A stretch of DNA of 64,000 nucleotides from Aliiruegeria haliotis (GTDB taxonomy: Bacteria > Pseudomonadota > Alphaproteobacteria > Rhodobacterales > Rhodobacteraceae): NCBI RefSeq assembly GCF_003003255.1, contig NZ_PVTD01000002.1:372001-436000 (forward strand), given 5' to 3'. Under the pieces are notes generated by a model. It saw nothing but the letters and a program-made list of their open reading frames with translations, made no database searches and was not told where the DNA came from. The position numbers were made by a program, and so were the translations under genes. This document shows, in pieces, positions 1-64,000 of this stretch (its first letter is position 1; each line of letters starts with the position of its first letter).

Positions 1-3000
1 GCCAATGGCGTGCAACGTGTCGGTCACGCTCTGCTCCCCGCCCAACACATCCTGCCAGATTGCGACAATCCGGCGTTCCATGTTGGTGTCGGCGGCGACG
101 CACGGGCGCAGCGGCATCACGATCGCGCTGTCCTGCGGATCGGGCAGCGCCTTCCGGTCGAGCTTGCCATTGCCGGTTTGCGGCAGCGAGGTCAGCACCA
201 CCCAGGCTCGGGGTTGCATGTAATCGGGCAGTTGCCGGGCCATCGACGCCGCTAGCGCGGATTGGTCGATCTCAGCGGCAGGCTCTGCCACCAGATATGC
301 GACGAGGTGCCGGTCACCGTTCGCGCGTTCTCGCAGGGCCACGGCCGCTGCGGCCACGTTTGGCTCTGCGCGCAGGCGGGTCTCTATGTCTCCAAGTTCG
401 ATACGGAAACCACGCAACTTGATCTGCGTGTCCCTGCGTCCGAGCACCCGAACCTCGCCGTTTGGCATTCTCCGGGCGAGATCGCCAGTGCGGTACAGGC
501 GCCGTGTGCGCCCGCCCAATGTGACATCCCGGAAGGCGGCTCCCGTCAGGTCGGGGCGGTTGTCGTAGCCAAGCGCCAGCCCCGCGCCGCCAATGTTCAG
601 TTCTCCGACCGCCCCCAGCGGCAACAGGGCATCCGCATCGTCGACGACATGCAGCTCCGTGTTGCCGATCGGGTGTCCGATGGTGATGGGCCTGCCGGGC
701 GCCAGTTTTTGCACCGCCGACCAGATCGTCGTCTCTGTCGGGCCGTACATGTTCCACACCTCGCCGCCCCCCGCGAGCAGACGGTCGGCAAGGTCCGAAG
801 CGATGGGCTCGCCGCCTGCAAGCATCCGCAGGCCGGCATGCGGCGCGAAGCCGGCCTCCAGCAGCATCGACCACAGCGTGGGAGTCGCCTGCAGGCAGGT
901 GATATCTCCCTGCTCCAACCGCTCGACGAGCCGGAAACCGTCAAGCACTTCGTCGCGGTCGGCGATGACAACCCGCCCTCCGACCACCAGCGGCCCGAAC
1001 AGCTCCAGCACCGCGATGTCGAACATGACCGTTGTAACCGAGAGCAGCGTGTCATTCGCGCTCAGCCCCGGCTCCCGCGCCATGCTGGTCAGGAAGTTGA
1101 CCACGGCGCGGTGCGGGATCTCCACACCCTTGGGCGTGCCGGTCGAGCCGGATGTGAAGATCACGTAGGCTGCGGCTTCCGGGTCGCGCGGCACCGGGGC
1201 GGGCCGCGCCCGGGCCACGGCGTCGGAGGGCGACAGGCAGCGCAAGCCGCCGGCGAAGCCCGGCGTATCCTTGGCCAGAACGGCGGACACGCCAGCCGTC
1301 TGCACGATCTGACGCAAACGCGCGTCGGGCTGCGCGGGATCGAGCGGGACATAGGCGTGGCCCGCCTTCAGCACTGCGAGCAACCCGACAAGCATGCCCC
1401 CCCCACGTGGGAGCGCCACGGCAACCCGTTCGCCCGGCTCTGGCAGAGCCTGCTGGATCAGCGCCGCCAGCGCGTCCGACTTCTGTTCGAGGTCGGCGTA
1501 GCGCAATGCACCGTCCACCCCCTCCACGGCGATCGCCTCCGGCGTCGCCTTTGCCGTGAGGGTCACGAGGTCCTGCAACACCGCGCCACGATCGAACTCC
1601 ATGCCGGTGTCGTTCGCCATGCCGGCCAGCGCGACCTCTGCTTCGGGATCGAGCAGCGGCAGCGCGCGGACCGGGCGCGCCATGTCCTCGACAAGCCCCC
1701 GCAGGACCGTGACAAGGTGGCCGATCCAGCGATCCACGGTGTCCTTCGCATAGAGATCCGAATTGTAGTCGACCTCGATCTGCAGCCCCTCCGGCACCTC
1801 CGCCATGTTGAAGAACAGGTCGAAATTGGTCGCGGCCTTGTCGACGCTCTCGGGTCGTGCGGTCAATCCGGCCATCGGAAAGCTGCCGGCACGTTTCTCC
1901 AGGTTGAACTGGACTTCCGTCAGCGGCATGCGGTTGAGCGAGCGTTCTATCTTCAGGTCGCGGACCAGCGCGCCATATGTCGTGTCCTGATGATCAAAGG
2001 CTCTGAGGACAGCGTCGGAGACGCGCTTCAGGTGGTCAGCGGCTGGCTCTTCCGGGTCGAAAGCCGCCCGGATCGGCAGCATGTTGACAAGGTGCCCGAC
2101 AAGGTTTGGGTTCGGCAGTTGCGCCTGCCCGCCGGTTGGGACGCCAAGCACGATATCCTGTGCGCCGCTGAGACGTCCGAGCGTGAACTGCAACGCGGCA
2201 AAGAGCGTCGCGAAGAGGGTGCACCCCTGCTTTGCTCCCGCACGCCGGATCGCCTTGACCTCATCCTTGTCCAACGCCGCGCGGGTGGTCGCGCCCGCAT
2301 AGGATCTGATCGCCGGACGGGGCGCATCGGTTGGCAGCTCCGGCAGGTCGGGCTGTGCCTCGTACACGCCCTGCCAGAACTCCAGGCTCTGGGCCGTGGG
2401 GGGCACCTGCGCATCGCGCGCGTGGCGCGCGAAGGAGGGCGCGGGCGGCAGATCCGCAGGAGACCCGGTGCAGGCAGCCGAATAGAGGGCCGACAGCTCC
2501 TCGAAGAGCACACCATAGGACCAGCCATCGCAGGCAATGTGATGGGCCATGAACAGGAGGACATGCCGCTCCCCGCCCAACCGATAGAGCCGCGCGCGGA
2601 TCGGCAGGTCGTTGGTGATGTCCAGCGGCAGACGGGCCTCCGCGTCCAGCGCCTCCGCCAGTGCAGAATCCGGGTAGGGCCGCGTCGAAAGGTCGATATC
2701 CTCCGGCGCGAAGGGGCGGGGCTCGACCACGTCGAAATGGCTGCCACTCCGGTCGAAAACCGCGCGCAGCGCATCGTGCCGGGCCATCACGCCGTCGAGC
2801 GCGACTTGCAAGGCCGACCGGTCAAGCTCACCGTCAAGGTGCAAGACCGCGCCTTCGTTGAAGCTGCACGCTTGCGCGTCGCCCAACTGGTGGGTCATCC
2901 AGACCTCACGCTGCGCTTCGGTGAGCGGAATGGCCTTCGTGGGCACAGCGTCGCCATCCAACACCACATGCATCCCCCCCGCATCGGGCTGGAGAATTCC

Positions 3001-6000
3001 AACCGATTGCAGGGTATCGAGGGCTGTCTCGAATGCCTGCAGGATCGTGTCAGCATGTTCGTCAGTATGGGCCGTGGTCAGGAAACCGCCAAACCCGTCC
3101 AGAACGTGCACGCCCTCATAGCGCATGAGCGCATAGAGCAGCGAAGCCCTTGGGTCATGCTGGCTGACGCGCAGTATGAACCAGCTGGAGAACGTCTCCA
3201 CGAGGTCCGGCAAGCCGCGCCGCGCCAGCGCCCCCCGCATACGTTCCACCAGACGTTCGGTCAGCGCGGCCGTGTCGTCGTGCAGCCGCGCGCCCTCTGC
3301 CTCAAGGTGATCCAGCACCGCATCCACCGCCGCAAGCACCAGCGGATGGCGCACATTTGTCCCGGCAAAGAAGGTTGGCGAAACCTCGGGTATGCTGTCG
3401 TCTCCAAACGCCCAGACACCACCGTCGAGCACATCCATAAAGCGCGCGCGCCCGGCCAGAACGCCCACGGGCATGCCGCCGCCCACGACCTTGCCATAGG
3501 TCGCGAGGTCCGCTTCGATCCCCCAGAGGCCCTGCATTCCGCGGATATGGGTGCGGAAGCCGGTGACGACCTCATCCATGATCAGGGCCGCGTCGGCTTC
3601 CTTCGTGATCTGGCGCACCTCCCGCACGAAATCGGCCGGGCGGAAGGCCGGGTGCCGGCTCTGCACCGGCTCGACCAGCGCAGCTGCAAGCGTGCCTGCG
3701 TTGTCCCGCAGCCAGTCCAATGCCGCAGGATCGCCGTAGGGCAGCACAACCATGTTGCCGAGACCCGAGCGTGGAATACCCGGAGCGATGGGCAAGGCGG
3801 TGGGCTCCCCCGCCCGCGCGCGGCCTTTGACCAGCACTTCGTCGAACTGACCATGATAGTCGCCGGAGAACACGGCAATGCGCTCGCGCCCGGTAGCGGC
3901 CCGCGCAAGACGCATCGCGGCCATCACCGCCTCGGAGCCGGTGTTGCAAAAGGTCACGCGTTCATGCCCGGTTGCCCGGGCAAACTTCCGTGCCACGGGA
4001 CCGGCCATGTCTGCCTGCGGACCGATCGGATAGCCGCGCTCCATCTGCGCCATGACGGCAGCGGACACAAAGTCGGGCGAGTGACCAAAGGCTGTCTGGC
4101 CAAACCCGTTGACCAGATCGATCAGGTGGTTGCCGTCGACATCCTCGATCTCGGCCCCCTTTGCCTTGCCCACGACCAGCGGGAAGGTCAGTTCCTTCCA
4201 CTCCGGGCGAAACCCCGAAACCGTGCGGGGATCGGCATAGACGGTGCGATGCTCTGCAGTCGACGCCTTGGAGCCGGCAAATTTCTCCGAGTAGCGGCGC
4301 GCGAAGTCGTCGACAAAGGCCCGCTGCGCCGCATCCAGTTCACCGCCCGTCACGTCCGGACCGCGACCGGTACGAAACCCTTTCGGCTTGGCGGTCGCGT
4401 CCGAGGATGCCGCCGGATCCGGGGACCGGGGCGTGCCGGTGTCCACCTGAGGCGTCGTTTGTGGGGACGCCGCGGCGTTTTCCGACACCGAATGGCCGTT
4501 CGACTGGAGCACGCGCAACTGGTCTGCGATGAGCGTTTGCATTGCCTGAAGCTGGCTTTGCATGAGTGCCGCGACACCATCGGCGCTGGCACCACCCTGC
4601 GGCGGCGCCAGCGGCACCACGGGACCCTGTGGGGCCGGAGTTGGGGCAAGAGCCTCCACCGGCACCGCAGGCGGCAGCGCATCCTCTGGCAACACAGTGT
4701 CGAGATGAGCGCACAAGGCCGCGATGCTGGGCGTGTCGGACAACAGGCTGCGGAAACTCATCTGCACGCCGAAACGCTTTTCGAGCGCCTGGCTCACCTG
4801 TCCCATGAACAGAGAATCAAATCCAAGCTCAAGGAACGGTACGTCGACATCGGCGGCGTCCAGCGCCTCGCCCGACAGGTCGGAGAACATCGCCAACAGT
4901 TCCTCCCGCAGGCGGTCCGCCCGTGCGGGCTGGTTGATTGGATCTTGCATCGCGGGCTCCGCTGGCAACTTGGGTTCGGTGGCAATAGCGGGGTTGCCTG
5001 TCGCGGCCACGGGGGTGGCCCCCGTCGCAGCCTCGGGCAGCGATGCAGGCGCGGCCGCGGGTGGATCCACCCAGTAGCGCTTGCGCCGGAACACCGTGCC
5101 GGGCAGCGAACACCTCCGGCGGGCGCGCGGGCCGAGCCGCGCCCAGTCCACCGGCACCCCCGCCGCCCAGAGATTGGCAAAAGCGGAGGCCATGGCATCG
5201 ACATCACATTCGGTTTGGGTGTGGTCCGTCAGTGACTGAACAATCCCGCCATGGCCTCCGCGGCCGAGCACCTGGGCACTGAAGGTAGAGAGGGTCGCAC
5301 CCGCCCCCACCTCCAGCAAAACCCGGGGTGCCCCTTCGCAAGCCACCTTCACGGCAGCCTGGAAATTCACTGCGGCGCGAGCCTGTGCCGCCCAGAAGGC
5401 GGGGCTTTGCGCCTCTTCGTCTGTCATCCACGTGCCGGTCACTGAAGAGACCAGCGGGATCTCTGGCGCGCTCAATATTACGCCTCTGATGTCCTGTTCC
5501 AGCGCCTCGACCACCGGGTCCATCATCGCCGAATGGAAGGCGTGGGAGGTGTGCAGGCGTTTGGCGGCAATCCCGGCGTCCGACAGCCGGGCCTCCAGTG
5601 CCTTGATGGCATCGAAAGGGCCGGCCACAACCTGCTGTTTGGGGGCGTTCATCGCCGCGAGGTCGACGCCCGCACCGAGATGCGGCCTCAGCGCATCCAA
5701 CGGAGCGCGCACCGAGAGCATTGCGCCACCGGGCTGGTCCTGCATGTGTTGGCCGCGCGCCGCGATGATGCGCAACCCGGTCTCGAATTCCATGACCCCA
5801 GCCAGCGCAGCGGCGGTGAACTCGCCAACCGAGTGGCCAATCATCGCCATGGGCCGGACTCCACGCTCCATCCACAGGTGCGCGCAAGCGTATTGCACAA
5901 GATAGAGCGCCGGCTGGGTGAGCCGCGTGTCGCGCAGCGCACGGGCCGCCTCTTCGGCATCGAGATCGTTGCGTGTCAGCAAGCCGGTCAGATCGTCGCC

Positions 6001-9000
6001 CATGATCGGGCGCAAAATCTCCGCCCCATGGTCGATCCATTTGGCAAATCCGGGTTCGGCCTCGTAGAGCCCACGCCCCATGCCAGGGTATTGCGAGCCC
6101 TGCCCCGGGAACATGAAGACAACCTCGGCCCCGGTCTCCGCTGCCGGCTGTGTGGGCGACGAGGCCCGGCGCAACTTGCGAACGACATCGGCGGTCGTGG
6201 ACCCGGCCACGGCAAGCCGCCACGGATGCGCGTGGCGACCGTCCTGCAGAGTTCGTGCGGCGGCATCGAGCGGCGGCGCATCCTCACGGTCCAGCGCGTC
6301 GGCCAGGTTGGCAGCGGCCTCCGCCAACGCCTCCGGCGACCGGGCCGACAGCGGCAGCGCCTGCACACCAGGTTCGGTCTTTTCGGCCGGATCCGTGACG
6401 TCGGGGGCCTCTTCCAGGACCAGGTGCACGTTCGTGCCGCCGACCCCGAAGGAGCTGACCCCCGCGCGCCGGGGCCCTTCGCCCTGCCAGGCCGCCACGC
6501 AGTCGGGAACCCGGAAGGCACCATCCGAAAGGTCGACCCTCGGGTTCAACTTCGTAAAACCGGGAACGGGTGGGATCTCGGCGGCCCGCAAAACCTGTAC
6601 TGTCTTGATCACGCTGGCGACGCCCGCAGCGGCGTCGAGATGCCCGATGGTTCCCTTGACCGATCCGAGCGCACAACCCTCCGGCATCGATCCTTCGAAG
6701 GCACGGGCGAGTCCGGAAAGCTCCACCGGGTCGCCCAGTGGCGTCGCGGTGCCGTGGCACTCCACGTAGCCGATGGTGGACGGGTCGAGCGCCGCATCGC
6801 GATGGGCCATGCGGATCGCATTGGCCTGCCCCTCGACCGAAGGCGCGGTGTAGGAGATCTTGTCGGAGCCGTCGTTGTTGATACCGACACCCCGGATCAC
6901 CGCAAGCACGGGATAGCCGTCCGCCAGCGCGTCTTCCAGGCGGCGCAGGACCACGACCCCCGCTCCGGACCCGAAAACGGTGCCATTGGCGGCGGCATCG
7001 AAGGGGCGGCACACGCCGTCGAGCGATCCGATCCCGCCTTCCTGCGGAATGTAGCCGCGCCGTTGCGGGAAGGTTATGGAGACGCCGCCAGCCAGGGCCG
7101 CATCGGCCTGACCGGCGCGCAATGCGGCTACGGCCTGCGCAATGGCCGTCAGCGAGGTCGAGCACATCGTGCCAACGTTGATCGCCGGTCCCTTGAGGTT
7201 CAGCTTGTGCGCCACCCGGGTCACGAGGCTGTCGTGGTTGTTACCCGCCGCACGGGTCATTCCGCCGAGCTGATAGGTGCCGGAAAACTGCTCTACCGAG
7301 GCACGGTCGTGAAAAAGGTTCTGCAGCAGGTAGGTGCTGGGCGAGCTTCCGGCGTAGAGCGCGATCGGCCCGGGCGGGCGCGACGGGTCGATGCCGGCAT
7401 CGTCCAGTGCCAATTGGCACAATTCGAGGAAGATGCGCGCCTGCGGATCCATTTCCTGCGCCTCTTTCGGCAGGATTCCGAAATGTCGGGCGTCGAACAT
7501 GTCCACATCGTCCAGCGACGGCCGCACAGGGACAAATGCCGGATCATTCCGGTCGGGCCCACCGGCGTCCAGCTCCTCCGGATCAAAGCGTCGAAACAGG
7601 TTGTCACCCTTGCGGATGTGCTCCCAGAAGGCATCGAGAGACGCGACCCCCGGCAACCGCGCGGCCATGCCGACGATGGCGATATCGCCGCTCGACACAT
7701 GTTCTGACGCGGGTGCTGCCGCCGTGTGGCCCGCGTCCGCCCGCAGATCCGCAAGCGCTGCAACCAGCTCACCGAAACGCGGCGTCTCGAACATCTGTGC
7801 GATGGGGAAGCGCACGCCCAACGCGGCCTCTATCTGCGAATGGGCATCGATCAGCTGAAGCGAACTGCCCCCTGCGTCGAAGAAGGTCACGTCGCCTGAA
7901 GGTGTTCCGCAACCGAGTATCGCATCCCAGACCGCCGCGACGGCCCCGCGAACATCGAGGCCGCGCCGGACAGCGGCGTCACCAACCGGTTCCGAGCGAG
8001 TCATCAGGCGCTCCAATGCCTTTCGGTCTACCTTGCCGGCCGTGGTCAGCGGAAAGGCGTCCAGCGAAAGAACCTGCCGCGGCACTTCCATCGGGTGCAG
8101 GGTCTCGCCCGCCCGTTCGAGAACGTCCGCAACGGCCGCATTGTCGTCGGTCAGCAGCGCCGCTGCGATCCGCATTTCGCCGCGCTCGGGCGTCAGGATC
8201 ACGACGGCCGCGTCACGGACCCCGGGCTGCGCCCGCAACACATGCTCGATGCCATCCAGTTCGATCCGTCGGCCGTGCAACTTGACCTGCCGGTCGACGC
8301 GGCCGGAGAAGATGAACGCGCCATCCTCGCGTTGGCTGGCAAGGTCACCGGTCAGGTAGACTGTCCCGCAATGCTCCTCGCGCGGATCATCGACGAACAC
8401 CTCGGCGGTCTTTTCGGCGCGGTTGTGGTAGCCAAGGGCAACCGCCGGCCCGGCAAGGACAAGCTGGCCGGTCTGGCCGGATGGCAGCGGGCGCAAATGC
8501 TCGTCAACGACGAAAGCCTCGTAGCCTTCAAAGGGCACGCCGATCGGGATGGCACCGCCGTCCAGATCTTCGGGTCCGACCCGGTGGTGCAGGGCACCGA
8601 CCGTCGTCTCTGTCGGGCCATAGCCATTCAATACCGTCACCTGCGGCCAGGCTTCGATCAGGCGCGCGACATGACCCGCGGACATGACATCGCCGACGGC
8701 CAGGTTCAGCCGAAGCGAAGCAAACGCATCCAGCCGGTGATCGATCATCAGGTGATGAAGCCCGGCATACCAGGCAACCGCCGTGACTTGCTGCGCGACC
8801 AACACCCGGGCAATGTCGTCGAGCGAGGGGTGCTCCTCCTCCACGATCGCAATGCAAGCACCGTTCAGCAATGCACTCCAGATATCGAAGGTCGAGCCGT
8901 CGCAAGCGATGGTGAGGCAATGCAGCACAACATCGTCAGGACCCATCCCGACCGCACCGATGCCATTACAGAATGCCCGAACACCCCGCCGGGTCACCAG

Positions 9001-9540
9001 CACTCCCTTGGGGCGCCCGGTCGAACCGGAGGTGTACATCACGTAGGCCAGGTCGTCCGCTCCCGGCGGAACATCCTCCCCCAGAGGAACGGACTGCGCC
9101 AGCGCCGTGCTCAGGTCGAGCCGTTTCGCAGTCCCTCCCAGCAGGGTGTCGGCTTCCTTGGCCCAACGCTCGGCAACGAGAACGTGTCGAAATCCGAGGT
9201 CGTCGCAGATCCCGGGGATCTGTTCCGGCGCATGGGTCGGATCGAGCGGGACATAGGCCGCTCCGGCTTTCAGTATCCCGAGAATGGCAACAATAGCGTC
9301 CACCGAGCGGGCCGCGAGCAGGCCGACCCAGTCGCCCGGTCGAACTCCTGACTGCCGCAAGGATGCAGCCACGCGGGACGCTGAAGTGTCGAGTTCTGCA
9401 TAGGAGAGTATGGTGGTAGCCGAGACGATGGCCGGGGCATCAGGGGCTCGGCGGCAATGCCCGCCAAAGACCGAGAGCATATCGCACCGCCGCAACGCGG
9501 TGCCGCCCCGGTCCGGATATGGTCCAATGTCACTCGTCAT
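1..9540 (-). CDS. Hybrid NRPS-PKS megasynthase with internal aminotransferase (3' end outside window)
   Basis: One uninterrupted minus-strand frame begins at ATG 9540 behind a GAGGG Shine-Dalgarno and runs off the left edge (at least 3180 residues). Domains in order: adenylation A1 (about 1-510, TSGSTG near 168, NGYGPTE near 304); carrier T1 (Ser560 in GGSS); ketosynthase (about 620-1050, Cys793 in MCSTS, His in ECHGTATPLGDP near 927, GHLDAAAG near 967); acyltransferase (about 1140-1430, GHSVGEF near 1237, HAFH near 1334, which fits malonyl-CoA); ACP (Ser1576 in LGFDSL); a Pro/Ala-rich linker; class-III PLP aminotransferase (about 1735-2160, Lys2017 in YGKVVGGG); condensation domain (HHIACDG, catalytic His2334); adenylation A2 (TSGSTG near 2795); and the start of a second carrier domain cut at position 1. 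No KR, DH or methyltransferase is present. By analogy with iturin/mycosubtilin and microcystin synthases, the aminotransferase should convert a beta-keto thioester to a beta-amino acyl chain before condensation. The product is unknown. Confidence 0.95.
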   Translation of the reverse strand, partial: MTSDIGPYPDRGGTALRRCDMLSVFGGHCRRAPDAPAIVSATTILSYAELDTSASRVAASLRQSGVRPGDWVGLLAARSVDAIVAILGILKAGAAYVPLDPTHAPEQIPGICDDLGFRHVLVAERWAKEADTLLGGTAKRLDLSTALAQSVPLGEDVPPGADDLAYVMYTSGSTGRPKGVLVTRRGVRAFCNGIGAVGMGPDDVVLHCLTIACDGSTFDIWSALLNGACIAIVEEEHPSLDDIARVLVAQQVTAVAWYAGLHHLMIDHRLDAFASLRLNLAVGDVMSAGHVARLIEAWPQVTVLNGYGPTETTVGALHHRVGPEDLDGGAIPIGVPFEGYEAFVVDEHLRPLPSGQTGQLVLAGPAVALGYHNRAEKTAEVFVDDPREEHCGTVYLTGDLASQREDGAFIFSGRVDRQVKLHGRRIELDGIEHVLRAQPGVRDAAVVILTPERGEMRIAAALLTDDNAAVADVLERAGETLHPMEVPRQVLSLDAFPLTTAGKVDRKALERLMTRSEPVGDAAVRRGLDVRGAVAAVWDAILGCGTPSGDVTFFDAGGSSLQLIDAHSQIEAALGVRFPIAQMFETPRFGELVAALADLRADAGHTAAAPASEHVSSGDIAIVGMAARLPGVASLDAFWEHIRKGDNLFRRFDPEELDAGGPDRNDPAFVPVRPSLDDVDMFDARHFGILPKEAQEMDPQARIFLELCQLALDDAGIDPSRPPGPIALYAGSSPSTYLLQNLFHDRASVEQFSGTYQLGGMTRAAGNNHDSLVTRVAHKLNLKGPAINVGTMCSTSLTAIAQAVAALRAGQADAALAGGVSITFPQRRGYIPQEGGIGSLDGVCRPFDAAANGTVFGSGAGVVVLRRLEDALADGYPVLAVIRGVGINNDGSDKISYTAPSVEGQANAIRMAHRDAALDPSTIGYVECHGTATPLGDPVELSGLARAFEGSMPEGCALGSVKGTIGHLDAAAGVASVIKTVQVLRAAEIPPVPGFTKLNPRVDLSDGAFRVPDCVAAWQGEGPRRAGVSSFGVGGTNVHLVLEEAPDVTDPAEKTEPGVQALPLSARSPEALAEAAANLADALDREDAPPLDAAARTLQDGRHAHPWRLAVAGSTTADVVRKLRRASSPTQPAAETGAEVVFMFPGQGSQYPGMGRGLYEAEPGFAKWIDHGAEILRPIMGDDLTGLLTRNDLDAEEAARALRDTRLTQPALYLVQYACAHLWMERGVRPMAMIGHSVGEFTAAALAGVMEFETGLRIIAARGQHMQDQPGGAMLSVRAPLDALRPHLGAGVDLAAMNAPKQQVVAGPFDAIKALEARLSDAGIAAKRLHTSHAFHSAMMDPVVEALEQDIRGVILSAPEIPLVSSVTGTWMTDEEAQSPAFWAAQARAAVNFQAAVKVACEGAPRVLLEVGAGATLSTFSAQVLGRGGHGGIVQSLTDHTQTECDVDAMASAFANLWAAGVPVDWARLGPRARRRCSLPGTVFRRKRYWVDPPAAAPASLPEAATGATPVAATGNPAIATEPKLPAEPAMQDPINQPARADRLREELLAMFSDLSGEALDAADVDVPFLELGFDSLFMGQVSQALEKRFGVQMSFRSLLSDTPSIAALCAHLDTVLPEDALPPAVPVEALAPTPAPQGPVVPLAPPQGGASADGVAALMQSQLQAMQTLIADQLRVLQSNGHSVSENAAASPQTTPQVDTGTPRSPDPAASSDATAKPKGFRTGRGPDVTGGELDAAQRAFVDDFARRYSEKFAGSKASTAEHRTVYADPRTVSGFRPEWKELTFPLVVGKAKGAEIEDVDGNHLIDLVNGFGQTAFGHSPDFVSAAVMAQMERGYPIGPQADMAGPVARKFARATGHERVTFCNTGSEAVMAAMRLARAATGRERIAVFSGDYHGQFDEVLVKGRARAGEPTALPIAPGIPRSGLGNMVVLPYGDPAALDWLRDNAGTLAAALVEPVQSRHPAFRPADFVREVRQITKEADAALIMDEVVTGFRTHIRGMQGLWGIEADLATYGKVVGGGMPVGVLAGRARFMDVLDGGVWAFGDDSIPEVSPTFFAGTNVRHPLVLAAVDAVLDHLEAEGARLHDDTAALTERLVERMRGALARRGLPDLVETFSSWFILRVSQHDPRASLLYALMRYEGVHVLDGFGGFLTTAHTDEHADTILQAFETALDTLQSVGILQPDAGGMHVVLDGDAVPTKAIPLTEAQREVWMTHQLGDAQACSFNEGAVLHLDGELDRSALQVALDGVMARHDALRAVFDRSGSHFDVVEPRPFAPEDIDLSTRPYPDSALAEALDAEARLPLDITNDLPIRARLYRLGGERHVLLFMAHHIACDGWSYGVLFEELSALYSAACTGSPADLPPAPSFARHARDAQVPPTAQSLEFWQGVYEAQPDLPELPTDAPRPAIRSYAGATTRAALDKDEVKAIRRAGAKQGCTLFATLFAALQFTLGRLSGAQDIVLGVPTGGQAQLPNPNLVGHLVNMLPIRAAFDPEEPAADHLKRVSDAVLRAFDHQDTTYGALVRDLKIERSLNRMPLTEVQFNLEKRAGSFPMAGLTARPESVDKAATNFDLFFNMAEVPEGLQIEVDYNSDLYAKDTVDRWIGHLVTVLRGLVEDMARPVRALPLLDPEAEVALAGMANDTGMEFDRGAVLQDLVTLTAKATPEAIAVEGVDGALRYADLEQKSDALAALIQQALPEPGERVAVALPRGGGMLVGLLAVLKAGHAYVPLDPAQPDARLRQIVQTAGVSAVLAKDTPGFAGGLRCLSPSDAVARARPAPVPRDPEAAAYVIFTSGSTGTPKGVEIPHRAVVNFLTSMAREPGLSANDTLLSVTTVMFDIAVLELFGPLVVGGRVVIADRDEVLDGFRLVERLEQGDITCLQATPTLWSMLLEAGFAPHAGLRMLAGGEPIASDLADRLLAGGGEVWNMYGPTETTIWSAVQKLAPGRPITIGHPIGNTELHVVDDADALLPLGAVGELNIGGAGLALGYDNRPDLTGAAFRDVTLGGRTRRLYRTGDLARRMPNGEVRVLGRRDTQIKLRGFRIELGDIETRLRAEPNVAAAAVALRERANGDRHLVAYLVAEPAAEIDQSALAASMARQLPDYMQPRAWVVLTSLPQTGNGKLDRKALPDPQDSAIVMPLRPCVAADTNMERRIVAIWQDVLGGEQSVTDTLHAIG

Positions 9541-9924
9541 CGATGTACCCTCGCCGGCAGTTCGTGCGCTCCGGCAGAAGCATCACTCGCACCCGCAACA
9601 AACAACTCACCCTACGTGACCGGCACTGCACCCCCGCACAGCAAACACCCATAAATGATGGGCACTCCGGCACATTCGCACCGAGTATCGACCCTCAAAA
9701 TCACCAGTCAAAGGATTCCCGGCAAATTGCCGGACCCGACACACAGGAATCCCTGCTTCCGGCGCGGATCCGGTCACAATCCCTTAAAAACAAGTGCATT
9801 AAAAAACGGAAACAGCCCATTTCGGCTTTGGAAACAATGAGTTGCAGAGCCGACTTCAAGGCCGAAACTTGGCGGAATTGTGGCAGGAATGCGGCAAGCG
9901 GCCTTGATTGGACGGTTCCGGTTC
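9541..9924. other. Intergenic region upstream of the megasynthase
   Basis: This 384-bp stretch is lower in GC than its neighbours and holds no credible gene. It separates the megasynthase start from the methyltransferase stop codon; both genes read leftward. It must contain the megasynthase promoter unless transcription comes through from the flippase-methyltransferase pair. A perfect odd palindrome at 9719-9733 is the only clear signal seen. No hairpin with a T-tract was recognised after the methyltransferase stop. Confidence 0.6.
9719..9733. promoter_or_regulatory. 15-bp perfect palindrome, possible operator
   Basis: CCGGCAA and TTGCCGG flank one central A, giving seven perfectly paired bases per side. 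It lies 186 bp upstream of the megasynthase start codon. The length and symmetry suit a dimeric repressor or activator site, but no cognate regulator gene adjoins it. Confidence 0.35.
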
Positions 9925-10728
9925 TCAAACCGAATCTGTTCTCAGTTCCAACATGAAACCGCAACTCTCCATCATGCCCAGCCCCGGATGCGTTGGAATC
10001 CGCCGCCCAAGCTCCGGGATGGTCCAGCTGTCCCGGAGGGCGTAGCCCAAGCTGTCCACCTCCGCGAGGAAGGCCGCGCGGTTCCGGATCCGGTAGGGCA
10101 CCCGCGCAGGACCGATGCGTTCCAGCGTGACAACCTCCCTCGCATCCCAAAGCGCCACCTTGTTGAGCAGGATCAACGGCGGACGCTTGGGAAGCGCGTC
10201 CACAAAACCGCCGAAAGGTTGGTCGAGATATTGCAACAGACCCGAGGCAAGGAGCAGGTCTGGCGCGGCCACCTGTGCCGGGCTGTCCGCGAAACGAATG
10301 CTGGCCGGAAGCGATCCACGCCCCTGCGCTGTTCTGGCGGCGGAAACAATCGCAGGCAGATCGGTGACGGTCCAGGTCACCTGATCCAGCGCCACCAGAT
10401 CCCGGAACGCGATATATTTTGTCCCCATGTGCCCACCGGCATCGAGCAGGTTCATTCCCGGGCGAAGCTGTTTTTGCAGCCAGAAGAGAATCGGATAGTC
10501 CCACGGCGCGACCCTGCACATGCGCTCGAAGGAGATCGCTTCCGTACCGGGGGTCTCATACCCGGCGCGGCGCCCTTCCGGCAGGGCGTCGAGCGCTGCC
10601 ATCCGCGTGGGCCAGGCGCCGGCGAACCGGGGCGGCCGCCCCGCGAGAAGCTTCAGCCGCGCTACGGCGGCCCCGACCGGACGCGATACATTACGCGCGG
10701 CCCCCTTCGCGATAGACACGAGCCCCAC
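9925..10728 (-). CDS. Putative SAM-dependent methyltransferase of polysaccharide locus
   Basis: The protein has 267 residues. A Rossmann-type motif I is readable as NLLDAGGHMGTK, followed by a WTVTDLP stretch and a LLASGLLQYL segment, as in class-I SAM methyltransferases. Overall it resembles the putative methyltransferases (TIGR04325-like) found in O-antigen and capsule clusters; that family assignment is from memory. The start is GTG, whose G is shared with the TAG stop of the flippase gene, behind a GGAGGGG Shine-Dalgarno, so translation is very likely coupled. It may methylate a sugar or a carrier-linked glycan in the cytoplasm. The acceptor cannot be told from sequence. Confidence 0.7.
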   Translation of the reverse strand: MGLVSIAKGAARNVSRPVGAAVARLKLLAGRPPRFAGAWPTRMAALDALPEGRRAGYETPGTEAISFERMCRVAPWDYPILFWLQKQLRPGMNLLDAGGHMGTKYIAFRDLVALDQVTWTVTDLPAIVSAARTAQGRGSLPASIRFADSPAQVAAPDLLLASGLLQYLDQPFGGFVDALPKRPPLILLNKVALWDAREVVTLERIGPARVPYRIRNRAAFLAEVDSLGYALRDSWTIPELGRRIPTHPGLGMMESCGFMLELRTDSV

Positions 10729-12239
10729 TACATGTCCCCTCCCTTCGACCCGCGCCGCCGAAGCCGACACATGACGGACCGGCGCAATTTCGGCGCGGTC
10801 ACGGCAAGGCCACCCGCATAGATGGCTACGGCCGGAACACTGAAAAGCACCGCGCGCGCCATCGGATGCCACTCCCGACCAACGGGTCCGTCGCGCAACA
10901 GGACCAGACATCCCGCACCCAGCATCAACGGGACAATGAGCGGCACCATGTTCGGCACCACCTCGCGCCAGTCGATGGCCGCGTAGCGCCGGAACAGGAT
11001 CGCCGTCGTCGTGATGACAGTGACCGAGATGAGGATCTGCGACACGGCCAGCGGGACCAGCCCAAAGGGTGCCGAAACCGCCACCAGCGCCACCGTCACA
11101 CCGAGGTAGAGCAGAGCCACCGGCGGCAGACGGCGGATTTCGCCCGCGAGCGAAAGGACCGGCTCGGTTGTCTGGCCGAACACGGCCAGCATACGGGCGA
11201 TGGCCAGCAGGCCGAGCACCGGCAAGGCCGGAAGCCACTCTTCCCCCAGCAGGCCGACAACGATGTCATGCCCCATCAGCCCGAGCCACAGGAACAATGG
11301 AATCGACGCAGCAAAGACAGCCGGGATGAACCAGTTCGCCACCGACTGGAATCCGTCCGTTTTGCCATCGTGTTTTGCCCGCGCCTGCCGGAAGAGGTTC
11401 CATGCCACGATATGCGCCGGTACTCCGACCACTTCACCCAGCGCGCCGGTCAACCGCTCCGCCGCCCGATAGAAGCCGACCGCCGCGGGGCCAAGGAAGA
11501 AGCCCACGAGGAATGTCGCCGTGTAGACCCGGAAGTTGTAGATCATCCGCGCGAAGAAGAAATGCCCCGAAGTCCTGAGCATAGTCCGGAAGGCATCGCC
11601 ACGCAGACCGGGCAGCGGTGTCATTCGGGTGGCCGCGAAGCTCACCAGCAGATGTGTGGCTTGCATCGCCAACCGGCCATAGGCAAGCGCGAAGACGCCG
11701 GCACCGGAATAGAGCGCCAGCAACGCAATGCCGAGGCCGACCAGTTCACCCGACATTTCTGCCAGCGACGACGCCCGGAGCTGCCCCCGCCAGATCAGGA
11801 TGCCTTTTTGGGTCGACGAGACAACCGCAAGGCAGACCCAGACGGAGAAGAGTTCGACCAGGGTGACGACCTCCGGTGACATCCCGACCGCCGCCAGCAC
11901 TCCGCCGGACACGATACCGAAGATCGCGGCGAGAACCCCGCTGGCGATCGCCACGAGCAGCACCTGCCGTGGCACCGTCGTGTCGCCCGGCCACGACATG
12001 ATGTATGGAGCCCAGCCGCCCTCGGCCACCCGCTGGAGCAGGATGGCGCAAGCGGCAACAAGGGCAAAGAGCCCAAAGTCGGCCGGGCCGAGCAGACGCG
12101 CTGCCACGATGAAGATGACGAGTTGCGCGACCTGGGACACGATCCGCTCCAGCGCCGTCCAAAGACCACCGCCGATCGTCCCGCTCCTGCCGGGCCGCCC
12201 ACTATTGGGATTGGCGCTCGATTTCATTGCCTCTGACAC
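10728..12239 (-). CDS. Polysaccharide flippase, MOP/Wzx family (first copy)
   Basis: This 503-residue polytopic inner-membrane protein has about 12-14 hydrophobic segments and the N-terminal pattern LGPADFGLFALV, characteristic of Wzx-type flippases that move undecaprenyl-diphosphate-linked oligosaccharides to the periplasmic face. GTG at 12239 is preferred as start because GGGAG lies six bases upstream; ATG at 12227 is an alternative with poor spacing. It is divergent from the ExoY-type sugar transferase and overlaps the methyltransferase by one base, so the set forms one export module. A second, different flippase occurs at 51021-52445. Confidence 0.88.
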   Translation of the reverse strand: MSEAMKSSANPNSGRPGRSGTIGGGLWTALERIVSQVAQLVIFIVAARLLGPADFGLFALVAACAILLQRVAEGGWAPYIMSWPGDTTVPRQVLLVAIASGVLAAIFGIVSGGVLAAVGMSPEVVTLVELFSVWVCLAVVSSTQKGILIWRGQLRASSLAEMSGELVGLGIALLALYSGAGVFALAYGRLAMQATHLLVSFAATRMTPLPGLRGDAFRTMLRTSGHFFFARMIYNFRVYTATFLVGFFLGPAAVGFYRAAERLTGALGEVVGVPAHIVAWNLFRQARAKHDGKTDGFQSVANWFIPAVFAASIPLFLWLGLMGHDIVVGLLGEEWLPALPVLGLLAIARMLAVFGQTTEPVLSLAGEIRRLPPVALLYLGVTVALVAVSAPFGLVPLAVSQILISVTVITTTAILFRRYAAIDWREVVPNMVPLIVPLMLGAGCLVLLRDGPVGREWHPMARAVLFSVPAVAIYAGGLAVTAPKLRRSVMCRLRRRGSKGGDM

Positions 12240-12371
12240 TCAAGACTCCCAGGCAACCGGACCTGCACTCACCGTTCTGCCCCATCTTGCAGCAATCGAG
12301 CCATTTCGTGCTGCTTGAAAGCGCTCCTCCGGACAAGTTCCAAATCGTGAACAATCTGTTTTCGGGAGTGG

Positions 12372-12402
12372 GTTTGCCAAAAGTGGCCGAAAGATGGCAA
12401 AC
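12372..12402. promoter_or_regulatory. Inverted repeat in divergent flippase / sugar-transferase promoter
   Basis: GTTTGCCA (12372-12379) and TGGCAAAC (12395-12402) are perfect 8-bp arms with a 15-base spacer. The element lies between two divergently transcribed exopolysaccharide genes, where an operator is expected. It also covers the ATG candidates at 12394 and 12403, which argues that the sugar transferase starts further downstream. Confidence 0.45.
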
Positions 12403-12468
12403 ATGTGGCGGGTGTGGTCCTCATTGGCACCAGTGGGGGGAGGTCGCGCAAGCGACCATACAGAAACT

Positions 12469-13170
12469 ATGGTGAACCAGACGGATCCGGGCGCGAGCCT
12501 GGTGGAGGCGGGTGCTGTCCTCGGACAGCGCCACAAACGCGGTGTGACAGCGTTCCCGGAGATCTCGCCAGCCAAGCGATCGCTCGACATCGTGGTCAGT
12601 GTGACCGGGCTGCTGTTCTTCCTGCCAGCCATGCTGACCATTGCGCTTGTGCTCTGGCTCCGCGAAGGCGGACCGGTCTTCTTTGCACACGAACGGATCG
12701 GACATGCGGGTCGACCCTTCAAGTGCCTGAAATTCCGCACCATGGTCCCGAATGCGACCGATGTGCTCGAGGAGTTGCTGGCGAAGGACCCGGCCGCCCG
12801 GGCGGAGTGGGAAAGCACGCAGAAGCTTGCCAAAGATCCCCGGGTCTCCTGCCTTGGCCATTTCCTACGCAAGACGTCGCTCGATGAACTGCCGCAGTTC
12901 TGGAACGTGCTTCAGGGCGACATGTCCGCCGTGGGGCCCCGGCCCATCGTCGCAGATGAAGTGCGGTTCTATCGCGACCATATCGCCGAGTACAAATCCG
13001 TCCGCCCGGGAATCACCGGCAACTGGCAGGTGAACGGGCGTTCCACCACGACCTATGCGGAGCGGGTGGCGATGGATGTGGAATATGTGCGCAATCCGTC
13101 GGTCTGGCGCGACCTCCGGATCATGGTGCGGACGATCAACGTGGTGCTGTCACGGGATGGTGCCCGCTAG
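12469..13170 (+). CDS. ExoY-type undecaprenyl-phosphate sugar transferase
   Basis: The protein has 233 residues from ATG 12469. It shows one N-terminal membrane helix (LDIVVSVTGLLFFLPAML) and the full bacterial sugar-transferase signature: FAHERIGHAGRPFKCLKFRTM, LRKTSLDELPQFWNVL, GDMSAVGPRP and RPGITGNWQVNGRS. It is expected to transfer a hexose-1-phosphate from a nucleotide sugar to undecaprenyl phosphate, priming repeat-unit assembly at the inner membrane. In-frame ATGs exist at 12394 and 12403 but fall inside the inverted repeat, and no strong ribosome site marks any of the three, so the start is uncertain. The gene is divergent from the first flippase. A second priming enzyme of another subtype is at 34266-34985. 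Confidence 0.88.
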   Translation: MVNQTDPGASLVEAGAVLGQRHKRGVTAFPEISPAKRSLDIVVSVTGLLFFLPAMLTIALVLWLREGGPVFFAHERIGHAGRPFKCLKFRTMVPNATDVLEELLAKDPAARAEWESTQKLAKDPRVSCLGHFLRKTSLDELPQFWNVLQGDMSAVGPRPIVADEVRFYRDHIAEYKSVRPGITGNWQVNGRSTTTYAERVAMDVEYVRNPSVWRDLRIMVRTINVVLSRDGAR

Positions 13171-13185
13171 CTGCGATGCCGCGTA

Positions 13186-13320
13186 TCACGCGACCAGCAG
13201 ATAGATGATCGGCGCCCAGAACAGCAGGCATAGAAGAATGACGAGACGCCAGACCGCAGACCTTGCAGTATCGATCCACGCAGGGCAATCAACTTGCAGG
13301 GGCCGGCTTTCGCGCGTCAT
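13186..13320 (-). CDS. Small single-pass membrane protein
   Basis: A 44-codon minus-strand frame starts at ATG 13320 behind GGAAG with suitable spacing. The sequence has a polar N-terminus and one strongly hydrophobic C-terminal helix (LVILLCLLFWAPIIYLL), which is what a genuine small membrane protein looks like and is not typical of shadow frames in GC-rich DNA. It sits convergent to the sugar transferase, ending 16 bases from its stop. Its function is unknown; a role in tuning an envelope or exopolysaccharide complex would be pure inference. Confidence 0.5.
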   Translation of the reverse strand: MTRESRPLQVDCPAWIDTARSAVWRLVILLCLLFWAPIIYLLVA

Positions 13321-13407
13321 CGGGTTCTTCCGTCGGTCTCTTGCACGCCCCCCAGCGTTCCGGTGGACCGTGCCAGTATTGAGTGAAACAGTCAAAGGGT
13401 ATGTGTG

Positions 13408-14349
13408 ATGGAGGCGACGACCCAGCCCGCCAACATGAGGCCCCGCCCGGAGGATGCCCCTGCACCGGAGCTGCCCCGCAGGCTGATCGTTGCCATCCCC
13501 AGCACAGCTCGGCGGGACATTCTGACCCGCACGGTTCGGGCTATTCGTGAGCAGACCCGGCACCCCGACCAACTTCTGATTTCAGTCGCATCGGACGGCG
13601 ACATCGACCGAACCGCGCTTTCCGACCTGCCGTTTCCGATCCGTGTGCTGACCGGGCCGAAAGGTGGCAGCCCGCAGCGCAACCGCATTTTCCAACACCT
13701 CACTGAGGCTGACACGGTCCTGCTCCTCGACGACGATTTCCTTATGGAAAAAGGCTACCTGGCCGCTGTCGACGCGCTTTTCAAGACGCAACTCGACGTC
13801 GTCATGGCCTCTGGAACCCTTGTGGCTGATGATGTCTCCGGCCCCGGCCTGACACATGAGGATGGCCAGGGCCTGCTTGAAGATCTTCCGCCTACAGGAT
13901 CCAGCCTGACGGATATCCACAACGGCTACGGATGCAACATGGCGTTCCGTGCACGCCCGGCGCTCCGCAACAACATCCGCTTCGATGAGGCACTGCCGCT
14001 CTACAGCTGGCTGGAGGATGTGGACTTCTCACGCCGCCTGGCACCCTACGGTCGGATTGTTCGCAATGAGGCAACAGTCGGTGTCCACCTTGGAACCAAG
14101 GTCGGCCGCTCTCCCGGGCGCCGGCTCGGCTATTCGCAATTATCCAACCCGGTCTACCTTGTCGGGAAAGGCACCATGGGGCGCAGGCGCGCCCTGCGCC
14201 TGATGACCCGGAACGTTGTGTCCAATCTCGTGTACTCGATTCGACCGCGCCCATGGACGGACAGTCGTGGGCGCTTGCGGGGCAACCTGCTCGCCATCGG
14301 CGACCTGCTCCGCGGCAGGCTGTCGCCGGCGCGCGCGGTCGACCTCTGA
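13408..14349 (+). CDS. Family 2 glycosyltransferase
   Basis: The 313-residue protein has a GT-A fold pattern: IVAIPSTARRDILTRTVRAI at the N-terminus, GGSPQRNR, the metal-binding LLLDDDF (DXD-type) near residue 110, NGYGCNMAFR and the catalytic-region WLEDVDFSRR. It should add one sugar to a lipid-linked oligosaccharide in the cytoplasm. The start is ATG 13408, with GTG 13405 one codon upstream and AAAGG before it. It follows the sugar transferase on the same strand after about 240 bp. The sugar and linkage cannot be inferred. Confidence 0.85.
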   Translation: MEATTQPANMRPRPEDAPAPELPRRLIVAIPSTARRDILTRTVRAIREQTRHPDQLLISVASDGDIDRTALSDLPFPIRVLTGPKGGSPQRNRIFQHLTEADTVLLLDDDFLMEKGYLAAVDALFKTQLDVVMASGTLVADDVSGPGLTHEDGQGLLEDLPPTGSSLTDIHNGYGCNMAFRARPALRNNIRFDEALPLYSWLEDVDFSRRLAPYGRIVRNEATVGVHLGTKVGRSPGRRLGYSQLSNPVYLVGKGTMGRRRALRLMTRNVVSNLVYSIRPRPWTDSRGRLRGNLLAIGDLLRGRLSPARAVDL

Positions 14350-14415
14350 AGTCTGTCCTGCAGGTCGGCCAAATGGTCGACGAGACGCGGCCTCCACATC
14401 CGGCACCAATGAAAA

Positions 14416-14442
14416 ACGGCCGCCCGGGATGCGGGCGGCCGT
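14416..14442. terminator. Strong bidirectional hairpin terminator
   Basis: An 11-bp perfect stem (ACGGCCGCCCG paired with CGGGCGGCCGT) has a 5-base loop. A run of five As before the stem gives a U-tract for minus-strand transcripts, so it should end the lipoprotein transcript arriving from the right. It lies between the convergent GT2 and lipoprotein genes and may serve both. Confidence 0.8.
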
Positions 14443-14484
14443 CAATGCATTTCACGGCGGATCCCTTGCAAGGGCCGCGAGGCT

Positions 14485-14859
14485 CTAGCCGACGACGTTG
14501 TAGCCACGGGAGCGCATGCAGTTGCGCACGATGACTTCCTTCTGGGAAACGTTCTGTGCAGCGCTGGAGATCCCGCCGGCAACGGCCCCTACCAATGCAG
14601 CGTCACGGGCGTTGCTGCCGGTATTGTCGATCAGCGCGGCGGTGCCCCCGGCCAGTGCGGCACCGGTCAGCGCAGCGGCCCCGGTTTCGCTGTTGACCGT
14701 TCCTTGCGACGCAGCGAGTGACTGGCATTGTGCGAGATCGGAGTTGTAGTTCGCGCTGACCGGCCCATCGATAACAGGCGTGTAGTTCGCACCGGAGTTC
14801 TCACAGGCGCCAACCAGGAAAACCACTGGAATCACGGAGAGCTTTGCAAGGCGGAACAT
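14485..14859 (-). CDS. Small lipoprotein with glycine-zipper-like region
   Basis: The 124-residue precursor has a lipoprotein signal ending VFLVGAC, so Cys19 is the predicted lipidated residue. The middle of the mature part is Ala/Gly rich (AALTGAALAGGTAALI, ALVGAVAGGISSAA), resembling glycine-zipper outer-membrane lipoproteins. Two further Cys residues (CQSLAAS and NCMRSRGY) could form a disulfide. It is monocistronic, ends in a strong hairpin, and is convergent to the GT2 gene. The function is unknown; an outer-membrane structural role is the usual guess for this class. Confidence 0.75.
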   Translation of the reverse strand: MFRLAKLSVIPVVFLVGACENSGANYTPVIDGPVSANYNSDLAQCQSLAASQGTVNSETGAAALTGAALAGGTAALIDNTGSNARDAALVGAVAGGISSAAQNVSQKEVIVRNCMRSRGYNVVG

Positions 14860-15286
14860 GGCGTGTCCTTTCGTCCATTTTGTCTGTGTTGCAGGCCACT
14901 CTGGCCGGCTCGAATCAAGTCATAGCAAATACTTCCAAGCACTGGGCACTTAATCGTGAGCAGACGGCAGGATATTGCTGCACCGGCTTCCTGCTTGAAC
15001 CGGCAGGGACAGCGCAACACCGGCAGCCCACATCGCGAAAGGCCCCAAGCATCGCACTGCCCGCAGCGGAGGCGACCGGAATTGCCCGGGTCTCCACGGC
15101 GGCATTCACCACGCACCCTGGCAACGAGGCTTGCGGTAGCCAGCCACGGTGGGTTGCCTTGGGGGTGCGGCATACCGCCCCGACCGGAAAACCAAAAAAC
15201 CGGTATGCGCTGATCTAAGTCAAGGTTAGGTTGGTTTCGACCAGATATTGGGCACAAAAACACCGATTTCCGTCGAGGTATGTCGA
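14860..15286. other. Intergenic region with nap promoter
   Basis: This 427-bp region between the divergent lipoprotein gene and napF contains no convincing reading frame. It carries the FNR/NNR-like box at 15210-15223 near the napF end. No other paired element or T-tract hairpin was noticed. Confidence 0.6.
15210..15223. promoter_or_regulatory. FNR/NNR-family binding site upstream of nap operon
   Basis: CTGAT-CTAA-GTCAA matches the FNR/FixK/NNR consensus TTGAT-N4-ATCAA at 8 of 10 specified bases, keeping the TGA...TCA core. It is centred about 70 bases upstream of the napF start codon, a distance compatible with class II (-41.5) activation. It implies low-oxygen or nitrogen-oxide control of nitrate reductase. 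Confidence 0.6.
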
Positions 15287-15793
15287 ATGACCACCCAGAC
15301 AAGCAGAAGGGAATTCTTGCGCGCAGACGTCCTGCGCGCAGACATCCTTCGGCCGCCCGGTGCCCTGGTCGACGGCTTTCGACGCGCTTGCACCGGATGC
15401 GGCGACTGCGCCGAAGCTTGCCCGCAAGCCATCATCCAGAGCGACGGACAGGGCGCGGTCCTGCTGGACATGACGGAACGGGGATGCAACTTCTGCGGCG
15501 AATGTGCCCGGGCCTGTCCCACCGACGCCCTCAGCCCCGACCGCATAGCTGCCTGGCCTTGGGCGATCGCTGTCTCCGATACCTGCCTGTCGCTCGGCGG
15601 CGTTGCCTGCCGTTCCTGCGAAGACGCCTGCGACGAGCGTGCCATCCGGTTCCGCCTGGAGCTTGGAGGCCGGGCCCGCCCGCTGATCGACGAAAGCGCC
15701 TGCACCGGCTGCGGCGCCTGTATTTCCACCTGCCCCGCCGATGCGATGTCGCTTGCGCGGAAAAGCCTCGTAGAACTGGAGGACGCGCGATGA
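15287..15793 (+). CDS. napF: NapF ferredoxin-type maturation protein
   Basis: The 168-residue cytoplasmic iron-sulfur protein has Cys clusters reading CTGCGDCAEACP, CNFCGECARACP, CRSCEDAC and CTGCGACISTCP, the NapF arrangement. The N-terminus TTQTSRREFLRADVLR resembles the start of known NapF proteins. NapF is thought to interact with NapA before export and help cofactor assembly or redox poising. ATG 15287 is chosen because GAGG lies eight bases upstream; an in-frame upstream start at 15248 would run into the promoter. It is the first gene of the nap operon and overlaps napD by four bases (ATGA). Confidence 0.92.
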   Translation: MTTQTSRREFLRADVLRADILRPPGALVDGFRRACTGCGDCAEACPQAIIQSDGQGAVLLDMTERGCNFCGECARACPTDALSPDRIAAWPWAIAVSDTCLSLGGVACRSCEDACDERAIRFRLELGGRARPLIDESACTGCGACISTCPADAMSLARKSLVELEDAR

Positions 15794-16071
15794 ACATATG
15801 CGGATGCCTGGTGCATGCCGCCCCGGACATGGTCGAGAGCGTGGCACGCGCTGCCAGCGCCATGGACGGTGTCGAGATCCATGCCAGGACCGACGACGGT
15901 CGGCTGGTGGTCGTGGTGGAGGATGTCGAGGGCTCTCTCGCCTCCGAGACCATCATGGCCATGCACCAGATCCCCGGCGTGGTCTCTCTCGCGCTCACCT
16001 ATCACCATTTCGAAGACCTGCAGGGCGGCGAAGACGCGCCGCAGCCGGTCGCCACCCCCTGCACCACCTGA
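15790..16071 (+). CDS. napD: NapD chaperone for NapA Tat signal
   Basis: The 93-residue protein begins MNICGCLVHAAPDMVESV and contains IHARTDDGRLVVVVED and MHQIPGVVSLALTYHHFED, all matching the NapD ferredoxin-like fold. NapD binds the twin-arginine signal peptide of NapA and holds back export until the molybdenum cofactor is inserted. It overlaps napF by four bases and ends 15 bases before napA, consistent with tight translational coupling. Confidence 0.95.
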   Translation: MNICGCLVHAAPDMVESVARAASAMDGVEIHARTDDGRLVVVVEDVEGSLASETIMAMHQIPGVVSLALTYHHFEDLQGGEDAPQPVATPCTT

Positions 16072-16086
16072 ACCGGAGCACAGCCA

Positions 16087-18579
16087 ATGACCATGTCAGA
16101 CTCTCGCCGGACTTTCCTGAAATCGACCGCAGCCGTGGCGACCGCGTCCGCCGCGGGGATCACCCTGCCCAACGCGCCCGCCGATGCCCAGGCCCGCACC
16201 CCGGATATCCGCTGGGACAAGGCCGCATGCCGGTATTGCGGCACCGGCTGTTCGGTGCTCGTGGGGACCAAGGAAGGTCGCGTCGTGGCTACGCAAGGCG
16301 ACCCGGATGCACCGGTGAACCGCGGGTTGAACTGCATCAAGGGCTATTTTCTATCCAAGATCATGTACGGTTCGGACCGGCTGACCACGCCGATGCTGCG
16401 GAAGTCGGGCGGCCAGTTCGACAAGAACGGCGAGTTCGAGCCCGTGAGCTGGGACGAGGCCTTCGATGTCATGGCCGAGAAATGGAAGGCCGCCCTGAAG
16501 GAGAAGGGCGGCGCGGGTGTGTCGATCTTCGGTTCCGGCCAGTGGACGGTCTGGGAAGGCTACGCCAACGCGAAGTTCATGAAGGCCGGCCTGCGGTCGA
16601 ACAACATCGACCCGAACGCGCGCCATTGCATGGCCTCTGCCGTTGTGGGCTTCATCCGCACCTTCGGCATCGACGAGCCGATGGGCTGCTATGACGATCT
16701 GGAGCACGCCGATACCTTCGTGCTCTGGGGGTCCAACATGGCGGAGATGCACCCCATCCTGTGGTCGCGCCTGACCGACACGCGCCTGACCAAGCCGGGT
16801 GCCCAGGTGCACGTGCTCTCCACCTTCGAGCACCGCTCGTTCGAGCTGGCCGACAATGGCATCATCTTCGAGCCGCAGACCGATCTCGCGATCCTGAACT
16901 TCATCGCCAACTACATCATCCAGAATGACAAGGTGAACAAGGACTTCCTGGAGAAGCACGTCAACATCACCAAGACGGCGACGGATATCGGCTACGGGCT
17001 GCGCGACGAGCATCCGCTCCAGATGGAAGCGGCGAACCCGAACTCCGGCAAGCTGGAGCCGATGAGCTTCGAGGAATATGCCGCTGCCGTCTCCGAGTAC
17101 ACGGCCGAGTACGTCTCCGAGCTGTCCGGTGTTCCGGTAGCGCAGCTCGAAGCGCTGGCAGAGCAATATGCCGACCCGAACCGCAAGGTAATGTCGCTCT
17201 GGACAATGGGCTTCAACCAGCACACCCGCGGATCCTGGGTGAACTCGCTGATGTACAACGTGCACCTGCTGGTCGGAAAGATCTCCGAGCCGGGCAACTC
17301 GCCCTTCTCGCTGACGGGCCAGCCCTCCGCCTGCGGCACCGCGCGCGAGGTCGGCACCTTTGCCCACCGCCTGCCTGCCGACATGGTCGTGGCCAACGAC
17401 AAGCACCGCGAAATCTGCGAGACCGCCTGGAACGTGCCGGCCGGGACCATCCCGCCGAAGCCCGGTTTCCACGCCGTGCTCCAGCACCGCAAGCTCAAGG
17501 ATGGCGACCTGAAGTGCCACTGGGTGCAGTGCAACAACAACATGCAGGCCGCGCCCAACATGAACGAGGAAGGCTACCCGGGCTATCGCAACCCGGAGAC
17601 CTTCATCACCGTGTCGGACCCCTACCCGACCGTGACCGCGCTGGCCGCCGACCTGATCCTGCCCACTGCCATGTGGGTTGAGAAGGAAGGTGCCTACGGC
17701 AATGCCGAGCGCCGCACCCAGTTCTGGCGCCAACAGGTGCAGGCTCCGGGCGAGGCGAAGTCGGACCTTTGGCAGGTGATGGAATTCTCCAAGCGCTTCA
17801 CGGTGGAGGAAGCCTGGGGCGAGGAACTCATTGCGCAGAAGCCCGAACTTGCCGGCAAGACGCTCTACGAGGTCCTGTTCGAGAACGGCGAAGTGAACAA
17901 GTTTCCGCTCAGCGAAACCGCAGAGGGGTTCCACAACGACGACGCGGAACACTTCGGCTACTACGTGCAGAAGGGGCTGTTCGAGGAATATGCCGGCTTC
18001 GGCCGGGGTCACGCCCACGACCTCGCCCCGTTTGACACCTACCACCAGGCCCGCGGCCTGCGTTGGCCAGTGGTCGACGGCAAGGAAACGCTCTACCGCT
18101 TCCGCGAGGGCTACGACCCATATGTCGAGGAAGGCAAGGGCGTGCAGTTCTACGGCAAGCCGGACGGCAAGGCGAACATCATCTTCGCGCCCTATGAACA
18201 GGCGGCCGAGAGCCCGGATGACGAATATGACCTCTGGTTCTGCACCGGCCGTGTGCTGGAGCATTGGCATTCCGGCTCGATGACCCGCCGGGTCCCGGAA
18301 CTGCACCGCTCCTATCCTTCGGCCGTAGTCTACATGCATCCGAAGGACGCCCAGGCACGTGGTTTGCGGCGCGGCCAGGAGATCGTCGTCTCCACCCGCC
18401 GCGGCGAGGTCACCTCGCGCGTGGAAACCCGCGGACGTAACAAGGTGCCCGAAGGGCTCGTGTTCATGCCTTGGTTCGACGAGGGCCAGCTCACCAACAA
18501 GCTGACGCTCGACGCGACCTGCCCGCTCTCCAAGGAGACGGACTTCAAGAAATGCGCCTGCAAGGTCGAACGGGCCTGA
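16087..18579 (+). CDS. napA: Periplasmic nitrate reductase catalytic subunit NapA
   Basis: The 830-residue molybdoenzyme has a twin-arginine signal SDSRRTFLK followed by an Ala-rich hydrophobic stretch. The [4Fe-4S] motif reads [10 protein letters not shown] with the fourth ligand in GLNCIKG. Cys181 (in ARHCMAS) is the expected molybdenum ligand of the bis-MGD cofactor. Length and sequence match full-length NapA throughout. It reduces nitrate to nitrite in the periplasm with electrons from NapB and NapC and/or NapGH. No broken or missing motif was seen. Confidence 0.97.
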
Positions 18580-18626
18580 CCGTCAACCACGCAAACACGC
18601 ACGACACCTGAGCCGGGGAGAGCCGC

Positions 18627-19496
18627 ATGGCCACCGCCGCAAAACCGAAGAAAGTCGATCGCCGGCGGTTCCTGACGGACACCGCGCGGATGACGGCTGG
18701 CTGTGCGGTGGCGGGCTCTCTGCTGGCTTACGTGACGCGGGACGCCAAGGCTCTGCCGGACACCGCGCTCCGCCCGCCCGGCGCACTCGCGGAGGACGAT
18801 TTCCTTGCCGCCTGCATCCGGTGTGGGCTTTGCGTGCGCGACTGCCCCTATGACACACTTGTCCTGGCCGAGCTCGGCCAGGACGGCCCGGCCACGGGCA
18901 CGCCCTATTTCACGGCCCGCGACATTCCCTGTGAGATGTGCGACGACATCCCCTGCGTCGCCGCCTGCCCGACAGGCGCGCTCGACAAGGGTCTGACAAA
19001 TATCGAACACGCCCAGATGGGCACGGCCGTTCTGGTCGATCAGGAAAACTGCCTGAACTACCTCGGGCTTCGCTGCGACGTCTGTTACCGGGTTTGCCCG
19101 ATGATCGACGAGGCGATCTCGCTGGACCTGCTCCACAACGAGCGCTCAGGACACCACGCCATTTTCGCGCCGATCGTGCATGCGGAAGCGTGCACCGGCT
19201 GCGGTATCTGCGAACAGAAATGCGTCCTGCCCGAGGCGGCGATCAAGGTCCTGCCCGTCCGGCTCGCCCGTGGCGCCCCCGGAGAACACTACCGGCTCGG
19301 CTGGGAGGAGAAGGAAGCCAAGGGCGCGCCGGTCGTCGAGGGGATCATCGATCTTCCCGACCGCCTGCCCGGCCCCGGCACCGACAACCTCGCCGCACCG
19401 GGCGGCTTTGTCGACGGTTTGCCGGCCTCACCGGAGAGCAGTTTCCAGGGGGGCGGCTTCGAGCCGACCTACAAGCTGCCGGAGGTGACGCGATGA
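18627..19496 (+). CDS. napG: NapG ferredoxin-type quinol dehydrogenase component
   Basis: The 289-residue protein has a Tat signal ([25 protein letters not shown]) and four ferredoxin Cys groups: [43 protein letters not shown] and [12 protein letters not shown]. NapG is a periplasmic iron-sulfur protein that works with the membrane protein NapH to pass quinol electrons towards NapA. It overlaps napH by four bases. Its presence beside napC gives this operon two possible quinol-oxidising routes. Confidence 0.95.
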
Positions 19497-20416
19497 GCGC
19501 CAAAGGCAAGGTCCACCTCCCGGTCGGGCAGGAGGCCATCGAGGAAAAAGGCTGGTACGGTGCGCACAAGTTCCTGATCTGGCGCCGGGTGTCCCAGGCA
19601 TTTTTCCTGATTCTTTTCCTGCTGGGGCCGTGGTTCGGCATCTGGTGGGTACAGGGCAACCTCGCGGGGTCCATGACCTTCGGCTTCCTGCCGCTGAACG
19701 ACCCGCTGATCCTGACCCAGATGATGGCCGCCGGACACTGGCCGGAAACAACGGCCCTGATTGGCGGGCTGATCGTGCTGGCAGCCTACGCGCTCGTCGG
19801 CGGCCGGGTCTATTGCTCCTGGGTCTGCCCGATAAATCCGGTCACTGACGGCGCCCACTGGTTGCATGACAAGCTCAATATCCAGAAAGGCTGGCAGCCG
19901 AAGCGGAGCGCCCGGTACTGGATCCTCGGCACCGTCGTGGTCGTATCCGCCGTCACCGGCACCATCGCCTGGGAAATCGTGAACCCGGTCACCATGGTGC
20001 ATCGCGGGCTGGTCTTTGGCATGGGCTGGATCTGGGGCATGGTTGCCGCGATCTTCCTGTTCGACCTGCTGGTCGCCCGGCGTGGCTGGTGCGGACATGT
20101 CTGCCCGGTCGGCGCCTTCTATAGCCTTGTCGGCATCAGGAGCCTTCTGCGGGTCTCTGCCGTGAAACGCAGCGAATGCGACGATTGCATGGATTGCTAT
20201 GCCGTCTGCCCCGAGAACCAGGTGATCTCCCCCGCCCTGAGGGGCAAGGGCGAGGCCTCCCCCCTGATCCTGTCGCCCGACTGCACCAATTGCGGTCGGT
20301 GCATCGACGTCTGCGCGATGGACGTCTTCACCTTTACCAACCGCTTCGACACTCACGTCGAGGCCCCGAACGATGCGGCCCGGGTCACCGAGCCGTCCAA
20401 CAGACATGCAGCGTGA
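19493..20416 (+). CDS. napH: NapH membrane quinol dehydrogenase component
   Basis: The 307-residue inner-membrane protein has at least four hydrophobic helices. Two cytoplasmic CxxxCP motifs are visible (CSWVCPINP and CGHVCPVGA), and two C-terminal ferredoxin clusters read [12 protein letters not shown] and [13 protein letters not shown]. This is the NapH/NosR-like architecture that oxidises quinol and feeds NapG. The ATG overlaps the napG stop as ATGA. It ends 21 bases before napB. Confidence 0.95.
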
Positions 20417-20437
20417 ACTGAGCAACGGAGAGCAACC

Positions 20438-20878
20438 ATGAGACAGCCGGTCCTTGCAGGCATTCTTGCCGCCGCAGCCACCCTGACCCTGGCCGGGATC
20501 GGCCTCGCCCAATCCGCAAGCGGGCTGTCGTCGCTCCGCGGTGCCGGCGTGGAAGACCCCGTGCCACTTGAGCAGGTCTTCAAACAGGAAACACAGCGGT
20601 TCAACCGCGAATACCGCCAGCAGCCACCGCTGGTTCCGCATTCGATCGACCAGTACCAGATGGACCTGCGCACCAACCAGTGCCTGGGCTGCCACGACTG
20701 GACAAACGCTGGCGACCGCGGCGCACCCACGCTGTCGATGACCCACTACCTCGACCGCGATGGCGTGGAAATGGACCATGTGGCCGGCACCCGCTGGTTC
20801 TGCAACCAGTGCCACGTACCGCAGGTCAATGCGCCGGCGCTGGTCGACAATGAATTCGTGCCGTCTGTGACGCGCTGA
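20438..20878 (+). CDS. napB: NapB diheme cytochrome c
   Basis: The 146-residue precursor has a Sec signal ending near GIGLAQSA. Two c-type heme motifs are present, CLGCH and CNQCH, with NapB-specific surroundings (RGAGVEDPVP, PPLVPHSIDQYQ). NapB is the periplasmic electron-transfer subunit that partners NapA. It is preceded by GGAG eight bases upstream and followed after 28 bases by napC. Confidence 0.95.
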   Translation: MRQPVLAGILAAAATLTLAGIGLAQSASGLSSLRGAGVEDPVPLEQVFKQETQRFNREYRQQPPLVPHSIDQYQMDLRTNQCLGCHDWTNAGDRGAPTLSMTHYLDRDGVEMDHVAGTRWFCNQCHVPQVNAPALVDNEFVPSVTR

Positions 20879-20906
20879 CAGGACCGGGCAAACAGGGGGA
20901 TAACCC

Positions 20907-21629
20907 ATGGCAAGATCGACCAATGACGAAAAGCAGCCCGGCTTCATCCGACGCATCTGGAACGCGTTCTGGAGTCCGAGCGGTGTGCTCAGCCTCGGCT
21001 TCCTGATCATCGCGGGATTCCTCGCCGGGATCCTCTTCTGGGGCGGATTCCACTGGGCGCTGGAGGAAACCAACAACGAGGAGTTCTGCATCAGCTGTCA
21101 CACGATGTCGAAGAACTTCGACGAGTACACGGAGACGGTGCACTACAACAACCACTCCGGCGTGCGCGCCACCTGTCCGGATTGCCACGTGCCACATGAA
21201 TGGCAGCACAAGGTCAAGGCCAAGATCATGGCCAGCAAGGACCTCTTCCACGAGATCATCGGGACCATCGATACCGACGAGAAGTACGAAGAGCACCGCC
21301 TGCACATGGCATCGCTGGTCTGGGAAAAGATGAAAAAGAGCGACAGCCGCGAGTGCCGGAACTGCCACGCCTTCGAGTACATGGATTTCACCATCCAAGA
21401 GACACGGGCCGCGAAGGACCACCAGCTGGCGATTGACGAGGGCAAGACCTGCATCGACTGCCACCAGGGCATCGCGCACGGTCTTCCGGCGGGCTATCTC
21501 GAAGAATATCGCAGCATCATCGAGGCGCTGGAATCCGGTGAGGGCGTGGAGCTTCAGAAGAGCTCCCTGCTCGACATGGGACCCGCAACCGAAGCGCTGA
21601 AGTCGTTCCTGAACGGCAAGACCGAGTGA
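20907..21629 (+). CDS. napC: NapC tetraheme cytochrome c quinol dehydrogenase
   Basis: The 240-residue protein has an uncleaved N-terminal membrane anchor (LGFLIIAGFLAGILFWGGF) and four CxxCH heme motifs: CISCH, CPDCH, CRNCH and CIDCH. This is the NapC/NirT family, which oxidises membrane quinol and reduces NapB. A C-terminal tail of about 45 residues follows the last heme. An AGGGGG-type ribosome site precedes the ATG. Confidence 0.95.
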   Translation: MARSTNDEKQPGFIRRIWNAFWSPSGVLSLGFLIIAGFLAGILFWGGFHWALEETNNEEFCISCHTMSKNFDEYTETVHYNNHSGVRATCPDCHVPHEWQHKVKAKIMASKDLFHEIIGTIDTDEKYEEHRLHMASLVWEKMKKSDSRECRNCHAFEYMDFTIQETRAAKDHQLAIDEGKTCIDCHQGIAHGLPAGYLEEYRSIIEALESGEGVELQKSSLLDMGPATEALKSFLNGKTE

Positions 21630-21647
21630 AGTAAGGAGCACCCGAAC

Positions 21648-21914
21648 ATGCTGAACATGCTCGACATTCTTGGAACCATTGCCGGCAACGTCCTGAGCCT
21701 GCCGGGCATTCTCGGCCTCGCACTTGGCATGATGACCAGGAACCTCCTGGTGGCCGCCATTCTCGGTGGGCTCGTAGGCGTCGCGGAGCCATTCATCTTT
21801 GCGGGATTCGATGCCAGCAAGGTGGAGACGATCGACTTGGTGATCGCAATCGCCGTCGGTGTCGTCGCCGGCTGCATCGGACGCGCGATCCGGGTCAAGG
21901 GCGCCACCGTCTGA
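21648..21914 (+). CDS. Unfamiliar 88-aa membrane protein at end of nap operon
   Basis: An 88-residue hydrophobic protein starts 18 bases after napC with AAGGAG at good spacing. Three membrane helices are likely (about 15-35, 36-55 and 64-80), and the sequence is rich in Gly, Ala, Leu and Ile. It is not NapE, which is shorter with one helix, nor any nap gene I know. Position, codon style and the terminator that follows indicate it is the last cistron of the nap transcript. A role in assembly or anchoring of the electron-transfer chain is inference only. Confidence 0.75.
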   Translation: MLNMLDILGTIAGNVLSLPGILGLALGMMTRNLLVAAILGGLVGVAEPFIFAGFDASKVETIDLVIAIAVGVVAGCIGRAIRVKGATV

Positions 21915-22308
21915 CCACGGGCCGACGCCTGGATCTGTGCCGAAAGCACCGGCACCAGTTTTTTTTGGCCAGCACTACCAATACCGGGCCGGGCGCCAAG
22001 CGTCCGGCCCTTCTTCGTTGCACTTGTGCAGTGCTATCTTCGTGCAAGTCATAGGCGCCATGGGCGCTTGGCCAGTCGCCGCTCTGCCCTCGACCGGGCG
22101 TTGCATAGCCTACATCGCGTAGCGCCTGTCGTCGGGTTTTGGGCGGACATGCGCCGAGGCACCCGCCATTCTGGCGTTCAGGCGGCGTGAATCCGCAGGT
22201 TTACACGACACCGTGAGTGAGAAGCGTTGACAGGCGCCTTGCCGTCGGTAGGGAAGATACGGCAAATTCGACAAACGTAATACGAGTCAACCGAACAGGG
22301 GATCCGGC
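21915..22308. other. Intergenic region, nap terminator and L,D-transpeptidase promoter
   Basis: This 394-bp stretch contains the nap operon terminator in its first third. A TTGACA hexamer at 22227-22232 could be a -35 box for the downstream gene, but no good -10 follows at 17 bases. No coding frame is convincing. Confidence 0.5.
21986..22019 (+). terminator. Rho-independent terminator of nap operon
   Basis: GGGCCGGGCGC and GCGTCCGGCCC pair over 11 positions with one G-U wobble around a CCAA loop, followed by a T-rich tail (TTCTTCGTT). It lies 71 bases after the stop of the 88-aa gene. Confidence 0.8.
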
Positions 22309-22965
22309 ATGCTGACGCGCCGCCATTTTATAATCTCTGCTGCTGCGCTGTTCTCGCAGCCCTTGGCCAGCAAGGCCATGGCAGCCACCGCTGGCGACTG
22401 GGCGTCATGGGACGCCCAGGTCACGCCGGCCGGCTTCGATCCCGCCACGTCGAACCCCTGGGGCCTGAACCCACGCTTCCTTCCGCGCCTCGTGGAGGCC
22501 AACGACGGATTGAAACCCGGCGACATCCACGTCGATGCCGTGGCCCGGTACCTCTACCATATCCAGGGGGACGGTACGGCCATGCGCTATGGCGTCGCCA
22601 TCGGTCGTGGCAATCTCTACGAACCCGGGACCTACACCATCCGGCGCAAGGCCAAGTGGCCGACATGGACTCCCACGGCGCAGATGATCAAACGCGATCC
22701 GCATCTTTACGAGCAATACGCGGACGGGCAGGCGCCCGGTCCCTCCAATCCGCTCGGGTCGCGGGCGCTCTATCTCTATGTCGGCAACCGCGACACCTAC
22801 CTGCGGATTCACGGCACGCCGCAGCCCCGGACCATCGGAAGCCGGTCGAGTTCGGGCTGCGTGCGCATGGTGATGGCCCATATCAACGGGCTCTACGATC
22901 AGGTCGCCACCGGCACGATGGCAAAGCTCTATCCGGGCGAGGACTTCGTCACGGCATCGAACTGA
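22309..22965 (+). CDS. L,D-transpeptidase (YkuD/ErfK family)
   Basis: The 218-residue protein has a Tat-like signal (LTRRHFIISAAALFSQPLASKAMA). The catalytic motif is intact: His168 in YLRIHGT and Cys184 in SSSGCVRM. The family forms 3-3 cross-links in peptidoglycan or attaches proteins to it in the periplasm, using Cys as nucleophile. The gene stands alone and is followed by a hairpin at 23005-23027. It has no separate LysM or peptidoglycan-binding domain. Substrate preference cannot be told. Confidence 0.93.
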   Translation: MLTRRHFIISAAALFSQPLASKAMAATAGDWASWDAQVTPAGFDPATSNPWGLNPRFLPRLVEANDGLKPGDIHVDAVARYLYHIQGDGTAMRYGVAIGRGNLYEPGTYTIRRKAKWPTWTPTAQMIKRDPHLYEQYADGQAPGPSNPLGSRALYLYVGNRDTYLRIHGTPQPRTIGSRSSSGCVRMVMAHINGLYDQVATGTMAKLYPGEDFVTASN

Positions 22966-23004
22966 CCGGCGGGCACGTCACGTCAACTGACGATACGCCC
23001 TACA

Positions 23005-23027
23005 GCGAGGCCGGCACGCGGCCTCGC
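23005..23027. terminator. Hairpin after L,D-transpeptidase gene
   Basis: GCGAGGCCG and CGGCCTCGC form a perfect 9-bp stem with a 5-base loop, 40 bases after the stop codon and just before the convergent lipoprotein gene. The T-tract is weak (CCCTTC), so it may act in both directions with modest efficiency. Confidence 0.6.
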
Positions 23028-23044
23028 CCTTCACGTCGATGTAC

Positions 23045-23344
23045 CTAACCAGCAAGATCGAGTGCGGATGCCGGGCGGGCGCAGATCGGCCGACCGTCGC
23101 GGCTGCGCAGGGGGATCCATGTGGTCTCCACCGGACCGTTCCATTGGTACCAGTAACACCCGTCTTCAGGCTGTTGCCGGGCGGTTGAAAGGTCTTGGCC
23201 CGGTGCTGCAAGAGCAACGACGTTTTCAGGCAACTCCACCGTGCGTGCGTCGACCATGCCGCCTTCGCTCAGCGTATCCAGTTCAGCGCAGGCCCCGAGC
23301 AGGGACAGGGCAAGGGTCGAAATGGCCAGGTGACGGGTCTTCAT
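23045..23344 (-). CDS. Small lipoprotein of unknown function
   Basis: The 99-residue precursor starts MKTRHLAISTLALSLLGAC, a clear lipoprotein signal with Cys19 lipidated. The mature part carries a Cys pair (GCYWYQWNGPVETTWIPL and RPICARP) that may be oxidised in the periplasm. ATG 23344 has GGAG nine bases upstream; longer in-frame starts lack a ribosome site. It is convergent to the L,D-transpeptidase. No family was recognised. Confidence 0.7.
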   Translation of the reverse strand: MKTRHLAISTLALSLLGACAELDTLSEGGMVDARTVELPENVVALAAPGQDLSTARQQPEDGCYWYQWNGPVETTWIPLRSRDGRPICARPASALDLAG

Positions 23345-23599
23345 GCATTCTTCTCCGCAGTTTCCATGCCGAATACACGAGCAGGCTCGCAATGGCACAG
23401 TATTCCGATCACCGGGGCGGCGGTTTGATCCGGGAAACGGGGCGCCATTCAGCATCGGTTCGCCAACTCGTAAGCGGAAAACTGCGACAGGCCAAGGGCA
23501 AGCTGCTTCCGGGGCTTGCCGAAAGCGGGCGAGACTTGCCTTTCCGCAACGCAACGACGAGCCGCACGCGGAGTGCTGTGGACCCGGCGCTTGAGGCTG

Positions 23600-24382
23600 T
23601 CACGCCGCTCCACTGATCGCTTTCGACAGCTCAGCGGCCTTCTGAACGACGCTGCCAGCAAATTCCGGGACGCGCGCGACCGTTACCCGCGCAGCAAGAC
23701 CGGACACAGAGATCGCGGCAACCGGTTCGCCATTGGCAGACCAGACGACGGCCGCGACACATCTCATGCCGGACACGAATTCCTCGTTATCGACGGCGTA
23801 GCCCATATCGCGAACCCTGGAAATTTCCTCCATGACCTCCTCCAGCGACCCAAGGCTCCGGGAGGTCATCGGCCGCAGCCCCTGACGCTCCACGAGGTTG
23901 CGGATCGCCTCATCAGGCCATGTTGCGATGATCGCCTTGCCCATGCCGGAATTCAGGATCGGAACACGCCCCCCCGGCGGGGCAATCGCGCGCTTGATCT
24001 CTCGGCTTTCGGCCTGTGCGATCGTCACCGCCTCCTCCGATTCCAGCACCCCGAGATTGGCGGTCTCCCGTGTCATGTCCCGCAGCGCACGCAGGATCGG
24101 ACGTGCCGGGCCGACGAGGTTGGCATGGTGGGCGAAGGTCTCCCCGACAGAAAAGGCCCGGTGTCCGATCACCCATCTGCCACTATGGGGTTCGTGGTGG
24201 GCAAAGCCGCGCATTTGCATCGTTGTCAGCAACCGATGCACGGTTGAAACCGGCAACCCCAAGTCCCGTGCCACATCCGACAGCCGCGCGCCGCCATCGC
24301 TTTCCGCAAGCGCCTCTAGCAGGGCAAGGGCCCGGTCCACCGACTGAACGACACCGGCGCCGGGCTTCTCAGAAATCCGCAA
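23600..24382 (-). CDS. IclR-family transcriptional regulator, likely of glcB
   Basis: The 260-residue protein has an N-terminal winged helix (VVQSVDRALALLEALAES, LSDVARDLGLPVSTVHRLLTTM) and a C-terminal effector domain (GVLESEEAVTIAQAES, PILNSGMGKAIIA, YAVDNEEFVSGMRCVAAVV). It is divergent from malate synthase G, so control of glyoxylate/glycolate use is likely. TTG 24382 is chosen because AGGG precedes it and the protein then begins close to the helix-turn-helix, as usual in the family. A longer start at TTG 24421 would translate through the palindrome at 24398-24416 and has a poor ribosome site. Confidence 0.88.
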   Translation of the reverse strand: MRISEKPGAGVVQSVDRALALLEALAESDGGARLSDVARDLGLPVSTVHRLLTTMQMRGFAHHEPHSGRWVIGHRAFSVGETFAHHANLVGPARPILRALRDMTRETANLGVLESEEAVTIAQAESREIKRAIAPPGGRVPILNSGMGKAIIATWPDEAIRNLVERQGLRPMTSRSLGSLEEVMEEISRVRDMGYAVDNEEFVSGMRCVAAVVWSANGEPVAAISVSGLAARVTVARVPEFAGSVVQKAAELSKAISGAA

Positions 24383-24397
24383 GTTCCGCCCTGCCCT

Positions 24398-24416
24398 TTT
24401 TCCACATCGTGGAAAA
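24398..24416. promoter_or_regulatory. IclR-type operator in iclR-glcB divergent promoter
   Basis: TTTTCCAC and GTGGAAAA are perfect 8-bp arms around ATC. IclR-family operators commonly have a TGGAAA/TTTCCA half-site, which this contains. It lies 70 bases upstream of glcB and 16 bases upstream of the chosen iclR start, placed to regulate both. Confidence 0.65.
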
Positions 24417-24485
24417 GACAATCTCCGAAATTGATCCCGATCACCAGCGCGATCTACGCAGACGCAAACTTCGTGGAGAAACGAG

Positions 24486-26636
24486 ATGAGCTATATCGAG
24501 CGCGCCGGGCTTCAGGTTGCGACAGAACTGGCGGAGTTCGCCGAGACACGGCTGCTGCGTGGAACAGGCATCGCGGCGGAGACCTTCTGGGAGGGCCTTG
24601 CCGCCCTGCTCAAGGACCTTGCCCCTGTGAACCGGCATCTTCTGAACGTTCGGGCGGAACTTCAGGCGCAGATGGATGACTGGGCGCGGTCCAACAAGGG
24701 GCAGCCGATCGATCCGGATGCCTATCGCACCTTCCTGGAGGAGATTGGCTACCTCGTGCCCGAGGGCGCGCCCTTCACCGTCGGGACAAAGGACGCCGAT
24801 CCCGAAATCGCGAGCATTGCGGGCCCGCAGCTTGTCGTTCCGGTCATGAACGCCCGCTATGCGTTGAATGCCGCGAATGCCCGCTGGCGATCCCTCTACG
24901 ACGCACTCTACGGCACCGACGCCCTGCCGGGTTCTCCCGCTGGCCCCGGCTATGATCCCGCGAGGGGCGCGCAGGCCGTTGCCTGGGCAGCCGGGTTCCT
25001 GGACAAGGCGGTCCCGCTCTCGGACGGCTCCCATGCCGATGTGTCGGGCTATTGCCGCAAGGGCGAACGGCTGGTGGCCCAGATCGGCGACAGTGAACAA
25101 GAGCTGGCCCAGCCCGACGCCTTCGTCGGGTATGCCGAGCGGTCGGGCACGGTGTCCTACCTGCTCCGGCACAACGGTCTTCATATCGAGCTGGTGATCG
25201 ATCCCTCCCATCCGGTCGGCGCCGCCAGCGCATCCGGTCTCTGCGATGTCGTCCTCGAAAGTGCAATCACGGCCATCCATGATTGCGAGGATTCGGTCGC
25301 CGCCGTCGACGCCGAGGACAAGGTTCTGGCCTATTCCAACTGGCTCGGCCTGATGGACGGCACCCTGACCGAGACCTTCGAGAAGAACGGCAAACCGGTG
25401 GAGCGCAAGCTTGCCCACGACAGGACCTACCTGGCGCCGGACGGATCGCCGCTGGTGCTCAAGGGTCGCTCCCTCGCGCTGGTTCGGAATGTCGGCAACC
25501 TCATGACAACCGACGCCGTGCTCCTGGAAGGCGATGAGGTGCCCGAGGGGATCCTCGATGCGCTCTTCACGGTCACGGCGGCCATGCATGATTTCAACCG
25601 GGAGCAGGACCGGAATTCCGTGACAGGATCGGTCTACGTCGTGAAGCCCAAGATGCACGGGCCAGAGGAAGTTGCCTTCGCCAATACGCTGTACGGTCGG
25701 GTCGAGGACATCCTGCGCCTGCCCCGCAACAGCGTGAAGCTCGGGGTGATGGACGAAGAGCGGCGGACCTCGGTCAACCTGGTGGAGTGCATCCGACAGG
25801 TGAAAGACAGGCTGATGTTCATCAATACCGGCTTCCTCGACCGCACGGGGGACGAGATCCACACCAGCATGCATCTCGGTCCGGTGATTCCGAAGGAGGA
25901 CATGAAATCCGCGCCCTGGTTGCTGGCCTACGAAGACAACAACGTCGATGCCGGCGTAGAGACCGGCCTTGGGGGGCGCGGCCAGATCGGCAAGGGCATG
26001 TGGGCCAAGCCCGACGACATGGCGGAGATGCTGACCGCCAAGATCGGGCATCCGATGTCGGGCGCCACGACGGCCTGGGTGCCCTCGCCCACGGCGGCCA
26101 CATTGCACGCCACCCACTACCACGAGGTCGATGTCTTTGCGCGCCTCCAAGAAATCGCCAGGCGTCAGAAGGCCAGCCAGAAGGACCTTCTCACACCACC
26201 GATCCTGCGTGGCCGAAACCTTTCGGAAGAGGAGATCCGGCATGGCCTCGACAACAATTGCCAGTCAATCCTCGGTTACGTGGTGCGCTGGGTGGACCAG
26301 GGGGTCGGCTGCTCCAAGGTGCCGGACCTCAATGACGTGGCGCTGATGGAGGACCGCGCAACACTGCGCATTGCTTCCCAGATCCTCGCGAACTGGTTGG
26401 TGCACGGTATCATCGACGAGGGTCAGGTTCTCGAAAGCCTCCGACGCATGGCCGCCAAGGTCGATGCCCAGAATGCCGATGACCCGGCCTATTCCCCGAT
26501 GGCGCCGGATTGCGACGGGTACGCATTCCAGGCGGCGCGCGATTTGATCCTGAAGGGCGCAGAGCAACCTTCCGGCTACACCGAACCCTTGCTGCATGCC
26601 TATCGCCGCAAGGTCAAATCCCAGGTTGAAAGGTAG
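24486..26636 (+). CDS. glcB: Malate synthase G
   Basis: The 716-residue cytoplasmic enzyme condenses glyoxylate with acetyl-CoA to form malate. Full-length similarity to GlcB is seen, including LVVPVMNARYALNAANARW near residue 120, IHDCEDSVAAVDAEDK near 260, VKPKMHGPEEVAFA, LGVMDEERRTSVNL and the region NTGFLDRTGDEIHTSM. The length equals that of classical malate synthase G (about 720). GGAG precedes ATG by eight bases. It is followed after four bases by the GlcG-like gene and regulated, by inference, by the divergent IclR protein. Confidence 0.96.
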   Translation: MSYIERAGLQVATELAEFAETRLLRGTGIAAETFWEGLAALLKDLAPVNRHLLNVRAELQAQMDDWARSNKGQPIDPDAYRTFLEEIGYLVPEGAPFTVGTKDADPEIASIAGPQLVVPVMNARYALNAANARWRSLYDALYGTDALPGSPAGPGYDPARGAQAVAWAAGFLDKAVPLSDGSHADVSGYCRKGERLVAQIGDSEQELAQPDAFVGYAERSGTVSYLLRHNGLHIELVIDPSHPVGAASASGLCDVVLESAITAIHDCEDSVAAVDAEDKVLAYSNWLGLMDGTLTETFEKNGKPVERKLAHDRTYLAPDGSPLVLKGRSLALVRNVGNLMTTDAVLLEGDEVPEGILDALFTVTAAMHDFNREQDRNSVTGSVYVVKPKMHGPEEVAFANTLYGRVEDILRLPRNSVKLGVMDEERRTSVNLVECIRQVKDRLMFINTGFLDRTGDEIHTSMHLGPVIPKEDMKSAPWLLAYEDNNVDAGVETGLGGRGQIGKGMWAKPDDMAEMLTAKIGHPMSGATTAWVPSPTAATLHATHYHEVDVFARLQEIARRQKASQKDLLTPPILRGRNLSEEEIRHGLDNNCQSILGYVVRWVDQGVGCSKVPDLNDVALMEDRATLRIASQILANWLVHGIIDEGQVLESLRRMAAKVDAQNADDPAYSPMAPDCDGYAFQAARDLILKGAEQPSGYTEPLLHAYRRKVKSQVER

Positions 26637-26640
26637 GACC

Positions 26641-27063
26641 ATGCTGACAATCAAACGGCTCGATATCGAGGACGCCCGCGTGCTGATCGCCGGTGCCCGT
26701 GCCAAGGCAGAGGAAATCGGTGTCCCGATGTGCATCGCCATCACCGACGAAGCCGGCAACCTTGTCGCGTTCGAGCGGATGGACGGTGGCAAGGTGACCA
26801 GCACGACCATCGCCATCGACAAGAGCTTCACCGCCTCCGGCGCGAAGAAGGCCACCCATCTCTATGGTGAAACCAGCCAGCCGGGTGCCCCGACCTATGG
26901 CATCGAATCCGCAATCGGAGGGCGATTGATGGTGGTCGGCGGCGGGTTGCCCGTCGTGGCCGACGGCGATGTCGTGGGCGGTATCGGCATCAGCTCCGGC
27001 ACCCCTGCGCAGGACATGGAAGTTGCCCAGGCCGGGATCGACGCCTTCGCTGCAACGCTGTGA
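26641..27063 (+). CDS. glcG: GlcG/HbpS-family protein
   Basis: The 140-residue protein shows the family signatures PMCIAITDEAGNLVAFERMDG, AIDKSFTA and GGGLPVVADGDVVGGIGISSG. GlcG/HbpS proteins form oligomers of an alpha-beta-alpha fold; some bind heme, and the E. coli member is linked to the glycolate operon. Four bases separate it from glcB, so the two are co-translated. Its exact role is not known. A terminator hairpin follows at 27110-27151. Confidence 0.88.
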   Translation: MLTIKRLDIEDARVLIAGARAKAEEIGVPMCIAITDEAGNLVAFERMDGGKVTSTTIAIDKSFTASGAKKATHLYGETSQPGAPTYGIESAIGGRLMVVGGGLPVVADGDVVGGIGISSGTPAQDMEVAQAGIDAFAATL

Positions 27064-27109
27064 CCGGGTGATGATGGACGCGTGCCAGTTCGTCCTGTGA
27101 CCGAAAAAA

Positions 27110-27151
27110 CGCCGCCCGGATGATCATGTGATCGCCGGGTGGCGACCTTTT
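27110..27151. terminator. Bidirectional terminator between glcG and TSUP gene
   Basis: CGCCGCCCGG pairs with CCGGGTGGCG (one G-U wobble), and an inner GATCA/TGATC extends the stem. It is preceded by six As and followed by four Ts, so it can end both converging transcripts. Confidence 0.8.
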
Positions 27152-27174
27152 ATCCGCCGGCCTCTTACGCCCGG

Positions 27175-27912
27175 CTAGAGGAAGCCGTCGACCACCAGCC
27201 TCAGCGAGATTAATGTCAGAAGCAGCAAGAGGACTCGGTCGAAGACGTCTTTGCTAATGTGCCGGGCAAGGAAACTCCCCACCGGCATGAACCCCATGAG
27301 CGGCACAGTCGCCAGGGCGCTGTAAAGGAGCCGTTCCCAGGTCATGATCCCGAATGCGACCTGCCCGGGCAGCTGTGCGAAGGCCATCGCGGCAAAGAAG
27401 AACGAGATGGTCGAAATGAAGGCGCGCCGCTCAAGCTGCATCGCGTTCAGGAAGGTGATCGACACCGGGGCGGAAAGGCCGATCGCGCCTTGCAGGATGC
27501 CCCCGGCGACGCCCACGGGCGCGCAAAGCCGGGTCGCAAACTGCATGGAGAGCTTCCAGTGGGGACGGGCAAGACGGAAGGCAACGTATCCCAGCACGAT
27601 CCAGCCCACCGCTGCCGAGAGGATCGAGCCGCTCAGCCGGGCCAGCATATAGGTCCCGAGAACCGCACCGAAGGCCCCTGCCAGCGCGAAGGTTGCGACG
27701 AAACGACGATCGGGAATGGACGTGCGATGCGTCCATGCCTGCACCGCATTCGAGGCGATGTTGGGCAGGATGAAGACCGCAACGGCAAAGGGCACATCGA
27801 CGAGCAGGGCCATGATCGGCACCGCCAGAATGGGTGCGCCGGCGCCAGTGGCCCCCTTCAGGATACCGCCCAGCGCGAACGCGGCAAAGACGAGCAGCAG
27901 TTCTTCGGTCAT
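27175..27912 (-). CDS. TSUP-family membrane permease (TauE/SafE)
   Basis: The 245-residue protein has about eight membrane helices and the repeated family pattern (GGILKGATGAGAPILAVPIMALL in the first half, GGILQGAIGLSAPVSITFL in the second). TSUP members export or import sulfite, sulfonates or other organic anions across the inner membrane. ATG 27912 has GGAAGG seven bases upstream. The substrate is unknown; the sugar-acid and hydroxyacid genes to the right give no firm hint. Confidence 0.85.
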   Translation of the reverse strand: MTEELLLVFAAFALGGILKGATGAGAPILAVPIMALLVDVPFAVAVFILPNIASNAVQAWTHRTSIPDRRFVATFALAGAFGAVLGTYMLARLSGSILSAAVGWIVLGYVAFRLARPHWKLSMQFATRLCAPVGVAGGILQGAIGLSAPVSITFLNAMQLERRAFISTISFFFAAMAFAQLPGQVAFGIMTWERLLYSALATVPLMGFMPVGSFLARHISKDVFDRVLLLLLTLISLRLVVDGFL

Positions 27913-28359
27913 TCCATTGCCTTCCTGGTCAGGACCCGGCACCCGCAGCGCCCGCTCTGTGCGAACCGATCACCGCCTGCCCGCCCGCCTGTATGCCCGC
28001 AAGCGCCCACCGGGTTGAGCCCTCACCCGTGCCTCCCTGCCACAAGATCGCGACAGCAACCAACGCATGGCCGTCGTTGGCGGCGCATTCGGAGGTCACG
28101 GCGCGTAGCCCGCCATTTACTCAACGCCACCGCTCGGGAGATCGGGACGGGAACCTGGGTAGTCACGCTTGGGACGTCACAAACGCCGAGGTTGGAAGCA
28201 ATTCGAAAACCCACGGCGCGTCAAGCCCTTGCTGACCTGCCCCGACCTGCTCTGCCGCGGATGCTGCGCGATCGGAGACGGCGTGGCTGGGTAAGATTTC
28301 AGAACCACGATCTTTCTAGCCCACCCGGGCAGCCATACCATCGCGGACAAGCCCGCGGC
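27913..28359. other. Intergenic region without recognised content
   Basis: This 447-bp region between the TSUP gene start and the glutathione transferase stop shows no coding frame with a plausible start or family match. No T-tract hairpin or clear palindrome was noticed. It should hold the TSUP promoter. Confidence 0.4.
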
Positions 28360-28998
28360 CTATGGCATCGGCACCTCGTTCACGAACCTCGGCGCGTGAT
28401 AACCACGCTGCACTGCAGGACGTTCCGCGATACGGACATACCAGTCGCGGACATTCGGAAACCCGTTCAGGTCAATCTGCTGCCACTCGAAGCGGGAGAT
28501 CCATGGCCAGCACGCCATGTCGGCGATCGTGTAGGCGCCACGGCCATCGCCAGCGATGAATTCCCGGCCCTCAAGATGCGCGTCCAGAACGCGATAGAGC
28601 CGGTTGGCTTCCTTGGAAAAGCGCTCCTCGGCATATTCCGACAGCCCGCGGTTGTACTTCACGAAGTGATGCACCTGCCCCAGCATCGGTCCCAGACCGC
28701 CCATCTGCCACATCAGCCATTCCATCATCCGCCAGTATTCGCTGCCGGTCGCAGAGAACTTCCCGTACTTGTCGGCGAGATAGAGCATGATCGCGCCGCT
28801 CTCCATCAGGGTTTGCCCGGTGTCCCGGTCGACAATCGCCGGGATCCTGTTGTTCGGCGCAATCTTCAGGAAGTCCGGCTCGAACTGCTCCCCCTTGGAG
28901 ATGTCGATGGCATGGGTGCTGTACTCGACGCCGAGTTCCTCCAGGAGGATGGAGACCTTGCGCCCATTCGGCGTGGTCCAGGTGTAGAGATCGATCAT
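28360..28998 (-). CDS. Glutathione S-transferase, YfcG/YghU-like
   Basis: The 212-residue protein begins MIDLYTWTTPNGRKVSILLEE, the thioredoxin-fold start of the Nu-class GSTs, where the TPNGRK segment replaces the usual catalytic Ser/Tyr loop. NNRIPAIVDRD and ESGAIMLYLADKYG form the glutathione-binding cis-Pro and Glu-Ser elements, and YTIADMACWPW lies in the helical domain. Family members reduce disulfides and organic peroxides with glutathione in the cytoplasm. It is a single gene; the physiological substrate is unknown. Confidence 0.92.
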   Translation of the reverse strand: MIDLYTWTTPNGRKVSILLEELGVEYSTHAIDISKGEQFEPDFLKIAPNNRIPAIVDRDTGQTLMESGAIMLYLADKYGKFSATGSEYWRMMEWLMWQMGGLGPMLGQVHHFVKYNRGLSEYAEERFSKEANRLYRVLDAHLEGREFIAGDGRGAYTIADMACWPWISRFEWQQIDLNGFPNVRDWYVRIAERPAVQRGYHAPRFVNEVPMP

Positions 28999-29176
28999 AT
29001 GGTGAATCCTCTGGATACGTCCGGCTACTGCCGTCTGCGGTCATTTCGATGGTAGCCGACGCGCGGCGACCATCGAGCCCTATGCACGTTGCAACCCTGA
29101 TGCCGAATTGGTCGGCCTCCTGAGCCGTTTGGTCAACGGCAAACTGAGACCGAAGACGAAAACCCGAGGAACTACA

Positions 29177-29206
29177 CCCCGCGAAGCTATGCTTCGGAGC
29201 GCGGGG
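29177..29206. other. Nested stem-loop
   Basis: CCCCGCG and CGCGGGG form an outer 7-bp stem enclosing GAAGC-TAT-GCTTC. No T-tract follows on either strand close enough for a standard terminator. It lies about 180 bases upstream of the glutathione transferase start and could be a leader structure or a remnant. Confidence 0.35.
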
Positions 29207-29283
29207 CGGAAAGCGCATCCACGGGAGAGGCCACTGGTCCAGGTGAATGCAATCACCATTCGCGCCTTTGGAAGATGTCGTCG

Positions 29284-29303
29284 TTGCCAGTTGTATCTGG
29301 CAA
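29284..29303. promoter_or_regulatory. Inverted repeat upstream of aldolase gene
   Basis: TTGCCAG and CTGGCAA are perfect arms separated by six bases (TTGTAT). The 20-bp size suits a GntR- or LacI-type operator controlling the aldolase gene 200 bp to the right. No regulator gene adjoins it. Confidence 0.4.
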
Positions 29304-29502
29304 GGATACGGAGAGGGTTGCCGACCGACCCGCATACCGAAGCGTGCAAAGACTGCCTTGGCACGATCGCGATGCTCTGCCCCTTGATGGCCATTCCTGA
29401 CGCTCCGGACCCGAGCTGGCTCCACGACCAGTTCAATAGGATCATTTCAAATCCCCGGGACAGGGAGTACTGAATGAGCATCCAGCAGGAGATGCAATTC
29501 CC

Positions 29503-30423
29503 ATGACCAAAGCCCGCCGAGGCATCTATGCCGCCGCAATCACGCCCTTCAACAAGGACGGATCGGTGAACGTCACCAAGCTGATTGGCTATTGCAGGCA
29601 TCTTCTTGGGGAGGGGGGATGCGACGGGGTCGCGCCGACCGGAACAACGGGCGAAGGCTGTTCCATCTCGATGCGAGATCGCCTCGCGTTGCCCAGCGCC
29701 TTTGCCGAGGCGGGGATCGAGACAGATCGGGTGATTTTCGGCACCGGGGCACCCTCTTCGGGCGACAACGTGGAACTCACACGATCCGCGGTCGAGGCCG
29801 GCTACTGGAATGTGCTGGTCCTGCCGCCCTACTACTACAAGTCGCCATCGGACGACGGTCTCTTTGCCTATTACGCAAATCTGGTGGACAAGATCGCTCA
29901 CGATGATCTGCGGATCTACCTGTACCACTTTCCGCAGATGTCGGCCGTGCCGCTCTCTCCGGCACTCGTGACACGTCTGCGGGAGGCGTTCGGGCCGATC
30001 ATTGCAGGGCTCAAGGACAGCTCCGGAGACTTCGAACAGTCGCGGGCCATCGTGGACGCGACCGGCGGCGTGGCGGAAGGCTTTGATGTCTATCCCTCTT
30101 CGGAGGCCATGTTGTGGGATGGCCTGTCAATCGGCACCGCGGGGATCATCTCCGGGTCGACCAATGCCTTCGCCGCGAGGGTTCAGACCGCACTGCATGC
30201 GCCGGAGGGTGCTACGCGCGATAGGGCGATGGACTCCGTCAAGGCCGCGCGTACAACGGCCACGAAGTATCCTATGGTCGCAGCGATGAAGCAGATCGAG
30301 GCGTGGCGCAGCGGCGACGACAGCTGGACCCGGCAGGCGCCACCTCTGGTTCCGTTGAGCGATGCCCAATGCGCCGCGCTGAAGGCCGATCTGGAGGGCA
30401 TCGGCGCCCCGGTCCCCTCGTAG
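29503..30423 (+). CDS. DapA/NanA-family class I aldolase
   Basis: The 306-residue cytoplasmic TIM-barrel enzyme has the Schiff-base Lys171 in AGLKDSSGDF, the catalytic-region Tyr141 in YLYHFP and the GTTGEG loop for pyruvate carboxylate binding. The family cleaves or makes 4-hydroxy-2-oxo acids with pyruvate (dihydrodipicolinate synthase, N-acetylneuraminate lyase, 2-keto-3-deoxy sugar acid aldolases). The canonical YNxP is YHFP here and the gene is not near lysine genes, so a catabolic sugar-acid aldolase is more likely than DapA. It is convergent to a hydroxyacid dehydrogenase. Confidence 0.85.
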   Translation: MTKARRGIYAAAITPFNKDGSVNVTKLIGYCRHLLGEGGCDGVAPTGTTGEGCSISMRDRLALPSAFAEAGIETDRVIFGTGAPSSGDNVELTRSAVEAGYWNVLVLPPYYYKSPSDDGLFAYYANLVDKIAHDDLRIYLYHFPQMSAVPLSPALVTRLREAFGPIIAGLKDSSGDFEQSRAIVDATGGVAEGFDVYPSSEAMLWDGLSIGTAGIISGSTNAFAARVQTALHAPEGATRDRAMDSVKAARTTATKYPMVAAMKQIEAWRSGDDSWTRQAPPLVPLSDAQCAALKADLEGIGAPVPS

Positions 30424-30527
30424 GGGCGACGCGGGCGCCTTCCGCCGACGTAGAGGCCACCGGCGACACAGCTCCTTGCCGTGCGGTCGGCTGGCATCGT
30501 GAGTTGCAGTGCGCAGCGATTGAAAGA

Positions 30528-31463
30528 TCAACCAGCCCCGAGAACGCGCCGCACATTGGCGGCCGCGATCTCGGCGATGCGGCGGCTGGAGTCCTGGGTG
30601 ACGCCCGCAATATGGGGCGTCAGGATCAGGTTCTCACATCCCCGGAACAGGGTCTGCGCAGTCTCATCGATTGGCTCCACGGCAAAAGTATCCAACGCGG
30701 CACCCCCGAGATGGCCGGACTTGAGCGCCGCGGCGCAGGCGGCTTCGTTCACGATGCCCCCACGGGCAGAGTTGATCAGGATGGCGCCGGGCTTCATCTT
30801 CGCGATGGCCGTCGCGTCGATCAGGTCGATTGTCGATGGCAGCCGGGGACAATGCAGGCTGACCACATCAGCCTCCGACAGGAGGTGGTCCAACCCGACC
30901 GGGCGGGCCGGAGTCCATGCCTCCGCGTCCGAGGACATGACTGCATCGTAAGCAATGACCTCCATTCCCATGGCGTGGGCCCGGGCGCCGACAACCTGGC
31001 CGATGGACCCATAGCCGATCACGCCCAGCCTGCGCCCCGCAAGTTCGAAACCGCTCGCATATTTCGGCCGGTCCCAGCCCCCCGCGACCATCTCAGCAGT
31101 CGCGTGGTACGCCTTGCCACGCAACAGGATCATCGCCGTCGTGAGGACATATTCGGCCACGGAGACGGCATTCGCGCCAATCGCCGGACAGACTTCAATG
31201 CCGCGGGCCTTGCATGCGTCCACGTCGATATTGTCCAGACCGACCCCCAAACGGGCCACCACTTCAAGGTTCGGCGCGGCATCCAACACCTCGCCATTCA
31301 CCTGGGTCGCATTGCGCACGACAAGGGCCCGCGCGTCGGCGACCTGCGCCAGCAGTTCCTCGCGCCGGTTCCACAACCCGATGTCCCAGCAGGTATCGAA
31401 TTCCGCAGCAAGGTCTCGCGCGACCGCGTCAAACATGAACTCGCTTATCACTACGTCAGACAT
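30528..31463 (-). CDS. D-isomer-specific 2-hydroxyacid dehydrogenase
   Basis: The 311-residue enzyme has the NAD-binding motif VIGYGSIGQVVG and the three catalytic segments INSARGGIVNE (Arg), LDTFAVEP (Glu) and LTPHIAG (His). The family oxidises or reduces D-2-hydroxyacids such as 3-phosphoglycerate, glycerate or sulfolactate. No ACT domain is present, so it is not a regulatory SerA. ATG 31463 is used; TTG 31469 is possible because GAGAGG sits closer to it. The substrate is undetermined. Confidence 0.87.
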   Translation of the reverse strand: MSDVVISEFMFDAVARDLAAEFDTCWDIGLWNRREELLAQVADARALVVRNATQVNGEVLDAAPNLEVVARLGVGLDNIDVDACKARGIEVCPAIGANAVSVAEYVLTTAMILLRGKAYHATAEMVAGGWDRPKYASGFELAGRRLGVIGYGSIGQVVGARAHAMGMEVIAYDAVMSSDAEAWTPARPVGLDHLLSEADVVSLHCPRLPSTIDLIDATAIAKMKPGAILINSARGGIVNEAACAAALKSGHLGGAALDTFAVEPIDETAQTLFRGCENLILTPHIAGVTQDSSRRIAEIAAANVRRVLGAG

Positions 31464-31913
31464 TGCCAACCATCCTCTCTTTCGCATGCGCCACCGCTCT
31501 GGTGTGTAACGCGTAGCGGCAAACAGCGATTGACGTCCACGCCACGACCTTCTCCCCACACAATGCCGTGGACAGGCGTCGTTCGGTCGCCTGATACGAA
31601 ACTCATACCGTCAACCACAACCTCGGAGAATCGAGGATGACCCACACTGCGAGAAAGAGGAAGGGTATCTGACCAACCCACAAGTCCAGTCCATGAGACC
31701 CGGCTCGGTGGCACGGCGAAGAAAGTGCCCGCGACGGTCAAACACCCGAAGCGTCTGCACCGCATCAAACGCGTCGGCACATTGCGCATCACAGATAATC
31801 TGACTGCCCTGCCGACACGTTGCCGTTTGGCATTGGAGCGCAGTTTTCCCCGGATCGTCGGACAGCAGGCAACCCGCTCAGCGTCGGGTTCTGGTTCCCG
31901 ACTACGTCTGCTT
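31464..31913. other. Intergenic region, no gene recognised
   Basis: This 450-bp region lies upstream of the dehydrogenase and downstream of the polysaccharide export gene. A 6-bp stem (GTCGGG/CCCGAC, 31883-31902) occurs just past the export gene stop but lacks a T-tract. Minus-strand frames here read as Arg/Cys/Ser-rich shadow sequence. Confidence 0.45.
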
Positions 31914-33245
31914 TCACTTGAAGTGCACCGCGGCCTGCGCCCTGCGGCCGTCGGTCGGCACTGCGCCGGTTGCCGGGACGGGCAGCCGCATCCCGCGATG
32001 CACTTCAAGGACGTCACCCGGTTGGATTCTGGTATCGTGGGTCACTGGCCCCTTCACTTCCGCTCCAGCACGTATGAGGGTCGGGATCAGGATAGCGCCC
32101 TCCCCTTGCTGCGAGGTCGGCGGCGCAAGTCCTGCGGCGCGCAACTGCTCGTCCGCGGACCGAAGCCGTGCAAGCTCGCGCGCCTCGGCGACGCGGGCGT
32201 CCTGCAGCGCCGACAGCAAATCCAGTTCCCGGTCCTCCTCCAGCCGCACCAGCTCTCGGTCGGCCTCCGTCCTGCGACGCTCAAGCTGCATGAGGCTGGA
32301 TTCGGTTTGCAGCCGGCGGGTCGACGAAATGAGCGCGGCGACACGGATATCGGCGATCCGCGCCTGGTTGAGCAGCCCGCGGGCATTGGCATCCAACCCC
32401 ACGGCGAGCGCTTCGGCATCGATGGCCTCATTGGCCTTAGCCACTTCCAGAAGCCGCTGAAGGACGTCGATCTGACTATCGATCTGGGTCAGGGTGCGGA
32501 CCAGATGCGTTCGCTCCTGACGATGTATTGTCTGGCGAGCGCCAAGAACTTCCTTCTCCACTCGAAGGACTTCTTCCAGCGCTCCGGGCGCGCCCGGGGC
32601 TCCAGACCATGTTTCGGTATCGAACGCGACCACCTCGCCGAGTTCCTGGCGCAAGCGCCAGACCCGGGCGCTCGCTGCGGCGGCCGATTGCCATGCACCT
32701 GCATAGTCGGCGCGGAGCGCGCTTTCATTTATGCTCGTGGACTGGACCTGCACGATCCGTCCACCCCCGGCGGCGGCAATGGCCTGCCGGACTGTCATGC
32801 CCGGGCGAAAGCGTATCTCGCCGGGCTGGGCAACGTCGCCGCCGACGAAAACCGGGCGATAGTCCGCGATGGATGCCGATATCTGGTCGCGATCCACTGC
32901 GCGCAGCACTTCGCGGCCGTCCGGAAGGTAGGCCGGCAACAATCGGCTGGACAGGGATGTCTGTATCCGGCTGCGCGTTTCGCCAATCGTAAGACCAGCG
33001 GCCTCCAACGGCCCGACAAGCGGGAAGCTCAGGCTGCCATCGATCTGGATCGACGCCCTCATGTTCATGTCCGGCACGCCTACGACGGTCAGTTCGATGA
33101 CATCGCCGGGCTGAAGACGATACTCTTCCGCGCGGACGCCCACGGTCGTGCACATCGCCAGGAGCGCCGCGAGTGCGGCCCCGAATACGGGCCGTCGCCG
33201 AACTCCCACGCGCCGGGCGGGCGCCGCTGCACGTTCAGGTCGCAT
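31914..33245 (-). CDS. Polysaccharide export protein, Wza/ExoF type
   Basis: The 443-residue precursor has a Sec signal (FGAALAALLAMCTTVGVRA) followed by the export-protein domain EEYRLQPGDVIELTVVGVPDMNMRASIQIDGSLSFPLVGPL. An SLBB-like part (PVFVGGDVAQPGEIRFRPGMTVRQAIAAAGG) follows, then a long coiled-coil about 230-370 and a second export-like motif THDTRIQPGDVLEVHR. It lacks a lipobox, as in rhizobial ExoF. It should form the periplasmic/outer-membrane passage for the polymer together with the Wzc/ExoP-like protein. ATG 33245 overlaps the legB end by 11 bases. Confidence 0.88.
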   Translation of the reverse strand: MRPERAAAPARRVGVRRRPVFGAALAALLAMCTTVGVRAEEYRLQPGDVIELTVVGVPDMNMRASIQIDGSLSFPLVGPLEAAGLTIGETRSRIQTSLSSRLLPAYLPDGREVLRAVDRDQISASIADYRPVFVGGDVAQPGEIRFRPGMTVRQAIAAAGGGRIVQVQSTSINESALRADYAGAWQSAAAASARVWRLRQELGEVVAFDTETWSGAPGAPGALEEVLRVEKEVLGARQTIHRQERTHLVRTLTQIDSQIDVLQRLLEVAKANEAIDAEALAVGLDANARGLLNQARIADIRVAALISSTRRLQTESSLMQLERRRTEADRELVRLEEDRELDLLSALQDARVAEARELARLRSADEQLRAAGLAPPTSQQGEGAILIPTLIRAGAEVKGPVTHDTRIQPGDVLEVHRGMRLPVPATGAVPTDGRRAQAAVHFK

Positions 33246-34269
33246 AGCTGGTTTCCGGTCGAACGAGTCCATCGGCAACACGCTGCCGCCACCAGCTGAC
33301 GGACTTGGCGAGACCGTCGCGCAGATCGACCTTTGCCTTCCAACCGGTCGCGGAATGGAAGCGATTGCTGTCGGCGAGCAGTTCACGGACTTCGGACTTG
33401 GGCGGGCGAAGCCGTCCGACCTCCTGCACGATCGGCTTGCCGCATTCGGTCAGGGTGCACAGCAGATCGACAACCTCGCCGATGGTCACTGCGCGGCCCG
33501 ATCCGGCATTGTAGGGCACACCGAACTCCAGTGCCCGCGTCGTTCCCGCCGCCACGAAGGCCGCTGCTGTATCCTTCACGAAGGTGAAATCGCGCACAGG
33601 CGTCAGGTCACCGATCCGGATCGACGTGACCTGCGGGTCTAGCGCCTGGCGGATGACGGTCGGGATCACCGCCCGTTCGCTTTGACGCGGACCGAAGGTG
33701 TTGAACGGGCGCAGGATGACAACCGGCAGGTCGTGCGAACGCGCAAAGGACTCCGCTATCATGTCCGCGCCGATCTTGGAGGCCGAATAGGGCGACTGAC
33801 CCTGAAGCGGGTGAGCTTCGGAAATCGGAACCGTCTGTGCCGTGCCATAGACCTCGCTGGTCGAAGTGACCACCACCCGGCGCACGTCGTGCTCGCGTGC
33901 CGCTTCAAGAACGTTCAACGTCCCCATGACGTTGGTGTCCACGTAGGACTGGGCTGCAACATAGGAATGCGGAATGGCGATCAAGGCCGCCAGATGAAAA
34001 ACGGTGTCCTGCCGCGCGGTGATGTTCCGCACGAAAGCCGCATCGCGCACATCGCCTCGAACGACGTTTATCTGCGCCCTGACGGCCTGCGGCAGGTCAT
34101 CGATCCAGCCCAGCGAGTCGTACGAATTGTAAAGGCAGAGCGCCGTGACGTTCGCCTCAAGATCCACGAGCGCCTCGACAAGATGCGAGCCGATGAACCC
34201 GTCCGCCCCGGTAACTAGCACGTTGCGCCCGGAAATATCCGATGCTTCGTTCGCTTTCAGGTGGTTCAT
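33235..34269 (-). CDS. legB: LegB-type NDP-GlcNAc 4,6-dehydratase
   Basis: The 344-residue extended SDR has the NAD motif VTGADGFIGSHL, the active-site TSTSEVYGTAQ and YSASK (Tyr-x3-Lys), and LRPFNTFGPRQS. The stretches LYNSYDSLGWIDDLP, HLAALIAIPHSY and VDTNVMGTLNVLEAA closely follow LegB of legionaminic acid pathways rather than PglF or GalE. The expected product is a nucleotide-linked 4-keto-6-deoxy-GlcNAc for the adjoining aminotransferase. The symbol is by resemblance. The ATG overlaps the upstream transferase stop as ATGA. Confidence 0.85.
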   Translation of the reverse strand: MNHLKANEASDISGRNVLVTGADGFIGSHLVEALVDLEANVTALCLYNSYDSLGWIDDLPQAVRAQINVVRGDVRDAAFVRNITARQDTVFHLAALIAIPHSYVAAQSYVDTNVMGTLNVLEAAREHDVRRVVVTSTSEVYGTAQTVPISEAHPLQGQSPYSASKIGADMIAESFARSHDLPVVILRPFNTFGPRQSERAVIPTVIRQALDPQVTSIRIGDLTPVRDFTFVKDTAAAFVAAGTTRALEFGVPYNAGSGRAVTIGEVVDLLCTLTECGKPIVQEVGRLRPPKSEVRELLADSNRFHSATGWKAKVDLRDGLAKSVSWWRQRVADGLVRPETSYAT

Positions 34270-34985
34270 CCGCCGTTCCTGTCGAGGTTAGGCCCCGCGA
34301 GGAAGCCGGTGGTTGGCAAGTCGCGCGGCGTGAAGGTACCCAGTTCGATGCCGGCAGGCGGCACAGCACCGAATACGGCAAACACACCCCGGACGATCCA
34401 GGCAATGTCGGTCCAGATCGTTCTTGTCGGGTAATACGCGAGATCGAGGGCCGCCTTCGCCGGGAACAGGGTTTCCCGGTAGAACCGGATCAGGTCGCTG
34501 CCTTTAGGGTAAAGCGCGCATTCATTGCGGAAGGTCACCTGGCTCGGGCCGAAGATCCCCGGCCGTTCGTCAAGCACGGCCAGCACGTCGTCGGTGAAGC
34601 AATCGGCAAACGCGAGACTTTCCGGCCTTGGCCCGACCACCGCCATATCCCCGCGAAGGATATTGTAGAGCTGGGGCAACTCGTCGAGTTTCGTTTCCGC
34701 CAGAACCTTGCCGACACGGGTCATGCGCTTGTCGTTCTGAAGGGTCAGCGGGCAGCCGTCGTCGCGACGGTCGTCCAGCTTTCTGAACTTGTACATCCGG
34801 AACCGCTTGCCGTCGCGCCCGATGCGCGTCTGCGCGAAGAACACCGGGAAGCCGGACTCAACAACGATGGCAATCGCAATGACGATCATGAGCGGGCTCA
34901 GGATGACAATGCCGAGGAGGGCAAGCGCAATGTCGAGCAAGCGCCCCAGAAATGCATGAATGGGCGAACGTTTCGAATAAGTCAT
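34266..34985 (-). CDS. PglC-like phosphoglycosyl transferase
   Basis: The 239-residue protein has a membrane hairpin/helix (LLDIALALLGIVILSPLMIVIAIAI) and the monotopic phosphoglycosyl transferase core: FFAQTRIGRDGKRFRMYKFRKL, AETKLDELPQLYNIL, GDMAVVGPRPES and RPGIFGPSQVTF. It should transfer the 4-amino (or acetamido) dideoxy sugar phosphate made by its operon neighbours to undecaprenyl phosphate. It differs from the ExoY-type enzyme at 12469 in the acceptor-side sequence, so the locus may prime two different glycans. Confidence 0.88.
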   Translation of the reverse strand: MTYSKRSPIHAFLGRLLDIALALLGIVILSPLMIVIAIAIVVESGFPVFFAQTRIGRDGKRFRMYKFRKLDDRRDDGCPLTLQNDKRMTRVGKVLAETKLDELPQLYNILRGDMAVVGPRPESLAFADCFTDDVLAVLDERPGIFGPSQVTFRNECALYPKGSDLIRFYRETLFPAKAALDLAYYPTRTIWTDIAWIVRGVFAVFGAVPPAGIELGTFTPRDLPTTGFLAGPNLDRNGG

Positions 34986-34997
34986 ACCGTGTACTCC

Positions 34998-36134
34998 TCA
35001 AGCCAATGCGAGAATGCCTTCGAGCGCCGTTTCCAGCAGCTCCATCACAAGAAGCGCGTCAGAATCCTCCATCTTCGGATGGAGCGGGAGGGTCAGTTCG
35101 CGTTGGGCGAACTCCTCCGTCATCGGCAACCGGACCGACGGATACTGGGCGCGGTAGTGGGACAACATGTGAACCGGCGGATAGTGGATCGTGGTCTGCA
35201 CGCCGCCGTCATGCAGACGGGCGATGACATCCTCCCGATCGATCTGTTTCGGAAGGACGATGGGCATGATGTGGTGTGCCGACAGGCCGCTGCGCGGTTT
35301 CGGTACAACCAGGCCTTCGTGCTGACCGCAGAGGTCCTGAAGGCCTTCCTGGTAGAGAGCGACCAGACGTGCTCTCTGCGCCGCCATGTCCTCCAGCCTC
35401 GAAAGCTGGACAATGCCAATCGCAGCGCGGATCTCGTCCATGCGGTAGTTGTAGCCGAGCATCCCCACGTCGTAGTGAGGCGAACGTGAAACGAGGCGTT
35501 GCTGGACGCTGCGTGTAATGCCGTGACTGCGCATCTGACGGGCCTGCTCCAGCAGGCTCGGATCGCGCATCAGGACCATGCCGCCCTCTGCCGTGGTCAT
35601 GTTCTTATTGCCATAGAAGCTGAACGCGGCAGCTTCGCCGTAGGATCCGGCGCCGGGACCGCCAACGGCGTGGGCGGCATCCTCGATCAGCATGATCCCA
35701 TGACGGTGAGCGAAGTCGCGCCAGAGATCCTTCTCGGCCATGTGCCCCGCGAAGTGCATCAACATGACGGCACGGGTGCGGCCAGTGACCTTGCTCTCGG
35801 CGTCCTCGAGCGACATCAACGGCGCCTCAAGGCTCTCGACATCCACCAGCACTGGAACCGCGCCGGCGTACAGCACCGCGTTGACCGTCGCCGCGAATGT
35901 CAGCGACGGCACCAGCACCTCGTCTCCCGGTCCCAGCCCAAGCGCCTTCAACATCAGGTGCAGGGCCGCCGTGCAATTCGCGACCGCCACGGCATCCTCG
36001 ACACCATGGCATTCGGCGAAGGCTGTCTCGAACTCCCGGACGCGAGCGCCCTGGGTCAGCCATCCACTCTCCAGCACGTCCATCACCGCGCTACGCTCTT
36101 CCACCCCCAGAACAGGCTCAGCAACCAACAGCAT
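34998..36134 (-). CDS. DegT/DnrJ/EryC1 sugar aminotransferase
   Basis: The 378-residue PLP enzyme shows SGWLTQGARVREFE, NCTAALHLML, DEVLVPSLTFAATVNA, LIEDAAHAVG, the Schiff-base Lys in FYGNKNMTTAEGG, and GYNYRMDEIRAAIG. These mark the sugar aminotransferases (PglE, LegC and similar) that convert 4-keto-6-deoxy nucleotide sugars to 4-amino sugars with glutamate. It is encoded between the nucleotidyltransferase and the phosphoglycosyl transferase, so it most likely uses the LegB product. GAGG precedes the ATG by eight bases. Confidence 0.92.
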   Translation of the reverse strand: MLLVAEPVLGVEERSAVMDVLESGWLTQGARVREFETAFAECHGVEDAVAVANCTAALHLMLKALGLGPGDEVLVPSLTFAATVNAVLYAGAVPVLVDVESLEAPLMSLEDAESKVTGRTRAVMLMHFAGHMAEKDLWRDFAHRHGIMLIEDAAHAVGGPGAGSYGEAAAFSFYGNKNMTTAEGGMVLMRDPSLLEQARQMRSHGITRSVQQRLVSRSPHYDVGMLGYNYRMDEIRAAIGIVQLSRLEDMAAQRARLVALYQEGLQDLCGQHEGLVVPKPRSGLSAHHIMPIVLPKQIDREDVIARLHDGGVQTTIHYPPVHMLSHYRAQYPSVRLPMTEEFAQRELTLPLHPKMEDSDALLVMELLETALEGILALA

Positions 36135-36183
36135 CAGAAATTCCTCGTGAAAAAAGTCCGGCCCGCAGCGGGCCCGGTGTCGT

Positions 36184-36906
36184 TCAGGCCACTGTCACCA
36201 ACCTTTCATGCGGTGGTGTCTGCTCGTCCCAGTCGAGTTTCTGTGCGGCCTCGAAATCCTCGATCCGACCGATGTCGAGCCACAACCCGTCGTGCCGATA
36301 GGTGTGGATGTGCTCGCCACGGGTCAGCATGCAGTGAGCCAGATCGTCGAAGCCGAAGGGAACACCACGCGGGATCAGACGGAACACTTCCGGTTCCATG
36401 CAATAGATCCCCATGCTCATGGTATTGGTCAGCCTCGGCTTCTCCTTGAAGTCGACAACCCGCCCGTCCTCGACCTCGATGACACCGAAGTCCATCAGTG
36501 TCTCACGCTCGGCAGTGGCCACGGTCACCATGGCGCCGCTCTGGCGGTGGCAGTTGACGAAAGCACCGATGCTCAGATCGGTGAGGATGTCGCCGTTGAT
36601 CACCATGAACGTCGAATGGATCTCGTCCTTCAGCATGCTGAGAGCGCCGATCGTACCCAGCGGTTCATGCTCGTCCGTGTAGGTGACGCGCATATCCCAC
36701 TGGCTGCCGTCACCGCAAAAACTCTTGATAATATGCTTGAGATATCCGGTAGTTATGTAGATCTCGCGGACATCGTTCCGCCGCAACCATTTCACCAGAT
36801 GCTCTAGAACCGGTTGAGATCGCACCGGCATCAACGGTTTGGGAAGAACCATCGTATAGGGCCGGAGTCTCGTTCCCTTGCCTCCACACTGAATTACGAC
36901 CTTCAT
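36184..36906 (-). CDS. Sugar-1-phosphate nucleotidyltransferase
   Basis: The 240-residue protein begins MKVVIQCGGKGTRLRPYT with PKPLMPV, the pyrophosphorylase signature, followed by EPLGTIGALSML, FMVINGDILTDL and DGLWLDIGRIEDF. It should make an NDP-sugar. As first gene of the operon with legB and legC-like genes, it may provide GDP-GlcN(Ac), as PtmE does in Campylobacter, but it lacks the CBS domains of PtmE. The nucleotide and sugar are unproven. AAGGAG precedes ATG 36906 with ideal spacing. Confidence 0.87.
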   Translation of the reverse strand: MKVVIQCGGKGTRLRPYTMVLPKPLMPVRSQPVLEHLVKWLRRNDVREIYITTGYLKHIIKSFCGDGSQWDMRVTYTDEHEPLGTIGALSMLKDEIHSTFMVINGDILTDLSIGAFVNCHRQSGAMVTVATAERETLMDFGVIEVEDGRVVDFKEKPRLTNTMSMGIYCMEPEVFRLIPRGVPFGFDDLAHCMLTRGEHIHTYRHDGLWLDIGRIEDFEAAQKLDWDEQTPPHERLVTVA

Positions 36907-37767
36907 CAACGACTCCTTTTCAATCCTCGACCGGCAGGAAAACCCACCGCCTGTTGCCTCACTGCTCCTCTTTTTGGGCATTCCGGAAATCGCGGCTCTG
37001 TATCCTTCGATATCGTTCACCGCGCACGCCCCCCTCACCATCCTAGCGGCTGTGAGAACGGACCGAGTTCGAATAAGGACAGCCTCGGTGGGGAAAAAGG
37101 GTTAATGCAGCCCGAACCTGCCCAATTCGAGCTAGGGTGGACGGGCTGCAAAGTGACCCAATGGTCGGTGGACGGGGTGGCGGGCGGCCGGCGACACCCT
37201 CAGGATTGCGGACGACACCCCTCATGGAACTGCCCCACAGACCGTTCCGCCGCAGGGCCACCGCGTCTACTCACCCAGAAATTATCAGTGTTTTTAGTAT
37301 TTTGACCGGATGGCCATTTGGCGGAACGCTGCCATCTTGGGCGGCGCAGGCGATCCCCCAGACCTCACCTGAAAGCCAACTCCTTTCGGATGGTAGTGCC
37401 GCCCTACCTGACCTTCCGGTGTACCCTCCCTCCCTCGTAGTGTTTACTCACGGACGGATTGGTGTTACAAAATCTTTACAAACGTTAACGCGGAACCGGA
37501 AACCCAAGAACAGCCGCCAACCTACTGGGCGCACAATTTCTTGTGTAAAGTCTGATAGTCAGGCGCTTTGGGTACTCCACAAGTTGACCAGTGATTTAGG
37601 TTAAAAACCGCGTAGGCAATTGTGGTGCATCTTGCGAGATCGAGGTTTCTTGGGAGGACCTTGATGGAATGCAGCCGGTTGCAAAGGGGGCTTTGGCAAG
37701 AAACCGAGCGGGCAGCTGTTGAAACCAGTTGCAGGGCTGTCGCCTTGTTTTTTGTGGGGGGAAAGTA
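36907..37767. other. Long divergent regulatory region
   Basis: These 861 bp separate the leftward aminosugar operon from the rightward LuxR-type gene. GC falls and AT-rich tracts appear around 37440-37620. No frame on either strand has a ribosome site plus family resemblance. The promoters for both units must lie here; no strong palindrome was picked out by eye. Confidence 0.5.
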
Positions 37768-38538
37768 ATGGAAAGCACTGTTTTTTCCGTTGCAATCGTG
37801 GATTCGTGTTCGGTCTCGTGCGCAGGCCTGAAGAGCATCCTGGATCCGCATCTATTCAAAATCGATCAAATCTGGCCAAGCCTGGAAGAGGCTGTTGGCT
37901 CGGGACCCCTGGAGGTGTCTCCGGCCGTCATTCTGATCAATGCATCCGCATCCATCCTGCCGTCGGACGAGACCCTGTCGGAGTTGCGCACCACGCATCC
38001 CGACGCCCGGCTCGTGCTGATTTCAGAGAAATGTGATCCCGCGCGGGTCCAGGAGGCCATGCATGCCAATATCGATGGCTTCCTGCTGGAATCCTTCCGG
38101 CCGCAGGCATTCTCGAAGGCCATTGAACTGATCGTACTGGGCGAACGGGTGTTTCCCGTTCTCGAGTTCGACGGTGCAACCAGTGACATCGAGCGGCAGG
38201 CCTCGCCCTTCGAGGATCTGTCAGCGCGGCAGATGCGCGTCGTCGAGCTTCTGGCAAAGGCTTATTCCAACAAGGAAATTGCGCGAGAACTGGATATCTG
38301 CGAATCCACGGTCAAGGTTCACGTAAAGGCGATCCTGCGCAAAACCGGATCCCGCAACAGAACCGACGCGGCGTTGCTGGCACGGAGCCTGGAGACCCAG
38401 ACCCATCCTCCAGCTACGCTTTCGGAATTTGCGCGGCCCGAACCAGCAAGCGTCAAGCGCGCAGCGGTCGTCGGTCATCAGCGGGGCGAGCACCTTGGTG
38501 ACGTCGTTGCCATGGATGCACGTGCCTTGCGCGGATAG
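37768..38538 (+). CDS. LuxR/NarL-type regulator with degenerate receiver domain
   Basis: The 256-residue protein has a receiver-like N-terminal half and a standard LuxR helix-turn-helix (LSARQMRVVELLAKAYSNKEIARELDICESTVKVHVKAIL). In the receiver the phospho-acceptor position reads VILINASAS, with Asn where Asp is expected, and the conserved Lys position reads LLESF. The acidic pocket is reduced to one Asp (VAIVDSC). It therefore probably works without phosphorylation. A tail of about 45 residues follows the DNA-binding domain. The GGGGGAAAG ribosome site supports ATG 37768. Its position between exopolysaccharide units suggests it controls them. Confidence 0.85.
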   Translation: MESTVFSVAIVDSCSVSCAGLKSILDPHLFKIDQIWPSLEEAVGSGPLEVSPAVILINASASILPSDETLSELRTTHPDARLVLISEKCDPARVQEAMHANIDGFLLESFRPQAFSKAIELIVLGERVFPVLEFDGATSDIERQASPFEDLSARQMRVVELLAKAYSNKEIARELDICESTVKVHVKAILRKTGSRNRTDAALLARSLETQTHPPATLSEFARPEPASVKRAAVVGHQRGEHLGDVVAMDARALRG

Positions 38539-38670
38539 GCGTCTGCCACAGCCTCGAGTCGGGGCGTCCAATCAGGCGTCATGCCGGTTGGTGGGCGGTA
38601 ATCGGCCCTACGCCTGCTTGACGTGATCGCTATCCCGGACTGATCCGGGAAGGGCACCGCAATAATGACA

Positions 38671-38701
38671 GGGGCTGGCCCGGCAATGCCGGGCCAGCCC
38701 C
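38671..38701. terminator. Strong 14-bp hairpin terminator
   Basis: GGGGCTGGCCCGGC pairs perfectly with its complement around an AAT loop, followed by TTGTT. It sits between the convergent regulator and RTX genes, just 18 bases from the RTX stop codon. Confidence 0.85.
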
Positions 38702-38719
38702 TTGTTCATTCGTTTCGGC

Positions 38720-40261
38720 TTACAGGTTGAAGTCGGATTCCGAAAGATCGATGTGGCCGCGCACGAGCAACTGGAACTCGATGTCCGAGTCGTCATCCAC
38801 GTTGCCGGAGATCACCGTCACATCGCTGCTGCCTTCCGCAAAGCGGACCGACAGCTCGCCCGGTGCACCGGTGAGTTCGCCGTACACGAGCTTGAAAGCC
38901 TGATTGCCGCTGACCTCCCGGTTTGCATCGATCCGGGAAAGATCGATCGTATCGCCATCGGTGAAGTCCATGATGGTATCGACACCGTAGGACTCGCGGG
39001 AATCGCTGAGACGTTTGTAGTAGAAAGTGTCGTTGCCTGCATTGCCCCAGATGAGGTCAGCCCCGTCGTTGCCTCGGATGACGTCATCCCCGGCACCGCC
39101 CTTGATGATGTCGGTCCCGTTCTTCCCGTCGATCTTGTTGTCCCGACCGTTGCCGATGATCGTTTCATCGTCACCGTCGCCCTTGAATGACCGTCCGTCG
39201 AAGGTCGGTTTGCCTTCGTCGGGCTCGGGCTTGGGATCCGGCTTCGTTTCCGGTTCCGGCTTTGTCTCGGGCTCGGGCTCGGGCTTCGGTTCCGGCTCAG
39301 GCTTTGGTTCCGGTTTGGGCTCTGTTTCAGGCTCCGTCGGCGTCTCCGGTTCAGGCTCCGTCGGCGTCTCCGGTTCGGGGTTTGATGGCTCCGTGCCATC
39401 CTCATGATCGGCGATCCACTCCGCACGCGCGGTTTCCCAGTAGTCGCGGGCCTCTTTGCCCTGCAAGACCTCCCAGCCGTCCGGCGGCATCGGATAGTCG
39501 TCCGGAAGCGGCGTGTTGGACAGGTTGAGGAACACGTTCCCCTTGGATTCGATCGTGTGATCCCAGGCGTCGAACATGCTGCGATAGCTGCGGTGGTCCA
39601 CATCTTCCAACGCGAACACGCAGTCGATGAAACGCAGGTTTGGCGTGACTTCGCCATCGGTCGCGGAATCGGTCTTGATGAATGAACCGTGGGTCATCTC
39701 GCCCTTGTAGAGCGACGTCTCGAGGCGCAGGAGAACGCCCTCCATCGTGACAGTTTCCTTGCTGCCATCGACAGGGCTGGACGAGGACGGATCGATGCTC
39801 AGACCGGCGTAAACACCGTCGAACAGGCTGTCCTTGATCGTCCCGCTTTGCAGCCGGTCGTTCTCCACCGCGTCGTCGCGTGCATCGGTAACCCAGACAT
39901 TCTCGATCAGGAAATCGTCGCTGTTCCAGGAAACCCGAATTGCATCCCAGGTCTCGGTGATGCGCCAGTCCCGGATAACGACACCCGGGCTATCCTCGGT
40001 CCGGATTGCCGCCGCGTTGCCTTGGTCATAGACCGTCCGCCACGCACTGTCCTGGTCGATGTTGCCAATAATCGTTCCACCTTCGAGTACAACGTTAGGC
40101 GCATCGTAGACCATGAACGGATAGGGGTTGCTCTTTCCGTCACTATCATCGTTGTCATGGCGGAAGGTTGCGCCTTCCGCATTGATGACAGTTCCGTCGT
40201 CCAGATCAGAGATCTTGTACGGGTCGTACCCGTAGTCACCTTTCAAAGTGATAGTGCTCAT
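38720..40261 (-). CDS. Secreted parallel beta-helix protein with RTX tail
   Basis: The 513-residue protein has no signal peptide. Residues 1-270 read as a right-handed parallel beta-helix of the pectate-lyase/epimerase kind ([56 protein letters not shown]). Residues about 290-350 are a Pro/Glu/Thr/Lys repeat linker. Then come RTX calcium-binding nonapeptides ([26 protein letters not shown]) and a C-terminal type I secretion region ending in hydrophobic Leu. It may be a lyase or epimerase acting on the exopolysaccharide, or a structural matrix protein. No type I transporter gene is in the window. Confidence 0.8.
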
Positions 40262-41256
40262 TTCTCCGTACCCCCAAAGAAGTACGTCGAAATGCCAGAA
40301 CGCTCAAAGGCGAAATGGCATTCGGTATGCATTTCGCATACCTTCACTGTGTTTTCAGGCATTTACTGCTCCGATGGTTTGATACCACGATGGGTATCCG
40401 AGTGGGTAGTTCGCATTTCTCGAGGCAACCGTTTTCCCGGTCGCTCCTTTTGATGTAGCGATAGTTGCCCCGGCGGCCATTGAAAGGCAATCAGCGCCAT
40501 TTTGCTCGGCGGCTTTATGCCAAAAGTCCCAGAAATTAACGAAAAAAATCGCTCACGACAGATATTCACGTTTGCTTATGGATCACAATAAACCCTGCAT
40601 AATTCTGGCGAATTTTGCAGCCTTACCTATTTGGGAGTATGCACGAATTCTAAACATTGGCGCAACCGTGATGATGCCTGCTCGTCACACCGATCCGCGC
40701 GCTGCCACGCAGCCAAGCCGTCATCTCTGCTCGATTTCATGCCTCTTTGGTGCCAATCTGTACTCCAAGATGGCCCTTCGTCCCGGCCCTTAAAGGTGGG
40801 ACAAAGGTATTGCAAAGCGTCGCCTTGGCTTTTGGCCAGGCCTTGGGTGTTGGAGCACTTGCAGCTTCCCGGATGCGAACGGGAAAGAAGCAGGCGGTCC
40901 CAATGCGGCGCATGGGGGGTGGAGATTGTTGTGAATGTTGAAGAATCTTATTGTCAGACACCACTGAATTGCCGGGATTTTGGGGCGGCAGTCTCGATTG
41001 GTATTTCGCTTTCCCGACAGAGAAGTCGGCGCGGCCACCTGTGCCGTGTACTTTCGATTCCAATTTCGCCTAGTGGCCCCTTCGAGAATTCCGCTTCGGA
41101 AATCAATTCGCTACACGTGCGAAACCAACACACCCCACGATCCCGAACGGTTGCCACGAGGGGTTTTGGGAAACCGGTCACGGGGAGGATCCGTCAGCAT
41201 CTCGCGCCTCTTTCTCTGCGGCATGTCGCGCTTCATGAACCCGCGTGGTCTCCGGA
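40262..41256. other. 995-bp noncoding region with repeated ATTTCGC words
   Basis: Lower-GC DNA separates the divergent RTX and chain-length genes. Both strands lack a frame with family resemblance. The heptamer ATTTCGC or its complement occurs at 40310-40316, 40331-40337, 41003-41009 and 41063-41069; the last two lie exactly 60 bp apart in similar 18-base contexts. CGAAATGSCA is directly repeated at 40288-40297 and 40311-40320. GATACC and GGTATC form a small inverted repeat at 40381-40398. Confidence 0.55.
40310..40342. promoter_or_regulatory. Overlapping palindromes upstream of RTX beta-helix gene
   Basis: GGTATGC (40324-40330) and GCATACC (40336-40342) are perfect arms around ATTTC. Overlapping them, GCGAAATG (40310-40317) pairs with CATTTCGC (40330-40337). 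The cluster is about 50-80 bases upstream of the start codon, where an operator or alternative leader structure would sit. Confidence 0.45.
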
Positions 41257-43371
41257 ATGATCCACAGCGATTCCAATTCCCTGCATTTTAGCCAGATCGC
41301 CACGCTCCTGCGGCGGCGGTGGCTGCTGGTCACGGTATTCGTCCTGATGGGATTGGGGCTGACACTGGCCGCGGCCGTATTGCTGGAGCCGAAATACACG
41401 GCCAAGGCGCAGATCCTCTTTGAGGCGCAGATGCAGGACGGCGTCGCCGTCATCGACGAGGCGGCTGTCAATACGCTCGTCGAAATGTTGATTTCTCCCA
41501 ACCACATACGGCGTCTTGCTGTCAGTCTCGAAGAAGATCCGGGAGAAGTAATCGGCCAAGTCGACGCCGCCGAACCGGAGGTGCCCGACACCGAAGCGCC
41601 GGCTGCGGGCGAACTGGCCGTTCCGTCGTTCCTGCGTCCGGTTGCGGAGAACGAGACGGTCGAACGGCTCATTGCTGCGGTAAACGCTCCGCCCGAAGTG
41701 CCCGTCCTGACGTACGAGGCCCTGAAACGAGGGCTGAATGCCTACAAGGAACGCCAGTCGCGGCTGATCGCGGTCACGTTTTCGACCACAGATCCGGAAA
41801 CAGCCGCGATTGTGGCCAACCGGGCCGTCGACCTTCACCTGCAACTGGAGGCGGAGTTCCAGCGGGACCGGCGGGCGTCCTACATCAAGGCCGTCAGCGA
41901 GCGCATCCCGAAGGCGCGCAGAGATCTCGACCGTGCGGAAGCGGCTCTCAGAGTGCATCAGGTCAGGTATGGCCTGAGCGACGAATCCGTGACCGACGCG
42001 ACGGCGCAACAGATTTCCGAATTGAACCGACAGCTCTCGAAGGCGAGGTCGGATCTGGAGGGACTTGTCACGCAGCTTGATCGGCGCCAGGCCGCAAGCC
42101 GCAGCGCACCGGGCCGCGACACGGTGATAGACAACACCGCGCCCTCTGCCGGCGACGCGGCGCAGCGGCGCCTGTGCGGATCAGGCGGCGCCTGTCCACA
42201 ACAGGGCGTTGCGCAGGTTCTGGAGCGAATGACACTGGATCGGATCGCCACCGAGGCCCGCATCGATGACATCGAACGGCGCCTTGCCACCTTGCAGCGT
42301 GCCAGTGTCGACAAGAGCGATGCCTGGACCCGCCTGCGGGAACTCCAGCATGAGGCCGAGAGTGCCGGAAAAACCTATGACAGCCTGCTGCGTCGACATG
42401 CCGATCTGCTGGCGCGCAACGACCAGCAGACACCTGTGCGCCTTATTACGACGGCCTCGGTTCCAGTCGCGCCAAGCACGCCGAACCCGTTGCTGTTTGC
42501 AGTACCTGCGGTTGTCGTCTCCCTGATCATCGGCGGGATGATCGCAGCGCTCTTCGAAAGGCTCGACCAACGGTTCCGGGGCGAACGTGACGTCGAGGAG
42601 ACGCTAGGCGTCCCCTGCATCGGCCTTGTCCCGAAAATCAGCCGGCGGCGCTTCTGGTCACTGCTTCGCCTGCTGCGGGAGCAGCCATTTGCCCGCTACA
42701 CGGAAGCGATCCGGGGCGTCTACCTTGCGACTTCCCGCGTTTCGGCCAATGGCACGCGGCCGGTCACGCAATTGATCACATCCTGCGCGAAGGGCGAAGG
42801 CAAGACGACGATCGCGGTCAGCCTGGCCTTGTACGCGGCGCAGTTGCAACGCAGGGTCCTTCTGATCGATCTGGACTTCCGAAACCCCGGTGTCACCCGC
42901 CTTCTCGGGCCGGATCAGCTGGTTCCATCCCTTTCCGGGATCATCCCGCCATGGGGGAGTGGCGGCGACGATGGTATCCAAACGGCGCTGCGCTCCGGCG
43001 TAGATGTCATCTCGCTGCCGCGCGCAAAAGTCGATCCGCTCTCGGTTCTGGCAAGTGACGATTTCGCCGCCTTCCTGACGGAGATGAAGTCTACCTATGA
43101 CTATATCCTGCTGGATGGCGGGACCGTCGAGGACGCAACAGAGACGCAATTGCTGGCGTCCATGGTGGATCGCGTGGTTCTGACCGTGCGATGGGGCGTC
43201 ACGGACGCGCGCGCCGGGCTCGCGGCCATGAACCGGATCCGAGGAATGAGCCCGGAAGCCTCGCTGCCGGTTGGCGTGATCATCAACCAGGTCAGGATGC
43301 GGGTCCACGCACGCCGTCGCTACAGCGAACCGTCCCGGGCTTCCGCCACGCCACAGGTTCAGGGCAGTTGA
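41257..43371 (+). CDS. Wzc/ExoP-like chain-length and export protein
   Basis: The 704-residue inner-membrane protein has a Wzz-type N-terminus (SQIATLLRRRWLLVTVFVLMGLGLTL), a long periplasmic coiled-coil region, a second helix (PLLFAVPAVVVSLIIGGMIAALF) and a cytoplasmic BY-kinase-like domain. Walker A is SCAKGEGKTT (Lys516), Walker A' is VLLIDLDFRNP, and the usual second Asp-x-Pro-Pro segment is LLDGGTV. Only one Tyr is near the C-terminus (RRRYSEPS), so the autophosphorylation cluster is missing. It should set chain length and gate export with the Wza/ExoF-type protein. ATG 41257 is used; GTG 41245 is possible. Confidence 0.87.
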   Translation: MIHSDSNSLHFSQIATLLRRRWLLVTVFVLMGLGLTLAAAVLLEPKYTAKAQILFEAQMQDGVAVIDEAAVNTLVEMLISPNHIRRLAVSLEEDPGEVIGQVDAAEPEVPDTEAPAAGELAVPSFLRPVAENETVERLIAAVNAPPEVPVLTYEALKRGLNAYKERQSRLIAVTFSTTDPETAAIVANRAVDLHLQLEAEFQRDRRASYIKAVSERIPKARRDLDRAEAALRVHQVRYGLSDESVTDATAQQISELNRQLSKARSDLEGLVTQLDRRQAASRSAPGRDTVIDNTAPSAGDAAQRRLCGSGGACPQQGVAQVLERMTLDRIATEARIDDIERRLATLQRASVDKSDAWTRLRELQHEAESAGKTYDSLLRRHADLLARNDQQTPVRLITTASVPVAPSTPNPLLFAVPAVVVSLIIGGMIAALFERLDQRFRGERDVEETLGVPCIGLVPKISRRRFWSLLRLLREQPFARYTEAIRGVYLATSRVSANGTRPVTQLITSCAKGEGKTTIAVSLALYAAQLQRRVLLIDLDFRNPGVTRLLGPDQLVPSLSGIIPPWGSGGDDGIQTALRSGVDVISLPRAKVDPLSVLASDDFAAFLTEMKSTYDYILLDGGTVEDATETQLLASMVDRVVLTVRWGVTDARAGLAAMNRIRGMSPEASLPVGVIINQVRMRVHARRRYSEPSRASATPQVQGS

Positions 43372-43531
43372 TCGGGGGGCGCCCACAGCCGGCGCTGTCC
43401 TCCGGTGGGGTTACGCCTCTACTCATGAACAGGTTGTATCCCCCTCAATTGCCGAAACCTGCGCGAACAAGGGGTTAGAATTGATGCAGTGACTCGGGTG
43501 CCCGGGCTGTCCATTTGTACGACAGGGAGGT

Positions 43532-45679
43532 TTGAGGGGAGAATTGCGGTTTTACTGGAAACATAATGACGTCGGTGCGAGGACGTCTGCGCGTGAGTGG
43601 CTGGAGGACTGGGTTGCCGGCATCCGGTGGTGGAAAGTTCTCCAGACGCCTGGAAACTACTGGGAGGAACAGGGGGCAAATACCTCTGCTATTGCTCTCA
43701 GCGTTGCTTCGGGGCCCCTCACAAATATATTCGGCACGGAAGTCGCGGAGGACCTGATCGGGACCGGCCGCGACGAACGGATCTACGGATATGGTGGCAA
43801 CGACCGGCTCTACGGCAAGGGCGGCAATGACGAGTTACACGGCGGAGAGGGCAACGATGTCCTCAACGGCGGTGAAGACCGGGATACCATGTTCGGTGGT
43901 CCGGGCGACGACAGCTACTATGTGGACGATCCTGGCGATATGGTCAGCGAAACATCTACGCCCGGCGTCGATGACGGTGGCACCGACACCGTCAAGAGTG
44001 ACATCGGGTTTGCCCTCGGTGCCTATGTCGAGAAGCTCCAGCTGACCGGAGGCGCGGCGGTCGACGGCACCGGCAACGCGTTGAACAACAACATCAAGGG
44101 CAACGGCGCCGCCAACACGTTGACGGGTGGCGACGGTCGCGACACGATCTATGGTTACGGCGGCTCGGACATTCTCGTCGGTGGGCTCGACCGCGATTAC
44201 CTTTATGGCGGAGCCGACAGCGATACCTTTGTTCTCCGGCCGGAACCGGGAGCGTGGGACAAGGTCTACGACCTGGCCAACGAAGATTTCCTCGGGATCT
44301 ACGGAAGTGAGTTCGGCCTGTCCGAGGGCTCCGGCTTCATCGGCGGTGTGCTTGACCCGGACTATTTCGTTGCCGGTGCGGCTGCCACGGCGACCGGTCA
44401 CGGCCAGTTCGTGTATCGCGCCGACAAGGCGGAGTTGCTCTGGGATTCGGACGGCACCGGCGCGGCGAAAGCACTCCGGATTACGCTCGTTCAAGCCGGA
44501 GCGACCGTAGACTCCTCCCAGATCATTTCCATGGATCAAGGGGGGGGCGTTTCGGTCGCGGCCTTCAGTTCGGACCCGCAAGGCGAGGATCTCGGGTCCG
44601 CCTATTTCGTCCTGACACTGGACAAGCCACTTGACGAGGACGTCGAACTGACCTTCAGCACGGTGGATGGCTCCGCCTCTGCTGCGGACGGTGATTTCGT
44701 CGGCCTGTCCGCCGAAAGTCTTGTTCTGAACGCCGGGTTCACGACGGCCTATGTTCCGGTGACCTTGCTGAACGACGATGAAAGCGAGCCGGTGGAGAGC
44801 TTCTCGCTCCAGATCGACTCGGCCAATATCGTCGGCAGCGGGGCTCCGGTGGCCATCGCGACGGCCCAGGCGACCATGTTGATCAAAGATGACGCTCCGA
44901 AAGTGGTGGCCGAGCACGCCACCGCGCCTCTTGGCATGACAGATCCCTCCGGGATCGCCTACGACGTTCGGTCCAACCGACTGATCATCGCCGATTCAGA
45001 GGTCGAAGAAGAACCCTTCTTCCAGGACGAGAACATCTTTGCGCTGACGCTCGACGGAGACCTGAAGGCCTCCCGCGAGCTGAAGTTCACCACCGAGCCC
45101 ACGGGGCTGGCCATCAACACCGAGAAACGTCTTCTCTTCACGACCGATGACGACGAAAACATGGTGTTTGCCAGCAAGCCTCACAAGCCCAACAAGGTGA
45201 AATGGAAGTTCGATACGACCAAGCACGGAGGCATCGACCCCGAGGACATTGCCGTCGATAGAGACAGCGGCAACCTGTTCATCGTGAACGGGCTGGATCG
45301 AAAGGTCATCGAGGTCAACCAGCGTGGGAAGAAGCTCATCGACTCCTTCGTCCTTGATCCAGAAATCTCCGATCCCGAAGCACTTGCCTACGATCACCAG
45401 GACGAGGTGTTCTACGTGGGCGGCGGCTTCAGCGACAAGATCTGGATGCTTGATCGTGATGGCGACATCATTGACGTCATCACCGTTCTGGAAGGCGCCC
45501 GGTCGCAGGACCTCAACCGCCGGGTCAACGTCAAGGACATCGAGATCGCACCGGCAAGCGATGGCTCGGGCGAGAAACACCTCTACGTTGCAGATTACGG
45601 ATGGTCCCACGAGGCGGATGGCCGGTTGATCGAGATCGACCTGGGCGATGCCGGTTCCTACTGGAACGTCGTGGCCTAA
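43532..45679 (+). CDS. Large secreted RTX, Calx-beta and beta-propeller protein
   Basis: The reading frame gives 715 residues. Residues about 60-125 and 170-225 are RTX repeats (GYGGNDRLYGKGGNDELHGG). A Calx-beta-like domain follows at about 340-455 (VELTFSTVDGSASAADGDF, LLNDDESEPVESFSLQI). The last 250 residues are repeated strands of the SdiA-regulated/NHL propeller type (DPSGIAYDVRSNRLIIADS, DPEDIAVDRDSGNLFIVNG, DPEALAYDHQDEVFYVGGG). It is acidic, has no signal peptide and is probably exported by type I secretion. The start is uncertain: only TTG codons (43532, 43544) precede the repeats, near GGGAGG and GGGGAG. It follows the chain-length gene and may be a matrix protein. Confidence 0.75.
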   Translation: MRGELRFYWKHNDVGARTSAREWLEDWVAGIRWWKVLQTPGNYWEEQGANTSAIALSVASGPLTNIFGTEVAEDLIGTGRDERIYGYGGNDRLYGKGGNDELHGGEGNDVLNGGEDRDTMFGGPGDDSYYVDDPGDMVSETSTPGVDDGGTDTVKSDIGFALGAYVEKLQLTGGAAVDGTGNALNNNIKGNGAANTLTGGDGRDTIYGYGGSDILVGGLDRDYLYGGADSDTFVLRPEPGAWDKVYDLANEDFLGIYGSEFGLSEGSGFIGGVLDPDYFVAGAAATATGHGQFVYRADKAELLWDSDGTGAAKALRITLVQAGATVDSSQIISMDQGGGVSVAAFSSDPQGEDLGSAYFVLTLDKPLDEDVELTFSTVDGSASAADGDFVGLSAESLVLNAGFTTAYVPVTLLNDDESEPVESFSLQIDSANIVGSGAPVAIATAQATMLIKDDAPKVVAEHATAPLGMTDPSGIAYDVRSNRLIIADSEVEEEPFFQDENIFALTLDGDLKASRELKFTTEPTGLAINTEKRLLFTTDDDENMVFASKPHKPNKVKWKFDTTKHGGIDPEDIAVDRDSGNLFIVNGLDRKVIEVNQRGKKLIDSFVLDPEISDPEALAYDHQDEVFYVGGGFSDKIWMLDRDGDIIDVITVLEGARSQDLNRRVNVKDIEIAPASDGSGEKHLYVADYGWSHEADGRLIEIDLGDAGSYWNVVA

Positions 45680-45684
45680 GCGTA

Positions 45685-45718
45685 GCAGAGACCGCACAGC
45701 CCCCCCGTACGTCTCTGC
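45685..45718 (+). terminator. Hairpin immediately after RTX-propeller gene
   Basis: GCAGAGAC and GTCTCTGC form a perfect 8-bp stem with an 18-base C-rich loop, five bases after the stop codon. No T-tract follows, so it may be a processing or stability element more than a classical terminator. Confidence 0.4.
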
Positions 45719-45958
45719 GAAGGGCATCACCCATGCATCTAATCAATGTGTGGGTGGTGCTTTCGCGCGACGCACAGGCAATGTCGAAGGGACCTGTTTT
45801 GTCCGTCGAACACTGGGTCCCCCGCACGTTCGGCTCCGCGTTTTGGTTGACGAGGCCTTGCGCCTCAGCCGTGCAGGATCAGGCGAAGACGCCTTCCAAT
45901 CTGCTATCGCTCATGGTGACTGGCAGGCTGGTCCTTCGAAGGGAAAGCCGGCGCCGGG

Positions 45959-47212
45959 TCAGGCTGCAGAAGAGGTCTTTCCTTGCAGCGACGCGACCGG
46001 CGATCGGCTCGTCTGGAATCGCGCCTCCAGCAGGCAAATCACGATCACGAACCAGAATATCGGATGCCGCACCGTGTAGTGGAACATGCTGAAGACCAGC
46101 AATCCGATGATCAGCCCTGCAAGGGCCGGTTTCTTCGCCCGCGTGACACCGACAAGCGAGATGCTGGTGATCCAGATGAACGCCCCCACGGCGACAATGC
46201 CACCCTGCGTGAACAGATCGAGGAGTGTATTGTGGGCTTCGAACTTGGACGGTGGCGGGCGCTTGTAGGATTTGCTGGTCAGGTGCGGGCCGGGACCGAA
46301 GCCGATCAGCTTCGCGTCGAGCCCCTTGTCCAGCGCCTCCGCCCAGAGTTTCAGCCGGGTGTCGCCCTGCTCGTTTTCGCCATAAAGCGCCTCGGTGCTT
46401 TCGCCGAGCTTTTCAAGCGCTGCGGAGGCAAAGGGGACGGATGCTGCAATCGTCAGCGGCAAGGCCATGACCGCGAGGACAACCGCAGTGCCCCGCAACG
46501 ACGGTGCCATCTCCTCATCCCCGACCCATGAGATCGACTTCAGCGTCGCCACAAGTGCGCCTGACAACATCAGGCCGATCATGAAACTGTCGCTGCGGCT
46601 CAGCATACCGGCGACGAACGGCATCACGCTGAGTGCAAGCGCCCGAACACTCTTCCAACCTGTCTCCGCGGTATCGAACAGGTGTAGCCCGAGCAGGACG
46701 ATGATCAGGGCAAAAAAGCCAAGTTGGTTTGGGTTCTCCGCCCAACCGATCAGGCGGTCGTAGTACCAGCTCTTCGTCCCCGGTGTCGGCGCGAGGCCGA
46801 ATCCGCCCGCGACCTGCAAGGTCAACGAAGCACTTCCCAGCACCAGCAGCACCCAAAGCATGTGGCGTCGTTCCGCCCTGTCACTGAGGTTGAGGGCCAC
46901 CAGGAGGCTGAAGCATAGCACCAGCGTATAGGCGATGATGTCGCGCAGGATACCACTCACGTAGTGGAAGGGTTCAATGACGAGACCCACCATCATGCCG
47001 ATACACTGTATGATCACCATCACCAGCCAGAAGACCGCAACCCGCCGGAAGGCCGGGTTAAGGACCAGAGGCTGGCACAGGACCTGTCGCAGGATCGCAA
47101 GCAGCATCCAGGCGATCAGCAACAGCTCCCCGGGTCCCACCGGAACGCCGGAGGGGCGTAGCTGTGTCGCCGCGATCAGCACCAGCCCGAGAGCAAGTAG
47201 CGCGGAGGTCAT
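45959..47212 (-). CDS. O-antigen ligase/polymerase-like membrane protein (Wzy/WaaL family)
   Basis: The 417-residue protein has about 11 membrane helices and the long periplasmic loop typical of the family, ending in the signature region LIGFGPGPHLTSKS and SKFEAHNTLLDLFTQGGIVAVGAFIW, where the conserved His in HN(T/S) sits. The family polymerises repeat units or ligates polymer to an acceptor on the periplasmic side. As the only such protein here, it is the best candidate polymerase. It follows the GT4 gene in a leftward operon with a 64-base gap. Confidence 0.85.
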   Translation of the reverse strand: MTSALLALGLVLIAATQLRPSGVPVGPGELLLIAWMLLAILRQVLCQPLVLNPAFRRVAVFWLVMVIIQCIGMMVGLVIEPFHYVSGILRDIIAYTLVLCFSLLVALNLSDRAERRHMLWVLLVLGSASLTLQVAGGFGLAPTPGTKSWYYDRLIGWAENPNQLGFFALIIVLLGLHLFDTAETGWKSVRALALSVMPFVAGMLSRSDSFMIGLMLSGALVATLKSISWVGDEEMAPSLRGTAVVLAVMALPLTIAASVPFASAALEKLGESTEALYGENEQGDTRLKLWAEALDKGLDAKLIGFGPGPHLTSKSYKRPPPSKFEAHNTLLDLFTQGGIVAVGAFIWITSISLVGVTRAKKPALAGLIIGLLVFSMFHYTVRHPIFWFVIVICLLEARFQTSRSPVASLQGKTSSAA

Positions 47213-47276
47213 GGCGCGTCCTCCGGTCCGCCCGGGCCGGGGTCAGGCACGGGTGTTGGGATAGGGCCGCAGCCTG

Positions 47277-48479
47277 TCATGCCGGTCCTGTGTCGGCCGC
47301 CGTCCACTGCGACCCTGTTGGATCCTCGACCGTCTGCCCGGCCAGCAGTTTGCGATACAGCACGTCGTGGGATGCCGCGCCGCTTTCGACCGTGAACCGC
47401 TGGCGGACCCGATCCGGCAGGCGCGCGGCCATTGCCTTTCCTTTCTCCTTGTCGGACAGCGCGGACAGGATCGCCTGCGCCAGCAACTCCGGAGACTGCG
47501 GAGGCACCAGTCTCCCGGTCTTCTGATCCTCGATGACTTCGAGGCAGCCGGGCATACTGGTGGAGACGATGGGCAACCCCGCCAGGGCGGCTTCGAGCAA
47601 AACTCTGGGCACCCCTTCCGCGTACTCGGTCGGGAAGGCAAAGAGATCCGCCATGCGCAGCAAGGCCGGGATATCGGTCCTTGGCCCGGTCGCGACAACG
47701 GATGGCCCCATCGCGGTGATCTTCGCGGCGCTGATGGCGTCGCGACCTTCGCTCTCACGGGGGCCGACCAGCAGGAAGCGTACGCCGGGTCGGTCCTTCA
47801 GCACGATCTCGGCCGCCTTCAGGAGCGTTTCGATCCCCTTCTGGCGCGTCAGGCGTGATACCGTGATGACAACTTCATCGGTCCCGAGGCCCAACTCGTC
47901 GCGCAGGGTTTCCGGCGAGGGTGCGCCTTCGAGCGCCGCGTCGAACCGGGCGGGATCGATGCCGCCGCCGCCAGCCGGGATCACAACGGCATTCCGCCCC
48001 GCCATGCCCTGTTGTTCAAAAAAGTCACGGTCGCTGGAGTTCTGGAACACCGTGGCATCTGCGTATCGCGATGCGACCACCCCATGCAGCCCCTTGAGGA
48101 CAAGGCGAACGGACATCGCGAGCGGCGACCTTGAGGAATAGACCCAGCCTCGGCCGCAAATTGTCCGCACCGCCAGCGTATCACGCCCCGACGCCGCGAT
48201 CGGCAGCATCAGGCAGGGCTTCGTGTCGAAGCCTTGCGCAAGGTCCGGTTGAACCTTGTCGAGGATTTCTCCAAGCCGCCGGGTGGCCCTGCGATCGCTC
48301 AGGGGAGAGATGAAACGGTCGAACGCGAACGGCACGAAGTCGATCCCTTCCTGCACGAACGCCGCCTCGCCACCGCTTGCCGCGACGCTGACGCGATACC
48401 CCAAGGCGCGAACGGCCTTGATGAAGGGCAGGCGCAGGTCGGCGTCTTCTCCGCCGATATAAAGTACATGTGCTGTCAT
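47277..48479 (-). CDS. Family 4 glycosyltransferase
   Basis: The 400-residue GT-B enzyme has an N-terminal acceptor half (HVLYIGGEDADLRLPFIKAV) and a C-terminal donor half with VITVSRLTRQKGIETLLKAA, FLLVGPRES and the EX7E-type region FPTEYAEGVPRVLLEAALAG. It should transfer a sugar from a nucleotide donor to the lipid-linked intermediate in the cytoplasm. ATG 48479 is preferred because family proteins begin at this strand; ATG 48503 would add eight residues. It lies between the Wzy-like gene and the barrel-domain membrane protein. Confidence 0.9.
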   Translation of the reverse strand: MTAHVLYIGGEDADLRLPFIKAVRALGYRVSVAASGGEAAFVQEGIDFVPFAFDRFISPLSDRRATRRLGEILDKVQPDLAQGFDTKPCLMLPIAASGRDTLAVRTICGRGWVYSSRSPLAMSVRLVLKGLHGVVASRYADATVFQNSSDRDFFEQQGMAGRNAVVIPAGGGGIDPARFDAALEGAPSPETLRDELGLGTDEVVITVSRLTRQKGIETLLKAAEIVLKDRPGVRFLLVGPRESEGRDAISAAKITAMGPSVVATGPRTDIPALLRMADLFAFPTEYAEGVPRVLLEAALAGLPIVSTSMPGCLEVIEDQKTGRLVPPQSPELLAQAILSALSDKEKGKAMAARLPDRVRQRFTVESGAASHDVLYRKLLAGQTVEDPTGSQWTAADTGPA

Positions 48480-48547
48480 CTTTCGCCGTCCGTCTTTGTC
48501 CATTTAGGCGCCACCCCCCGCGGCAAATCGCGGGCGTTCCAAAGGCG

Positions 48548-49669
48548 CTACCGGTTCATCCGCTGGAAATAACTCTTAAAAAACTGTTGCAGGTCCGGGT
48601 ACTCGCCGCCGTCCATCATTGCGAGGCTTGGACAGGATTGGGTCTCCTGCATGCCCCAGGAATAGGTCATGTCGAACGGACGGATCTCGGGAGGAAGCAG
48701 GCTGTCCCAGCGGTCGAACATCTTCTGCACATCCTCGCTGGACGGCACGCTATAGAAGTTCTTCTGATCGACGGTGCACGCCTGCCCGAAGGCCTGAAAC
48801 ACCGGGACAAGCCGGGACTTCGGAATGCCCGCGTCCAGCGCCCGGTTCACCCGTTCATCGATCTTGTCCATGTCGCATCCACCCAGCTTGGTGTTGCACG
48901 GATAAACAACGACCCCGATCAGGTCCGCGGAGTCAGCGAGTTGCGCAAATTCTTCCTGGTAGTAGTACCCCCCGCTGATCGCGATGAAGGAGCGCCCTTC
49001 GGGATGGTGCTTGTGAATGAGCGCGGTGCGTTCTGCTATACGTTCTGGCGCATCCGGACAGGTTGTGGGCCGTGGAATGTCCGCGATGAAATAGATACCG
49101 CTGAATTTCGGATGGTCCCTCGCCTCCTGAACGATCTTCACCAGGTCGTCATCGCTCTTCTTGAATTCACAGGTCGTGTTGTAGCCATTTCGCATCCACA
49201 GAAGCCCAAGCGCCCCGTCCGGCAATGCATCGAGCGACGCGACGGAGGAGACATCGGCGAGGTTGAAGCCGATCTTTGCGGCATCCGGGAAGTTCTTCGA
49301 GTGGTTCACAGTATAGTGCAACGCCGCTTTCCCGCCATCCACGGGTCCGAAGGCGCGCCCGGGCAGAGCGTCAAGAAACCAGGCGGCGCTGCCCCCGGCG
49401 GCAACAAGGGCAATCGCAACAAGGGTGCTGCGCAGTGTCACTTGAAAGACGATACAGAGTGTCAGTGCGACCAGCGCGCCAATCATTCCCAGAACCGGAA
49501 CCACCCAGCTCCAGCCGTAGCTCTCTGCCACCGCGATCATCCATGGCATGTAGAGGGGAAACGCAAGCGCCAGAAGGACCACCGTCGTCAGGCCCAACCA
49601 GGCGAGCCACGACGACTTTGGAGGGGTATCAATTGGCCCGTCATCACGACGATCCGGAAATGACATCAT
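48548..49669 (-). CDS. Membrane-anchored protein with TIM-barrel-like outer domain
   Basis: The 373-residue protein has three predicted membrane helices (about 22-45, 52-76 and 80-98) followed by a 270-residue soluble part. That part carries alternating strands ending in acidic residues (IGFNLADVSS, GLLWMRNGYN, SGIYFIADIP, SFIAISGGYYYQEEF, DLIGVVVYPC, RLVPVFQAFGQ), a pattern of glycoside-hydrolase barrels, with six Cys. I did not recognise a family. It probably lies on the periplasmic side and, being first of the leftward trio with GT4 and Wzy-like genes, may trim or modify the polymer. GGGAG supports ATG 49669. Confidence 0.65.
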   Translation of the reverse strand: MMSFPDRRDDGPIDTPPKSSWLAWLGLTTVVLLALAFPLYMPWMIAVAESYGWSWVVPVLGMIGALVALTLCIVFQVTLRSTLVAIALVAAGGSAAWFLDALPGRAFGPVDGGKAALHYTVNHSKNFPDAAKIGFNLADVSSVASLDALPDGALGLLWMRNGYNTTCEFKKSDDDLVKIVQEARDHPKFSGIYFIADIPRPTTCPDAPERIAERTALIHKHHPEGRSFIAISGGYYYQEEFAQLADSADLIGVVVYPCNTKLGGCDMDKIDERVNRALDAGIPKSRLVPVFQAFGQACTVDQKNFYSVPSSEDVQKMFDRWDSLLPPEIRPFDMTYSWGMQETQSCPSLAMMDGGEYPDLQQFFKSYFQRMNR

Positions 49670-50169
49670 ACCAATCTCCCTGAGGGGTGCCTTCAGAAAA
49701 GCCCCGATCCTGCAACAGATCCGAATTGTGCCCCCCGGACCCGGAACTGGGTCGCGGTCCTTTCAAGGCGCGCGGGAACGACACCGCGACGACGCAAATG
49801 GAAATCCGGTTCACTTCCGGTCAGATCGACCCGGATGTCGGTCGCCGAGATTGGGGGCCTCCGCCCCGCACAGTTCCCGGTTCCGCCCATGCGTCACCCG
49901 CGGTCTCGACCGCGCCCTTGTCCAGCATCGCGAATTCGAACCGGCGGGAATACTATACTTGCGGATGAGAACCCAACCCCTTCGGGAGGCCTTGCGACCC
50001 CGACACCCGCCGAATGGTCCCTTTTGAGGCATTAACGGGCTGGAACCACTGCGTTAATCTCGGTCAGGTGGCGGGGTCGCCGGGTTTTTGCAACGGGCAA
50101 GCTGTCCCGGGATCCGGACGGGTCCGATCACGAGCATTTCGACGGCGGATTCATGGAAAGTCGATACCA
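49670..50169. other. 500-bp divergent intergenic region
   Basis: This stretch separates the leftward barrel-protein operon from the rightward kinase-flippase operon. No coding frame is supported and no strong palindrome was seen. Both promoters should lie here. Confidence 0.5.
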
Positions 50170-51024
50170 ATGGCGATTGTTGAGCAAGCGGGCACCCCTG
50201 TCCGGCGACCGGCCGGATCGCCTCGAGCTGACGCCATGACCGACGCCGACAGCGCCGCCTTCGTGCCGACCGCCGGTTCAGTTCTTGAGTTGATCGGTCC
50301 GCCGGCCTCGGGAAAGACCACGCTTGCCCTGGCTGTTGCCGCCGAGCTCCGCCAGCGTGGAACTCCGGTAAACCTGCAGGTCAGCGCGCGCCCGGGCGAG
50401 GTGCCCGGCGACACACTGGAACCAGGTGCGGCCTTGAATGATAGCGCACCACGCCCGCGCAGCCGGGCGGCCAAACTTGGCGATATTCTCCGGGACGCGC
50501 TCGGAACAACAGCGCGGGACCCTCTCGCCGCTGCCCTTCTGGAACTGATGCCATTGTCCGGCAGCCTGAACGCACTGCGCCGGCGACGCTATCTTGCCAG
50601 CCTCGCCGCCGGGCAGGGTACGGGCCTGACACTGCGGGATCAGGGTTACCTCTGCGCTGTTGCCGGGCTCGCGCTGGATTCCGGCCGCACCGACGAGGCG
50701 ATCCTGAACAAGGCGCTTCGGCTGATCCCGCTGCCGGATGTCACGGTTTGGATTGATGTAGCCCCCGACGTGACGGCGGCCCGCCTGCGGGACCGCCTGT
50801 CGCAACAGGGACGAGCTGCCCGGCTGCTGGAGCGGACCCCTGACGCGAACCCGGCACTCGCCCGAGTGTTCGATACGATCATGTCGCTGCTGGAGCGCGA
50901 CGGAAAATGCGTGGTGCGGGTCTGCGGAGAGGCGTGGACCGATTTCGAGGCAGCGGTCCCTGTCATCGTTTCCGCCGCGCTCGACCGTGGGCCGAAAGCC
51001 TCTGTAAAGGTGGGACCCAAGTGA
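50170..51024 (+). CDS. P-loop kinase-like protein of polysaccharide locus
   Basis: The 284-residue cytoplasmic protein has a Walker A motif GPPASGKTT (Lys49) and a DVTVWIDVAPDVTAARLRDRL segment followed by ERTPDANPALARVFDTI, like the lid and base-binding parts of thymidylate-kinase-like enzymes. No Walker-A-independent enzyme family was recognised. GTGA overlap with the flippase gene shows tight coupling. It might phosphorylate a sugar, lipid or nucleotide needed for assembly; that is inference. The start at ATG 50170 could instead be ATG 50236. Confidence 0.65.
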   Translation: MAIVEQAGTPVRRPAGSPRADAMTDADSAAFVPTAGSVLELIGPPASGKTTLALAVAAELRQRGTPVNLQVSARPGEVPGDTLEPGAALNDSAPRPRSRAAKLGDILRDALGTTARDPLAAALLELMPLSGSLNALRRRRYLASLAAGQGTGLTLRDQGYLCAVAGLALDSGRTDEAILNKALRLIPLPDVTVWIDVAPDVTAARLRDRLSQQGRAARLLERTPDANPALARVFDTIMSLLERDGKCVVRVCGEAWTDFEAAVPVIVSAALDRGPKASVKVGPK

Positions 51025-52445
51025 GCGTCAGGACACCGAACTCAGAGTCTGGAGCCCCGCAAGCTGCCCACGAAGACGGCCTCCTCGGCAAACGCCTGTT
51101 CGCCTCCAGCTCGATGGCGTTTCTCGTTCTGGTTTCGGGTGCTGGCATCGGGCTGGTGGCGCAACTTGGGACCGTTCGGTTGATCGGCGCGGAGAGCTTC
51201 GGCCTCTACGCCTACGTGATCGCCTGGACAACGGTGCTGGGCTACATCTCCACCTTTGGCTTCCACGTTTCGCTGCTCCGGCTGTTGCCGACCTATCAAG
51301 TTGAGAGCGACTGGTCGAAAGCGGGTGGCGTGCTGCGATTTGCAGTGTCGGGCACCGCACTTGCCGGCACGGCGGTCGCAGCCCTGGCCGCGGCAACGGC
51401 CTATGCCGTGCACGGAACCGACAGCGAGCTTGGCCGGGCCCTGCTGATCGGCGCCGCCGCCGTTCCCCTACTGGGATTGCGACTGGTCAGCGCCGCGGCG
51501 GTGCGTGCCTATGGCGGCATCATCCCGGCAATGCTGCCGGAGCGCATCCTCCGCGACACCCTGGCTTTCCTCTTCCTGGCCTTTGCCGTACTGACGGGAC
51601 TTGCGACCCCCAACGCCGTCACGGCCATGAGCGCGGCGCTGCTCTCGGCGGTCTTGCTGCTCTGGATACTCCGCCGTTTTCTGGTGGCGAGAGTCCCCCG
51701 GGACATCACCGACGCACCACGCAGCTACGCCCCCCGAACCTGGCTCCAGCCAGCGGTGTGGCTCACGCTGATCATGCTGGCCGACACGCTCATGTCCCGC
51801 GCCGGTATTCTGGTCCTTGGCTCCCGCGGGCTGCCGACCGAAGTCGCGATCTTCACGGTGGCCACAAGCCTGTCGCTGATCGCAGCCCTGCCACGCCTGT
51901 CAATCTCGACCCTCTTCGCGCCGACGGTCTCCGCGCTCTATGCCCGGAAGGACATGGATGGCCTGCAGAGCCTCGTGGCCCGGTCTGCGCTGTTGTCGCT
52001 TGGGGGGACGCTTGCGGTGGCACTGCCATTGATCCTGGGGGCGCCGATCATCCTGCCCTGGTTCGGCGAGACCTTCCTGGCCGCCAGACCTGTTCTCACC
52101 ATTCTGATCCTCGGGCAACTCGCCGCCGCCGCGGCCGGCCCACAGCAGCACCTGCTCACCATGACCGGGCGTGAGCGGGTGGGATCCAAGCTTATGATCG
52201 CAGCAGCCATCAGCAACGTGATCTGCGCGGCCATCTTCTATGGACCTTTCGGCGTGATAGGCGTCGCCGTCGCGGCCGCCCTCAGCATGATCGGGTGGAA
52301 CGTTGGGATGATGTGGTTTCTCAGGCGCAACCTTGGACTGCGCCCCGGCCTTGCCTGCGCACCCACACTTCTGAAAGACGCGTGGTCGCCAAAACCAGAA
52401 AAACCGGCCAGTATCGCCCCGGGCCTCCCGGAGGGAAAACCATGA
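51021..52445 (+). CDS. Polysaccharide flippase, MOP/Wzx family (second copy)
   Basis: The 474-residue protein has about 12-14 membrane helices with family features (VRLIGAESFGLYAYVIAW near residue 55, LPRLSISTLFAPTVSALYARKD mid-protein). Like Wzx proteins it should translocate lipid-linked oligosaccharides. It starts at GTG 51021 inside the stop of the kinase-like gene and its own stop overlaps the next ATG, so three genes form a coupled unit. It is not a close repeat of the flippase at 10728-12239, which suggests two polymers or two origins. Confidence 0.88.
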   Translation: MSVRTPNSESGAPQAAHEDGLLGKRLFASSSMAFLVLVSGAGIGLVAQLGTVRLIGAESFGLYAYVIAWTTVLGYISTFGFHVSLLRLLPTYQVESDWSKAGGVLRFAVSGTALAGTAVAALAAATAYAVHGTDSELGRALLIGAAAVPLLGLRLVSAAAVRAYGGIIPAMLPERILRDTLAFLFLAFAVLTGLATPNAVTAMSAALLSAVLLLWILRRFLVARVPRDITDAPRSYAPRTWLQPAVWLTLIMLADTLMSRAGILVLGSRGLPTEVAIFTVATSLSLIAALPRLSISTLFAPTVSALYARKDMDGLQSLVARSALLSLGGTLAVALPLILGAPIILPWFGETFLAARPVLTILILGQLAAAAAGPQQHLLTMTGRERVGSKLMIAAAISNVICAAIFYGPFGVIGVAVAAALSMIGWNVGMMWFLRRNLGLRPGLACAPTLLKDAWSPKPEKPASIAPGLPEGKP

Positions 52446-53959
52446 ACAAGATCGATGAATCACCCATGGCAGAGGTATCGCAACCGGAATCCGGCTCTAA
52501 ACACGACCCGACCCGGGCCTTGATTGCCGCGCTCAACCGGCGGCAAGTGCGCTATTGCCACTGGAAAAGCAACATCCGGCTTCCGGAGACCATGTCAGGG
52601 GATGAGGATCTGGACGTTCTGGTGTCCCGACTCGATGCGGAGCCCTTTCTGGCCGCGCTGTCGGAAGTGGGTTTCAAGCTGGCCGACTCTCGCTACGGTG
52701 CCGGGCATCCCGGTGTAATCCACGCGTTCAGGCCGGACGCCACGTGCAGCAAACTCCTGCATGTCCACGCCTATTTCCAGGTCATCTCCGGCGACAGCCT
52801 GGTGAAATCCTTCCGGTTGCCGTTCGAAGACCTGCTGCTCGACGGCGATCATGTCGACCACGGGCTGCCAGTTCCGGCCCGGGACGCGGAGCTTGTCACC
52901 TTTCTGCTTCGCATCGTGCTCAAGCACACCAGCCTGGCGGAATGCCTGCTGGTCAACCGGCACTACGACGCCGTCCCGGACGAGCTTTCATGGCTCCTGG
53001 ATCAATGCGACGAGGATGCCGGACGTGCGCTCTGGATAGCCCGCGTTCCCGGGACCACCGACGCGGAGTTCGACGACATTCTCGAGGCCGTTGCGGACCC
53101 CTCGGCCGTGCTTCGGCGGATCCGGCTGGGCCTTCGGCTGAGTTGGAGGCTGCGGGATTGGCGCCGGTTGGGTCCTATCAGCGGTTTTGCGTCCCGTATG
53201 TGGCGCCTCGGGCTGCTTGTCGTCTGTCGCATCCGGCGACGCCGGCCGCGACGGCTCATCGCCGGTGGTGCGATCGTGGCCCTCGTCGGCCCCAAGGCGA
53301 GCGGCAAGTCGACACTGGGAAAGGCTCTTGCGAGCCGGATCGGCAAACAGATCGACCTTCGCCGCATCCATGTCGGCAAACCACCGGCGACACTCCTCTC
53401 CGCACCCTTCCGGCTGTTGCTTCCGCTGCTCCGCCGCGTCATGTCCGCAGAGCGGTCCAGTGAATACCAACGACCCGAACGGCGCGCCGAGCAGCGCTAC
53501 TCGCTGGCATATGTGGCGCGCATGACGTTGCTCGCCTATGATCGCCGCGCGTTGTTGCTGCGCAGCCGCCGCGCGGCCTCAAGCGGGGCAATCATCGTGG
53601 CCGATCGCTACCCATCCACCGGAACCGGTGTGATAGACAGCAGCCAGTTCAGCGAAGCCGCCGTGGAGGCCTGCGAGTCGAAACTCAAACGGTTCCTGAT
53701 GCACCACGAGCGGAAACTCTACGCGGACTTGCCGGCACCGGACCTCGTCATTCGCCTGAATGCCCCAATCGAAACCACGATCCACCGCGACGCCACCCGG
53801 GACAAGGCCGACGCCCCCGATCCGGACAGCCTTCGTCGGCGGCGGGAGATCGAGACCGTGGCCGAGTTCCCCGGCACCCCGGTCCTGGAAATCAGCACCG
53901 ATTGCCCGCTGGAACAAAGCGCGGCGGGTGTTGTTCGGGGTGTCTGGAAACACCTGTGA
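52442..53959 (+). CDS. Nucleotidyltransferase-fold / thymidylate-kinase-like fusion
   Basis: The 505-residue protein has two parts. The N-terminal half (about 20-240) contains YCHWKSNIRLPETMSGDEDL with DVLV, resembling the minimal nucleotidyltransferase fold in which a G-x-D-x-D strand binds metal. The C-terminal half has a Walker A LVGPKASGKST (Lys289), an IIVADRYPS strand with the DR signature of thymidylate kinases, and a PDLVIRLNAPIET strand before a lid-like RRRREIE. Fusions of this kind appear in surface-polysaccharide loci, but the substrate is unknown. ATGA overlap with the flippase indicates co-expression. Confidence 0.7.
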   Translation: MNKIDESPMAEVSQPESGSKHDPTRALIAALNRRQVRYCHWKSNIRLPETMSGDEDLDVLVSRLDAEPFLAALSEVGFKLADSRYGAGHPGVIHAFRPDATCSKLLHVHAYFQVISGDSLVKSFRLPFEDLLLDGDHVDHGLPVPARDAELVTFLLRIVLKHTSLAECLLVNRHYDAVPDELSWLLDQCDEDAGRALWIARVPGTTDAEFDDILEAVADPSAVLRRIRLGLRLSWRLRDWRRLGPISGFASRMWRLGLLVVCRIRRRRPRRLIAGGAIVALVGPKASGKSTLGKALASRIGKQIDLRRIHVGKPPATLLSAPFRLLLPLLRRVMSAERSSEYQRPERRAEQRYSLAYVARMTLLAYDRRALLLRSRRAASSGAIIVADRYPSTGTGVIDSSQFSEAAVEACESKLKRFLMHHERKLYADLPAPDLVIRLNAPIETTIHRDATRDKADAPDPDSLRRRREIETVAEFPGTPVLEISTDCPLEQSAAGVVRGVWKHL

Positions 53960-54095
53960 TGAGGCTCGCGAATGCCGGGCGAACCACCGCGCCGGACAAC
54001 CTCAAGACGGATATCAAAGGGCAGGAAAGGCGGCGAGGACAGTGGCCCAAAACTGCGGCTGTTCGTTGCAGTCACTCTCGCGGATTGACGTGGTC

Positions 54096-54809
54096 TCATC
54101 CCGTCGAACGTGACTGCACTTCAGGACACAACGCAGCCTCGTAGCGCGCGATATCCTCGACGGTGGCAATGTCTATCGTTCCTTCCATAGACGAACAGGA
54201 ATAGGTGCTTCCGGCCTCTATGGACAAGTTGACGGCATCCGGGGTTTCCAACTCCCCGCGCGCGCTTGGCGCAATCGTGGAGAGGTACTGCATGATATCG
54301 GGCGGGAACCTGTAGCCGCCAACCACCACGAGGTTCGAATCCGGCGCCTTTGGCTTCTCGACGATTCGTCGGACGTTTCCATGGGCGTTCAACTCCACGC
54401 ACCCATATCGCTCCGGTTCTGGCGACCGCATAACCCCGACTGCCCCATCGCCCGGCGCCTCGAAAAGAGCGCGCACCGTGCCCGGTGAGAAAACATTGTC
54501 CCCATAGAGCATCATGAATTCATCTGAAACGTGATCCCGTGCGGAGAGAATTGCCGCACCTGTCCCTCCAAGGCCGATCTGATCAACAAACCGGAATTCC
54601 CCGGAGTAGTTCTTTCGGATGAAGTCCTCTATCTCGGCCGATCGGTACTTCACGACAAAAGTAATGTCGTTGATCCCGAGATTTAGAAGCTCCTCCACCG
54701 GCGATCTGACAATCTCCCGGTCTGCCACCTTTACCAGTGGTTTTGGCAGGACATCCGTGAGCGGTCGCAAGCGGTTGCCGCGCCCGGCACAAAGCACGAC
54801 TGCTTGCAA
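54096..54809 (-). CDS. Sugar-nucleotidyltransferase (second copy)
   Basis: The 237-residue protein begins MQAVVLCAGRGNRLRPLTDVLPKPLVKV, the pyrophosphorylase signature, and continues with LGGTGAAILSARD, MMLYGDNVFSPG, GCVELNAHGNVRRIVEKPKAP and TIDIATVEDIARYEA. It should form an NDP-sugar from NTP and a sugar-1-phosphate. It differs clearly from the enzyme at 36184-36906. The ATG lies one base after the stop of a small upstream gene, so the pair is coupled. Base composition is a little lower in GC than the neighbours. Confidence 0.85.
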   Translation of the reverse strand: MQAVVLCAGRGNRLRPLTDVLPKPLVKVADREIVRSPVEELLNLGINDITFVVKYRSAEIEDFIRKNYSGEFRFVDQIGLGGTGAAILSARDHVSDEFMMLYGDNVFSPGTVRALFEAPGDGAVGVMRSPEPERYGCVELNAHGNVRRIVEKPKAPDSNLVVVGGYRFPPDIMQYLSTIAPSARGELETPDAVNLSIEAGSTYSCSSMEGTIDIATVEDIARYEAALCPEVQSRSTG

Positions 54810-54810
54810 G

Positions 54811-55071
54811 TCAGCCTACCTTCCTGATGTAGTTCCTCACGGCCTCGAGCACATTGGCGCCATGAAGTTCCTTCCAGGCGCCATAGCCGAACTGGGTATT
54901 GACGAGTTGCCGCTCTATAAGGAGGGCGATTTCACCCCCAGGATAAGCGTTCCCGGATACCTCTTGAAGCCTCCGCTTCCCCAGGACAACGGCTCCCTGC
55001 TGCTCTCTCAATCTCTCCACGAATGCTTCGATGTCGGACCAATCACCCACGTATCCGCCCTCCCACGCCAT
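54811..55071 (-). CDS. Small cytoplasmic protein coupled to nucleotidyltransferase
   Basis: An 86-codon gene starts at ATG 55071 with GAGGT about ten bases upstream; GTG 55083 is an alternative. The product has WEGGYVGDWSDIEAFVERLRE, ERQLVNTQFGYGAWKELHGAN and a basic C-terminus VRNYIRKVG. No family was recognised and it could be the truncated end of a longer protein, since AT-rich non-coding DNA begins just upstream. One base separates it from the nucleotidyltransferase, which suggests a joint function. Confidence 0.5.
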   Translation of the reverse strand: MAWEGGYVGDWSDIEAFVERLREQQGAVVLGKRRLQEVSGNAYPGGEIALLIERQLVNTQFGYGAWKELHGANVLEAVRNYIRKVG

Positions 55072-55955
55072 GAAAAACAACACCTCGCCAGTTCGTCTGG
55101 CAGCTCAACCCACAAGAAAACCGCGAGGTCAGATCTCAAATATATTTTTCTTTCAACGCACTGTCGATTGCGCTTTATAGAATTGGGCCTGACCTAAAGT
55201 CTGCCATCTACCTCCTATTTTCCGTAGCCAGCTCTGGATTTTCACCGAAGTGGCCAGTGCCCCTTTCCGAATCGCGGACCGGAAGGAATCCGTTTGTGGA
55301 GAGACTCCGGTATGGCCTTGTCGGGGTTCTGGTGGTGTCCGGGAGCCTGTCTGGCTGGTGGGAATGGGCCCAGCCGCACCCGGCGAGCCTTGGAATGCTC
55401 ACGTCGCAGGGACTGGAAGCGTACCGGCCGGACAAACGATGCGGTCATCGCCTCTCCGGCCGGGTGTCCCCTCCCTGGACCTCGGTGTCAGCTGTGGCTG
55501 GCATGTGTCCGGACCACTCGGTCCGGTTGCGGCAGCCACCCCTGAAATCCTTTGCCGGTTTTCCGGCGCCGCCCACGCGCGACCGTGGCGGGTCACAATC
55601 TGATTGAGTGCATTCGTGATGGTCCCATGTTCCGTGGAGACAGGCATCAGTTCCCGCGGCGTCCGCGGCGTTCCGATTTCTGTCCGGCAACACAGGCCGA
55701 ACCGCACGCAACCAGCACATATTCAACGGTCGCACCTGCCGATTTCCGGGTGAAAAATGGTCAATGCGAGCCGCGTTCGCGAAACTTCAACACCTATCCG
55801 TGAGAAATATCCAGCAAAAATTTCCGCGTGTTTGATTTTTTGACCTTTTTCAGCCGGTTGCCGAAGAACTGGGCCAGTTACGCCGGGCGGACACCACCAG
55901 CAGATTGCCATGTGAATCTTGCCGCCGTATCGGTGACCAAATGGAAGGACATACC
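55072..55955. other. 884-bp gap without recognised gene
   Basis: The left 130 bases are AT-rich; the rest is GC-rich with several overlapping frames on both strands (up to about 160 codons), none with a family match, a credible ribosome site plus start, or consistent codon bias. It may be a decayed gene or the edge of the polysaccharide locus. The promoter for the gene at 55956 is expected at the right end. Confidence 0.4.
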
Positions 55956-56504
55956 ATGACCGATGCCCCCGCCACGGCGACACTCCATTGTCAGGGGCTG
56001 ACATTCCGCGACGACCCGCGCCTCCTGTCCGCGCGGGAACGCGAAGAGATCTCTGAGGGGCCGGCGCCCGGAAGCCTGTCACATGCTGCGCTTGGAACTG
56101 CGCGACCGGGCGATCGGATCCTGGTCTTTGGCTCCGGTGCGGGATTAGTACCGGCTCTGCTGGCCGGCCGACTCGGTGTTCGGCGGCTGGGCATTGTCGA
56201 ACCATCGGAGGCGCGGCGCGGCTACCTGGCCGATCTGGCCCATCGCAACCAGCTTGTTCGACTGAGCGTGCACGAGGGTATCCCTGATGCTCCCGCCGCG
56301 AGCATGATTGTGGCCGACATCGAACGGCTCGGCCGGCTTCCCGCCAATGCTCCCTGGTCGGGCCTCCGGGCGGCCACCTTGCAGGTTTCGGAGGATTTCA
56401 CGCTGGTTTCAGCGGTTTTCACCACAATGAGTGACGCCGGCCTCACCTATTTCCCCAAGCGTTCCTCTGGCACTGTGCTGACATTCCTGAGAAAATGGCA
56501 CTGA
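55956..56504 (+). CDS. Small methyltransferase-like protein
   Basis: The 182-residue protein has a Rossmann-like N-terminal half: RPGDRILVFGSGAGLVPALLAG resembles SAM motif I, RRLGIVEPSEARRGYLADLA resembles motif II, and SMIVADIERLG the motif IV acidic strand. It ends soon after, so the C-terminal substrate part is short. This suggests a FkbM-like or degenerate SAM methyltransferase. GGAAGGA at seven bases supports ATG 55956. It is followed after about 115 bases by another plus-strand gene. The substrate is unknown. Confidence 0.65.
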   Translation: MTDAPATATLHCQGLTFRDDPRLLSAREREEISEGPAPGSLSHAALGTARPGDRILVFGSGAGLVPALLAGRLGVRRLGIVEPSEARRGYLADLAHRNQLVRLSVHEGIPDAPAASMIVADIERLGRLPANAPWSGLRAATLQVSEDFTLVSAVFTTMSDAGLTYFPKRSSGTVLTFLRKWH

Positions 56505-56620
56505 GGCCCCGCGAAACGCCGCCAAATGCACTCGGTCGCTACCCAATTCGGCCTCAATTCGAGTAGAAACGGGTGAGGCCAACCGCACCGATATTGCCAG
56601 ACGGAAAGGAAGAGCCCGCC

Positions 56621-57598
56621 ATGCCCGACAGCCTCCCACATACCGCACGTGCCCCGATCGCACACGCGGATTGGGAACGCCTGCTCGACGAGCATGGCGC
56701 GGAGCACGGCTATCACAAGCGGCTCGGGAACAGCCACGGCGCGCTCTTTACCGAGGATGACGACATCCTGATCGTCACTTTCGAGCCGGCGGAGGCCATC
56801 CGAGCCGCAAAAGTCCCACTGCCATTCGGCCTCACGCTGGCCGGTCGGAAGGGCTGGTCGCATCTCGGGCTCTATTGCGAAGGTGAAACCTTCTTCCGCG
56901 ACGATGCAGTCTTTGCCTATTTCGACGCGCTCGTCGACGATGGCTTCTTCGACCAGTTCAGCCGCGTCGTGTTCTACGGGGCGGGCGCCTGCGGCTATGC
57001 CGCCGCGGCCTTTTCCGTGGTGGCACCGGGCGCCGAGGTCGTGCTTGTCCGGCCACTTGCGACGCTCGATCCCGCGCTGACGGAATGGGACCGGCGGCAT
57101 CCGCGGCAACGCAGGACGGATTTCTCAAACCGCTACGGATACGCGCCGGACATGATCGAAGCTGCGGAAAACGTGACGCTGATCTACGACCCGCAGGTCA
57201 TCGAGGATGCCATGCATGCGGCGCTCTTCGAGCGGCGGGACGTGCTGCGGCTGAAGACCCCGGGCCTCGGCCACGCGCCAGAGGAGCCACTGACGCAGAT
57301 GGGTGTTCTTGCGCCGCTTCTGCTCGCAGCCGGCAAGGCGCCCGTGACTGGGGAGGTGTTCTTTGGCCTCTATCGACGGCGCTTCGAAGATCTGGGCTAC
57401 CTCGCGCGGGTTTTGACGCGGCTCAAGGCTGCCAACCGGATCTGCCTGATGGGCATCTGGGCCCGCGCCGCGCTGGAACATGTCGAGTCGCGCGGCCTTC
57501 GCGCCGTCCTCGCCAAGGTGGAGCAGCAACTTGCAGCGGAGGGTCGCAGCCTGCCTCCGCCACACCGCGGCAGCTCGAAAACAACGGCGAGCGCCTGA
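56621..57598 (+). CDS. Conserved protein with alpha/beta nucleotide- or hydrolase-like core
   Basis: The 325-residue protein has a central segment RVVFYGAGACGYAAAAFSVV followed by AEVVLVRPLATLDP, a strand-turn-helix reminiscent of an alpha/beta hydrolase nucleophile elbow in which the usual Gly-x-Ser-x-Gly is GAGACG, so Cys may replace Ser. Other segments read KGWSHLGLYCEGETFFRD and DFSNRYGYAPDMIEAAENV. I believe homologues are widespread in Rhodobacteraceae, sometimes labelled phosphoadenosine phosphosulfate reductase without support. It is convergent to ureG, and a TGACGCC/GGCGTCA hairpin (57596-57620) spans both stop codons. Confidence 0.65.
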   Translation: MPDSLPHTARAPIAHADWERLLDEHGAEHGYHKRLGNSHGALFTEDDDILIVTFEPAEAIRAAKVPLPFGLTLAGRKGWSHLGLYCEGETFFRDDAVFAYFDALVDDGFFDQFSRVVFYGAGACGYAAAAFSVVAPGAEVVLVRPLATLDPALTEWDRRHPRQRRTDFSNRYGYAPDMIEAAENVTLIYDPQVIEDAMHAALFERRDVLRLKTPGLGHAPEEPLTQMGVLAPLLLAAGKAPVTGEVFFGLYRRRFEDLGYLARVLTRLKAANRICLMGIWARAALEHVESRGLRAVLAKVEQQLAAEGRSLPPPHRGSSKTTASA

Positions 57599-57617
57599 CG
57601 CCCACCGGCGGCAGGCG

Positions 57618-58229
57618 TCATAGCCCGCCCTCCCGCACGATGAACTCCGCGATCTGATCGACACCACCTCCGGTGCGCAGAGCGGCCATTACGTAGGGTC
57701 GGCCATTGCGAGCCGCCTGCGTGTCCGCCTCCAACCGTGCCCTGTCGACGCCGACATGGGCGGCGAGGTCGGTCTTGTTCACCACCAGCAGGTCGGAACG
57801 TGTCAGCCCGGGCCCCTTCTTGCGCGGAATATCCTGCCCGGCCGCCGTGTCGATGACATACACCGTCAGGTCGGCCAGTTCCGGGCTGAAGGTCGCCGCA
57901 AGATTGTCGCCACCGCTCTCCACCAGCACCAGGTCGAGATCGGGGAATTCCTTCACAAGCTCGTCAATCGCGGCGAGGTTGATGGAAGCATCCTCCCGGA
58001 TCGCCGTGTGCGGACAGCCGCCCGTTTCGACGCCGCGAATGCGCTCGAGCGGCAGCACCTGCGCGCGCATCAGGTACTCGGCATCCTCGCTGGTGTAGAT
58101 ATCGTTGGTGACCACCGCCATCGAGTACCGGTCTCCGAGCGTGCGGCAGATCTGCTCCGTCAGCGTTGTCTTTCCGGCGCCAACCGGACCGCCGATGCCG
58201 ACCCGAAGGGGGCCATTGGGGCTGGGCAT
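57618..58229 (-). CDS. ureG: Urease accessory GTPase UreG
   Basis: The 203-residue protein has the P-loop [50 protein letters not shown] and the guanine-specificity NKTD. UreG is the SIMIBI-class GTPase that, with UreE, UreF and UreD/H, delivers nickel to the carbamylated lysine of urease. It is the last gene of the leftward urease unit, 18 bases after ureF. Confidence 0.97.
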
Positions 58230-58247
58230 GGGTGTGTCTCCTCGATC

Positions 58248-58886
58248 CTAGGTCTTGAACAGGCGCACTTGCTGGCTCTCGTGAACCATGGCGGCCATGT
58301 CGGCGCCGAAGCTTGCGCTGCCGATCTGGTCCAGCGTGGCCTCTGCGGCCTCTGCGGCCACTGCCGCGACAGGTTCATGCAACCGCCTCAACACCGCCTG
58401 CCCCTCTGTCTGGCCCAGTGGCACGAAGCGCACGGCGGCGGAAACAAGGTTGGACGTGAACGCATGCAGGTAGAGTGATGCCACGCGCGCCGGCGGCAGA
58501 GACAGGGTCGCGGCCGCGGCACCGACCGCCACCGGAAGCGCCATGGCGGGGCGCTCCGCACCGGTCAAAGCATTGACGGCACGGGTAAACGCGGCCCCCT
58601 GTTCCATCGTCTCCTGATGCCGTTCCTTCGAACTCGCCAGCGCCTCCGCCCGGGCTGCAAGCTCCTCCGGCGGCACCGTGCCTCGCATCGCGTGTACAAG
58701 CAGGATCGCATCCGCCCGCCCCGCCCCGAAGCGCAGCACCCCTGTCAGCCAGAGTTCCAGCTCTGCCGCCGAACTGACATCGCCTGCGGCGATCACCGCC
58801 TCCAACCCGTGGGAATACGCGTAGCTACCAACCGGGAAGGCAGGCGACATCCACTGCGTCAACGTCAACAGGTCGGCGTCACTCAT
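58248..58886 (-). CDS. ureF: Urease accessory protein UreF
   Basis: The 212-residue mostly helical protein contains LTQWMSPAFPVGSYAYSHGLE and a C-terminal segment HESQQVRLFKT, both typical of UreF. UreF bridges the urease-UreD complex and UreG and gates GTP hydrolysis. ATG 58886 overlaps the 3' end of ureE by eight bases. Confidence 0.95.
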   Translation of the reverse strand: MSDADLLTLTQWMSPAFPVGSYAYSHGLEAVIAAGDVSSAAELELWLTGVLRFGAGRADAILLVHAMRGTVPPEELAARAEALASSKERHQETMEQGAAFTRAVNALTGAERPAMALPVAVGAAAATLSLPPARVASLYLHAFTSNLVSAAVRFVPLGQTEGQAVLRRLHEPVAAVAAEAAEATLDQIGSASFGADMAAMVHESQQVRLFKT

Positions 58887-59373
58887 GGGCGTGATCGTCG
58901 GAATGCGCATGTGTATGGTCGGGTCCGTGATCGTGCCCCATCGTGCGCCCATGCCCATATGCGCCACCTTCCGGGGAGAACGGTGCAGAGACCGGCGCCA
59001 CGACGCCGCCGAGCTTGCGGACCATGTCGGCCAGAACGTGATCGTCACGGATCAGGAGCCGGTCGGCTTCGATCCGGCAGGGTGTGTGGCGATTGCCGAT
59101 ATGCCAGGCCAGACGGACAAGGTTCTCGCCGCGGATTTCCAGCAAAGGCTCAGCCGCGGCCTCCACGGCGATCCGGCCGCCATCTTCCAGAACCAGAGCA
59201 TCGCCATCATCAAGCGACGTTGTCTCCGCAAGATCCACAACAACCGAGCCGCCACCAGCCGTCGCCAGCCGCTTGCGCCGCAGGAAGCGCCCGTCATAGT
59301 CCAGCCGAACCCGGTCCACGGCACCGGCAGTCGTCTGCCGGTCCACCGAAACTGCGCGCCCGAAGTCCTTCAT
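58879..59373 (-). CDS. ureE: Urease accessory nickel chaperone UreE
   Basis: The 164-residue protein has the UreE core (LARLAWHIGNRH-like stretch read as VRLAWHIGNRHTPCRI, LIRDDHVLADMVRKLG) and a His-rich tail (HDHGPDHTHAHSDDHAHE) that binds nickel. UreE hands Ni(II) to UreG. ATG 59373 is chosen because GAGGGGAAG precedes it; an in-frame upstream start at 59397 lacks such a site. It is followed by ureF with overlap. Confidence 0.95.
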   Translation of the reverse strand: MKDFGRAVSVDRQTTAGAVDRVRLDYDGRFLRRKRLATAGGGSVVVDLAETTSLDDGDALVLEDGGRIAVEAAAEPLLEIRGENLVRLAWHIGNRHTPCRIEADRLLIRDDHVLADMVRKLGGVVAPVSAPFSPEGGAYGHGRTMGHDHGPDHTHAHSDDHAHE

Positions 59374-59439
59374 GCTTCCCCTCACGTTCGCTGACACCCG
59401 AGAGAGCCTATCCGCTGCACCGCAGCAGGAAAAGGGGGA

Positions 59440-60060
59440 TCAGGGATGCGCCAGCGTGAAGTGGTGTGGCGCGAAGGGCTCCGGGTCCGTGCCCTCGTCA
59501 ATCCGCGCCATTTCCACCGAAAGTCCCAACGTCGGCAGGTGACTCAGCATGGAAGTAAACTCGCCCCCCTGCCAGCGATAGGTGATGAGGACCGGAAAGG
59601 CCGTGTAGGAACAGGCGCCGACCATCACCTCCGCCGTGTTGCCGGTTTGGACCGAGAGGTACTCCTCCTCCGACTCGGTGCCGTCTGCGAAGCGGTTCAC
59701 CGCCACGACCTTGAACTCCTGCTCCGGCGACAGCGGAACCCTGTCGAACATATCGGGCGGGTAGCGGGTAGAGATCCGGGTCGGGCCCATCTCCCGATCG
59801 CCATCCATGTCCACTTCGTCGATGATGAAGACCCCGCCCATGGAGATCATGCGGAAATCGCCGTCGCCATCGGGGTAGCGGGTCGTTTCCTGCACCATGC
59901 CTTCGCCGATCCACTTCAAGGCAACAATGCTGCTGTCTGGATAGGTCACATAGGCCGACTCGCCGGCCTCCAAGGCGCTCCGCGTCGGACACTCCGCCCC
60001 GGTCTCGGCACCGGCAGCTGGCAGGGCGAAGAGCAAGGCAGATATCAATGGCGCACGCAT
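59440..60060 (-). CDS. Secreted hypothetical protein between ureC and ureE
   Basis: The 206-residue precursor has a short signal (MRAPLISALLFALPAAGAE). The mature protein is acidic with repeated beta-type strands (SSIVALKWIGEGMVQETTRY, VFIIDEVDMDGDREMG) and a possible disulfide (ECPTRS and GACSYTAF). AAAGG precedes ATG 60060. No family was recognised and it is not a known urease gene. It lies 66 bases before ureE, so it may be co-transcribed without a role in urease. Confidence 0.65.
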   Translation of the reverse strand: MRAPLISALLFALPAAGAETGAECPTRSALEAGESAYVTYPDSSIVALKWIGEGMVQETTRYPDGDGDFRMISMGGVFIIDEVDMDGDREMGPTRISTRYPPDMFDRVPLSPEQEFKVVAVNRFADGTESEEEYLSVQTGNTAEVMVGACSYTAFPVLITYRWQGGEFTSMLSHLPTLGLSVEMARIDEGTDPEPFAPHHFTLAHP

Positions 60061-60544
60061 GGAAGACCTTTCCCGAACGGATCCGGTTCCCGGCGACGCT
60101 AGCATGGCCCCTGGGGGAAGGCGAGCGGACCGGTCGGTCCGGGACTGATGTGCGGTAGACGTGCCGCACGATGTCCCTGCGGGCGATCCCCCAACAGGCA
60201 AGTTCTGGTAGCCCAGCGCGCTGAGCATCTCGATCTGCCGAAGTCGCCGATCGTACTGTGCGGACCGGCACTCCTACGTAAAGGTGCCAACCCTGGGCAC
60301 CAAGTGTACATCGACAACGCTGATAGGTGGGAGCAGATCAGGCAGGCGGCCATGGCAAAGACCATGTTGCGTGGATCTCGGATCACCCGGCGCAACCACA
60401 GCATTGTCACATACCCCGGTTGCGAAACGCGGCCCGGCGGCGACATGACCGTTGCAATACGGACGAAAACGCCCTCCCTTCGACGCCTCACCAACCGACA
60501 ATGCCGGGGGCAAGGTCAAATTTGGGCAATCCTCGCCCGCAGGC
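60061..60544. other. Gap between ureC and secreted hypothetical gene
   Basis: This 484-bp region has no supported coding frame. CGGACCG and CGGTCCG form a small inverted repeat at 60126-60141, about 70 bases before the hypothetical gene. The region interrupts the urease unit, so ureEFG may have their own promoter. Confidence 0.45.
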
Positions 60545-62254
60545 TCAGAACATGAAATACCGCTGCGCCATCGGCAATTCGCTTGCCGGTTCGCAGGTCA
60601 AAAGCTCTCCATTGGCCCGGACTTCGTAGGTTTCCGGGTTGACCTCGATCTGGGGCTTCGCGTCGTTCATCACCATGTCGGCCTTGCCGATCCCGCGGGT
60701 GTCGCCCACGGCCAGCGTGTCCTTGGCCAGCCCAAGCGAAGCGCCAATTCCCTCTGCCTGTGCTGCCGCCGAAACGAAGGTCACCGCCGAGCGCTCGACC
60801 GAACGCCCGAAGGCGGCGAACATTGGCCGGGTGTAAACCGGCTGGGGCGTCGGGATAGAGGCGTTCGGATCGCCCATCTGCGCCACGGCAATAGAACCGC
60901 CGAGGAGCACCATTTCCGGCTTCACGCCGAAAAAGGCCGGCGACCAGAGCACGAGGTCGGCGCGCTTTCCTTCCTCGATGGAACCGATGTGGCCCGACAT
61001 CCCGTGCGCGATGGCCGGGTTGATCGTGTACTTGGCGACGTAGCGCTTCACCCGGACATTGTCGTTGTCGCCAATCTCGTCGGCCAGTCGGCCTCGCTGC
61101 ACCTTCATCTTGTGGGCGGTTTGCCAGGTGCGAATGATCACCTCGCCGATCCGGCCCATCGCCTGGCTGTCGGAGGCGATGATCGAGAAGGCGCCCATGT
61201 CATGCAGGATATCCTCGGCCGCGATGGTCTCCTTCCGGATCCGGCTTTCGGCAAAGGCCACGTCCTCGGGGATCGACTTGTCGAGGTGGTGACACACCAT
61301 GAGCATGTCGAGATGCTCTTCCAGCGTGTTGACGGTGTAGGGGCGTGTTGGGTTGGTGGAACTCGGCAGAACGTGGTTCTCCCCCACCACCTTGATGATG
61401 TCCGGCGCATGGCCGCCCCCGGCGCCCTCGGTGTGAAATGCGTGGATCGTGCGGCCCTTCATCGCCGCAACCGTGTTCTCGACGAACCCGCTTTCATTGA
61501 GCGTATCGGTGTGGATCATGACCTGCACATCCATCGCGTCGGCCACACTCAGGCAGCAGTCGATAGCGCCCGGGGTCGTGCCCCAGTCCTCGTGAAGCTT
61601 CAGTGCGCAGGCCCCCGATTTCACCTGCTCTTCCAGTGCGGCGGGAAGCGAGGCATTGCCCTTGCCCGCGAAAGCGAGGTTCATCGGGAAGGCATCGGCG
61701 GATTGCAACATGCGCCCGATGTGCCAAGGCCCCGGCGTGCAGGTGGTGGCCAGCGTGCCATGGGCTGGGCCGGTGCCACCGCCCAGCATCGTGGTCAGGC
61801 CGGAGTGCAAGGCGTCGTCGATCTGTTGCGGACAGATGAAGTGAATGTGGCTGTCGAATCCACCGGCGGTCAGGATTTTCCCCTCGCCGGCAATGGCTTC
61901 TGTCCCCGGGCCAACGACGATGTTGACGCCGGGCTGCGTGTCCGGATTGCCCGCCTTGCCGATGCGCGCAATCTTCCCGTCCTTCAGGCCGACATCCGCC
62001 TTGTAGATCCCGGTGACATCGAGGATCAGCGCATTTGTGATGACGGTATCCACAGCCCCCTCGGCACGGGTCGTCTGGGCCTGGCCCATCCCGTCGCGGA
62101 TGACCTTCCCGCCACCGAACTTCACCTCCTCGCCATAGGAGGTCAGGTCGTTCTCGACCTCAATCACCAGGTCGGTGTCGGCGAGGCGCACGCGGTCCCC
62201 GGTCGTGGGGCCGTACATGTCGGCATAGGCAGCGCGGGTGATCTTGGCGGGCAT
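60545..62254 (-). CDS. ureC: Urease alpha subunit
   Basis: The 569-residue catalytic subunit has the standard start ([23 protein letters not shown]), nickel-ligand His motif [14 protein letters not shown], carbamylated Lys in [40 protein letters not shown] with the flap [20 protein letters not shown], and the ASDSQAMGR aspartate ligand. It hydrolyses urea to ammonia and carbamate with two nickel ions. It is full length and apparently intact. A short gene ends 17 bases upstream. Confidence 0.98.
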
Positions 62255-62271
62255 GGCGGGTTCCCTCGTGG

Positions 62272-62604
62272 TCAGCTCTTGTCCACGTCTTCACCGGCAC
62301 CGAGCCGGCGGACGTTTCTGTTGGTTTCTGCGCGAAGCGGGTGGATGGCGGCAGCCACGACCTGATCGGGTCGCTGCCCGGTCATGGCTGTGAACCCGGC
62401 GGCCATTGCCGAGGCGGCAAAGGCGGAAGGTTTCTCGGAGACCATCTTGTGTATCTCACCGCGACCCATCGGCCGGAAGCCGCACAATCGGTAGCTGCGA
62501 TAGGCAAAGACGACATTCGCTTCAATGGCGAGCATCGTGGCTTCTATCCCGGTTTCAAGGAGATCACGGGAAAGGTCGGTTGCTTTGGGGGCCAGGCGGG
62601 TCAT
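62272..62604 (-). CDS. Small helical protein in urease locus
   Basis: The 110-residue protein is mainly helical: [34 protein letters not shown] and [32 protein letters not shown]. The style is like short phasin-type or 'antifreeze-like' proteins seen in Rhodobacteraceae, a resemblance from memory. ATG 62604 is used, preceded by GGGGG. It is 17 bases upstream of ureC and so is almost surely co-transcribed. The function is unknown. Confidence 0.65.
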
Positions 62605-62812
62605 GCCACCCCCGAGAAAGATCTCAGCGACGCGGGCCTTTCGGATCCCGCACGGGGATCGGAATCGGCTGTGGAGCCGGAGCAAGCAGGCCGAGCAGGC
62701 GGTCGATGAGAGAAAGCAGACGCATGAGAGGCGATGTCCTGCAAGTTTTGACTGCTTCCTAACGTAACCCTCGCGCCGGCAGGCGCAAGGGCTTTGGCAA
62801 AATGGTTACACC

Positions 62813-63508
62813 TCACGCGCCGTCTTTCTTCGTATCCGCTGCCGGGGTGGCGGATTTCCGCGCCCGTGTCGTCGTCGTCGCAGCAGCTTTCCTGGCAGGA
62901 GCGCGCTTTCGCGTGGCCGCCTTCGGCGCCGAATCGGATGTCGGGGCCGTGGCCTTCACAGTGGCAGCCTTTGCGGCCTTGGGCTTGGCGGTGGTGGCCT
63001 TCGCGGTGGCCGGCGACGCAGCGGCCTTGGCGCGTGGCGCGGGCGTCTTCGCCGGGGCCGCCTCGGAGACCGGCGCAACCGCCTTGGTCGTGGACTCCGG
63101 GGTCCGGGGCTTGGAGGGGGCACGACGGCGCGGTGCAGGTTTGGCCTTCGGGGCATCAACCGGCGCCTCGGCCTTCGCTGCGGGCTTGGCAACCGGCTTC
63201 GCCTCGGGTGTCACCGGCACCAGTTTCGTCACTTTGGCCGTCGGCCGCGCGGCCTTGCGTGCCGGTGCCTTTGCGGTCTTCGGCGCTGCCGTGGGTTTGG
63301 TCGCCGGTACGGCCGCCTGCGTCGTGGAGGCCAGCCCTGTCGGCGAGAACATCTGCATCACGGCAGGCCCCGGAAACAACATGCTGCTTGTCACGCCATC
63401 GGCCATGCCGAAGGACATCCGCATCATTTCCACCTGCAACTCGGCGGTGCGGCTCCACATCGCCATTCCGGTTCGCCAGTAGTCGATCGGCGTCATGTAC
63501 TGAATCAT
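62813..63508 (-). CDS. Phasin-like N-terminus with histone H1-like Lys/Ala/Pro tail
   Basis: The 231-residue protein starts IQYMTPIDYWRTGMAMWSRTAELQVEMMRMSFG, an amphipathic helical segment resembling phasins and polyhydroxyalkanoate-associated proteins. From about residue 65 to the end it is low-complexity Ala/Lys/Pro/Thr with many AAK, KPA and RKA blocks, like bacterial histone H1-like proteins that bind DNA or polyanions. AAGGAG precedes ATG 63508. It sits between ureB and the small helical gene. Its link to urease is unexplained. Confidence 0.7.
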   Translation of the reverse strand: MIQYMTPIDYWRTGMAMWSRTAELQVEMMRMSFGMADGVTSSMLFPGPAVMQMFSPTGLASTTQAAVPATKPTAAPKTAKAPARKAARPTAKVTKLVPVTPEAKPVAKPAAKAEAPVDAPKAKPAPRRRAPSKPRTPESTTKAVAPVSEAAPAKTPAPRAKAAASPATAKATTAKPKAAKAATVKATAPTSDSAPKAATRKRAPARKAAATTTTRARKSATPAADTKKDGA

Positions 63509-63565
63509 CTTTCGAAACTCCTTGAGGTGCGGCTCACTCGCCGCCATTCCGGCCGTGGATTCCTG

Positions 63566-63871
63566 CTATAGGTCCCCCATCACGGCCTGGTTGAAACCGA
63601 ATACCCGCCGGTCGCCTGCAAGCGGCACCAGCGCCACTTCGCGACTCTGTCCGGGTTCGAATCGCACCGCCGTGCCGGCGGCAATATCGAGGCGCATTCC
63701 CCGCGCCTTCTCCCTGTCGAAATCCAGCGCCGAGTTGGTCTCGGCGAAATGATAGTGGCTGCCCACCTGAACCGGCCTGTCGCCGGTGTTGGACACCATC
63801 AGCATCAGAAGCTCGCGCCCCTCGTTCAGGGTGATCTCTCCGTCCGCCGTCATGACTTCACCTGGGATCAT
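63566..63871 (-). CDS. ureB: Urease beta subunit
   Basis: The 101-residue protein reads [51 protein letters not shown] and [17 protein letters not shown], the complete UreB sequence pattern. UreB is a structural subunit of the three-subunit bacterial urease. It overlaps the upstream gene by four bases (ATGA). The distance to ureC is unusually long because two extra genes intervene. Confidence 0.97.
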
Positions 63872-64000
63872 CGCTCGCGCTCCTCGTCTGTCTTTTCGGG
63901 TTGCATGGCGACCGCTTCGGTCACGGCACGCAGCGTTTCTTCGGTGTCGGCATCCGGTTCGACGTGATCGCGCATGCTGCGCCGTTCCTCGATCCCGCCG
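63868..64000 (-). CDS. 3' end of an upstream gene in the urease locus (partial)
   Basis: The last 43 codons of a minus-strand gene are present, reading as a charged helical tail ([31 protein letters not shown]) before TGA, which overlaps the ureB start. This is not the C-terminus of UreA as I know it. It is more likely a small accessory gene lying between ureA and ureB. Confidence 0.55.

Follow-up and report, generated by a model that had tools for sequence, protein, structure and literature searches.

An NRPS-PKS assembly line conserved beside Wzx/Wzy polysaccharide genes suggests a peptide-like decoration of a surface polymer in Proteobacteria

Introduction

Assembly lines that combine polyketide and peptide chemistry, and enzymes that join their products to sugars, are known from several systems. 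Iturin and mycosubtilin synthases start from a fatty acyl chain. In mycobacteria, the thioesterase (TE) of Pks13 acylates trehalose by means of a Ser nucleophile, and the enzyme is not known to be part of a Wzx/Wzy locus. Streptothricin biosynthesis relies on an NRPS that attaches beta-lysine chains to an amino sugar, with no PKS-aminotransferase known to be involved. We know of no characterized Wzx/Wzy pathway in which an NRPS-PKS is a constant part. In the literature library that we searched, judged by titles and the beginnings of abstracts, we found no description of an NRPS-PKS inside a Wzx/Wzy polysaccharide cluster; in PMC11340318, the single passage containing "polyketide" is an item of the reference list.

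Here, we analyze a window of 64,000 nucleotides from Aliiruegeria haliotis (G000:C2:372001-436000), in which a hybrid NRPS-PKS gene stands beside polysaccharide genes. A preliminary description based on the window's letters had read the domain order of the synthase and had regarded its genomic context as unfamiliar. We examined the completed gene, its relatives, and the genes that accompany them.

Results

The minus-strand reading frame at positions 1 to 9540 of the window is open over its full length and continues past the window's left end. On the contig, it encodes a single protein of 3,249 amino acids (G000:C2:371791-381540), residues 1 to 3180 of which fall within the window, while the last 69 codons lie at G000:C2:371791-372000. 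According to Pfam and domain BLAST, its domains follow the order A-T-KS-AT-ACP-AMT-C-A-T, which reproduces the order A-T-KS-AT-ACP-aminotransferase-C-A given in the preliminary description and adds a second T. Pfam recognized AMP-binding (two stretches), PP-binding (three), Acyl_transf_1, Aminotran_3, Condensation, and the N- and C-terminal parts of the ketoacyl synthase, with E values from 1.1e-147 to 1.1e-31. No KR, DH, or ER family was detected by Pfam at E 0.001, in keeping with the malonyl extension without ketoreduction that had been proposed.

All domains lie on the minus strand. The loading adenylation domain A1 (8011..9459) has the nine-residue code DGFALVGVG, of the alpha-amino-acid type, and is followed by the carrier domain T1 (7741..7968; containing GGSSL), a ketosynthase (KS; 6376..7698) with an intact catalytic Cys-His-His, and an acyltransferase (AT; 5191..6138) with GHSVG and HAFH. 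Next come the acyl carrier domain identified by Pfam (ACP; 4681..4923), the class III PLP aminotransferase domain (AMT; 2986..4323), and the condensation domain C1 (1621..2958), whose HHIACDG motif is intact. The adenylation domain A2 (121..1608) has the glycine-type code DILQLGMIW, and only the start of the carrier domain T2 (1..93) is contained in the window, the remainder lying to its left.

Extending the sequence leftward, as the preliminary description had advised, completed the megasynthase and uncovered a separate protein of 922 amino acids encoded directly leftward of it, outside the window (G000:C2:369026-371794; L004:6026-8794). Pfam finds condensation (C2), PP-binding (T3), and thioesterase domains in this protein, and the stretch between C and T reads like the C-terminal remnant of an A domain. 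Since this gene adjoins the megasynthase, the complete line is A-T-KS-AT-ACP-AMT-C-A-T / C-(dA)-T-TE. A 259-amino-acid minus-strand ORF beside the C-T-TE gene was taken as a shadow: it has no Pfam match, and the plus-strand PPTase is better conserved.

Loss of active-site residues was looked for in an alignment of up to 86 rows of relatives, where no fewer than three genomes contribute two rows each because they carry two locus identifiers. The KS triad is intact in 79 of 79 aligned rows, the AT retains both GHSxG and HAFH in 81 of 81 (the latter we take to mark the malonyl type), the AMT lysine is kept in all 86, and HHxxxDG of C1 is kept in 83 of 85. The chain-building sites are thus intact across the family, and we rejected the reading of the megasynthase as a pseudogene or relic. 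When the AMT profile was compared by sequence with solved structures, the nearest relative was the AMT of mycosubtilin synthase (6kfm; E 2.7e-148), and the next family, the glutamate-semialdehyde aminomutases, followed at 2.9e-61; the in-line PLP aminotransferase noted earlier is therefore of the mycosubtilin type.

Substrate codes were read by alignment to GrsA PheA, whose sequence and code positions we assumed as reference. The code of A2 is DILQ-G--W, the glycine signature, in 81 of 83 rows and is near-constant. The codes of A1, in contrast, comprise 26 variants among 50 rows, a count that excludes lines with A1 on a separate ORF or undetected. The identity of A1 to the window's copy is below that of A2 in 44 of 44 loci having both, with a mean gap of 13.8 points (three duplicate loci dropped). 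In six loci (L059, L078, L040, L072, L073, and L108), the synthase ORF begins with T-KS and an A1 escaped detection in it, so loading of the starter must there proceed in another way or in trans.

The starter domain is an NRPS-type A domain and not a fatty- or aryl-acyl-AMP ligase, and the Asp equivalent to PheA D235 stands at the first code position in all 50 A1 domains fused to a KS, which bears out the amino acid starter of the preliminary description. The line thus belongs with the AMT-containing PKS-NRPSs, since its KS-AT-ACP leads into an in-line PLP aminotransferase and then a C-A module, with active sites intact, but it is a variant and not an iturin synthase. From the established logic of PKS, AMT, and NRPS modules, the product up to T2 is predicted to be a beta,gamma-diamino acyl-glycine; the diamino- or beta-amino-acid-like intermediate envisaged earlier thereby becomes more specific while remaining a prediction.

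To find relatives, the 922-amino-acid protein was of little use, since a search with it alone gave five pattern matches, none of them a relative; the AMT alignment was used instead. Scanning named genome contigs with it yielded 261 relatives confirmed by tblastn, of which the best 80 were kept. These 80 include Aliiruegeria, Tropicimonas, Ruegeria, Sulfitobacter, Pseudooceanicola, and Jannaschia, as well as Rhizobium, Chelativorans, Stappia, Novosphingobium, Paraburkholderia, and others. Within the window's family, the AMT is found in 15 of 295 genomes at E 1e-120 or better, and within the class in 6 of 385; the C-T-TE protein is matched in 11 of the 295 at E 1e-60, with 5 of the 11 matches covering the C domain only.

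The pairing of the NRPS-PKS with polysaccharide genes recurs in many alphaproteobacterial and some betaproteobacterial genera. In Jannaschia sp. M317 (PLSDB annotation), a sugar transferase, a flippase, a TIGR04325 methyltransferase, the NRPS/PKS, a condensation protein, a PPTase, a glycosyltransferase, and a tyrosine autokinase stand in a row. Rhizobium sp. CCGE532 has a similar core together with a DegT aminotransferase, a pyruvyl transferase, and a polysaccharide export protein, and Pfam on ten genes each from the clusters of Rhizobium leucaenae and Paraburkholderia heleia agrees.

To quantify the linkage, we picked 35 of the 80 loci so as to cover more distant orders and searched the whole genomes for PF02397 (sugar transferase), the AMT, and PF13440 (flippase). 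In 33 of the 35 genomes, the AMT and a PF02397 gene are no more than 35 kb apart, where genome sizes and PF02397 gene counts would predict 1.57 such genomes; in the two exceptions, the AMT is on contigs of 8.5 and 10.6 kb. A PF13440 flippase lies within the same distance in 26 of 35 genomes and is absent in 9, one of which, P. heleia, has a PF01943 protein in the cluster. Of ten additional genomes whose AMTs are near (E 1e-210 or better), eight have PF02397 within 35 kb and two have none on the contig. With the window's genes as tblastn queries (1e-8) and no more than 10 kb of flank considered, only 63 of the 80 named loci showed any polysaccharide-type gene, and 32 showed three or more. Nine of the 17 loci without one are from Paraburkholderia, where the PF02397 gene is 21.8 to 31.1 kb away. 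We rejected a chance neighborhood in view of the 33 of 35 genomes linked. The locus is accordingly not a one-off beside unrelated exopolysaccharide genes, as the earlier reading implied, but a member of a widespread family whose polysaccharide genes are conserved partners.

Distant AMTs served as a control: PF02397 occurs within 35 kb at 0 of 11 places in 10 genomes, a weak comparison given that 35 kb of contig is present on both sides at only 3 of the 11 and that contigs are as short as 3.7 kb. At one place (G120), a PF02397 gene is 35.1 kb away, just beyond the cutoff. Three plasmid records also carry distant AMTs. That of Aliiroseovarius M344 lies clearly within a polysaccharide cluster; that of Spirosoma is in a copper island, with no polysaccharide cluster; and that of Variovorax is in a stretch with TIGR04325 methyltransferases and one glycosyltransferase but no sugar transferase. 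Distant AMT-PKSs are thus linked in 1 of 14 cases, many of them on short contigs. In a rapidly built tree whose outgroup branches are long, a single branch (SH-aLRT 98) separates the near AMTs, 84 of 98 rows, from the rest. The stretch from plasmid 3 of Variovorax sp. WDL1 (L129) encodes three TIGR04325-family methyltransferases, two of which directly follow the NRPS gene, and this family may be a general partner of AMT-PKS lines.

We consider it very probable that the NRPS-PKS and the polysaccharide machinery belong to one pathway. We further propose, at a probability of roughly 55%, that the NRPS-PKS product is attached covalently to the repeat unit of a Wzx/Wzy polysaccharide. Linkage does not prove a covalent bond, and a peptide made as a separate product and co-regulated with the polymer could give the same pattern.

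The same conserved locus holds, with the NRPS-PKS, an initiating sugar transferase, Wzx, a WaaL/Wzy-fold polymerase, a Wzz/BY-kinase, glycosyltransferases, the PPTase, and a methyltransferase; as a whole, it measures about 29 kb. In the window, the TIGR04325-family methyltransferase, a recurrent partner with a possible role in the pathway, is encoded at 9925..10737 on the minus strand (start codon approximate), and the Wzx/MOP-type oligosaccharide flippase is encoded at 10728..12239 on the same strand. On the plus strand follow the initiating enzyme, a WbaP/RfbP-type polyprenyl-phosphate sugar transferase (12394..13170), and a family 2 glycosyltransferase (13405..14349), which forms the right edge of the conserved cluster. 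No nucleotide-sugar gene was seen among the cluster genes scanned, nor was a Wza/OPX outer membrane export protein among those of the window's genome; a polysaccharide biosynthesis/export family is annotated in the stretches of Rhizobium CCGE532 and Aliiroseovarius M344.

With several glycosyltransferases and a flippase at the locus, one could imagine a small secreted glycopeptide or glycolipopeptide, decorated by these transferases and exported by the lipid-linked machinery with no long polymer. However, the sugar-1-phosphate transferase of the WbaP type, the Wzz/BY-kinase co-polymerase, and the WaaL/Wzy-fold membrane protein are parts of a polymer pathway, and a Wzz-domain protein occurs in the clusters of the window, R. 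leucaenae, and P. heleia alike; we regard this as the least probable of the readings considered. The Wzy-like proteins of Tropicimonas, Rhizobium, Paraburkholderia, and Novosphingobium are recognizably members of one family. A ligase cannot be told from a polymerase here by sequence or by fold. The peptide might instead cap or anchor the polysaccharide, present once per chain and attached, for example, by the WaaL-like protein. Yet the window's cluster showed a single Wzy/WaaL-like protein, which most likely serves as the polymerase, and attachment at the chain end appears quite unlikely.

Several neighboring genes were set apart from the cluster. TctABC and malonyl-CoA decarboxylase genes to its left were rejected as members, having no BLAST match in limited stretches around the clusters of ten relatives. 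To the right, molybdopterin oxidoreductase and 4Fe-4S protein genes (16072-18576 and 18627-19496) bound the cluster; in our own reading, these look formate dehydrogenase-like. Farther on, a second PF02397 sugar transferase (34371-34943) and a second ORF weakly similar to the relatives' Wzz/BY-kinases (41239-43368) suggest another polysaccharide locus in the window.

In the C-T-TE protein, the catalytic His of C2 is lost in 59 of 78 rows, the window's own included, and HH is retained in 19, so that the loss is common but not universal. The TE has an alpha/beta-hydrolase fold, which is common to type I TEs in general, but it lacks a Pks13-like Ser-Asp-His triad, since Cys is the nucleophile in every one of the 64 rows in which a TE could be detected. 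The canonical His is absent in 31 of these rows, including those of the window's clade and the window's own TE, and one row is cut. A His at Cys+2 is present exactly in the rows without the canonical one, and from the alignment the active site seems to have been rewired. The remaining 32 rows keep the canonical His along with the Asp, which is compatible with ordinary release, and a TE-fold domain does terminate the line; hence, a free small peptide or amide, such as a metallophore or a signal, might be released and act alone, with the polysaccharide genes kept near by co-regulation or joint transfer. Against this stand the linkage, which holds across orders with differing accessory genes, the lack of any exporter besides the flippase among the cluster genes scanned, and the missing His in the window's clade, where the TE could even be inactive. 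We consider a free peptide unlikely, though less so than the two preceding alternatives.

At E 1e-60, 7 of the family's 295 genomes encode an S15/CocE-like protein, each time beside an NRPS-PKS/polysaccharide cluster, and its gene is present in 12 of the 80 named loci (the best of 261 relatives) and thus not universal. A serine motif, GCSALGE, and a histidine motif, G[TL]HC, are common to all seven proteins, the window's copy has a hydrophobic segment at its N terminus, and the relatives with solved structures comprise cocaine esterase and alpha-amino-acid-ester hydrolases. An exported hydrolase of this kind would be expected if aminoacyl esters hang on an exported glycan.

Discussion

The observed domain order and motifs, the identity of the polysaccharide genes, and their conserved linkage suggest that, in these bacteria, a purpose-built peptide-like group is added to a surface sugar polymer. 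In the pathway that we propose, A1-T1 would load an amino acid, and KS-AT-ACP would extend it once with malonyl-CoA. The in-line AMT would then convert the beta-keto group to an amine, yielding a beta,gamma-diamino acyl chain that C1-A2-T2 would condense with glycine. The C-T-TE protein, itself without an A domain, would accept the chain from the megasynthase, and the TE cysteine may transfer it to a sugar acceptor on an undecaprenyl-linked repeat unit, which the co-encoded sugar transferase and glycosyltransferases would assemble. Wzx would flip the decorated unit, and the Wzy-like enzyme with the Wzz/BY-kinase would polymerize it; trimming or rearrangement of the aminoacyl groups may fall to the exported cocaine esterase/alpha-amino-acid-ester hydrolase-like enzyme. 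For T3, a cognate A domain is missing. This carrier might be loaded by A2 in trans with a second glycine, it might receive the chain on its bare thiol through C2, or it might be bypassed. In yersiniabactin synthesis, one A domain loads several carriers.

More tentatively, and with somewhat less than even confidence, we suggest a new class of surface polymer, an "NRPS-PKS-decorated polysaccharide," bearing a beta,gamma-diamino-acyl-glycine on each repeat unit by way of an A-less, His-less C/T/Cys-TE transfer module. Such a polymer would combine a variable starter, a fixed glycine linker, and an exposed cationic cap. Because the A1 codes are so diverse and A2 is near-constant, the cap may be diversified by the starter domain, much as O-antigens are.

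If the linkage reflects chemistry, NRPS-PKS lines would be a regular source of building blocks for cell surface polymers and not only of free secondary metabolites, in many alphaproteobacterial and some betaproteobacterial genera. The proposal would also account for an orphan NRPS-PKS that keeps recurring and that brings two condensation domains to genomes with no others: this holds for the window's genome and for 28 of 33 genomes at E 1e-30 (33 of the 35 genomes searched). It would offer a route to cationic, peptide-bearing polysaccharides and would make the Cys-TE/C modules candidate glycan acyltransferases.

Each half of the locus has a described counterpart, since the assembly line is a variant of the AMT-PKS-NRPS type and the glycan pathway is Wzx/Wzy; that we found no description of their constant union is weak evidence for novelty. 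The line shares with ItuA/MycA a PKS-embedded class III aminotransferase placed after the ACP and directly before a C-A module, and, among solved structures, the mycosubtilin synthase AMT is much the closest in sequence to the AMT domain here. It differs from them in its amino acid A-domain starter, in that only glycine follows, and in its location within a polysaccharide cluster. With Wzx/Wzy exopolysaccharide pathways, the locus has in common WbaP/RfbP, Wzx, Wzy, and Wzz/BY-kinase, which recur in the relatives, whereas it is set apart by an NRPS-PKS accompanied by a dedicated PPTase and, in a subset of genomes, by the exported S15/CocE hydrolase. Pks13 makes a lipid rather than a peptide, and the nucleophile here is Cys. 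Streptothricin, finally, offers a precedent for an NRPS-made beta-amino-acid unit joined to a sugar, as we propose here, but it is a free antibiotic and not a polymer.
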